Source: Sphingobacteriales bacterium (lineage in GTDB: Bacteria > Bacteroidota > Bacteroidia > Chitinophagales > LD1). From it: DNA of 35,212 bases. This document shows, piece by piece, positions 1 to 35,212 of the stretch. The notes under the pieces are model-generated. The model worked only from the letters and a program-made list of their open reading frames with translations. It was not told the DNA's origin and did not search any database. Positions within the stretch are counted from its first letter, which is position 1; each line of letters opens with the position of its first letter. Position numbers and translations under genes: made by a program. Location of the stretch: the NCBI GenBank assembly GCA_018262795.1, contig JADFDM010000011.1:108143-143354 (forward strand), read 5' to 3'.

Positions 1-396
1 ATCGCCCGGCTGATACCAACGAAATCCGAGTTCATCTAAGTAAGTATAGATGCCATTCATCAATCCTTCTTTGGTAAAGGCGAGTATCTCTATTTTGCTT
101 TTTCCGTCAGAGAGTAATTTAAATTCACCACTATTATTCAATGCAGCGAAAAGAGCCGTATCTGCGGCTTGTAAATAACGAATGCAAATACCTTGATGCG
201 GACAGGAATCGGTCTGAATGATTTCGAAAGTAGTGCCGGTAGCTTTACTAAGCGATTGCTGCAAATCGAGCAGCGAGGGCTTTATCCATTTATAGGTGGC
301 AGAATTGGTATAGATGGTGTAGCTATAATTGCTCTGTGCAAAGGCCGTAGAAATAGAGATGCCCAAAAGCAAGAAATAAGCAAATGTTGTTTTCAT
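1..396 (-). CDS. Secreted DUF4838 / alpha-glucuronidase-N-like protein, 5' part only
   Basis: Reading the minus strand from the ATG at 396 gives 132 codons that stay open to the window edge, so only the N-terminus is present. Residues 1-20 form a clean signal peptide (MKTTFAYFLLLGISISTAFA, then QS). The following region contains DLQQSLSKATGTTFEI, then FTKEGLMNGIYTYLDELGF and RWYQPGD. This order resembles the N-terminal domain before DUF4838 or GH67-like catalytic domains in Bacteroidota, where a small alpha/beta domain ends in a 'GCRWY.PG'-type motif. A role in extracellular polysaccharide breakdown is inferred; the catalytic domain is not visible. It diverges from the DUF1800 gene across a 112-bp gap. 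Open reading on the opposite strand here (193-450) is a shadow. Confidence 0.72.
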   Translation of the reverse strand, partial: MKTTFAYFLLLGISISTAFAQSNYSYTIYTNSATYKWIKPSLLDLQQSLSKATGTTFEIIQTDSCPHQGICIRYLQAADTALFAALNNSGEFKLLSDGKSKIEILAFTKEGLMNGIYTYLDELGFRWYQPGD

Positions 397-508
397 TTTG
401 GCTGCGCTAATCCGATGATGAGTTTACAAATTTACTCGCCACTTATTTAACAAGGTGGCTTAAACTTTCTAAACAAAAGTATATCTTACTTCCTCTAAAT
501 CGCTTTTT

Positions 509-2149
509 ATGGCACAAGCCTACTCTACCGCTTTTCAGCAAAACAAAAGTTTCCCGAAAGATACAGGTGGCTCCCGCTCTACCGGCCTAACTCCCTACAC
601 CGGCAGTTGGACAACCAAAGAAATTGTTCACCTGCTAAAGCGCACCATGTTTGGTGCTGCAAAGGCGGATGTGGATCACTTCGCCTCTATGAGTATGAGC
701 GATGCGGTGGATGAATTGCTGACTGCGGTGGCTACTCCTATCGGCCCGCTGAATAATTACAATACTGCTAACTATACCGACCCCAACGTGCCATCCGGGC
801 AGTCTTGGCTGAACGCCCCTTACGATGCTAACCTTATCGTAGAGCGCATATATTCCTTTAAGTCTTGGTGGATAGGGCAGATGTTGAATCAGGGAAGAAG
901 TATTGAGGAGAAGATGACCTTGTTTTGGCACAATCACTTTGCTACAGAAACAGGAACTATTATTGATGCCCGATTTGTGTATAAGAATAACGCCATTCTG
1001 CGAGCTTATGCGCTGGGTAATTTTAAAGACTTGGTGAAGCAGGTAACGATTGACCCCGCCATGTTGTTTTACCTAAACGGCTACCTAAACACCAAAAACG
1101 CTCCGGATGAAAACTATGGTCGTGAGTTGCAGGAACTATTTACGGTAGGGAAAGACCCGATGCAGCTATACAGTGAAGACGATGTGAAAGCGGCTGCCCG
1201 CGTGCTGACCGGTTATCGAATCAATACGCTCAACCTTACTTCGGCATTTGATCCGAGCAAGCACGATGTGACCAACAAGCAATTCTCTTCGTTTTACAAC
1301 AACACCGTCATCCAGGGACAAACGCTTGGCAATGGAGCCAATGAATTAGATGACCTGCTCGATATGATTTTCGGCACCCAACAAGTAGCCGAATTTATCT
1401 GCAAAAAAATCTATCGCTTCTTCGTGTATTACAACATAGATACAGACATTGACACCAACGTGATTCAACCCTTAGCCGATATTTTTAGAACAAACAACTA
1501 TGAGATAAAGCCGGTGCTTGCCGCCTTGTTTAAAAGCGAACATTTTTACGATGCGCTCAATCGCGGATGCCTGATCAAATCGCCTGCCGATTTTTTTATT
1601 GGCGCTTGCCGTGAGTTCAATGCCGTGTTCCCCGATTCGAGTGATCTTTCCAAGCAGTATTATTTCTGGAAGGTGATGGAATATGAATTGGCTATTTGCG
1701 GCATGGATATAGGCGACCCGCCCAATGTGGCCGGTTGGCCGGCTTACTATCAGGTGCCGGCTTTTCACGAAATGTGGATCAACTCCGACACTTTGCCCAA
1801 ACGCACCCAATTCACTGATTATCTGATTTACGTTGGCTTCACTTATCAGGGAACTAAATTGGCCTTAGACCCGGTGGACTTTGTGCTGCACTTAGATAAC
1901 CCGTCTGATCCGAATGCGGTGATCAATGATACCCTGGCTATTCTGTATTCTATTGACACCGATGTGAACCTGTTTAATTATCTGAAAAGTATTCTGCTCT
2001 CGGGACAGGTTACAGACGGCTACTGGACCACCGCATGGAATGACTGGTTTTACAATCAAGGCGATCAGGCCGCTTATAACATTGTGCAAACACGGCTGAA
2101 GCAGATGTTTATGTACGTTATGGACTTGGCAGAATATCAGTTATCCTAA
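509..2149 (+). CDS. DUF1800 domain-containing protein
   Basis: A 546-residue protein of the DUF1800 family. Family landmarks appear in order: HLLKRTMFGAAKADVDHF (about residues 42-60), MTLFWHNHFAT (about 136-147), VTIDPAMLFYLNG, then ENYGRELQELFTVG (about 201-214), the most conserved family motif (usually ENYARELLEL). DVKAAARVLTGYR and the later GDPPNVAGWP also fit. No signal peptide or T9SS tail is obvious; the N-terminus is short and polar. DUF1800 proteins are widely found next to DUF1501 proteins, as here (gap 37 bp), and the two are probably co-transcribed and co-functional. Their biochemical role is not established; links to secreted polysaccharide or aggregate handling are speculation. 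The ATG at 509 follows an A/T-rich leader without a Shine-Dalgarno sequence. Confidence 0.88.
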   Translation: MAQAYSTAFQQNKSFPKDTGGSRSTGLTPYTGSWTTKEIVHLLKRTMFGAAKADVDHFASMSMSDAVDELLTAVATPIGPLNNYNTANYTDPNVPSGQSWLNAPYDANLIVERIYSFKSWWIGQMLNQGRSIEEKMTLFWHNHFATETGTIIDARFVYKNNAILRAYALGNFKDLVKQVTIDPAMLFYLNGYLNTKNAPDENYGRELQELFTVGKDPMQLYSEDDVKAAARVLTGYRINTLNLTSAFDPSKHDVTNKQFSSFYNNTVIQGQTLGNGANELDDLLDMIFGTQQVAEFICKKIYRFFVYYNIDTDIDTNVIQPLADIFRTNNYEIKPVLAALFKSEHFYDALNRGCLIKSPADFFIGACREFNAVFPDSSDLSKQYYFWKVMEYELAICGMDIGDPPNVAGWPAYYQVPAFHEMWINSDTLPKRTQFTDYLIYVGFTYQGTKLALDPVDFVLHLDNPSDPNAVINDTLAILYSIDTDVNLFNYLKSILLSGQVTDGYWTTAWNDWFYNQGDQAAYNIVQTRLKQMFMYVMDLAEYQLS

Positions 2150-2186
2150 AACCTCTTCATTCCCATCGGGAGTAAATTCATCCTTT

Positions 2187-3770
2187 ATGAAAAGAAAAGA
2201 TTTTATACGCCAAGCCGGAGCCGGAATATTGCTACCCGCTTTTTTGAATGGCTTCTCGCTGCGCGCTTTTGGTGCTTCTCCTTTATTACAAGCATTAGCG
2301 CAGTCATCTGTAGATACGGATCATGTGCTGGTACTCATTCAATTGAACGGAGGTAATGACGGGTTGAATACGGTGATTCCCTTAGATCAATATTCCATTC
2401 TTTCGCATGCGCGCAGTAATTTGCTGATTCCGCAAAATCAGTTGCTTTCGCTTTCGGGTCTTTCCGCTACCGCACTTCACCCGGCCATGACGGGCATTCA
2501 GTCCTTGTTCAATGATGGGAAGGTGCGCATTGTGCAGGGAGTCAGTTATCCCAATCCGAATTACTCGCATTTTCGGGCTACAGATATTTGGCTCACGGGG
2601 TCTAATGCTAACCAAACACTTACGAGCGGCTGGGCCGGGCGCTACTTGAATTATGAATATCCGAATTTCCCAACCGGTTACCCCAATGCACAAATGCCCG
2701 ATCCCTTGGCCATTCAAATAGGGTCTGTGCTTTCTACGGCCTTTCAAGGGCCTACGAGCGGGATGGGAATGTCTATTTCAGATCCTACAAATTTCTACAA
2801 CCTGATAAGCGGCATACAGGCAACCGCACCAAACACACCGGCTGGGCACGAGCTTTCGTTCGTCCGAACGGTGGCGAAGCAAACCGACCAATACGCGGGA
2901 GTGATTACCGCTGCTGCCAACAACGTAACACAACAAGGAGCTTATCCTTCCAACAACTCGTTGGCGGCACAACTGAAAATAGTGGCGCAACTGATAGCGG
3001 GAGGATTGAAAACAAAAATTTATATGGTGAACATGGGAAGTTTCGATACTCACTCCAGTCAAGTAGTATCGGGCAGTCCTGCCACGGGCAATCATGCTGC
3101 GTTGCTACAAGAACTCTCCGATGCCATCAAGGCTTTTATGGATGATCTCAGTTTTCTGAATGTAGCCGATCGCGTGACGGGAATGACTTTCTCAGAATTT
3201 GGCCGGAGGATATTAGGCAACAACAGCTTGGGTAGCGACCACGGAGCCGCTGCGCCTATGCTCATATTTGGCAATCAGGTAATTCCCGGCATGTTGGGCA
3301 CTAACCCGCAACTGCCCGGCACGGTAACGGTGAGCGACAACGTGGCCATGCAGTATGATTTCCGCTCGGTGTATGCCTCACTGTTGCAAGATTGGTTCTG
3401 CGTGCCTACCTCTGATTTGAATACTATTCTGCTACAGAATTTCCAAACACTACCGCTTGTCAGTTCGGCTGATTGCTCGGCATCGGCTTTGCACGAAATA
3501 GATCAGAGTGCCGGGTTGACTTTAGTGACCGTGTATCCCAATCCGTTTGCCGCGCACACGAATATCAGCTACACTACGAATGGCGGACACACGCTGATAC
3601 AAGTGTTTAATGGCGAAGGGCAACTGATAAAAACGGTGTTAGATAAAGAGATGGAAGCCGGCAATTATTCCGCTGGTTTTGAGAATGAAGATTACCCGGC
3701 CGGGGTGTATTACGTGCGCTTACAAAACCGCTCGGTGCAACAGGTGAAGCCGATGGTGATAGGGAGGTAG
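2187..3770 (+). CDS. DUF1501 domain-containing protein with T9SS type A sorting domain
   Basis: A 527-residue exported protein. The N-terminus MKRKDFIRQAGAGILLPAFL looks like a Tat-type or twin-basic signal common in DUF1501 proteins. DUF1501 landmarks follow: VLVLIQLNGGNDGLNTVIPL, LHPAMTGIQSLFNDGKVRIV, GVSYPNPNYSHFRATDIW, and the FSEFGRR...GSDHGAAAPM block about two thirds in. DUF1501 is related to the alkaline-phosphatase/sulfatase fold, but no enzyme activity can be assigned here. From about residue 447 (VYPNPFAAHT) to the end lies a type A T9SS sorting domain (YPNPF, beta-strand repeats, YPAGVYYVRL, final KPMVIGR), so the product should cross the outer membrane by type IX secretion. It lies 37 bp after the DUF1800 gene and is probably in its operon. 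Confidence 0.9.
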   Translation: MKRKDFIRQAGAGILLPAFLNGFSLRAFGASPLLQALAQSSVDTDHVLVLIQLNGGNDGLNTVIPLDQYSILSHARSNLLIPQNQLLSLSGLSATALHPAMTGIQSLFNDGKVRIVQGVSYPNPNYSHFRATDIWLTGSNANQTLTSGWAGRYLNYEYPNFPTGYPNAQMPDPLAIQIGSVLSTAFQGPTSGMGMSISDPTNFYNLISGIQATAPNTPAGHELSFVRTVAKQTDQYAGVITAAANNVTQQGAYPSNNSLAAQLKIVAQLIAGGLKTKIYMVNMGSFDTHSSQVVSGSPATGNHAALLQELSDAIKAFMDDLSFLNVADRVTGMTFSEFGRRILGNNSLGSDHGAAAPMLIFGNQVIPGMLGTNPQLPGTVTVSDNVAMQYDFRSVYASLLQDWFCVPTSDLNTILLQNFQTLPLVSSADCSASALHEIDQSAGLTLVTVYPNPFAAHTNISYTTNGGHTLIQVFNGEGQLIKTVLDKEMEAGNYSAGFENEDYPAGVYYVRLQNRSVQQVKPMVIGR

Positions 3771-4148
3771 TGGCATGCCACAGCATCCCGTAAATATGCC
3801 ACGAACTTGCTTGCGAGTTTTGTTCTAAATATTGTATTTATTGGAAGCGTAAAATTTCGACAAAGCAGAAAGAATATATACGTTTTGCCTGCGCAAATAG
3901 GTGGCGCTTTTAATTTTACAGGAAAATCATGAGCTACACGATATTAAACACAAGCGATAGAATTAATAATTATCGCCCATTTATCTCGGCAATTACTCCC
4001 TCGCAAGGTCTGCCGAAGACGAGCTTGTGAAGCATAATAAATAATCCCTTATTCCTTCTTCTACAGCAAAGCCAGCAGATAACCAAAATGAACTTCTCGC
4101 GCATAAACTTTAACCTTTTAGGCTGGAGCAGCAGAACCTCTAATTCAT

Positions 4149-4231
4149 GGGCTTCAGCCCTGCTTACCTTAGAAGCCATGGCTAAAACCGATATAGTTTG
4201 TGGCAGCTTTCCTCCGCCATAAATGACGGAG
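4149..4231. repeat. Cluster of three palindromes, REP-like element
   Basis: Three inverted repeats sit within 83 bp: GGGCT-TC-AGCCC (4149-4160), AGCCATGGCT (4174-4183), and CTCCGCCAT-AA-ATGACGGAG (4212-4231, one mismatch in 9-bp arms). Words such as 'ggcttcagccc' and 'ctccg.cataaatgacggag' resemble the interspersed REP-like repeats I know from Bacteroidota genomes, but I cannot confirm other copies because none occurs elsewhere in this window. Such elements often mark IS200-like transposase targets or sites of mRNA end protection. Confidence 0.4.
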
Positions 4232-4354
4232 TTTAAAAATTGTCGTCCAAGTAAGCATTTGGGTGGTAATAACGCATGGCTTCAGACTGCGCACAGCCAA
4301 GATAGCCGCTCCGTACCAATTGTTCATTGATAAAATCGCTTTCATCTCTTTTTC

Positions 4355-4362
4355 TATTTTTG
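4355..4362 (+). promoter_or_regulatory. Possible Bacteroidota -7 promoter element for dnaX
   Basis: TATTTTTG matches the phylum's -7 consensus TAnnTTTG exactly and lies 6 bp before the dnaX ATG, which would imply a leaderless or nearly leaderless transcript. No TTTG -33 element sits at the expected distance; TTG at 4327 is a few bases too far. Weak support. Confidence 0.25.
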
Positions 4363-4368
4363 TCGCGC

Positions 4369-6132
4369 ATGGCAGATTATATAGTAAGCGCTAGAAAATA
4401 CCGTCCCGCTCGTTTCTGTGAAATGATGGGGCAAGAGCAGGTGGCAACCACTCTCAAGAATGCTATTCGCACCGGCCATCTGGCACATTCTTTTTTATTC
4501 TGCGGCCCGCGCGGTGTGGGAAAAACCACCGCTGCTCGCATTCTGGCAAAAACCATCAACTGCGAAAACATTACCGATGATTTTGAGGCCTGCGGTCAGT
4601 GCGAATCTTGCATTGCGTTTCAGCGCAATTCCTCCTTCAACATCCACGAGTTAGATGCCGCTTCCAATAATAGTGTAGATGATATTCGGGCATTGGTAGA
4701 TCAGGTTCGTTTTCCTCCTCAAACCGGCAAATACAAGATTTATATTATTGACGAGGTTCACATGCTTTCGGCAGGGGCTTTTAATGCTTTCTTAAAAACA
4801 TTAGAAGAGCCACCCGCCTACTGCAAGTTTATTTTGGCCACCACCGAGAAGCATAAAATTCTCCCCACCATTCTTTCCCGCTGTCAAATTTTTGACTTTC
4901 GCAGAATTGGGGTCGAAACTATTGTGAAACACTTGCAGCACATCTGCGAGTTAGAAAAGGTAGAAGCCGAAGAGGATGCCTTGCACATTATTGCCCAGAA
5001 AGCCGATGGCGGGATGCGCGATGCGCTGTCTATGTTTGACCGCTTGTCGAGTTTCAGCGAACGAAAGTTGACCTACGCTTCGGTGTTAGAGAATCTCAAC
5101 GTGCTGGACTATGACTATTTCTTCAAAGTAACCGACTCGCTGCTTTCCGAAAACCTCACCCAAGCGCTTTTGTTGTTTGATGAAATTCTGAAAAAGGGTT
5201 TTGAGGGCGATGATTTTATTCTTGGCCTAAGTGAGCATTTCCGTAACCTGCTTTTTTGCAAAGACAAGGAAACGCTGAAACTAATGGAGGTGAGCGATAC
5301 CTTAAAGCAGAAATATAATGAGCAGTCTATCTTGGCATCGGGCGATTTTTTGGTGAACTGTCTCCACATCGGCAATCAGTGCGATGTGAGTTATAAGATG
5401 TCGAAGAATAAACGGCTTACAGTAGAGTTGGCATTGATTAAAATGTGTTACGTCAATTCTGTATTGACCTTAGAGGTTGCGGATGCGTCTAAAAAAAAAG
5501 TTGAGCCGGTAAAAGAGCAAACCTCTGAAATTGCCCCTCCTATTATCAAAAAAGCTGTTACAGCTTCGGCCACTCCTTCTAAAACAGAAAAGAAAGAGAA
5601 TCTCGGCTCTGTTGCAAAACCGAATACGGATAATAAGCCACCCATCATTATCTCGAAAGGGAAAAAGGTGCTCACGATTGATTCGCTGAATAATGAACTG
5701 CAAAACCCCAAAGAAGGCGGTCGTCTGGCCGAGCCGGAAGAAGAGAAATATGAAGGCGAGATTCTGATCTTGAATCAAGAAAACCTTTTGACCTTATGGG
5801 AGACTTACGCAGCCGGAATTTCGGACGAAAAGAAAGGACTTCGAATGAGCTTTGCCACCTTTAAGCCCGAGTTAAGTGCCGATATGAAAGTGGAGCTAAA
5901 AGTGCAGAGTGATATTCAGAAATTGCAGTTTGATGAAGTGCGAAAAGGGATTGAACACTTTATTTCAAAAAGGGTAGGAGCCGAAGTAGAAATGTCGGTG
6001 ATTGCAGATAAAGCAGAGAGGGAAGGACGAAAGCCCTACACCGAAAAAGAAAAGTTGGAAAGACTGATGGAGAAGAATCCGACCATCCGTAAAATGCAAC
6101 AGCGTTTAGGGCTGGAGCTTGACTACGATTAA
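4369..6132 (+). CDS. dnaX: DNA polymerase III subunit gamma/tau
   Basis: A 587-residue clamp-loader ATPase subunit. The start MADYIVSARKYRP at 4369 is the usual bacterial DnaX N-terminus; an upstream TTG at 4327 would add 14 atypical residues. The Walker A motif is G46-P-R-G-V-G-K-T53. Zinc cysteines are C65, C75, C78 and C81. Walker B is IIDEVHML, and the sensor-1/arginine-finger region reads LEEPP...TILSRCQIFDF. Domain III ends near residue 370, followed by a Lys/Glu/Pro-rich linker (about 375-470) and a divergent C-terminal tau-like region ending in QQRLGLELDYD. Codons 375-377 are AAA AAA AAA inside a run of nine A, placed where a short gamma form would be expected to end (see separate entry). 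Loading of the sliding clamp and coupling to DnaB and polymerase alpha follow from the family. Confidence 0.97.
   Translation: MADYIVSARKYRPARFCEMMGQEQVATTLKNAIRTGHLAHSFLFCGPRGVGKTTAARILAKTINCENITDDFEACGQCESCIAFQRNSSFNIHELDAASNNSVDDIRALVDQVRFPPQTGKYKIYIIDEVHMLSAGAFNAFLKTLEEPPAYCKFILATTEKHKILPTILSRCQIFDFRRIGVETIVKHLQHICELEKVEAEEDALHIIAQKADGGMRDALSMFDRLSSFSERKLTYASVLENLNVLDYDYFFKVTDSLLSENLTQALLLFDEILKKGFEGDDFILGLSEHFRNLLFCKDKETLKLMEVSDTLKQKYNEQSILASGDFLVNCLHIGNQCDVSYKMSKNKRLTVELALIKMCYVNSVLTLEVADASKKKVEPVKEQTSEIAPPIIKKAVTASATPSKTEKKENLGSVAKPNTDNKPPIIISKGKKVLTIDSLNNELQNPKEGGRLAEPEEEKYEGEILILNQENLLTLWETYAAGISDEKKGLRMSFATFKPELSADMKVELKVQSDIQKLQFDEVRKGIEHFISKRVGAEVEMSVIADKAEREGRKPYTEKEKLERLMEKNPTIRKMQQRLGLELDYD
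5491..5500 (+). promoter_or_regulatory. A9 slippage tract in dnaX, candidate gamma-form site
   Basis: Nine consecutive A (5491-5499) cover codons 375-377, immediately after DnaX domain III. A one-base insertion during slippage puts AGT TGA next, ending after Lys-Lys-Lys-Ser. A one-base deletion reads AAG TTG AGC CGG TAA, ending after Lys-Leu-Ser-Arg. Either slip gives a product of about 378-380 residues, i.e. ATPase plus domain III only, which is the gamma form. Thermus thermophilus dnaX makes gamma by transcriptional slippage on a run of nine A. Function here is inference. Confidence 0.5.
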
Positions 6133-6213
6133 TTTAAAATATCCTAATTTATTATGTGGCCACATGCTATTGGCAGCAACATCCTATTATTGACACTCAA
6201 ACCCATTCACGAT

Positions 6214-9200
6214 ATGAAATTTAAAATCATCCTGTTCTCTCTATGTTGCCTAATAGGTACTTCGCAGGCTCAGAATAAATCGCTGCGCAATCAGAATACG
6301 ATTACAAAGTCAAATCAACCGATTCCTAATTTAAAAATAACGGGAGCGGTGCCTGCTGCTACTGCACGGGCTTCGCAAGCTCCCGCTGCTTTTGTATCGG
6401 TGCCAAACGATCCTTTCAACACGCGCATTTATACGCTGTCGAACGGATTGAAGGTATATCTCTCGGTAAACAAAGATGCTCCGCGCATTCAAACTCTGAT
6501 AGCCGTAAAGGCCGGTTCAAAATTCGATCCTCCGCAAACCACCGGACTGGCGCATTATCTGGAGCACATGATGTTTAAAGGCTCTCGCGATTTCGGTACT
6601 AAAAATTGGAGTAAAGAAAGTCCATTGCTCGATTCTATCTCTGCTTATTTCGAATATCACAAGGATACGCAAGACGAGTGGATGAAGAAGAAACTGTATG
6701 CCAAAATTGATTCCTTCAGTTATGAGGCTTCTAAGTATGCGATCCCCAATGAGTACGATAAAATGATGAGTTCGTTGGGAGCCAGCGGCACCAATGCTTT
6801 TACTTCTACCGACATGACGGTGTATGTGAATGACATCCCTTCAAATGGATTAGAGAAATTTTTGGATCTCGAAAGCGATCGCTTTGAAACTCTGGTGCTG
6901 CGTTTGTTTCATACAGAATTAGAAACGGTGTACGAAGAGTTTAACCGCAACCAAGATAATGACCGTGTTTGGAGCGACCATGCGATTGATAATGCACTGC
7001 TTCCTAATCACCCTTACGGCACTCAAACCACTATTGGCAAAGGAGAAGATTTGAAGAATCCTTCGATGGTAAATATTCACCATTACTTCGACACCTATTA
7101 CCGGCCCGACAATGCGGCTATTATTTTGGCGGGCGATTTAGACCCCGACCAAACTATTCAAATGATTGAAAAATATTTCAGCGGATGGAAAGCAGCCCCC
7201 ATTCCTCCATTTATTAAAAAGCCGGAGCCGGAAATCACTAAGCCGATTGTGCGCGAGTATGATGGGCCGCAGCCGGAGCATGTGTATGTAGGTTTCCGTT
7301 TTGACGGAGCAAACACCCACGATGCGCTGATGCTGAAATTAGTAGATATGATATTGGCGAACGGTCAAGCCGGTTTGATTGACTTGGATCTGGTGCAACA
7401 ACAAAAATTGCTGCAGGCTTATTCGTATGTAGATGAAAACACGGATTACTGCATTCATAAACTTTACGGCCAACCCAAGCAGGGACAAAAATTAGAAGAA
7501 GTAAAAGACTTGATGCTGGGGGAAGTAGAGAAAGTGAAAAAAGGAGAGTTTGGAGATTGGGTATTACCTGCGATTATTCAAAATCTTCGTTTACAACGAA
7601 TGAAGGAAGCCGAGAAGAACAGCAGCCGGGCGTATAACATGATGGGTACTTTTGTTCACAACATCGCTTGGAAAGATTGGGTGAATGAGATTGATGAAAT
7701 GTCGAAAGTGACAAAAGCGGATATAGTGAAGTTTGCCAATGAGCACTACCATAATAATTATGCGGTATGCTACAAGCGCTTAGGCGAAGCGAAGGTATAT
7801 AAAGTAGAGAAGCCAAAGATTACACCGGTAGTCATGAACAAGGACGACATCTCGGCATTTAAACAAAAATGGGATGCCATGCCACAGCCGGCCATCGAGC
7901 CGCATTTCTTGGATTTCAATAAAGATATCACCCACCTGAAATTAGAGAAGGGAGGAGTTCCTTTCGATTATATCCGCAACGATATCAACAAAACTTTTTC
8001 GCTCAATTATATTTTCGATATGGGCACCGATAATATCCGCGAATTAGGCGTTGCTGTCAGTTACTTGGAATACTTAGGTACCGATAAGTATTCTGCCGAA
8101 CAGCTAAAAACAGAGTTCTATAAACTCGGCCTGAGCTTTAGCGTAAACACCGGAAGAGACCGCGTGTATGTTTCGCTTTCGGGATTGGAGTCTAACTTAG
8201 AGAAAGGCTTGCAATTATTTGAAGAAGTGCTGGCAAATGTAAAACCTGACAAGGAAGTGTATCAAGCCATGGTGATGGATATGATGCAAGGTAGGGAGAA
8301 TGCCAAAAAGGATAAGAATACTATTCTTTATAACGGACTGATGAATTATGGCAAATACGGCCCTTCTAACCCTTTCAATTATGTGCTGAGCGAAGATCAG
8401 TTGAACGCATTGGATGTAAATAAATTAGTGAGTATGATCAAGTCACTCACTTCTTACAAGCACAAAATATTTTATTACGGCCAGCGCGATCCGAAAGAAG
8501 TTTTGGCCGTCATCAACAAACTTCATGCGGTAAGTGCTGATTTGAAAAATTATCCGGCAGCAAAAAAATATCCGGAGCTTCCACTGAAAGAGAGCAAGGT
8601 ATATGTGTGTTATTATCCGATGAAACAAGCGGAGATTGTGATGTTGGGTCGCGATGTGATGTTCAACAAGGACTTATACCCTTACATCTTCCTTTATGAC
8701 AGCTATTACGGTTCAGGGCTTTCGTCTATTATGTTTCAGGAAGTGCGGGAGAAAATGGCCTTAGCTTATTCGGTTTACAGCAGTTTTCGCGTGCCTCAAT
8801 ATGCCGATGAATCGCACTACGTGGTTTCGTATGTAGGCACCCAAGCCGATAAAATGGATACCGCCCTGGCAGAAATGAATAAGTTGCTGAACAACCTGCC
8901 CGAAGTGCCACAGCAATATCAAGGAGCGCAAGAAAGTGTAGTGAAAACTTTAGAGAGCGACTGGGTCACCGGCTCTGATATTTACTGGGCTTATGACCGC
9001 GCACAGAAACGCGGATTAGATGTGGATGTGCGCAAAGATATTTTTGCAAAAGTGAAATCCATTTCTTTGCACGACCTTCATCACTTCTTTGATGACCACG
9101 TAAAAGGGAAAAAATACACTTATCTGGTGATAGGCAAAGAGGGCGATATTAAGTTAGATGCCCTCAAAGAACTCGGCCCGGTGCAGGTGCTGGACTTGAA

Positions 9201-9219
9201 TCAGGTGTTTGGATATTAA
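6214..9219 (+). CDS. M16 family (pitrilysin/insulinase) zinc peptidase, secreted
   Basis: About 1001 residues from the ATG at 6214, chosen because MKFKIILFSLCCLIGTSQAQ is a clean signal peptide; an earlier start at 6154 would bury it. The inverted zinc motif is H114-Y-L-E117-H118 in GLAHYLEHMMFKGS. The likely third ligand is E242 in ETVYEEFNRNQ. The ligand spacing is longer than the usual 74-76 residues because of a charged insertion (about 130-185, DEWMKKKLYAKIDSF). A second, inactive M16 half with the R/Y substrate motif (ALAYSVYSSF near residue 850) completes the clam-shell fold. It probably degrades peptides in the periplasm. It lies 81 bp after dnaX, possibly independently transcribed, and is followed by a strong terminator. 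Confidence 0.92.
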   Translation: MKFKIILFSLCCLIGTSQAQNKSLRNQNTITKSNQPIPNLKITGAVPAATARASQAPAAFVSVPNDPFNTRIYTLSNGLKVYLSVNKDAPRIQTLIAVKAGSKFDPPQTTGLAHYLEHMMFKGSRDFGTKNWSKESPLLDSISAYFEYHKDTQDEWMKKKLYAKIDSFSYEASKYAIPNEYDKMMSSLGASGTNAFTSTDMTVYVNDIPSNGLEKFLDLESDRFETLVLRLFHTELETVYEEFNRNQDNDRVWSDHAIDNALLPNHPYGTQTTIGKGEDLKNPSMVNIHHYFDTYYRPDNAAIILAGDLDPDQTIQMIEKYFSGWKAAPIPPFIKKPEPEITKPIVREYDGPQPEHVYVGFRFDGANTHDALMLKLVDMILANGQAGLIDLDLVQQQKLLQAYSYVDENTDYCIHKLYGQPKQGQKLEEVKDLMLGEVEKVKKGEFGDWVLPAIIQNLRLQRMKEAEKNSSRAYNMMGTFVHNIAWKDWVNEIDEMSKVTKADIVKFANEHYHNNYAVCYKRLGEAKVYKVEKPKITPVVMNKDDISAFKQKWDAMPQPAIEPHFLDFNKDITHLKLEKGGVPFDYIRNDINKTFSLNYIFDMGTDNIRELGVAVSYLEYLGTDKYSAEQLKTEFYKLGLSFSVNTGRDRVYVSLSGLESNLEKGLQLFEEVLANVKPDKEVYQAMVMDMMQGRENAKKDKNTILYNGLMNYGKYGPSNPFNYVLSEDQLNALDVNKLVSMIKSLTSYKHKIFYYGQRDPKEVLAVINKLHAVSADLKNYPAAKKYPELPLKESKVYVCYYPMKQAEIVMLGRDVMFNKDLYPYIFLYDSYYGSGLSSIMFQEVREKMALAYSVYSSFRVPQYADESHYVVSYVGTQADKMDTALAEMNKLLNNLPEVPQQYQGAQESVVKTLESDWVTGSDIYWAYDRAQKRGLDVDVRKDIFAKVKSISLHDLHHFFDDHVKGKKYTYLVIGKEGDIKLDALKELGPVQVLDLNQVFGY

Positions 9220-9241
9220 TAGAAAAAAATAAAACATTGAG

Positions 9242-9269
9242 AAGGAGTGGTACCCCCACTCCTTTTTTT
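9242..9269 (+). terminator. Rho-independent terminator after the M16 peptidase
   Basis: Perfect 9-bp arms AAGGAGTGG (9242-9250) and CCACTCCTT (9256-9264) around a 5-base loop, followed by a run of T. It ends the dnaX/M16 side and isolates the T9SS-sigma operon that begins at 9332. Confidence 0.88.
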
Positions 9270-9331
9270 ATTGAATGCTAAAATATGTGGAGACATTTTT
9301 GCTTTAGCACTTAAAACTTAATTTTAGGAGT

Positions 9332-11191
9332 ATGAAGATGATCATGATTTCGGTTGGGATGATTTGTTCCGGCATGTTGTTCGCACAGGGAGGAACTGCA
9401 AAAGTAGAGCGGGGAGGTGTAGCTCCCTTATCGGGCACTATTAATTTGTCAGATACTACCCTTCAGGATTGGGAGCCTCACGTGCTCAACATCAGTGAGC
9501 AGAATGACGGGTCAAAAGAATTTGGTGAAGAAAAGACGATTGTAAATTCGCAAAGAAAGCGTCACCGCGCTCGCAAAAAATTAAAAAATTCGCCTCGCGG
9601 TAGTACTGCTCCTGCCCCGGTGATGTTGCGCAACTTCACTGCCAACAATGCTCAAGGCACGCCTAATGATAATCATATTGCTATTTCTAATGACGGGAAA
9701 ATTGTGAGTGTAGTGAATACCAACTTTAGAGTGTATAACCAAAACGGCACTCAGCTACAGTCAAAAACACTGAGCTTGTTTGGAAATTCTTTAGGGATAC
9801 TGATGGCTATCAGTGATCCACGAGTAATATATGATCCCGTAGAAGACCGCTTTATAGTGGTTTTTTTTTCGGGTAACACCAGCAGCAGTACTCATATTAT
9901 CGTAGCATTTTCAAAAACCAATGACCCGGCCGGTCAGTGGAACTTATATTCTTTGAACGGTAATTCTCTCAACGATTCCACTTGGAGTGATTACCCGATC
10001 GTCTCTCTTTCCGACAAGGATTTGTTTATGACCTTTAACCATTTAATAGATGGAAATGATTGGAAAGTCGGCTTTCGCTATTCGGCCATCTGGCAAATTG
10101 ATAAACAAAAAGGGTATGACGGAGATTCCTTGCAATTTGATTATTGGCACCACATAGATTACAACGGTCAGCCAGTGTGGAACGTATGCCCCATTCGTGG
10201 CGGTACCGGTCTTTCCGGTCCCGAAACCTATTTCCTTTCGGTTCGTCCGAGCGATTTAAGTAACGACACCGTTTTTCTTCAATCAATTTCCGATTCCTAT
10301 CTAAGCGGCAATGCGCAGTTTTCGATGAAAGCTCTTAAAACAGATGTGGAGTACGGCATTGCTCCCGATGGGCTTCAGAAAGACGGCCAGTACTTAGCCA
10401 CCAACGATGCTCGCGTGCTCGATGGTTTTATCGCCAATGATAGAATTCAATATGTGCACAACACCTTAGCACCACAAAGTTTTACTTCAGGAGTTTATTT
10501 GGGAACAATAGATCATCCCGGCTCTGCTAATCCAAGTGTTTTTGGACAGATTATTTCAAACGATACAATAGATTTTGGATACCCTTCTATTGCTTACATG
10601 GGTAACAATGCTTTTGATAATCGTGCTATCATCACTTGTTCCTTCTCTTCTCCTGATACTTTCCCGGGCACTGTTGCCTTTTACAAGGATGCTGCTGAAA
10701 ATATTTCTGATATGCTGGTGGTGAAAAATGGCGAAAAGGCGGTGGATGTAATGCTCGACTCCGTAGAACGCTGGGGCGATTACACCGGAATTCAACGAAA
10801 ATACAACGAGCCGAACGTAGCTTGGCTGGCGGGTTCTTATGTATATCCTTCTCGGGCTTACCGCACTTGGATTGCAGAGTTAATCAACCCCGATTCTTCG
10901 GTGGTTTCTTCTTTGGCAGAACCTGAAAAAGATTGGTCAACGCAGGTGTTTCCCAACCCCGCAGCAGATTATTTCAGTGTAAAGTTTCGATCACGCGAAA
11001 ACAACTTTACTCGTTTTGCGATCTATGATGTGAGTGGCAAACTGATTCGTGTACTGCTCGAAGACAAAGTGAAAGACGGTGAAAATATATTTTCATTCAG
11101 CACCCGATACCTTTCCGATGGTATCTATTTTTTAAAGATAACGGATAGAGGAGAAGCGGAACAAACTGCGAAGGTGGTAATCAGGCAATAG
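9332..11191 (+). CDS. Secreted beta-propeller-like protein with T9SS type A sorting domain
   Basis: A 619-residue protein with a signal peptide (MKMIMISVGMICSGMLFAQ). After a basic, low-complexity stretch (QRKRHRARKKLK, about residues 74-86) comes a region with NDNHIAISNDGKIVSVVN, SDPRVIYDPVEDRFIVVFF and SDYPIVSLSDKDLFMTFN. These look like successive propeller blades of the kind found in Bacteroidota exo-alpha-sialidase-like proteins, but no catalytic residues can be assigned. The end, from VFPNPAADYFSVKF to QTAKVVIRQ (about 540-619), is a type A T9SS sorting domain. A run of nine T (9861-9869) encodes VVFF and is a potential slippage point. The stop is 2 bp before the sigma-factor start, so these genes are almost certainly co-transcribed. 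What it binds is unknown. Confidence 0.82.
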   Translation: MKMIMISVGMICSGMLFAQGGTAKVERGGVAPLSGTINLSDTTLQDWEPHVLNISEQNDGSKEFGEEKTIVNSQRKRHRARKKLKNSPRGSTAPAPVMLRNFTANNAQGTPNDNHIAISNDGKIVSVVNTNFRVYNQNGTQLQSKTLSLFGNSLGILMAISDPRVIYDPVEDRFIVVFFSGNTSSSTHIIVAFSKTNDPAGQWNLYSLNGNSLNDSTWSDYPIVSLSDKDLFMTFNHLIDGNDWKVGFRYSAIWQIDKQKGYDGDSLQFDYWHHIDYNGQPVWNVCPIRGGTGLSGPETYFLSVRPSDLSNDTVFLQSISDSYLSGNAQFSMKALKTDVEYGIAPDGLQKDGQYLATNDARVLDGFIANDRIQYVHNTLAPQSFTSGVYLGTIDHPGSANPSVFGQIISNDTIDFGYPSIAYMGNNAFDNRAIITCSFSSPDTFPGTVAFYKDAAENISDMLVVKNGEKAVDVMLDSVERWGDYTGIQRKYNEPNVAWLAGSYVYPSRAYRTWIAELINPDSSVVSSLAEPEKDWSTQVFPNPAADYFSVKFRSRENNFTRFAIYDVSGKLIRVLLEDKVKDGENIFSFSTRYLSDGIYFLKITDRGEAEQTAKVVIRQ

Positions 11192-11193
11192 GA

Positions 11194-11790
11194 ATGAGCA
11201 GCCCCGAAGAACAAAAATTAGAACCTGAAAAATGGATAGAGCGCTATGCGGATAAACTCTATTCGTATGCATTAGCGCGTGTAAGCAGGCAGTCGGTGGC
11301 GGAGGACTTGGTGCAGGATACTTTTTTGAGTGCGCTCAAAGCAAAGGATTCTTTTCTGTTCAATGCGTCTGAAAAAACCTGGCTTATCGCTATTCTGAAA
11401 CGGAAAATCATTGACTACTACCGCAAGAAATCCACTCAAAACGAACTGAACATTTTTGATAGAGACACAAAGGATGATTTTATGAATCACTTTTTCGATA
11501 CGGAAGGCAGAAGTGATGGGCACTGGACGAAGAAGGCTTTGCCTGAATCGGGTAGTAAGAACTTTGAAACAGCCATAGAAAGCAAGGAATTTCAAAACAT
11601 TTTGCAGCGTTGCATCGGGAAACTTCCGGTTAAATGGGCAGCCGTTTTTATGCTAAAAAATATGGACGATATGGAGACGGAAGAAATTTGTAAAGAATTG
11701 GAAATATCACCGTCCAACTACTGGGTAATAATGCATCGCGCAAAACTTCAGTTGCGGGAATGTATGGAGCTAAACTGGCTGAAGCAATGA
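11194..11790 (+). CDS. ECF-type sigma-70 family RNA polymerase sigma factor
   Basis: A 198-residue sigma factor. Region 2 is visible as LYSYALARVSRQSVAEDLVQ, DTFLSALKAKDSF and TWLIAILKRKIIDYYRKK (the -10-binding helix pair, about residues 22-88). Region 4 runs from about 138 to 198: LQRCIGKLPVKWAAVFMLKN, then EEICKELEISPSNYWVIMHR (helix-turn-helix), AKLQLRECMELNW. The linker has the variable acidic and aromatic sequence common in the Bacteroidota branch of ECF factors. The start at 11194 lies 2 bp after the T9SS gene. Its stop overlaps the next start as ATGA, typical of translational coupling to a cognate regulator. The regulon is unknown; control of surface or T9SS genes is an inference from position. 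Confidence 0.9.
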   Translation: MSSPEEQKLEPEKWIERYADKLYSYALARVSRQSVAEDLVQDTFLSALKAKDSFLFNASEKTWLIAILKRKIIDYYRKKSTQNELNIFDRDTKDDFMNHFFDTEGRSDGHWTKKALPESGSKNFETAIESKEFQNILQRCIGKLPVKWAAVFMLKNMDDMETEEICKELEISPSNYWVIMHRAKLQLRECMELNWLKQ

Positions 11791-12050
11791 AACGGAAAAA
11801 CACTTTAATGATCACCTGCCGGGATGCTACCTTTCTTTATACTAAAAAGAAGGAAGGAAAATTGAGTCTGGCGGAACGTTTGGCTCTGTGGTTTCATTTG
11901 TTGATGTGTAAGTTTTGTGCGCTGTTTTTAAAGCAGACAGAAGACTTAGAAAAAGCAGCTCACCATTCAGCCGATACACAGGATGTAACACTTAGCCCGG
12001 AGGCGAAAGAAAAGATGCGTCAGGCGCTGCTCAACGAGGGGAATAACTAA
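11787..12050 (+). CDS. Small zinc-binding anti-sigma-like protein
   Basis: 87 residues from the ATG at 11787, whose ATGA overlaps the sigma-factor stop. The core CRDATFLYTKKKEGKLSLAE, then LALWFHLLMCKFCALF, matches the zinc anti-sigma pattern: His-x3-Cys-x2-Cys preceded by an upstream Cys. This small family commonly follows ECF sigma genes in Bacteroidota. No transmembrane helix follows, so unlike many anti-sigma factors it should be soluble. The C-terminus is a charged helix (SPEAKEKMRQALLNEG). Sequestering the sigma factor under a redox or zinc signal is inferred from family and overlap. A longer reading from 11760 lies inside the sigma gene and is not favoured. Confidence 0.72.
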   Translation: MKRKNTLMITCRDATFLYTKKKEGKLSLAERLALWFHLLMCKFCALFLKQTEDLEKAAHHSADTQDVTLSPEAKEKMRQALLNEGNN

Positions 12051-12084
12051 ACAACCCTTCTCTATTCTCCTTCTCACAGATTTA

Positions 12085-12103
12085 TTAGGTTTGCCTAACT
12101 TCA
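12085..12103. promoter_or_regulatory. DtxR/MntR-box-like operator before the E2 gene
   Basis: TTAGGTTTGCCTAACTTCA contains a perfect TTAGG-TTTG-CCTAA inverted repeat (12085-12098). It agrees with the classic DtxR operator TWAGGTTAGSCTAACCTWA at 16 of 19 positions by eye. The same 14-mer core, with one change, occurs before mntH at 20006-20019. It lies 11 bp before the ATG at 12114, so a bound repressor would block transcription or initiation. Confidence 0.5.
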
Positions 12104-12113
12104 ATACAAATTT

Positions 12114-13346
12114 ATGGCAGAAGCAATTCGATTAGGCAGAATGACAGATACAATGGACGAAGGATTCATTGCAGAACTCAGCATTAAAGTAGGAGATAAA
12201 GTAAAGACAGGCGATGCTATTGCCGAAATAGAAACGGACAAAGCAACTTTGCCTTTAGAATCTTTTTTTAATGGAGAGATATTACACATCGCTGCAAAAA
12301 AAGGGGATACCCTGAAGATTGGTGATCTCATTGCTATAGTCGGAAAGAAGGGAGAAGATTTTTCGGAATTACTGAAAGAGGTAAAGGACGATAAAAAAGA
12401 ATCGGTTGTTGAAACAAAAGAAAAAACGGAGGCAAAAATTGCTCCTTCCACTGCGGTGAAACCGGAAGTGCAAAAAGCGGAGATAATTGCTCCGGCAAAT
12501 GATGGAAGAAGAATAAAAGCCTCGCCATTAGCAAGAATGATTGCTCGTGAAAAGGGAGTAGATCTCAGTCAAGTAAACGGTACCGGGGAAGATGGAAGAA
12601 TTGTAAAACGTGATCTAGAGAATGTTTTGTCACCGTCTGTCGCAGCTCCTGCTTTTGTGGGGAAGGAAAATTCACGCGATGTAAGGGTTAGTCAAATGCG
12701 CAAGACTATTGCCAAGCGTTTAAGCGAGAGTAAATACAGCGCTCCGCATTTTTACCTCACCATGGATGTAAACATGGACAATGCGGTTTCGTTAAGAGGG
12801 CAGTTGAATAATTTATTACCCACAAAGATTTCGTTTAACGACATCGTGCTGAAGGCCACTGCACAGGCTATACGGCAATCACCGGAGGTAAATTGCTCTT
12901 GGTTGGGAGATGTGATTCGTTATCACGACCACATTCATATTGGTATGGCAGTAGCTGTGGAGGAAGGGCTGTTAGTGCTGGTCATAAAATTTGCGGATGG
13001 AAAATCTATTCAGCAAATTTCTGATGAAGCAAAGTCGCTGGCGCAGAAAGTGAGTACTAAAAAAATTCAACCGCAAGAAATGGAAGGGAACACTTTTACA
13101 ATTTCTAACCTCGGTATGTTTGGAATCGAAGCGTTTACGGCAATCATTAATCCACCCGATGCCTGCATCTTAGCAGTGGGGGCCATTCGGCAAGAATTAG
13201 CAATGGCCGATAATCAGGTGAAGCCTGTAAATAAAATGAAACTGACTTTGAGTTGCGACCATCGCGCAGTGGATGGCGCTAAAGGAGCCAAGTTTCTTCA
13301 GACACTAAAAAACATCCTCGAAAATCCGGTCAGCCTTTTACTGTAA
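12114..13346 (+). CDS. Dihydrolipoyl acyltransferase, E2 of a 2-oxoacid dehydrogenase complex (probably pyruvate)
   Basis: A 410-residue E2 protein, shorter than multi-lipoyl forms. There is one lipoyl domain (residues 1-80) with lipoyl-lysine K43 in EIETDKATLPLES. A Lys/Glu-rich linker and a peripheral-subunit-binding domain follow (about 130-165: ASPLARMIAREKGVDLSQVN, GTGEDGRIVKRDL). The catalytic domain starts near residue 185 (SQMRKTIAKRLSESK) and contains H383 in DHRAVDG, the acyl-transfer histidine. It should move acetyl groups from lipoamide to CoA, feeding acetyl-CoA into the TCA cycle. E1 and E3 genes are not in the window. The MAEAIRLGRMTDTMDEG opening fits Bacteroidota PdhC/AceF; a branched-chain E2 is less likely. 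A DtxR-like box lies just upstream. The 3' end overlaps the convergent gene by 9 bp. Confidence 0.93.
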   Translation: MAEAIRLGRMTDTMDEGFIAELSIKVGDKVKTGDAIAEIETDKATLPLESFFNGEILHIAAKKGDTLKIGDLIAIVGKKGEDFSELLKEVKDDKKESVVETKEKTEAKIAPSTAVKPEVQKAEIIAPANDGRRIKASPLARMIAREKGVDLSQVNGTGEDGRIVKRDLENVLSPSVAAPAFVGKENSRDVRVSQMRKTIAKRLSESKYSAPHFYLTMDVNMDNAVSLRGQLNNLLPTKISFNDIVLKATAQAIRQSPEVNCSWLGDVIRYHDHIHIGMAVAVEEGLLVLVIKFADGKSIQQISDEAKSLAQKVSTKKIQPQEMEGNTFTISNLGMFGIEAFTAIINPPDACILAVGAIRQELAMADNQVKPVNKMKLTLSCDHRAVDGAKGAKFLQTLKNILENPVSLLL

Positions 13347-13625
13347 TTCCACATCTGCTATAGCTTCTAAAGGAATCACCGTGCCGCCTTTCAGCAAAAT
13401 AAATTTCTCTGTGGTGGCCCAGATGGCCGAAGATATTTCTTTGTAACCATCCAGCGTATTAAAAGTAATTTTTGCTTGGCTGTGGTAGTTGTTGCCCAAC
13501 AACATGGCTAAAAATAATCTTTGATTCCGCTCTCTGATTTCAAAATCTGTAAATCGTTGGAATGGTTGTTTAAAGGTGCAATGGTTTAGCCGTTCCTTCT
13601 CGATTGGTTCTGCGATAGTTCTCAT
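13338..13625 (-). CDS. Small conserved Bacteroidota protein of unknown function
   Basis: A 95-residue protein starting at the ATG at 13625. The pattern NQRLFLAMLLGNNYHSQAKI, then a strand-rich FNTLDGYKEISSAIWATTEK and FILLKGGTVIPLEAIADVEL, resembles a conserved small cytosolic family common in Bacteroidota. The second half looks like a small beta-barrel. I know no function. It is transcribed toward the E2 gene, overlapping its last 9 bases, with no terminator between them. Confidence 0.68.
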   Translation of the reverse strand: MRTIAEPIEKERLNHCTFKQPFQRFTDFEIRERNQRLFLAMLLGNNYHSQAKITFNTLDGYKEISSAIWATTEKFILLKGGTVIPLEAIADVELQ

Positions 13626-13769
13626 AAAAATTTACTTGTTCGTTACCGTAGCTTCTACGGTGGATCTGTTAAAAATGTTTCCGAGTAGGACAAAGTATTT
13701 TCTATCCTTTGCATTTCAACTGTTTTGCGAAGTGCTGTGCCTTCGATTAGAATCTCTACCTTAGCACCT

Positions 13770-14126
13770 ATGAAAACTTTAGTATTAGGTGCCTCTCTTC
13801 ATTCGCACAGGTACTCTTTTAAAGCCATTAATTTATTGAGAGCACACCATCATGAAGTCATTGCTTTGGGGCGCGATGCCGGCCAAGTAGCAGATGTAGA
13901 ATTGGTAAAAGATTTTCCTCAGAACGAGAAATTAGATACGATCACTATCTATTTGAATCCCGAACGCCAGAAGGAATATTACGACAGAATTATTCAGGCC
14001 AAGCCCAGAAGAATTATTTTTAATCCGGGTGCTGAAAATCCGGAACTGGAAAAGTTAGCGCGAGAAAACGGCATACAAACCGAAGAAGCTTGTACCTTGG
14101 TGTTGTTGGGTACGGGTCAATATTGA
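13770..14126 (+). CDS. CoA-binding (Rossmann) domain protein
   Basis: 118 residues from the ATG at 13770. This start places MKTLVLGASLHSHRYSFKAI as the first beta strand and nucleotide loop; a start at 13725 adds 15 residues before the fold and is not favoured. LLRAHHHEVIALGRDAG, then DTITIYLNPERQKEYYDRII, KPRRIIFNPGAENPELEKLA and TEEACTLVLLGTGQY fit the CoA_binding_2 family, about the usual length. These single-domain proteins probably bind CoA or acyl-CoA, but no reaction is established. It is upstream of, and may share a transcript with, the dienoyl-CoA reductase-like gene, which would fit an acyl-CoA link. Confidence 0.85.
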   Translation: MKTLVLGASLHSHRYSFKAINLLRAHHHEVIALGRDAGQVADVELVKDFPQNEKLDTITIYLNPERQKEYYDRIIQAKPRRIIFNPGAENPELEKLARENGIQTEEACTLVLLGTGQY

Positions 14127-14154
14127 GTTTATAGTCGAAAGTGTATAGTAGAGC
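14127..14154. repeat. Short degenerate heptamer tract
   Basis: Immediately after the CoA-binding gene's stop, four heptamers in register read GTTTATA, GTCGAAA, GTGTATA, GTAGAGC. A related five-unit tract lies at 15103-15137 and the long array at 15552-15803. It is too short to be compelling alone. Confidence 0.4.
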
Positions 14155-14214
14155 GGAAAAAAATTACTGAATAAACATTGAAATTATTTCCAATAAATCA
14201 TTAAACAAAAATTT

Positions 14215-15096
14215 ATGAGTTACACAGAAGGAATGCTGAAGGAGGATGCGCTGAAAGGTAAAACGATCATCATCACGGGTGGGGGAACCGGCTTAGGTCG
14301 TTCTATGAGTAAATATTTTTTGCAATTAGGGGCTAACGTAGTTATTACCAGTCGCAAATTAGAAGTGTTGCAGAATACTGCTAAAGAGTTGGAAAATGAA
14401 ACCGGAGGGAAGGTGCTGGCTGTGCAATGCGATGTGCGCAACTATGAAGAAGTAGAAAACATGGTGCAAGAAACTGTGAAGACTTTTGGTAGTGCTGACG
14501 TATTAGTAAACAATGCTGCCGGAAATTTCATCAGCCCGACCGAGCGCTTATCTCCTCGTGCCTTTGATACTATCGTGGACATTGTGCTAAAAGGCTCTTA
14601 CAACTGCACTTTGGCCTTGGGTAAATACTGGATAAAGGAGAAGCAAACGAATAAGACGGTGTTGAGTATTGTCACTACTTATGCGTGGACCGGTTCTGCT
14701 TATGTGGTGCCTTCTGCTTGTGCTAAGGCCGGGGTGCTTTCCATGACTCGCTCGCTGGCGGTGGAATGGGCAAAGTACGGCATTCGTATGAATGCTATCG
14801 CTCCGGGACCCTTTCCGACAAAAGGAGCCTGGGATCGTTTAGTGCCGGGAGAGTTTAGAGAGAAGTTTGACTTAAAAAAGCAAGTGCCTTTGCGCAGAGC
14901 TGGAGAACATCAGGAGTTGTGTAATCTGGCCGCCTATTTGGTCTCTGATTTCTCAGCTTTTGTAAATGGCGAAGTAGTTACCATTGATGGCGGTGAATGG
15001 CTGCAAGGAGCCGGTGAATTCAACCTGTTTGATGAAGTCACTTCTGAGCAATGGGATTTAGTGGAGCAGATGGTGCGAAAAGCGAAGAGCGAGTGA
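14215..15096 (+). CDS. SDR family 2,4-dienoyl-CoA reductase-like oxidoreductase
   Basis: A 293-residue short-chain dehydrogenase. The cofactor loop is TGGGTGLG (about residues 21-28) and the structural motif NNAAG (about 99-103). The usual Tyr-x3-Lys is not seen; the position reads VVPSACAKAGV, i.e. Ser-x3-Lys, as in the mitochondrial-type DECR1 reductases. The C-terminal EFN...VTSEQWDLVEQMVRKAKS also resembles DECR1 proteins. By family it would use NADPH to reduce trans-2,cis-4-dienoyl-CoA during beta-oxidation of unsaturated fatty acids. It has no signal peptide and should be cytosolic. The leader is A/T-rich, with no Shine-Dalgarno sequence. The neighbouring CoA-binding protein is consistent with acyl-CoA chemistry. 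Confidence 0.88.
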   Translation: MSYTEGMLKEDALKGKTIIITGGGTGLGRSMSKYFLQLGANVVITSRKLEVLQNTAKELENETGGKVLAVQCDVRNYEEVENMVQETVKTFGSADVLVNNAAGNFISPTERLSPRAFDTIVDIVLKGSYNCTLALGKYWIKEKQTNKTVLSIVTTYAWTGSAYVVPSACAKAGVLSMTRSLAVEWAKYGIRMNAIAPGPFPTKGAWDRLVPGEFREKFDLKKQVPLRRAGEHQELCNLAAYLVSDFSAFVNGEVVTIDGGEWLQGAGEFNLFDEVTSEQWDLVEQMVRKAKSE

Positions 15097-15102
15097 GTTG
15101 CA

Positions 15103-15137
15103 GTTGATAGTCCGGAGTCTATAGACAATAGTAAAAG
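15103..15137. repeat. Degenerate heptamer tract before the four-helix-bundle gene
   Basis: Five heptamers in register: GTTGATA, GTCCGGA, GTCTATA, GACAATA, GTAAAAG. GTCTATA and GACAATA closely resemble units of the long array 450 bp downstream, so the small gene at 15146 lies between two heptamer tracts. Confidence 0.5.
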
Positions 15138-15145
15138 GAAAGCAA

Positions 15146-15499
15146 ATGCCCTTTAAATTTGAGAACTTGTTGGTTTGGCAGAGAGCGATAGACTTTACTG
15201 ACTTGGTATATGATGCATCCGCAAAATTTCCGAAAGATGAGCTATTCAACATTACTTCACAGTTTAAGCGAGCAACTACTTCTATCAGTCTGAATATCGC
15301 AGAAGGTGCCAGTGGAAATAGTAATCCGGAATTCCAACGTTTTCTGACTTATGCAGGTCGCTCAGTTGCTGAAGTGGTTAATTGCCTATATATCTGCCGA
15401 AGGAGAAAATTTATTTCAGAGGAGCAATTTAAATTGCTTTATTCTAAAGCTGAAGAGCTTGCGAAAATGATTAGTGGATTGAGTAATTCTCTCAAATGA
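15146..15499 (+). CDS. Four helix bundle protein (23S rRNA intervening-sequence type)
   Basis: A 117-residue, mostly helical protein of the 23S rRNA IVP / four-helix-bundle family (usual length 115-125). Landmarks are FENLLVWQRAIDFTDLVYDA, FPKDELFNITSQFKRATTSI, the very conserved SLNIAEGASG, then FQRFLTYAGRSVAEVVNCLY and a final AEELAKMISGLSNSL. The fold is shared with Avd proteins of diversity-generating retroelements, but there is no reverse transcriptase or variable repeat here. The family's role is unknown; members occur both in 23S rRNA insertions and, as here, free in the chromosome. It is flanked by heptamer tracts on both sides, which suggests it may travel as part of a repeat-associated module. 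Confidence 0.9.
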   Translation: MPFKFENLLVWQRAIDFTDLVYDASAKFPKDELFNITSQFKRATTSISLNIAEGASGNSNPEFQRFLTYAGRSVAEVVNCLYICRRRKFISEEQFKLLYSKAEELAKMISGLSNSLK

Positions 15500-15551
15500 T
15501 TGAACATACCATTCTCAATAATGACTTTATTCTTATGAAATGTTCTCCAAG

Positions 15552-15803
15552 GTCTATTTACTATAGACAATGGACTATTGACTAATAACTATGGACAATG
15601 GACAATGGACAATGGACTATTGACTAATAACTATGGACTATGGACTATTGACTATGGACTATGGACTATTGACTAATAACTATGGACAATGGACTATTGA
15701 CTATTGACTATTGACTATTGACTAATAACTATGGACAATGGACTATTGACTATTGACTAATAACTATAGACTATGGACTATTGACTATGGACTAATAACC
15801 AAT
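15552..15803. repeat. Array of 36 contiguous heptamers
   Basis: From 15552 to 15803 the sequence divides into 36 heptamers with no insertion or deletion. Counts: GACTATT 11, GACAATG 6, GACTAAT 6, GACTATG 5, AACTATG 4, plus four one-off variants (GTCTATT and TACTATA at the start, AACTATA, and AACCAAT at the end). A higher-order trio GACTATT, GACTAAT, AACTATG recurs at 15573, 15615, 15664 and 15713, and with a final A at 15748; spacings are 42, 49, 49 and 35. It resembles the short tandemly repeated heptanucleotides (STRR) known from cyanobacteria. It ends 2 bp before the MntR-type start codon, so it replaces that gene's proximal leader. Units joined as ATTGAC create many TTGAC words that could act as -33/-35-like elements. 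Confidence 0.97.
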
Positions 15804-15805
15804 AC

Positions 15806-16462
15806 ATGAGTTTCACTATTACCGAAGAAAACTACATCAAAGCCATCTTCCACCTCAGCGAAGCGGGCGATGAGAATATTTCTACCAGCGACATATCAAA
15901 AGCGGTGAATGCTACCGCTGCTTCCGTCACGGACATGCTCAAGAAACTGAAGCAGAAAAAGATTGTCACTTACGAAAAATATTATGGCGTTCGACTGACG
16001 ACACAAGGAGAAAAAATTGCTAAGTCGGTGATTCGAAAACATCGTTTATGGGAAGTTTTCTTAGTCGAAAAATTGAATTACTCATGGGATCGCATTCACG
16101 ATATTGCCGAACAGTTAGAGCATATACAGTCGGATGAACTGATTGAAAAATTAGAGAAGTTTTTGGGCTACCCTAAATTTGATCCGCATGGCGACCCCAT
16201 CCCGGATGCAAAGGGGAATATGAAAAGCCAAAAGCAAACACTGCTCAACAAACTCCCTAAAGGGTATAAAGGAACCGTGGTGGGGGTGAAAGACAGCTCT
16301 TCTGAATTGCTTCAGTACCTCAACGAATTGGATATTTACTTGGGTACCGCTATTGAGATTAATGACATCATTGAATTTGATGGTTCTTTTATGGTCACAA
16401 TCAATCGGAAAAAGAAAGCCAGCCTGAGCAAGTTGGTGACACAGAATATTTTTGTGAGCTGA
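15806..16462 (+). CDS. Metal-dependent transcriptional regulator, DtxR/MntR family
   Basis: A 218-residue repressor. There is an N-terminal winged helix (TSDISKAVNATAASVTDMLK, residues about 27-46), then the metal-binding dimerisation domain and a FeoA/SH3-like C-terminal domain (about 152-217). Ligand positions align with Corynebacterium DtxR: H79, E83, H98, E105 and H106 are kept. DtxR Cys102 is Glu102 here, as in the manganese regulator MntR (E-x2-E-H), and DtxR Met10 is Asn9. I infer manganese or mixed Mn/Fe sensing. A probable target is the NRAMP transporter at 20030, which has a DtxR-like box. The start codon directly follows the 36-unit heptamer array, so its own transcription or translation may depend on array length. 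Confidence 0.9.
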   Translation: MSFTITEENYIKAIFHLSEAGDENISTSDISKAVNATAASVTDMLKKLKQKKIVTYEKYYGVRLTTQGEKIAKSVIRKHRLWEVFLVEKLNYSWDRIHDIAEQLEHIQSDELIEKLEKFLGYPKFDPHGDPIPDAKGNMKSQKQTLLNKLPKGYKGTVVGVKDSSSELLQYLNELDIYLGTAIEINDIIEFDGSFMVTINRKKKASLSKLVTQNIFVS

Positions 16463-16622
16463 AAAAGATTTTGTAATTACGAAGAAATGCGATTGAATTA
16501 TCAATAGATTATTTCTGAAGCAACCTCTGCCGGATGTACAATGTAAATGTTCTTCCTATCTAGACGATTGTCATATTTCTATCATTTTTTTACTGGCATT
16601 ACCTAAACTGTAGTTTTATACA

Positions 16623-16630
16623 TAACTTTG
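16623..16630 (+). promoter_or_regulatory. Possible -7 promoter element for the Asp-box protein gene
   Basis: TAACTTTG fits the Bacteroidota -7 consensus TAnnTTTG exactly, 18 bp before the ATG at 16649. No clear TTTG -33 box is present at the usual distance, so support is moderate at best. Confidence 0.35.
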
Positions 16631-16648
16631 AAGTGAAACCTTAGCCCT

Positions 16649-19267
16649 ATGAAAATACTTACTACTCCATTTCTACTGTTCCTGTTTTTTGCATCCTCGC
16701 TATCCGCACAACTTAACTTAGACTGGCAGGAAATGGGACCTGACAACTTTGGTGGTTTTGCTACCGGATTAATTATTGACAATAGGGATTCAACGCACCA
16801 AACTCTCTATGTTGGTACTCAGGGAGGCGGAGTTTGGAAATCGGTGAACGGAGGCGATTGGTGGACAGCTTTGGATTGCATGGAAAATATGAATGTGCAG
16901 TGCATTACTCAGGCAGTTAATGGAACTATTTACATCGGCACAGGCTTAAATATGTTTGGACTTCAGGGCAGTAGTTTTGTGGTTGGTCAGAAGGGAAATG
17001 GAATTTATCAATTAGATGCAAATGACCATTTCATTCACATAATATCTACTTCATCAGGAGGTTCCCTGGCCAGCCCTTGGATAGGTGTGAACCGAATTGC
17101 AGTGAATCCTCAAAATACTAATCAGTTTCTGGCAGCTACGGATAAGGGACTTTACTATTCATCGGATGCGGGAACTAATTGGAACGAAATATTGGTAAAT
17201 GGTGTTACATCCGGCCAGGTATCATCGGATGTAAAGTGGAGTGCCGATGGTTTGAAAATTTTTGCTGTGGTGGGCGGTAATAACAAACTAATACGCTCTA
17301 CAAATGGGGGTAGTAATTGGGAGAGAATATCCAATACCACCAACCCTGGATTTCCTACTACTCAGGGGCGTATTGAGGTGGCCATCGCCCCATCAAATTC
17401 TGATGTTTGTTACATATCGGTTGCTACCTCTATAGGTTGTACCTATGGAGTGTTTAAATCTGTTGATGGCGGTGCTACTTGGGATACGCTTATAATGCAT
17501 AGCAACATATTTGATCCTTTCAGCCTAGTCTGCCAGGGTTGGTACGACAATGCAATTGCTGTAATGCCCAATGATGAGGATAGAATAATAGTGGGGGGTG
17601 TATATCTCTATACCTTTTCATCGGCAATCGGTTTACACAAGCAAAATCAATTCATAGCCGATTACTTGGAGCCTACCAATTTTGTTGACCAGTTTCAATA
17701 TGTAATAAATGATGCAAATCCGGATGAGATGTATGTTGTATCAGATGAAGGTATCTTTAAGTCTTACAATGCTTCGTCTGATTTTAGCGCATTTGATGTT
17801 TACTGGAAATCAGCTGGCATGAAAGCCTGCCCCTTCTACTCGGTGGCTGCGGCTAAAGACGGTCGGGTGATGGGTGATAACTCGGATATTGGAACATTGA
17901 TAAACACTCCGGGTTCGTTGCATTTTCAGAAATCGTATAGAGGGCTTGGCTTCTGCGAGTTTTCGCACCTCGATACAAGTGTTCTGTTCGCTGAACATTA
18001 TTTCGGTCAACTAAAGAGAAAAATGAATGGAGGAAATTCATTTAGCTCTTGCTTTGACAATAATATTGATCCACAAGGTTCGGGCGAACCCAGCCGTTGC
18101 GGTGGGCAAATGAATGCAAATGCGCCATATATTACGCCTTACATTTTGCACGAAACGCGCGTTGCCGGAAATACTATTGATAGTGTAACTTATACAGCAA
18201 CTTCCAACTTACTTTCGGGCGATACTATAACCGCCACAAGCAATGTAAATACCATTCCTTTCAAATATACACTTCCAATAAACCTGAATAGCGGCCAAAG
18301 CATAAAAATTCCTGACCCGATTAAATCCAGGATATTTTTTGCTTCCAATTGTGGAGGTTGGGTAAAGTTGCACGCTTTATCCGATGATACATTAATGTCT
18401 GACTGGTTCAGGTTTACTTCGATTGGATATGGTATCCCATATTCATTTGCGGCTACTAGTGATGGTAATACGGTTTACACCGGATTTTCTAAAGGTGCGA
18501 TTACTCGTACTACGGGTTTCAATACAACTATCTTCAACAGTTGGAATGTAAAGGATAGCCTGCAGCAATATATGGATACCGTATCGCTAAGTCGTCCAAT
18601 AGAAGGGATAGCAGTAGATGCCCATAACGACAATCATGTGGTTTGTGCAATAGCGGGTTACGACTCCACAAAGCCCAATTTTTATAAATCCACTGATGGC
18701 GGACAAACCTGGACAGGAATACAGGTTGGGCCACCGGAAACTCCTGCTTATACCTGTGTAATTGATATCAATAACAGTGATCATTATTTGGTAGGTACGG
18801 AAAATGGAATTTGGACATCAAGCGATGCCGGGCTTACTTGGCAGCGGGAAAGTGCAGAGTTATGTGATGTACCGGTTTACAGGCTTCGGCAGATTTCATT
18901 GTATGCAGAGGATTGCCCGGTGTTGTACGCTGCCACCCAATCAAAAGGAATATGGCGTTCTTTTACGCTTACGCCTTCCGGTTGTAATATACATAGTGGG
19001 TTCGGCAATATCTATTCCTCCGCAAGTACCGGCCTAATAAAACTCTACCCCAACCCAAATAATTCCGACAGATTACATGTGGAATTCAGCGATGATTTAA
19101 TGGGAGGAGAACTCGTTTTACAGGATATTTTAGGACGAGAGATTTTACATTTCCCAATTGATAAAACGAAAAGCCAGATAAACATTGACAGATTGAGTAG
19201 AGGAATGTATGTAGTAGTTGCTAGTAAGGGAAGATTAATATCCACATCAAAACTGATAGTAGAGTAA
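16649..19267 (+). CDS. Large secreted Asp-box (BNR) propeller protein with T9SS sorting domain
   Basis: 872 residues with a signal peptide (MKILTTPFLLFLFFASSLSA). Asp-box repeats (S-x-D/N-x-G-x-x-W) occur along the length: SVNGGDWW, SSDAGTNW, STNGGSNW, SVDGGATW, STDGGQTW, SSDAGLTW. They indicate one or two sialidase/VPS10-type beta-propellers. No sialidase catalytic Arg triad or FRIP motif is evident, so an adhesin or binding role is as likely as hydrolysis. A central 80-residue segment (VTYTATSNLLSGDTITATSN) looks like an inserted beta-sandwich. The last 80 residues (LYPNPNNSDRLHVEF to STSKLIVE) are a type A T9SS sorting domain. It is monocistronic by spacing: 186 bp after the regulator and convergent with the SGNH hydrolase. 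Confidence 0.88.
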   Translation: MKILTTPFLLFLFFASSLSAQLNLDWQEMGPDNFGGFATGLIIDNRDSTHQTLYVGTQGGGVWKSVNGGDWWTALDCMENMNVQCITQAVNGTIYIGTGLNMFGLQGSSFVVGQKGNGIYQLDANDHFIHIISTSSGGSLASPWIGVNRIAVNPQNTNQFLAATDKGLYYSSDAGTNWNEILVNGVTSGQVSSDVKWSADGLKIFAVVGGNNKLIRSTNGGSNWERISNTTNPGFPTTQGRIEVAIAPSNSDVCYISVATSIGCTYGVFKSVDGGATWDTLIMHSNIFDPFSLVCQGWYDNAIAVMPNDEDRIIVGGVYLYTFSSAIGLHKQNQFIADYLEPTNFVDQFQYVINDANPDEMYVVSDEGIFKSYNASSDFSAFDVYWKSAGMKACPFYSVAAAKDGRVMGDNSDIGTLINTPGSLHFQKSYRGLGFCEFSHLDTSVLFAEHYFGQLKRKMNGGNSFSSCFDNNIDPQGSGEPSRCGGQMNANAPYITPYILHETRVAGNTIDSVTYTATSNLLSGDTITATSNVNTIPFKYTLPINLNSGQSIKIPDPIKSRIFFASNCGGWVKLHALSDDTLMSDWFRFTSIGYGIPYSFAATSDGNTVYTGFSKGAITRTTGFNTTIFNSWNVKDSLQQYMDTVSLSRPIEGIAVDAHNDNHVVCAIAGYDSTKPNFYKSTDGGQTWTGIQVGPPETPAYTCVIDINNSDHYLVGTENGIWTSSDAGLTWQRESAELCDVPVYRLRQISLYAEDCPVLYAATQSKGIWRSFTLTPSGCNIHSGFGNIYSSASTGLIKLYPNPNNSDRLHVEFSDDLMGGELVLQDILGREILHFPIDKTKSQINIDRLSRGMYVVVASKGRLISTSKLIVE

Positions 19268-19295
19268 AATACTATTTTGAAGGGAAGAAATTATC

Positions 19296-19916
19296 TCAAT
19301 AAGAAGAATAGATCCCCTCCACCAACTTCTCTGCCCACTCTTTATACATCAACCCCGAAGGATGAAGCTCGTCCTGCGCAGTAAAGGCAACATTGCTTTT
19401 TGCTTGGCGCGATATCGGAGTAATGTCCACATAATTGGCTTTTGCTTTCAGTGTCTCCTCTCTGTTGATAGCATTAAACATATCTATCTCCCGCCCTATT
19501 GTTTCTTCTCCGCGTTTATCCCTTTGCCCAAATGGAGTCACTCCCCAGTCGGGAATAGAAAGCACAAATACAGATGGAGAATTTCCACCCGCGTAGTCTA
19601 TGGCGGTTTCAAGCAGTGAAGTAAATTCCTCTCGGTAGTTTGCTAAATCTCTTCCGCGATATTCATTGTTTACGCCAATCAGCAGCGTCACAAAATCGTA
19701 ATGCCCTTGAAGTTTTCGCTCCTGAATAGCTGTAGCCAATTCATCAGTCGTCCAGCCGGTTTGGGCAATAATTTCAGGTTTTTCAAATTCATATTCCTGA
19801 TGTCGCAAAAGTTCAACTATTTGCTCGGGGAATCTTTCCTTTTCAGGAACCGCTTCTCCAATGGTGTAGGAGTCGCCTAAGCACAAGAGCGTATATTTCT
19901 TCTTTGATTTTATCAT
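19296..19916 (-). CDS. SGNH/GDSL hydrolase family protein
   Basis: 206 residues from the ATG at 19916 (MIKSKKKYTLLCLGDSYTIG). A start at 19958 adds 14 residues without a signal peptide and is less likely. Block I is CLGDSYTIGEA with the nucleophile Ser. The oxyanion Asn is in LLIGVNNEYRG (block III), and the catalytic Asp/His pair is in DELHPSGLMYKEWAE (block V). With no signal peptide it should be a cytosolic esterase or lipase of unknown substrate. It is convergent with the Asp-box gene (29-bp gap) and divergent from mntH across 113 bp that hold the metal-box sites, so it could share metal control. Confidence 0.88.
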   Translation of the reverse strand: MIKSKKKYTLLCLGDSYTIGEAVPEKERFPEQIVELLRHQEYEFEKPEIIAQTGWTTDELATAIQERKLQGHYDFVTLLIGVNNEYRGRDLANYREEFTSLLETAIDYAGGNSPSVFVLSIPDWGVTPFGQRDKRGEETIGREIDMFNAINREETLKAKANYVDITPISRQAKSNVAFTAQDELHPSGLMYKEWAEKLVEGIYSSY

Positions 19917-19979
19917 AGGGAAGTGGTGGTGATTGATCCACTGAACCAGACAAAGCAAGCGAAAAAAAATTTCAAAAAT

Positions 19980-20023
19980 AATTTTAGGCTTAACGAAATA
20001 TAAATTTAGATTTGCCTAAAATT
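19980..20023. promoter_or_regulatory. Paired DtxR/MntR-type operator before mntH
   Basis: A perfect 10-bp inverted repeat, AATTTTAGGC reading inward as ATTTTAGGC at 19981-19989 and GCCTAAAAT at 20014-20022 plus one more paired base each side, spaced 24 bp. The right part also forms its own box TTTAGA-TTTG-CCTAAA (20005-20020). Its core TTAGATTTGCCTAA differs by one base from the site before the E2 gene. It lies 7 bp before the TTG start of mntH, where repressor binding would block expression. The regulator at 15806 is the obvious candidate. Confidence 0.6.
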
Positions 20024-20029
20024 TAAACC

Positions 20030-21901
20030 TTGAGCAGCCATAAATCCTTAGATGAAGTTCACGGCAGTATAGATACAACACAAGCTAAAGGCGGCTGGCG
20101 AAAGTTTTTCCTGTATGCCGGGCCTGCTTTTTTGGTAGCGGTGGGATACATGGATCCGGGCAATTGGGCTACCGATATTGCTGGGGGAAGCAAGTACGGC
20201 TATTCGCTGTTGTGGGTGTTGGTGATGAGCAACCTGATTGCTTTGTTGTTGCAAAGCCTGAGCGCGCGCTTGGGCATTGTGAGAGGCCGAGATTTGGCGC
20301 AAGCCTCGCGCGACATTTACCCCAGTAGTGTGAATTACACGCTTTGGGCATTAGCCGAAATTGCCATTGCTGCCTGCGATTTGGCCGAGGTGTTAGGAAT
20401 GGCTATCGGATTAAATCTTTTGTTCCACTTACCGCTGTTGTGGGGCGTTTCTCTCGCGGTGCTCGACACTTTTCTGATTCTATTTTTACAGAGTAAAGGC
20501 ATGCGCTATATGGAAGCGCTTATCCTGGCTTTGGTCGCTTTAATCGGTATTTCCTTTTTCATTGAATTGGTTTTTGCAAAGCCCGACATGGGCGAACTGG
20601 CTACCGGCTTTATCCCTTCCTTAAAAGATGCCGGAGCCTTATACATTGCCATTGGCATTATTGGCGCTACGGTGATGCCGCACAATTTATATCTGCATTC
20701 CTCATTAGTGCAAACTCGCAGAAACAAAAGAGATGACGAGGGTATCCGCACGGCTATCCGGTATAATTTTTTTGATTCTACCTTGGCGCTGAATCTGGCT
20801 TTTTTTGTCAATGCTTCTATATTGGTGCTGGCGGCTGCTGTATTCTTTAAAGGCGGCTATCACGACATTGTAGAAATTCAAGATGCCCATGCCATGCTGG
20901 AACCTTTGCTGGGTGAAAAATTGGCCCCCATTCTTTTTGCGGTGGCTTTGATAGCTGCGGGCCAAAGCTCCACCATCACCGGTACCTTAGCCGGTCAAAT
21001 TGTGATGGAAGGCTATCTCGATTTGCGCATTTCACCTTGGTTGCGCAGGCTCATCACCCGTTTGCTGGCGGTGGTTCCCGCCTTTTTAGTCATTTATTTT
21101 ATGGGCGATAGTAAGGTGGGCGATATGCTCATTCTCTCACAGGTTATTTTGAGTTTGCAGTTGGGTTTTGCCGTTATTCCGCTCATACACTTTGTGAGTG
21201 ATAAGGAAACAATGGGCAAGTTTGCCATCGGTCATGTGGTGAAAGTATTAGCCTGGGTTTCGGCAACCATTATCATTGGACTTAACATTAAATTGGTGAT
21301 TGATACGCTGGCGGATTGGCAGGAAGAACTATCCGGCCATTTATGGGTTTTTAACTTTGTGATCCTGCCGATAGTTATCCTAGCGGCTCTGCTACTAGCG
21401 CTGGTCACTTACTATGCGCTTCGGCAAGCTAAACCTTCCAGAGAAACGACCGTGCCACATGGCAAGGCGATTGAAATTCCGCTGATTCAAAAAAAGGTGT
21501 ACTCCTGTGTAGCCATTTGTGTTGACTTCTCGAAAGATGATATTCGGGCTTTAACCGAAGGCGTTTCGCACGGTGTATCGGATACGAAATACTGTCTCAT
21601 TCACGTAGTGGAGTCTGCCGGAGCACTTACGCTCGGAGCCGAAATTCAAGATTACGAAACACATGAGGACTGGATACAGCTCAAGAAATATGGCGAAAGC
21701 CTGCGGGCACAGGGCTATGAAGTGACCGAGAAGCTCGGCTTTGGGAATCCTAAAAAAGTGATCCCAAGAATGGTCAAAGAAATGAATCCCGGCCTGCTGG
21801 TTATTGCTCGCCACGGCCACGGCAGCATTATGGATTTCATTTATGGCGAAACCATTTCGGTAGTGCGGCACAAAGTAAAATGCCCGGTGCTGGTGGTTTA
21901 A
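20030..21901 (+). CDS. mntH: NRAMP divalent metal transporter fused to a universal stress protein domain
   Basis: 623 residues. The likely start is TTG at 20030: the next Met is Met42 inside the first membrane helix, too late to be the start. NRAMP motifs are D43-P-G-N46 (GYMDPGNWATD, TM1) and M216-P-H218 (TVMPHNLYLHSS, TM6), the Mn2+/Fe2+ binding site, with about 11-12 membrane segments to residue 470. From about 487 to the end is a UspA domain (VYSCVAICVDFSKDD ... VIARHGHGSIMDFIYGET). It carries the Gly-x2-Gly-x9-Gly-Ser-like ATP-loop region in somewhat altered form (GHGS...GETIS). NRAMP-USP fusions are known in Bacteroidota. It should import Mn2+ with protons; the Usp tail may sense nucleotides. 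Paired metal boxes lie immediately upstream. The thioesterase gene follows after 19 bp. Confidence 0.93.
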   Translation: MSSHKSLDEVHGSIDTTQAKGGWRKFFLYAGPAFLVAVGYMDPGNWATDIAGGSKYGYSLLWVLVMSNLIALLLQSLSARLGIVRGRDLAQASRDIYPSSVNYTLWALAEIAIAACDLAEVLGMAIGLNLLFHLPLLWGVSLAVLDTFLILFLQSKGMRYMEALILALVALIGISFFIELVFAKPDMGELATGFIPSLKDAGALYIAIGIIGATVMPHNLYLHSSLVQTRRNKRDDEGIRTAIRYNFFDSTLALNLAFFVNASILVLAAAVFFKGGYHDIVEIQDAHAMLEPLLGEKLAPILFAVALIAAGQSSTITGTLAGQIVMEGYLDLRISPWLRRLITRLLAVVPAFLVIYFMGDSKVGDMLILSQVILSLQLGFAVIPLIHFVSDKETMGKFAIGHVVKVLAWVSATIIIGLNIKLVIDTLADWQEELSGHLWVFNFVILPIVILAALLLALVTYYALRQAKPSRETTVPHGKAIEIPLIQKKVYSCVAICVDFSKDDIRALTEGVSHGVSDTKYCLIHVVESAGALTLGAEIQDYETHEDWIQLKKYGESLRAQGYEVTEKLGFGNPKKVIPRMVKEMNPGLLVIARHGHGSIMDFIYGETISVVRHKVKCPVLVV

Positions 21902-21920
21902 TTTTTGCAAATTTGCCCGC

Positions 21921-22319
21921 TTGAAATCTATTTTCTACTTAGGGGATAAAAAAACTTTTACCCGTGTGGTTCGGCAGGAGGATACTGCTGCCTTCGAATC
22001 CGGAGAGGTGCACCCGGTATATGCCACCTTTGCACTCGCTCGCGATGCGGAATGGTGCAGCCGCCTGTTTGTGTTGGAGATGAAAGAAGCGCAGGAAGAA
22101 GGCATCGGCACATTTGTGACGGTAAAGCATCTGTCACCGGCTTTTATTGGAGATGAAGTAGTGTTTGAAGCGCAGATAGAAGTACTCACCGGCAATGAGG
22201 TAAATTGCCGTTTCACCGCCAAGAAAGGAGAGCGATTGATTGCCGAAGGCCGCACCGGACAAAAGATATTGACTAAAGAGAAAATAACCACCCTGTTCGA
22301 TACACTGAAAAATGATTAA
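21921..22319 (+). CDS. Hotdog-fold thioesterase, FlK-like
   Basis: 132 residues. The start is probably TTG at 21921, 19 bp after the mntH stop, since no ATG is available in a suitable place. VHPVYATFALARDAEWCSRL, then EGIGTFVTVKHLSPAFIGDE and VNCRFTAKKGERLIAEGRTG fit the hotdog fold of fluoroacetyl-CoA thioesterase-like (FlK) proteins. In that family the long helix and the GT.V.V.H strand form the acyl-CoA site. The substrate is unknown; an acyl-CoA housekeeping role is likely. It ends in an 8-bp overlap with smpB, so the two are translationally coupled. Confidence 0.8.
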   Translation: MKSIFYLGDKKTFTRVVRQEDTAAFESGEVHPVYATFALARDAEWCSRLFVLEMKEAQEEGIGTFVTVKHLSPAFIGDEVVFEAQIEVLTGNEVNCRFTAKKGERLIAEGRTGQKILTKEKITTLFDTLKND

Positions 22320-22773
22320 TCCATCCAAAATAGATATTAGGAATAAGCGAGCCGGTTTCGACTTTGAAATTGTGGAACGATTTGTAGCGGGCATTGTGCT
22401 CACCGGCAGTGAAATAAAAACGATTCGCAACGGCAGCGGAAGCATTAGCGAAGCCTTTTGCGTGTTTCGCGATGGCGATCTATTTGTCCGCAGCATGAAT
22501 ATCCCGGAGTATTCGCACGGGGCTTATGCCAATCACGAACCTACCCGCTTGCGCAGGTTGCTGCTCAAGAAAAGAGAGTTAGAAAAGATAGAGCAAAAAA
22601 TGAAGGAGAAAGGGTTTACGCTCATTCCGATTCGACTGTTTATCAGTGACCGAGGTTTTGCCAAATTAGAAATAGGCTTAGGCCGTGGCAAAAAGAAATT
22701 CGATAAGCGCGACAGCTTGAAACAAAAAGAAACCAAGCGAGAATTGGACCGGGTGATGAAAAAATACCGGTAA
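22312..22773 (+). CDS. smpB: SsrA-binding protein
   Basis: 153 residues with all SmpB features: NKRAGFDFEIVERFVAGIVL, TGSEIKTIRNG, ISEAFCVFRDGDLFV, then LIPIRLFISDRGFAKLEIGL and the basic tail GRGKKKFDKRDSLKQKE, which forms a helix in the ribosomal mRNA channel. It binds tmRNA and directs trans-translation of stalled ribosomes. The ATG at 22312 overlaps the thioesterase gene by 8 bp. The ssrA gene is not in this window. Confidence 0.97.
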   Translation: MINPSKIDIRNKRAGFDFEIVERFVAGIVLTGSEIKTIRNGSGSISEAFCVFRDGDLFVRSMNIPEYSHGAYANHEPTRLRRLLLKKRELEKIEQKMKEKGFTLIPIRLFISDRGFAKLEIGLGRGKKKFDKRDSLKQKETKRELDRVMKKYR

Positions 22774-22932
22774 GATCAACGAAGATTTAAAGGAATCACT
22801 TTAAGCGGTATCACATACCCCCTTTATTTGGTGACATGCACCACTTTTATCTTAGGCTGAAGCATAGCTTCCTACCAAGTGAATCATGAAATAGTGGAGA
22901 AGATAGTATATTCGGACACAGCAATAGTGAAC

Positions 22933-23475
22933 ATGAAAAGAATTGTAAGCATACTATCTATTCTAACAATTACTGTGGGATGTAATTCCACCAATAAAAA
23001 GACAAATACTATGGAAGAACCAAAAAACAAAACAGAGAATGCGGAATCATCTAATGACACCACTCCCAAGGTGACAGGCATCGGAGGGATCTTCTTTTTT
23101 TCAGATCATCCGAATGACACAAAAGAATGGTATGCTAAAAACTTAGGGATAGATGTGAATGAATGGGGGGCAAGTTTTGAATCCAGAAACATCCACCGAC
23201 CGGACGAAATAAATTATTTGCAATGGAGTCCTTTTAAGCGGGGCAGTGAATATTTTGCTCCCTCCAAAAAGGAGTTTATGATTAATTACAGAGTCCAGAA
23301 TATTGAAGGATTAGTAAAAAATTTGAAAGCCAATGGAGTAACTATTGTGGATACTATCGAAACGTTTGATTACGGGAAATTCGTCCACATTATGGATGCG
23401 GAAGGGAATAAGATTGAACTTTGGGAGCCTATAGACAAGACACCTGCCGACACGGGTGTAGGCACTACAAAATAA
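22933..23475 (+). CDS. VOC (glyoxalase-fold) lipoprotein
   Basis: 180 residues from the ATG at 22933. This start gives MKRIVSILSILTITVGC, a lipoprotein signal with lipobox TVGC; an upstream start at 22879 would put 18 unsuitable residues before it. After a Lys/Asn/Glu linker comes a single VOC domain: VTGIGGIFFFSDHPNDTKEW, YAKNLGIDVNEWG, YRVQNIEGLVKNLKANGV, MDAEGNKIELWEPI. The Glu in IELWEP and an aligned His are candidate metal ligands, but no glyoxalase reaction can be assigned. It is unusual for a VOC domain to be outer-membrane or periplasmic; a start at the internal Met (KKTNTMEE) would give a cytosolic form. Directly after its stop, in the same frame, lies an antitoxin remnant. Confidence 0.8.
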   Translation: MKRIVSILSILTITVGCNSTNKKTNTMEEPKNKTENAESSNDTTPKVTGIGGIFFFSDHPNDTKEWYAKNLGIDVNEWGASFESRNIHRPDEINYLQWSPFKRGSEYFAPSKKEFMINYRVQNIEGLVKNLKANGVTIVDTIETFDYGKFVHIMDAEGNKIELWEPIDKTPADTGVGTTK

Positions 23476-23598
23476 ATTGGGACTACAAAATCTTACATTT
23501 CTAAAATTGAAAACAATATTAAAGAAGCGCGTATTTCGACACTTCAAAAAATTATTGAAATTGGTTTTGGTGGCCGCTTAGAATTATCAATAAAAATG
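23476..23598 (+). pseudogene. Remnant of a HigA-like XRE antitoxin (C-terminal third)
   Basis: Beginning at the base after the VOC gene's stop codon and in the same frame, 41 codons read IGTTKSYISKIEN, then NIKEARISTLQKIIEIG and FGGRLELSIKM. This matches the recognition helix and tail of XRE/HigA-type antitoxins, which typically read 'VGTxKSYISRIEN..xxISTLxKIIExGLGGxLxLSI'. The N-terminal half, the start codon and any toxin gene are missing. The frame continues for about 30 unrelated codons after 23598. Note also that GTTK occurs just before the VOC stop and again just after it. Confidence 0.65.
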
Positions 23599-23707
23599 TA
23601 CCCCAGTATAGAATCTACTAGGCTTGACTTCAAAAGTCTTGCTTTAAAACAAAACAGGTTCGCAACAAAAGTCACAAACCCGTTTTTATAATGCTTCAGT
23701 TGATTAC

Positions 23708-24403
23708 CTAGAAGTTCAATACTTTAAACTCAGCTACGCGGTTCATGCTATACACATCGTCCGGATAAATCATTGGGCTGTTGCAATCGCATCCGCCAAT
23801 TTGCTTGCCTTTTCCGTAATTTTTTATCACTACCCTTTCGGCCAGTTCTCCTTTATTCGCAAAATATTCTTTAATGGTTTCCATCCGCTTCGCGGAGATA
23901 CTTTCCGGTTCGTTGCAGGCGGCATGTACTCCAATCTCTACCGTGAGCGAAGGAGAATTTTTTAAAGCGATGAGGGTATTGGATAAAGCCACTTTATCCA
24001 TTCCGTTTAAATCAACACTTCCTGTGGCAAAGTAAATATTGGATAACCGCACCTGACTGTTCACCTTCACTTTTTCTAAGCTTACCTCTGAAAATGTAGG
24101 GCGAAGAATTTCAACCCCCGAAAGAAAATAAGAGTAAGTGATATACTTTACGCCTTCTTCCGCTGTTTGCTTGCTAATATCTACCCGGTACTTGTTATCT
24201 ACTTTTAACTGTAATGCAATAAAACCGGAATCGTTTGATACCGCTACAATCGTTTTCCCATCAGTCAAATCGAGCACTCTAACATACGCATCAGCAATGG
24301 GGGTCTTGCTGTTTTGTTCTACCAATCGAATTTTGTAAGGTACATTATTGGCAAACACCTGAAGCGATAAAAATGTGAGAAGCAGAGGTATAAACTTTTT
24401 CAT
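23708..24403 (-). CDS. OmpA-like domain protein, exported
   Basis: 231 residues with a signal peptide (MKKFIPLLLTFLSLQVFA). Residues about 25-110 resemble a carboxypeptidase-regulatory-like beta-sandwich (YKIRLVEQNSKTPIADAYVR). The C-terminal half is OmpA-like: IYFATGSVDLNGMDKVALSN, LTVEIGVHAACNEPESISAK, RMETIKEYFANKGEL, NRVAEF. The usual Asp and Arg that bind diaminopimelate in peptidoglycan appear partly changed: the 'LS..RA' motif is ISAKRMETIKEYF. Binding to the cell wall is likely but less certain than in canonical members. It lies 16 bp after pcm on the same strand and is probably in its operon. Confidence 0.8.
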   Translation of the reverse strand: MKKFIPLLLTFLSLQVFANNVPYKIRLVEQNSKTPIADAYVRVLDLTDGKTIVAVSNDSGFIALQLKVDNKYRVDISKQTAEEGVKYITYSYFLSGVEILRPTFSEVSLEKVKVNSQVRLSNIYFATGSVDLNGMDKVALSNTLIALKNSPSLTVEIGVHAACNEPESISAKRMETIKEYFANKGELAERVVIKNYGKGKQIGGCDCNSPMIYPDDVYSMNRVAEFKVLNF

Positions 24404-24419
24404 ATGGCTGTTTCAGTTC

Positions 24420-25091
24420 TTAAAATACTTTGCCTTTAAGCATGGGAACAAAAGAGAACTCATCAAACTCTTCAGTGGAGTACTGGTCCTCTCCTTCTTT
24501 GGTAATACGCAGCATTATACATTTGGTTTCAATTTCGAAAGGAATAACCATTTGACCACCGATGGCCAACTGCCTCAGCAATTTTTTAGGATGTTCGGGC
24601 ACGGCTGCTGTAATAATAATTTTATCGAAAGGCGCGTAAGTGGGCAATCCTTCAAACCCATCACCGAAATAGCATTTTACATTGTGATAGCCGAGGGTTG
24701 TTAGTAGCTTTTTGGTCTTTTCGTACAGTTTACGGTGTCGCTCAATCGAGAAAACCTTAGCGCCTAAAGTAGCGAGCACCGCAGCTTGATAACCACTGCC
24801 GGTGCCAATTTCCAATATTTTCTCCTTGGGATTTACTTCCAATAACTGGCTTTGGTAGGCCACGGTGTAGGGTTGCGAAATAGTTTGTCCCTCACCGATG
24901 GGGAAGGCCTTGTCTTCGTAGGCTTGTGTTTCGTGAAAGATGGTATCGTTTCCAAAAAAGAGATGTCGGGGCACCGTCTCTATGGCATTCAAAACATTTC
25001 GGTCGCTGATTCCTTTTCCTTGTATCTGCACTCGTAACTCTTTTCGCAATCCCTTGTGGCGATATGTATCAATTTGCTGCATAGTTGTCAT
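24420..25091 (-). CDS. pcm: Protein-L-isoaspartate O-methyltransferase
   Basis: About 223 residues from the ATG at 25091; an ATG at 25082 (MQQIDTYRHKG) is an equally plausible start, and a TTG at 25100 less so. Motifs are GEGQTISQPYTVAYQSQLLE, the family signature; LEIGTGSGYQAAVLATLGAK, the SAM-binding loop; FDKIIITAAVPEHPKKLL; and GGQMVIPF. It repairs isoaspartyl residues in aged proteins using SAM and acts in the cytoplasm. It is divergent from the phosphoglucomutase gene and upstream of the OmpA-like gene. Confidence 0.95.
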   Translation of the reverse strand: MTTMQQIDTYRHKGLRKELRVQIQGKGISDRNVLNAIETVPRHLFFGNDTIFHETQAYEDKAFPIGEGQTISQPYTVAYQSQLLEVNPKEKILEIGTGSGYQAAVLATLGAKVFSIERHRKLYEKTKKLLTTLGYHNVKCYFGDGFEGLPTYAPFDKIIITAAVPEHPKKLLRQLAIGGQMVIPFEIETKCIMLRITKEGEDQYSTEEFDEFSFVPMLKGKVF

Positions 25092-25222
25092 TACTCCCAA
25101 AAAAACTAATAAGCGCGGTACTGAGTGCGCCCCCTTTTAAACAAAAACATTGCGGAAAGTACAGAATAGGACACCGCGCTACTTCCTCCATTTTTTTAGT
25201 TTTATGCCCTTAAATTTTAGCG

Positions 25223-26647
25223 ATGAACAAAATCAAATTCGGAACGGACGGCTGGCGCGGAATTATTGCCAAAGATTTTACGGTAGATAATGTAAAGCGG
25301 GTAGCCAAAGCTACGGCTGATTGGACTTTGGCCCGCGACCCCCAAGCAAAAATTGTGTTGGGTTTCGACTGTCGCTTTGCCGGCCCTTTGTTTGCTCACG
25401 CTTCGATTAATGTATTCTGCGGCATGGGAATTAAAGTGTACTTGGACAAGCATTTTGTGTCCACCCCCATGATTTCGCTCGCGGCTCGAAACCTCGAATG
25501 CGAAGTAGGAGTAATCCTCACGGCCAGCCATAATCCGCCTTCTTACAATGGCTATAAACTAAAAGCCAAACACGGTGGACCGCTCATTCAAAAATATATT
25601 GCCGAGGTAGAAGCAATGATACCCGATACTTACAGTTGCAATGATTTAAGTTTAGAGGAATGGGAAGAAAAAGGGTTGTTGGAATTTGTGGATTTGGAAA
25701 CCATGTACTACGACCACGTGGTGGCAAATTTTGATCTTGAAGAGATCAATGATAATAGCGAACTGATTGTAGCCTATGATGCTATGTACGGAGCCGGCCA
25801 AAGTATTTTTCCGCGCATTATGCCCCATGCCGATTTGTTGCACTGCGAATACAACCCTTCTTTTTACGGACAAGCTCCAGAGCCGATTGCCAAAAATCTG
25901 AAAGAGTTAGAGAACTATCTGAAAGAAATGAAGCATATAGACATGGCCATTGCCACCGATGGCGATGCCGATCGGATAGGCCTATATGATGGCAAAGGGA
26001 ATTTTATAGATGCCCATCATATCATTCTGCTGCTCATTCACATCCTGCACAAGTACAAGGAAATGACAGGTAAAGTGGTGATTGCTTTTTCGGTATCAAA
26101 CAAGGTGAAAAAATTGTGTGAGGTGTATGGCATTCCTTTAGAAGTGACTAAAATTGGATTCAAATATATCTGTGAGATTATGCAGCACGAAGAGGTGCTG
26201 GTAGGAGGGGAGGAGAGCGGAGGCATTGCCGTGAAAGGCCACATCCCTGAGCGCGATGGCATTTGGGACGGATTGGTGATATTAGAACACTTGGTGACGC
26301 ATAACAAAACTTTGCCCGAGTTGATTCAAGAGGTGTACAAAGTGGTGGGTCAGTTTGCTTACAACCGCAATGACCTGCACTTGAAGGAAGAGCAGAAACT
26401 AAAGATAATGGAGAACTGCAAAAACGGGGTTTATCAATCGTTTGGCGATATACCGGTGAGCGATGTAGAGGATTTGGATGGCTATAAGTTTTTCTTGCCG
26501 GATGAAGAAACACTGATGATCCGCGCCAGCGGCACTGAACCGGTGTTGCGCGTATATGCCGAAGCGGCAAGTCACGATCGGGTAGAGGAAATTCTGAGTA
26601 AAGTGCGCCAGGTCTTGCTAGGTGAGGAAAGTACGGATACAAAATAG
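25223..26647 (+). CDS. Phosphoglucomutase/phosphomannomutase family protein
   Basis: 474 residues of the alpha-D-phosphohexomutase superfamily. Catalytic Ser102 is in TASHNPPSYNGYK. The metal loop is DGDADRIG, the sugar-specificity loop GGEESGG, and the C-terminal phosphate site RASGTEPVLRVY. It converts hexose 1-phosphate and 6-phosphate (glucose and/or mannose; the substrate cannot be fixed from sequence) and feeds glycogen or envelope sugar synthesis. Length and motifs are normal. It is followed after 36 bp by a UDG-like gene, probably co-transcribed. Its leader shares a 131-bp divergent region with pcm. Confidence 0.95.
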   Translation: MNKIKFGTDGWRGIIAKDFTVDNVKRVAKATADWTLARDPQAKIVLGFDCRFAGPLFAHASINVFCGMGIKVYLDKHFVSTPMISLAARNLECEVGVILTASHNPPSYNGYKLKAKHGGPLIQKYIAEVEAMIPDTYSCNDLSLEEWEEKGLLEFVDLETMYYDHVVANFDLEEINDNSELIVAYDAMYGAGQSIFPRIMPHADLLHCEYNPSFYGQAPEPIAKNLKELENYLKEMKHIDMAIATDGDADRIGLYDGKGNFIDAHHIILLLIHILHKYKEMTGKVVIAFSVSNKVKKLCEVYGIPLEVTKIGFKYICEIMQHEEVLVGGEESGGIAVKGHIPERDGIWDGLVILEHLVTHNKTLPELIQEVYKVVGQFAYNRNDLHLKEEQKLKIMENCKNGVYQSFGDIPVSDVEDLDGYKFFLPDEETLMIRASGTEPVLRVYAEAASHDRVEEILSKVRQVLLGEESTDTK

Positions 26648-26683
26648 AAGAGATGCTTACTCCGCTATCTGCTTCAGCAAAAA

Positions 26684-27325
26684 ATGATAACCACCCATCA
26701 GTATCTAAACAAATACCCCATAGCTGCTGATAGTGAAAAACTAATTGTCGGCACTATTCATCCACCTGACATTCATCATTTCAGGCTCCCATTTTTCTAT
26801 GGAAATGTGAGGAGCATTTGGATCCTTTTAAGTGAAGCATTTCCCGATGAACTTCAGCCACCCTTAACTCTAGATGGGATATTGAATTTTCTGCGGAATC
26901 GAAAAATTTCGGTGAGCGACACCATCGTGAAGTGTGAGCGCAAAAAGGAAACCGCTTTTGACAAAGACTTGATTCCAATAGAGTTGAACTACAAAATGAT
27001 AGACGAGATTAAGCACTCTAAAATCAAAGAAATTCTTTTTACCAGTGGCTTTCAAAAAAACAGCGCCTTCAAACTTTTCTATGTGAACATTCTTGGACTT
27101 AACATCACCAAAGAAATTAAGGAGAAGCGCGAAGTGATAACAGATGACAAAATTTTTGGACGGCCGATTAAATTAACCATCCTTTATTCCCCTTCCGGAG
27201 CTTCTAACATCGGGCTTTCAAAAACTAAACTTTACTTGGAGAACAAGAAGCAGTACGAAAAGTCAACAAGGCCGGTCTATGATTTCAAAGTAGATTATTA
27301 CCGCGAGAAGTTTAATAGTTCATGA
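26684..27325 (+). CDS. Uracil-DNA glycosylase superfamily-like protein
   Basis: 213 residues. LIVGTIHPPDIHHFRLPFFY, then GNVRSIWILLSEAF resembles the first motif region of the UDG superfamily (G-x-x-P...FYG-N/H-P..W..L). EILFTSGFQKNSAF and LYSPSGASNIGLSKTK could stand for the second, DNA-contacting loop. The canonical catalytic Asp is not obvious; HPPD offers a candidate. It may act on mismatched or damaged bases or be a catalytically altered family member. The start is the ATG at 26684, with an A-rich leader. It lies 36 bp after the mutase gene and shows a somewhat more A/T-rich, lysine-rich composition. Confidence 0.6.
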   Translation: MITTHQYLNKYPIAADSEKLIVGTIHPPDIHHFRLPFFYGNVRSIWILLSEAFPDELQPPLTLDGILNFLRNRKISVSDTIVKCERKKETAFDKDLIPIELNYKMIDEIKHSKIKEILFTSGFQKNSAFKLFYVNILGLNITKEIKEKREVITDDKIFGRPIKLTILYSPSGASNIGLSKTKLYLENKKQYEKSTRPVYDFKVDYYREKFNSS

Positions 27326-27366
27326 AAGTTGATTCTTTGCGTTCATGCCGCTGCGCGTGTGGCTTC

Positions 27367-27720
27367 TCAATGGTTGCTATTGGTCGTATTTATTCCCACT
27401 ATATTTTTTGACCGGCTAAGAGTGATAGGAATAACCGTGTCCGTTTCCAATTGCGCTACTTTGTTTCCCGCTTGATTTAGTAAGGGAGCCGGTGCGTGTA
27501 TTTCTGAGTTGGAGGAATGAATGCCCACGTTCTCTAAAGTAATGTTGGCCTTACTCGCTTTGTTTAGCAGAGAAACTTTAAGGGGTTCTGTATTATCTCT
27601 TTTAGCCGGACTTAAAACCTGCGTGCCGTTTTTTGAGGTGGAGGCGAAATCGGAGGTTTGCGCAAAGCCTGCGACTGTAAGCAACAAACTACATCCGATA
27701 ATGGAAAGTATCTTTTTCAT
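27367..27720 (-). CDS. Small secreted protein of unknown function
   Basis: 117 residues with a signal peptide (MKKILSIIGCSLLLTVAGFA). The rest is Ser/Thr/Asn-rich with VSLLNKASKANITLENVGIH and a C-terminal ITLSRSKNIVGINTTNSNH. I recognise no family, motif or membrane helix. It lies 10 bp after the fibre protein gene on the same strand, so the two are probably co-transcribed; it might be a partner, cap or chaperone for the fibre, but this is a guess. Confidence 0.6.
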   Translation of the reverse strand: MKKILSIIGCSLLLTVAGFAQTSDFASTSKNGTQVLSPAKRDNTEPLKVSLLNKASKANITLENVGIHSSNSEIHAPAPLLNQAGNKVAQLETDTVIPITLSRSKNIVGINTTNSNH

Positions 27721-27730
27721 GGCTTTCTTT

Positions 27731-29518
27731 CTATTGATAAATAATAACCTGCAACACGCCCTCTAACACACTTGAGTTATCGCCACCCACGGTAGCATTG
27801 CTTCCCGCCACTTTTCTCGCTTCCACCTGAAAAGTATAAGTGCCGGCCGGTAAATCATACTGCCCGGAGGTAGAAGAAGCAAAAGAAGCCATGCTCCAAT
27901 TGGCCATTTGTCCTTTTAGCCCGGCATTGTTCAACGCTGAAATACGCTTATAGCCACCATCTGCCAATATGTTTCCATTCATGGTGAGAACTATATCTAC
28001 GGTTGAATAGCCACTGGAAGAGTTAGAAGTAGTTTGTATTCCTCCATCTGTTCTTAGATAAACTTTAGCAGGCGAGGATAACGTAATGGTTTTGGTTAAA
28101 CCTGTTACCACATCAAAGTTAGAGTTCTTGGCAGTAATGTCACTCGTTTGATTTACCTGATATGAAGTAGAACCTCCGCCACCTCCTGAAGATATGGTTT
28201 GCCAAGAAGTTCCTCCTGATCCGTTCGTAGTTAATACTTGCCCGTTGGTTCCGTTTGAACCCGGGAAAGAATAATGTGGAAGAGACAGAGTGCCGCTGAT
28301 GGAGACATTCCCCCCTACACTAAGGGCACCTCCTACCGTATTATTACCACCTATCGTGGCGTTACCGCCAATAGTAGCCGACCCACCAATGGCTGCGTTG
28401 CCACCCATAGAGCCGTTGCCGCTAATATTGAAGTTAGTAGAGGATTGTTGCGAGGTGCCATTATTGATATAGTTGCCACTTGCCCCGGAAACAGTGGTCC
28501 AGCTAATATCTCCTGAGCCATTTGTTGTTAATACTTGTCCGTTGCTGCCATCTGAACTGGGCAAGGTGTAAGCCCCCACTTTAAGCGAGCCGGTAAATCG
28601 TCCGGTTCCGTTTACCTCTAAAGTAGCGGAAGGAGAGGAAGTGCCGATTCCTACTTTCCCGTCATCTGTAAAGCGAACACGCTCTATATCATTAGTCCCA
28701 AAAACCATATCATCCGCAGTATTCGTAGCGAAGTACATCATCCCCCCATACAAATCAGCGTTTGAGTTAGCAAACCCCACATTCCCCATTTGATTTCCGC
28801 TGTGATCAAAGAAATCAATAGAGGAGTATCCGTGCGAATTGGCGTTCTTAATATTTACAATGCCGCTTCCCGATTTGTTGGCATACACTTCAAAAGGCTT
28901 TTGCGGGCTGTTGGTTCCTATCCCCACATAACTTCCGTTATTATAAATATTGCTCGAGTTCACTACCCACGAACTGCCGTTCCAGTAAGGCGTGTTTCCG
29001 GCTGATGAACCATTTCCGAGGCCACCGCCACCGCCACCGCCCAACAAACCGCCACCACCTCCGCCAAGGTTCAATCCAAGACTATTAGTGAGCACGCTGC
29101 TCGTTAAGCCGACAATCTTATCATGAATAAGATCCACTGCCGGAAAATTGAACCAGTTAGCTCCATCATTAAAGAACAAGGTATTCGAATCGGTATCAAA
29201 CACCATTAATCCCTGCGCGGGATGGGCGATAGATTCGCGTTGTTGCTTGCTCATGCGCGGAAGAATAATTCCCTTCGTAGTGGATTGAATATCCAGTATG
29301 GCATTGCTGTCAATACTCGAAGTGCCGATGCCGAGCTTTTTCTCTACAATCAGGCTACCTTCCGGTGCGTTTAGTGATGAATAATTGTCGCCTACCGCCA
29401 TACTTCCTTTTACAGAGAGTTTGCTTCCGGGGTTAGGCTCCCCGATTCCTACATTCTGGCTAAACACATAGCCCAATTGCAGGCATAGTAATAGTGTAAT
29501 TACATACTTCGATCCCAT
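27731..29518 (-). CDS. Secreted fibre-like repeat protein (tail-fibre/surface-fibre type)
   Basis: About 595 residues from the ATG at 29518, giving the signal peptide MGSKYVITLLLCLQLGYVFS; a start at 29575 adds 19 unlikely residues. Repeats of NVGIG(E/T)xxPxxxL are followed by the Bacteroidota 'GIILPRMSKQQRESI' and 'VFDTDSNTLFFNDGANW' head motifs. Next come a poly-Gly stretch (28990-29070) and two copies of an SxGxNGQVLTTNGSG module. A run of hexapeptides with GG at every sixth step (GGNAAI, GGSATI, GGNATI, GGNNTV, GGALSV, GGNVSI; 28290-28408) is consistent with a left-handed beta-helix or trimeric stalk. The C-terminus is a beta-sandwich like C1q/TNF-type heads (VYLRTDGG...VLEGVLQVIIYQ). It has no T9SS tail. 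It is probably a trimeric surface or extracellular fibre. Confidence 0.75.
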   Translation of the reverse strand: MGSKYVITLLLCLQLGYVFSQNVGIGEPNPGSKLSVKGSMAVGDNYSSLNAPEGSLIVEKKLGIGTSSIDSNAILDIQSTTKGIILPRMSKQQRESIAHPAQGLMVFDTDSNTLFFNDGANWFNFPAVDLIHDKIVGLTSSVLTNSLGLNLGGGGGGLLGGGGGGGLGNGSSAGNTPYWNGSSWVVNSSNIYNNGSYVGIGTNSPQKPFEVYANKSGSGIVNIKNANSHGYSSIDFFDHSGNQMGNVGFANSNADLYGGMMYFATNTADDMVFGTNDIERVRFTDDGKVGIGTSSPSATLEVNGTGRFTGSLKVGAYTLPSSDGSNGQVLTTNGSGDISWTTVSGASGNYINNGTSQQSSTNFNISGNGSMGGNAAIGGSATIGGNATIGGNNTVGGALSVGGNVSISGTLSLPHYSFPGSNGTNGQVLTTNGSGGTSWQTISSGGGGGSTSYQVNQTSDITAKNSNFDVVTGLTKTITLSSPAKVYLRTDGGIQTTSNSSSGYSTVDIVLTMNGNILADGGYKRISALNNAGLKGQMANWSMASFASSTSGQYDLPAGTYTFQVEARKVAGSNATVGGDNSSVLEGVLQVIIYQ

Positions 29519-29698
29519 AACAACTCCAATTTTTGTTATGGCTCGGTTTACGCAACCCAAAAGGGAATGTTTCATTTAACGGCATTTAAAATTCGATGGA
29601 AATTCATCACAAGGAGTAAACCGCTAAAATTTATGAAGGGAAAAGGAATTGCTCCTAAACATTTTAATTCTTCTATTTTTACTTCAAAACCATCTTTT

Positions 29699-30103
29699 AT
29701 GAAAATGAAAATTGCCATAGTAGCCATTGCCCTCGTAAGTATTTTCTCCTCCTGCCAAAAAGATTTGGCAACCGATTGGATTGGCACCTATACCGGTGTG
29801 TCCGGGGGTACCGGGTTTAACCGCGTGGTAGTCACCAAGGTAGATAACAAAACATTGAAAATGGAGTTGCAGGTGTTGGCATTTGGTACTTACACCACCT
29901 TTGCTACCGTAGCCGGTGCAAAACTGAGTAACTCTACCACCGCGACCATTGATGAGAATGGAATGATTGTGGGATACAATGACTTATACCATTTTACAGG
30001 TGCGGCCACTCGTGATGGAAACACTCTGACCCTCAACGGGCAAGCGCAAAGCACTACCAACGCTTCGGATATAAAATACTATCCGTTCAACGGCACTAAA
30101 TAA
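29699..30103 (+). CDS. Small lipoprotein of unknown function
   Basis: 134 residues from the ATG at 29699. MKMKIAIVAIALVSIFSSC is a lipoprotein signal with lipobox FSSC (Cys19). The mature part, DWIGTYTGVSGGTGFNRVVV, then MELQVLAFGTYTTFATVAGA and YNDLYHFTGAATRDGNTLTL, looks like a short lipocalin-like or beta-barrel fold of the type common in small Bacteroidota lipoproteins. The function is unknown. An upstream start at 29567 adds 44 charged residues and is not favoured. The SDR gene starts 3 bp after its stop, so the two form an operon. Confidence 0.75.
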   Translation: MKMKIAIVAIALVSIFSSCQKDLATDWIGTYTGVSGGTGFNRVVVTKVDNKTLKMELQVLAFGTYTTFATVAGAKLSNSTTATIDENGMIVGYNDLYHFTGAATRDGNTLTLNGQAQSTTNASDIKYYPFNGTK

Positions 30104-30106
30104 AAG

Positions 30107-30883
30107 ATGCTGTACACGCTAATTACCGGTGCCAGTAAGGGAATAGGAAAAGCCTTTGCTTTGGAATGTGCCCAGCGAGGCATGAATCTAATTCTTGTTG
30201 CCCGCTCCGGCCATTTGTTGGAGGAACTCTCCACAGAACTTTCTGCGAAGTTTCAGGTAAATGTTAGAACGCATACTGCCGACCTCTTGGATCATGCTGT
30301 TCAGAGAAAGATTTTTGCTTGGATTAACGAGAATGGCTTCGAGGTAAATATGCTGATTAATAATGCCGGCATGGGGTACTATGGCAAGTTTGAGCAGCAG
30401 CCGCTCGAAAAGCATTTGGAAGTGTTGCACTTGAATGTGGATGCACAAATCAGAATGGCACACGAATTTTTAAATGCTTCCAATCCCAATCAAAAGCGAT
30501 ACTTGCTGAATACGGTTAGCACCGGAGCTTTTCAACCGGTGCCCTACATGGCGGTGTATTGTGCCACCAAGGCATTTATGTTGTCCTTTAGTCGTGCCCT
30601 GCGCTTTGAATTGCGCAAGCAGAGTGTCAACGTAACTGCTCTTTGTCCCGGAGGCACCGAAACCGACTTTTTTACTCCGGCACAAATGGATGGAGTAGCG
30701 GAGAAAAACGCTCTGTTTATGATGAAGGCCGATAAAGTTGCTAAAGCAGGGCTGGATGGTTTGCTATCCAACAAGGCAGTGGTCATTCCCGGTTGGTACA
30801 ATCAGATTGGTGCTTTTGCTGCTCGCCATGCCCCACAAGGAATAGTGGTGAGCCAGGCTTCTTCTTTCTTTAAACCCGATTAG
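30107..30883 (+). CDS. SDR family NAD(P)-dependent oxidoreductase
   Basis: 258 residues. Cofactor motif TGASKGIG (about residues 7-14), NNAG (about 86-89), the catalytic Ser in NTVSTGAF, and Tyr-x3-Lys in YMAVYCATKAF are all present. LCPGGTETDFF is the classic PG motif. It is a cytosolic ketone/alcohol oxidoreductase of unknown substrate, resembling DltE/YqjQ-like short-chain dehydrogenases. The start is 3 bp after the lipoprotein gene. Downstream, 296 bp separate it from the S74 fibre gene. Confidence 0.92.
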   Translation: MLYTLITGASKGIGKAFALECAQRGMNLILVARSGHLLEELSTELSAKFQVNVRTHTADLLDHAVQRKIFAWINENGFEVNMLINNAGMGYYGKFEQQPLEKHLEVLHLNVDAQIRMAHEFLNASNPNQKRYLLNTVSTGAFQPVPYMAVYCATKAFMLSFSRALRFELRKQSVNVTALCPGGTETDFFTPAQMDGVAEKNALFMMKADKVAKAGLDGLLSNKAVVIPGWYNQIGAFAARHAPQGIVVSQASSFFKPD

Positions 30884-31179
30884 GTGGCACAAAAGAGAAT
30901 CAAGAACCAAGAAAAGAGAGCGAAGACACAAGAACTAAAGCATGGCTTATCAATGACCGATTAACCAACAACCAATACACGATTAACCATTGCCCTCCCC
31001 ATCGCCCGCTTCCCACTACACCCATGCCCTAACCGTTATACAGCATCTATTTCGGCCCCTTGACAAATCATGCGCTTTGATTTACTTTACTATTGGTGAA
31101 TAGGCTTTTTTGCACTTATTCCATAAACTTTGGAACTATTATTGTGATGAAATGCCTGTCACTTTAAATTAAACCGAGT
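30884..31179. other. Intergenic leader of the first S74 fibre gene
   Basis: A 296-bp gap without a gene. It begins with heptad-phased purine-rich DNA (30896-30937), then short ATTAACC words. The rest is closely similar to the sequence before the second fibre gene copy (34870-35075). A strongly conserved block is 31053-31102, containing TTGACA and, 22 bp on, TACTATTG. Since the same block precedes both copies it is probably the promoter region. Confidence 0.6.
30896..30937. repeat. Six purine-rich heptamers in register
   Basis: AGAATCA, AGAACCA, AGAAAAG, AGAGCGA, AGACACA, AGAACTA: six units sharing AGA at each start. The sequence differs from the GACTATT array but the 7-bp period is the same. 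Confidence 0.5.
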
Positions 31180-31316
31180 ATGAAAAAACTTCTCCTTTCC
31201 ACCGCCATCTTGTTCGCTATTGCTGCGCAAGCTCAAAACGTAGGCGTAGGCACTAATGACCCTAAAAGCAAATTAGACATTGCCGGAGGGCTTTCTCTCC
31301 GGGAGGGAACGGCTCT
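31053..31316 (+). repeat. Direct repeat copy 1: promoter region plus 5' end of fibre gene
   Basis: Matches 34948-35212. From 31132 to 31316 the two copies agree at 184 of 185 positions, offset 3896; the single difference is T at 31221 versus G at 35117 (Ile14 to Met). The upstream part (31053-31102) is nearly identical; the stretch 31103-31131 has diverged and carries a one-base length difference. Copy 2 may extend beyond the window edge. Confidence 0.97.
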
Positions 31317-34300
31317 AACGCTGACGAATGGCAACAACGACAACATCGCCCTCACAGGAGGGTATAGCTTTTATAGAATCATAGGCCCCACCGGGGTCTT
31401 TTCTCTTTCCGGCATTGTGCCCACTACGGGTGCCGATGGTCAGATGCTCACTTTGGTGAACACCACTACTCAGGTAATGACCATAAAAAACAACAACTCA
31501 ACTACGCCCGCTTACTCCATCAAAACTTTAACAGGAGGAGATATTGCCAGCGTGGCCGGAGGGTCGAGCGTGACGCTTCAATACAACAATACCGACAAAC
31601 GCTGGTATGTGACCGGCAGCCAAAATTTTGAGGTAACAGCCGGAAGCATTACCACCAGCGACATTGTGCCGGGAACCAATTCAGCCGTTACCGTAACGAA
31701 CGGAGCCGGTAAGGCAGTAGGAGCGGGTAATGTGGTGCTGGACATAACCACAAATAACTTAAATCAAAAAGGAATTGTAGCGGCTCCCACCGGTGGCGAT
31801 GATGATCGGGTATGGGGAACAGACGCAGGCGGCTATCCGGGTTGGACAAAAGTAGGAAATGCCAAACTCAGCAACTCATCAGTCACCGTAACTGCCGGAG
31901 CAGGACTGACTAACGGAGGTCCCGTTTCTTTGGGAAGTGCTGTCACCTTAGATGTAGCTGCGGGCAATGGAATCACCGTGAACGCTAATGACATAGCTGT
32001 AAACTACGACAACTCCACCATTGGTATTTCAGGAGGCAAGTTGGCGGTCATTGATCTGCCCGCTAATAATGGCCACTACATTTGGAACGGAACGGGAGCG
32101 CAATCAGGAGCAGACTTCAACATTGACGGAAGCGGCACCATAGGCGGAGCCATCAATGCCAACGGAGGAGTGATTAATGGGCCGGGAATCAACGGAGGAA
32201 GTAATGGCTTACTCAACATCAAAAGCAACACCAATGTGCGAATAGCCTTAGATGCCGATGCCAATGGCTCCAATCAGTTTGAAGTGACCAACAACGGGGG
32301 AGCTAGCCCCGTATTTACAGTAACGGAGGCCGGGAATGTAAGCGCTAACGGCAGTGGCACCTTCACAGGTGATGTAACTCTCTCGGGTAATAACCGCACC
32401 CTTTCTTCAGGCGATGCTTTTGACATAAAGGGAAATTCAGGGATAGATGTAGTAATAGATGCCGACAATACCGGAACCCTCAGCGACTTCAACATCCGCA
32501 AGGACGGCTCTAATGGCGACATCCTTTTCAATGTGAATGAGAGTGCTTCTCCCTTAATATATCCCTACGGAACGGGAACCGGAAATACCGGTGGAATCAG
32601 GTTTAGAGAATTGGCGACTAATGGAGCCAATTATGTGGGCTTTGCCGCCCCCGATGCCATTGGCGCAAATGTAACATGGACGCTACCCTCCAATACCGGA
32701 GGAGCCAATACGGTGTTGAAGAATGATGGTTCGGGAAATCTGACTTGGGGAGCCGATAATACAGGCACAGGCACAGTGACAAATGTAGCCACAGGAGCCG
32801 GACTCACCGGTGGACCTATTACTACTTCGGGAACCATCAGTATTCCCAATAGTGGGGTGACTAATGCGATGCTGCAAAATTCCGGCATTACAGTGAATAC
32901 GGGCACCGGGTTAAGCGGTGGTGGAACGCTTAGCTTAGGAGGAACATTGAACCTGACCAACACCGCTCCGGACAAAACGGTTACCTTAAACAATGGCAGC
33001 GGCATATCAGTCAGCGGCACTTATCCCAATTTTACCATTACCAATACCTCTCCATCCAGCGGAGGAACAATCACCGGAGTTACCGCCAGCAACGGACTAA
33101 ACTCCACCGGAGGCACTACCCCCGATATTAAATTGGGAGGAACATTATCCGCCAATACGGAGGTGGCCCTCAATAGCAAAAACCTCAGTTTTTCAGGAAC
33201 CGGCAATGTGGGGATTGGAACGAATAACCCGCAGGCAAAACTTCAAATTGCCGGAAGCGCACAATCCCTCAAAGTAGGAACGAGCATCAATGCCGCCAAC
33301 GCTAATGCTGAAGTATTATCCAGTTTGGCTACGGTAGGAGCCGATGCTAATAGTGTTAGCTCAATAACTGCCGGTGCATGGAATTTTTATAATGCTGGGA
33401 ACAGCCCTTCTTGGTCAGGAACAATTATTAAACACTATGGAACTGGTGTCAGTGGCTCCAGTTATGGCCTTCCCGATGCCAACAGTGGAGCCTTGGTTTT
33501 TCAAAATGTTTCCAACGGCATTATTGCCACTAACGGAGCCAACATCCACATTTCTCCTCTTGGCAATGTTTCAACCACTTTCTTAACCAATGGTAATGTG
33601 GGAATTGGAACGACTGCTCCCGACCAGAAATTAGATGTGAACGGACAATTGCGGATTACGGACGGTCAGCGTGATGAGGGATTGTTACTGAGTGCCGGTG
33701 GCGCAGATGGTAATGCGTGGAGCAGAATATTTATGGAAGAAAACAATGCAGACACTTATGGGTTTTCCATTGTTTATAATGGCGATGCGGCCAACACCGT
33801 ATTGAATTATCCGACCAATCTCTTCGGAATATCGCGACACAACAACGATGCCACGGGAGTGATTGCGCTTGCTATTAAACGCGATAATGGTAATGTGGGG
33901 ATTGGAACGACCAACCCCGGCACCACCTTAGCTGTGGCAGGTGCTTTGGGCGTTTCCGAAACGGGAGGTACCGGAAATAGGTTGCAAATTAGCTCAAACG
34001 GTAGCGGTGCAGTGCTTTTTCAAAACGACAACAGCGATATTATTTTTAAAACACTAAGCGGAACCCAAGAGAAAATGCGAATAAAAGACAATGGCAATGT
34101 AGAACTTAACCGCTATGTAAAGGCCGGGGGATACACTTGCCGCGCTGGTACATCTGGAGCTTACAGCAATATTTATAACTGGTACTGGACTGGTTCTTCA
34201 CTACAAGCATGGGTGGACGTAACGAATGTTGGCACATTATCCGACAGAAGGTTAAAGTCCGATATTAGCCCTATGTCCGGTACGGCTATTGACAGAGTCA

Positions 34301-34581
34301 TGGAACTTAAGCCGGTTAGCTTTATGTACAAGAAAATAGAAGGCACCATATTCACCGGTAATCCACAGTTGCAGGAAGGTTTTGTTGCTGACGATTTGCA
34401 AGAAGTGATTCCGAGTGCAGTAAATGGCAAAAAAGATGCGCTTACCTCCAAAGGAACAATTCAGCCGCAAACTTTAAACCCTGTGCCTATTATATCAGTA
34501 TTAACCAAAGCTGTTCAAGAGCAACAGAAAGAGATTGAATATCTCAAGAGAAAGGTTGAAGAACTTCAAAAAAAGCATTGA
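31180..34581 (+). CDS. Large secreted fibre protein with C-terminal S74 self-cleaving chaperone domain
   Basis: 1133 residues with signal peptide MKKLLLSTAILFAIAAQAQ. The N-terminal NVGVGTNDPKSKLDIAG repeat is followed by a beta-rich segment and long Gly/Asn/Thr-rich repeats (GAGLTGGPITTSGTISI, GTGLSGGGTLSLGGTLNL). Three more NVGIGT..P units are encoded at about 33205, 33595 and 33892. From about residue 1018, SDRRLKSDISPMSG (Ser1021, Lys1026), FVADDLQEVIPSAV and a final coiled coil (VQEQQKEIEYLKRKVEELQK) make a peptidase S74 intramolecular chaperone. In phage tail spikes this domain trimerises the fibre and then cuts itself off at the Ser. No T9SS tail is present. It is probably a cell-surface trimeric adhesin or fibre. 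A second gene with an almost identical start lies 3896 bp downstream. Confidence 0.88.
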   Translation: MKKLLLSTAILFAIAAQAQNVGVGTNDPKSKLDIAGGLSLREGTALTLTNGNNDNIALTGGYSFYRIIGPTGVFSLSGIVPTTGADGQMLTLVNTTTQVMTIKNNNSTTPAYSIKTLTGGDIASVAGGSSVTLQYNNTDKRWYVTGSQNFEVTAGSITTSDIVPGTNSAVTVTNGAGKAVGAGNVVLDITTNNLNQKGIVAAPTGGDDDRVWGTDAGGYPGWTKVGNAKLSNSSVTVTAGAGLTNGGPVSLGSAVTLDVAAGNGITVNANDIAVNYDNSTIGISGGKLAVIDLPANNGHYIWNGTGAQSGADFNIDGSGTIGGAINANGGVINGPGINGGSNGLLNIKSNTNVRIALDADANGSNQFEVTNNGGASPVFTVTEAGNVSANGSGTFTGDVTLSGNNRTLSSGDAFDIKGNSGIDVVIDADNTGTLSDFNIRKDGSNGDILFNVNESASPLIYPYGTGTGNTGGIRFRELATNGANYVGFAAPDAIGANVTWTLPSNTGGANTVLKNDGSGNLTWGADNTGTGTVTNVATGAGLTGGPITTSGTISIPNSGVTNAMLQNSGITVNTGTGLSGGGTLSLGGTLNLTNTAPDKTVTLNNGSGISVSGTYPNFTITNTSPSSGGTITGVTASNGLNSTGGTTPDIKLGGTLSANTEVALNSKNLSFSGTGNVGIGTNNPQAKLQIAGSAQSLKVGTSINAANANAEVLSSLATVGADANSVSSITAGAWNFYNAGNSPSWSGTIIKHYGTGVSGSSYGLPDANSGALVFQNVSNGIIATNGANIHISPLGNVSTTFLTNGNVGIGTTAPDQKLDVNGQLRITDGQRDEGLLLSAGGADGNAWSRIFMEENNADTYGFSIVYNGDAANTVLNYPTNLFGISRHNNDATGVIALAIKRDNGNVGIGTTNPGTTLAVAGALGVSETGGTGNRLQISSNGSGAVLFQNDNSDIIFKTLSGTQEKMRIKDNGNVELNRYVKAGGYTCRAGTSGAYSNIYNWYWTGSSLQAWVDVTNVGTLSDRRLKSDISPMSGTAIDRVMELKPVSFMYKKIEGTIFTGNPQLQEGFVADDLQEVIPSAVNGKKDALTSKGTIQPQTLNPVPIISVLTKAVQEQQKEIEYLKRKVEELQKKH

Positions 34582-35075
34582 GAACTCCACGATTGGTGCA
34601 ATTACAACCCTCGGCATCTAAGCCAAACTACTTGTGCCTTTAACTCAATTAAGCACAGAACGTGCCTACATCTCATTAAAAAAATACTTCTCAATACTTC
34701 CTTCACAGCAGGGTCGTCTGCAACATACCCTGCAAGGAAGTAATAGCATTACTACTTTCCTCAAAACACCATCAAAACGCAGTTGAGTGCTGACAGTGCT
34801 GGCGTGGCTAACCTCACCGGCTACGTGACTACTGTCGCCAATTAACTATTAACGATTACACGATTCTCTATTCTCGCATTTGCGCCACCCGCCCTTCGCC
34901 CGTTTGCCACTACACCCACTGCCCTAACCGTCAACCAGCATCTGTTTCGGCCCCTTGACAAATCATGCACTTTGATTTACTTTACTATTGGTGAATACAT
35001 ACTATTGCACCTGTTCCTTAAATTATTGGAACTATTATTGTGATGAAATGCCTGTCACTTTAAATTAAACCGAGT
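34582..35075. other. Intergenic region between tandem fibre genes
   Basis: 494 bp without an intact gene. 34582-34850 contains apparently coding-like but broken sequence (see remnant at 34762-34845). 34846-34900 has ATTAACGATTACACGATT-type words, and 34948-34997 is the promoter-like block shared with 31053-31102. No clear terminator follows the first fibre gene. Confidence 0.5.
34762..34845 (+). pseudogene. Possible fibre-protein gene fragment
   Basis: In one frame, 27 codons read QNTIKTQLSADSAGVAN, then LTGYVTTVAN, before TAA at 34843. This has the Ala/Ser/Gly/Thr style of the fibre proteins. Upstream, a different frame reads LQGSNSITTFLK, as if a frameshift separates the parts. No start codon or full domain is seen, so chance is possible. 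Confidence 0.3.
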
Positions 35076-35212
35076 ATGAAAAAACTTCTCCTTTCCACCG
35101 CCATCTTGTTCGCTATGGCTGCGCAAGCTCAAAACGTAGGCGTAGGCACTAATGACCCTAAAAGCAAATTAGACATTGCCGGAGGGCTTTCTCTCCGGGA
35201 GGGAACGGCTCT
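34948..35212 (+). repeat. Direct repeat copy 2: promoter region plus 5' end of second fibre gene
   Basis: Matches 31053-31316 as described there; the near-perfect section is 35028-35212. The repeat reaches the window edge, so its full length is unknown. Confidence 0.97.
35076..35212 (+). CDS. Second S74-type fibre gene, 5' end only
   Basis: Forty-five codons from the ATG at 35076, open to the window edge. The product start MKKLLLSTAILFAMAAQAQ, then NVGVGTNDPKSKLDIAGG, is identical to the protein encoded at 31180 except Ile14 to Met. It is the beginning of a tandem paralogue; whether it carries the S74 domain cannot be seen here. Confidence 0.9.
   Translation, partial: MKKLLLSTAILFAMAAQAQNVGVGTNDPKSKLDIAGGLSLREGTA

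Follow-up and report, generated by a model that had tools for sequence, protein, structure and literature searches.

The closest described counterpart of the locus examined here is the intervening sequence in the 23S rRNA of Coxiella burnetii; it contains an S23 open reading frame (ORF), its ends are complementary, and RNase III cleaves it (PMC4990558). In that element, three tandem GACAGAT heptamers (two in some strains) precede the S23 ORF, and the same source describes the S23 protein family as having a solved ring structure and no known role (PMC4990558). S23 genes have also been noted earlier in cas loci (PMC3936711). The element that we describe resembles the Coxiella sequence in having a sense S23 ORF in what is probably a host transcript, ends predicted to be complementary and tandem heptamers, but it lies between an SDR gene and mntR rather than in an rRNA helix and, whereas the published description of the Coxiella heptamers places them before the ORF only, both of its arms are heptameric and its 3′ arm comprises 36 units.

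Bacterial heptamer arrays have been reported repeatedly, without an agreed function. The STRR repeats of cyanobacteria, for example, are heptamers. Cyanobacterial repeats of this name appear in PMC2670836, and dispersed heptamers without a known protein partner have been described in Geobacter (PMC2700814). TAACTGA direct repeats occur in Beggiatoaceae (mostly just before start codons), cyanobacteria and Bacteroidetes, reach up to 43 copies in several members of the latter two groups and differ among related Cyanothece strains by indels that are mostly 7-nt steps; according to their author, they might regulate translation or be bound by a protein still to be identified (PMC4679880). The array studied here likewise lies just before a start codon; unlike it, the TAACTGA repeats come without a named S23 or four-helix gene, and the term ‘four helix’ is absent from the main text of PMC4679880. 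In Xanthomonas and Nostoc, GGGAATC and GGGGA(C/T)T heptamers, described as G-quadruplex repeats with a functional role said to be unknown, are preferred between aligned ORFs and near ORF ends, form many inverted pairs and favour 4 units, and the same paper considers slippage as an explanation of heptamers (PMC4692102). The heptamers of S23 elements are similarly inverted and similarly found in junctions of aligned genes, and X. campestris is both the source of the protein XCC0516 (PDB 2GSC) and a bearer of GGGAATC heptamers.

A gene enclosed by its repeats is also the hallmark of RAYT/REP systems, in which an HUH/Y1 transposase gene lies between inverted cognate repeats and solo copies occur elsewhere. 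S23 elements share this layout with RAYT/REP/REPIN systems (that is, an S23 gene between inverted repeat copies, with solo arrays elsewhere), but they have no HUH/Y1 transposase, their repeat is a tandem array of 7- or 8-mers, and the present unit does not recur as many dispersed copies of the same repeat. Among the open-access literature matches listed, no report connects S23-family genes with the length of a repeat unit or, beyond rRNA, with inverted arrays of heptamers.

An S23 gene between two heptamer arms

The window (that is, the whole 35,212-nucleotide stretch of DNA that was analysed) contains an array that had been described, in the original prediction, as 36 heptamers without an indel, built from five main units and ending 2 bp before the start codon of a DtxR/MntR regulator, and it has these properties: its 252 bp (15552–15803) consist of GACTATT (11 units), GACAATG (6), GACTAAT (6), GACTATG (5) and AACTATG (4) together with four singletons, and the mntR ATG follows at 15806 (Table 1). 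Position 3 (C) and position 5 (A) are invariant in 36/36 units. Tandem Repeats Finder (TRF) fits period 7 to 15554–15794 (34.4 copies, 80% matches, 0% indels), and the lag-7 score of about 143–144 compares with a maximum of 15 in 1000 mononucleotide shuffles (lags 4–13). Of the partly ordered higher-order pattern claimed for the array, a weak trace remains: unit lag 7 (49 bp) alone stands out, with 10/29 matches (p = 0.01, uncorrected over 14 lags), and TRF also fits 42- and 49-bp units; a strict higher-order repeat was dropped, 1 of 14 lags being nominally significant. The window holds no second array at a score of at least 13 (lags 4, 5, 7, 8, 10, 11 and 13), and a search of the whole assembly for GACTATT-type arrays, a check that had been proposed, returned 16 overlapping exact GACWATK dimers, all inside the window array.

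Upstream of the array lies a gene whose product falls in the S23 family by profile cut-off, matching TIGR02436 (E 6.3e-33, 113.2 bits against a cut-off of 24) and PF05635 (E 5.1e-35, 120.3 bits against 33.8); it is related to PDB 2GSC (XCC0516; E 1.7e-13), and its gene is the one ORF of at least 80 aa in the insert. Ahead of this gene, the minus strand reads as five heptamers that agree with the array in type and register (TACTATT, GTCTATA, GACTCCG, GACTATC and AACTGCA), so that the S23 gene sits between two inverted arms in a unit of about 710 bp (that is, 5′ arm, S23 gene and 3′ array). No transposase gene, as expected of an insertion sequence or transposon, is present within 15094–15805. 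Profile scanning of the S23 protein found no catalytic domain and no HUH/Y1 transposase domain, the matching profiles being those of the S23 family and bAvd, the latter at 22.7 bits and thus below its 40-bit cut-off; reverse transcriptase is absent from the five window proteins scanned (S23, SDR, MntR and the products of 16649–19267 and 20030–21901). There was no Rfam match at gathering score in 15000–15900, and PADLOC, consulted for a defence-system reading, gave no match for three S23 proteins. We consider it very probable that the window array represents the 3′ arm, in expanded form, of an S23-gene insert that resembles an intervening sequence and lies in the SDR–mntR junction. Separately, 20030–21901, about 3.6 kb downstream of mntR, encodes an MntH-type Mn transporter that carries a universal-stress-protein domain at its C terminus.

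Table 1. Features of the SDR–mntR junction in the window
Feature	Position	Strand	Basis or remark
SDR-family gene, upstream operon partner	14215..15096	+	ORF; SDR / adh_short_C2
Insert, inferred extent	15094..15805	+	Not present in sister genome G008 or in three further relatives
5′ arm of five heptamers, in inverted orientation to 3′ array	15099..15133	-	Sequence; predicted RNA pairing
Four-helix-bundle protein, S23 / 23S rRNA intervening-sequence (IVP) family, 117 aa	15146..15499	+	Profile matches
3′ arm, 36-unit heptamer array	15552..15803	+	Expanded; arms usually hold about 5 units
mntR (DtxR/MntR regulator), downstream operon partner	15806..16462	+	ORF; Fe_dep_repress, Fe_dep_repr_C and FeoA domains

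MntR relatives are present in 49 of 60 related genomes, and the sequence before mntR was read in this genome and 16 relatives. In four of them (L060, L063, L067 and L068) SDR and mntR share the sequence TAATG, in which stop and start codon overlap, and both the array and the S23 gene are absent. One of these empty sites (L060, from genome G008) precedes an mntR whose product is 86% identical to the window MntR, and it groups with the window locus (L059) as its sister in a tree of MntR proteins (support 90/87). By eye, three relatives (L062, L064 and L074) have short arrays after SDR and no visible S23 gene, three (L069, L070 and L072) have a short gap before mntR and no evident array, and three (L061, L065 and L066) have a different upstream gene with heptamers present. 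Given that the sister and further relatives are empty, the S23 gene and the array are best read as a single insert that was probably gained in this lineage, parting a gene pair that is stop–start coupled in four relatives. TGAGTT occurs at both insert ends (15094–15099 and 15807–15812), a possible 6-bp target duplication in this one case; as the empty site of the sister reads GAGTAATGAGTT, the case is not a clean one. The short S23-less arrays between SDR and mntR in L062, L064 and L074, together with the inverted partners of some solo arrays, would suit a scenario in which hairpin arrays already present in operon junctions serve as landing sites, with S23 genes inserting mid-array and thereby coming to lie between inverted arms; we regard this as improbable, as array and gene are both missing from the sister genome and the match between period and protein subfamily (see below) would require subfamily-specific targeting.

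The position of the array 2 bp before the start codon had also suggested that it contains or displaces the mntR promoter and leader and that slippage could tune the level of MntR. Such closeness is general to the class, however: the distance from the end of the 3′ arm to the next ATG has a median of 6.5 nt and is at most 10 nt in 73/106 cases (20% for random points), which explains the spacing in the window. Moreover, the TAATG overlap with SDR in four relatives leaves no room for a junction promoter, and the same architecture stands beside many unrelated operon genes, leaving the array unsupported as a regulator device. On the basis of the empty sites and the general position rule we reject the promoter or leader role, to which we give next to no credence. 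The link between array and MntR looks incidental, and the effect on MntR is most likely the loss of stop–start coupling, as a side effect.

Repeat arrays around S23 genes in other genomes

The genome itself has 10 TIGR02436 matches, at least one match is found in 54/60 relatives and none in 14 control genomes. Another copy in the same genome (L026) is flanked by a CACCCGT array at the 5′ side and, at the opposite side, by GTGACGG units in inverted orientation. In 40 loci with 42 S23 genes (472,681 bp), 27 lag-7 and 9 lag-8 arrays lie near an S23 gene and 22 and 7 elsewhere (the latter 29 becoming 24 once two double-S23 loci are no longer counted twice), whereas lags 4, 5, 10, 11 and 13 give 0–1 arrays each near an S23 gene. 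A public-genome scan of 79 named loci gave 60 near and 38 far arrays at lag 7 and 3 near and 4 far at lag 8. As the whole-flank enrichment (60 vs 38, with near sequence making up 4% of bases) overstates the effect, intergenic gaps are the fairer comparison: an array score of at least 15 is reached in 63/183 gaps adjoining an S23 gene and in 37/552 other gaps (34% vs 7%), these other gaps coming largely from loci chosen for an S23 gene. When the best lag from 4 to 13 was taken in the 150-bp flanks of 154 elements (score at least 12), it was 7 in 92, 8 in 7 and another value in 7, which supports the earlier suggestion that the 7-bp period itself is kept, as a real and recurrent property.

Arms have a median length of 5.0 units in heptamer and 4.4–4.5 units in octamer elements (inside the 150-bp flanks). 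With usual arms of about 5 units, the 3′ arm in the window is strongly expanded, and we infer that it grew to 36 units by whole-unit copying. Other long arrays include L123 (lag-8 score 132), L104 (lag-7 score 89) and L302 (99).

These sets were assembled as follows. The 40 long loci and 60 later loci were hand-picked without sight of their flanks (with one exception, in L111, which had been seen as L035), and the best-scoring 30 loci of one search were taken automatically. The own-genome flank test left out 3 of the 10 matches (L027, which is partial, and L025 and L028, which together make up one broken copy), and L039 was left out for its short flank; L198 was left out of the 79-locus set, and 4/79 loci with short flanks were left out of its alignment test. 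The 154-element set follows from dropping 4 of 158 and retains up to 4 duplicate proteins; with 90 further elements and duplicates removed, it becomes the set of 240 used below, mostly from Bacteroidota.

Arrays without an S23 gene are common, which counts against the reading that we prefer: besides the 37/552 other gaps, 400 kb of this genome hold 12 arrays (10 lag-7 and 2 lag-8, the strongest scoring 27 against about 144 for that of the window), one next to the A3-type S23 gene L023 and one next to the S23 gene L022. The lack of any array at threshold in 77/240 elements counts against it as well, although in 22 of these 77 the inverted match of the flanks exceeds the 99th percentile for the group concerned.

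Several loci show how repeats are distributed around S23 genes. The CCGCAAT heptamer flanking L022 recurs 10 kb off (L330, 452–483 and 10538–10605), away from the listed S23 matches. From position 6372 of L104, an AACTCAT/AACTCCT family fills successive gene junctions after the S23 gene, beside a gene that by eye looks Fic-type and beside another operon gene, and in L097, by eye a suf-like operon, one cistron after another is preceded by a heptamer array, but a single junction holds an S23 gene. In L031, L032, L043 and L049, S23 elements with differing heptamers precede what seems to be the same gene (start MQEAY), perhaps also the downstream gene of L047 and L052 (start MEA); differing heptamers at one site among genomes suggest that both arms may change together.

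Inverted arms, orientation and unit length

The flanks of S23 genes tend to match each other in inverted orientation. The inverted match exceeds the 99th percentile of mismatched pairs in 96/240 elements (2.4 expected) and the 95th in 140, and within elements the inverted score beats the direct score in 199 cases and loses in 31. Among control genes of 90–200 aa, the same score was passed by 11/311 in inverted and 10/311 in direct orientation. Counting against the reading that we prefer, direct matches are also over expectation (32/240 above the 99th percentile and 42 above the 95th), and octamer elements pass the 99th percentile equally often in both orientations (5/45 each), with a paired comparison of 35 vs 8. 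S23 genes also follow the direction of their neighbours: among 227 elements, ++ was found in 200, -+ in 12, +- in 14 and -- in 1 (13 of the 240, which have no close neighbours on both sides, are left out), compared with 105, 67, 61 and 26 for own-genome control triples (n = 259). In the window, the S23 gene is sense to its host transcript, which the operon layout suggests to be a shared one. Near-exclusive sense orientation fits dependence on the host operon transcript.

Unit length follows protein subfamily. Octamer elements fall mostly in one subfamily, A3; after the sample had been widened with a profile of this subfamily and with more loci, its 58 elements comprise 40 octamer, 2 heptamer and 16 unlabelled cases, compared with 114 heptamer, 5 octamer, 2 ambiguous and 61 unlabelled cases among the 182 others (Fisher p = 8e-30); at a stricter threshold, the octamer:heptamer ratios are 24:2 and 4:81. 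Five proteins that served as seeds to define A3 had been picked for their octamers, and without them the A3 ratio is 35:2. In the 11 genomes with both kinds labelled, A3 elements are 14 octamer and 1 heptamer (5 of these 15 being seeds) and the others 14 heptamer and 0 octamer. On a tree of the 240 proteins, at least 6 label changes are required, as opposed to 32–44 in 200 label shuffles, and A3 forms one side of a branch with support 86, the alignment being short and poorly resolved. Seven labelled elements (2/42 and 5/119) are exceptions to the rule and count against it. An octamer core, C-N-N-A-T-Y, stands above its null in both arms (information content 6.36 vs a maximum of 4.28 in the 3′ arm and 5.70 vs 3.89 in the 5′ arm). 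A common heptamer motif (an [AT]CT core by eye) was dropped and is not claimed, because it is not above null; among heptamer elements below 55% protein identity, unit distance falls weakly with protein identity (r = -0.14; 0/500 permutations as low). Direct recognition of the repeat unit by the S23 protein seems to us somewhat likelier than its converse.

These two patterns bear on a simpler account, in which the arrays are ordinary slippage microsatellites (that is, 7-nt units are favoured, arrays grow under weak selection and S23 genes merely occupy such gaps). Arrays do occur in other gaps, the window array looks grown by whole-unit copying, and slippage has been put forward for heptamers (PMC4692102), but slippage leaves unexplained both the inverted matching of flanks (96/240 vs 11/311 control genes) and the A3 octamers beside the heptamers of other subfamilies within the same genomes. 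We therefore think it quite improbable.

An RNA-level reading and its rivals

The best-supported reading is that the S23 element is an mRNA counterpart of the 23S rRNA intervening sequence and that its S23 partner would keep it in register. The inverted arms would pair in the operon mRNA and enclose the S23 ORF in a long stem like that of 23S rRNA intervening sequences; an RNase III-type enzyme could cut at this stem, which may be tolerated given a site between cistrons; the S23 protein, which forms a pentameric ring in PDB 2GSC, would recognise the repeat unit, whereby register is kept and period is tied to subfamily; and whole-unit copying might have produced the array of 36 units. For the window element, folding of 15094–15805 predicts that the 5′ arm pairs with the array in both the minimum-free-energy and the centroid structure, through 34 pairs joining 15096–15132 to 15644–15681, at a mean arm–array pairing probability of 0.85 (0.07 for 30 shuffled arms, maximum 0.45) and a fold z of -4.9 against 20 shuffles; its ends are thus predicted to be complementary and able to form a stem, as in the rRNA intervening sequences. 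The same element fails the 150-bp flank-alignment test (its score of 16 is below the 95th percentile of mismatched pairs, 20), which counts against pairing, so that its arm pairing rests on the folding results. Whether the two arms act as a long RNA stem around the S23 ORF is, on these predictions, close to an even question, and we place it slightly on the doubtful side.

Alternatively, the element may work at the DNA level, like RAYT and REP, with the S23 protein binding the inverted arrays and helping another enzyme to copy them, and solo arrays being non-autonomous. Inverted cognate flanks and a period that follows the protein are equally what this account would lead one to expect; 7 of 16 testable far arrays (out of 24) have the same unit as an array that flanks an S23 gene elsewhere in their genome (2.1 expected, some of them maybe being the same locus), and an inverted partner above the 99th percentile exists for 7/36 solo arrays. 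Plasmid searches matched 21 records, mostly cyanobacterial, of which 12 copies were examined (11 cyanobacterial and 1 from Azospirillum, L309, whose S23 gene is unannotated and has estimated ends). The lag-7 flank score is at least 12 in 11/12 and L310 has a lag-8 score of 14 (both without control windows); by eye, the arms are inverted in, for example, Nostoc (L301) and Azospirillum (L309) and direct in Pseudanabaena (L302). Among annotated plasmid copies, 8/11 are sense to both neighbours and 3/11 antisense to both. The antisense copies in cyanobacteria and the direct arms of L302 are unexpected under a strict mRNA-stem model and, with the solo arrays, leave room for a DNA-level account. That account has to contend with the nearly exclusive sense orientation in operons (200 vs 1), the lack of any catalytic domain match in the S23 protein and the confinement of exact GACWATK dimers to a single array in the genome, and we hold it to be unlikely, if the most credible of the alternatives.

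Returning to the reading as a counterpart of the rRNA intervening sequence, we tentatively propose, as a possibility that we would not yet favour over its negation, that S23 proteins are register-specific partners of arrays (8-nt for one subfamily and 7-nt for the others) and form with them an unrecognised class of selfish protein-and-repeat elements in operon junctions of Bacteroidota, Cyanobacteria and Proteobacteria, with the rRNA intervening sequences as the rRNA branch and the STRR, TAACTGA and GGGAATC repeats as footprints of this class. Protein type predicting unit length gives the questions of heptamers and of S23 one direct test, namely binding of a protein to its own unit. The same link would also hint at the relation between 23S rRNA intervening sequences and the numerous stand-alone S23-family genes, and at why Bacteroidota operons often hold a small S23 gene with repeats between cistrons.

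Under other phylum names, the genome scan gave few matches (for example, Deltaproteobacteria L202 and Acidobacteriaceae L206), mostly in metagenome bins that are maybe misassigned. Some of the plasmid copies lie between ribonucleotide-reductase genes, and in three cyanobacterial plasmids (L302, L306 and L310) S23 genes with repeat arms are found between cas genes (cas6–cas4 and cas10–cmr3).
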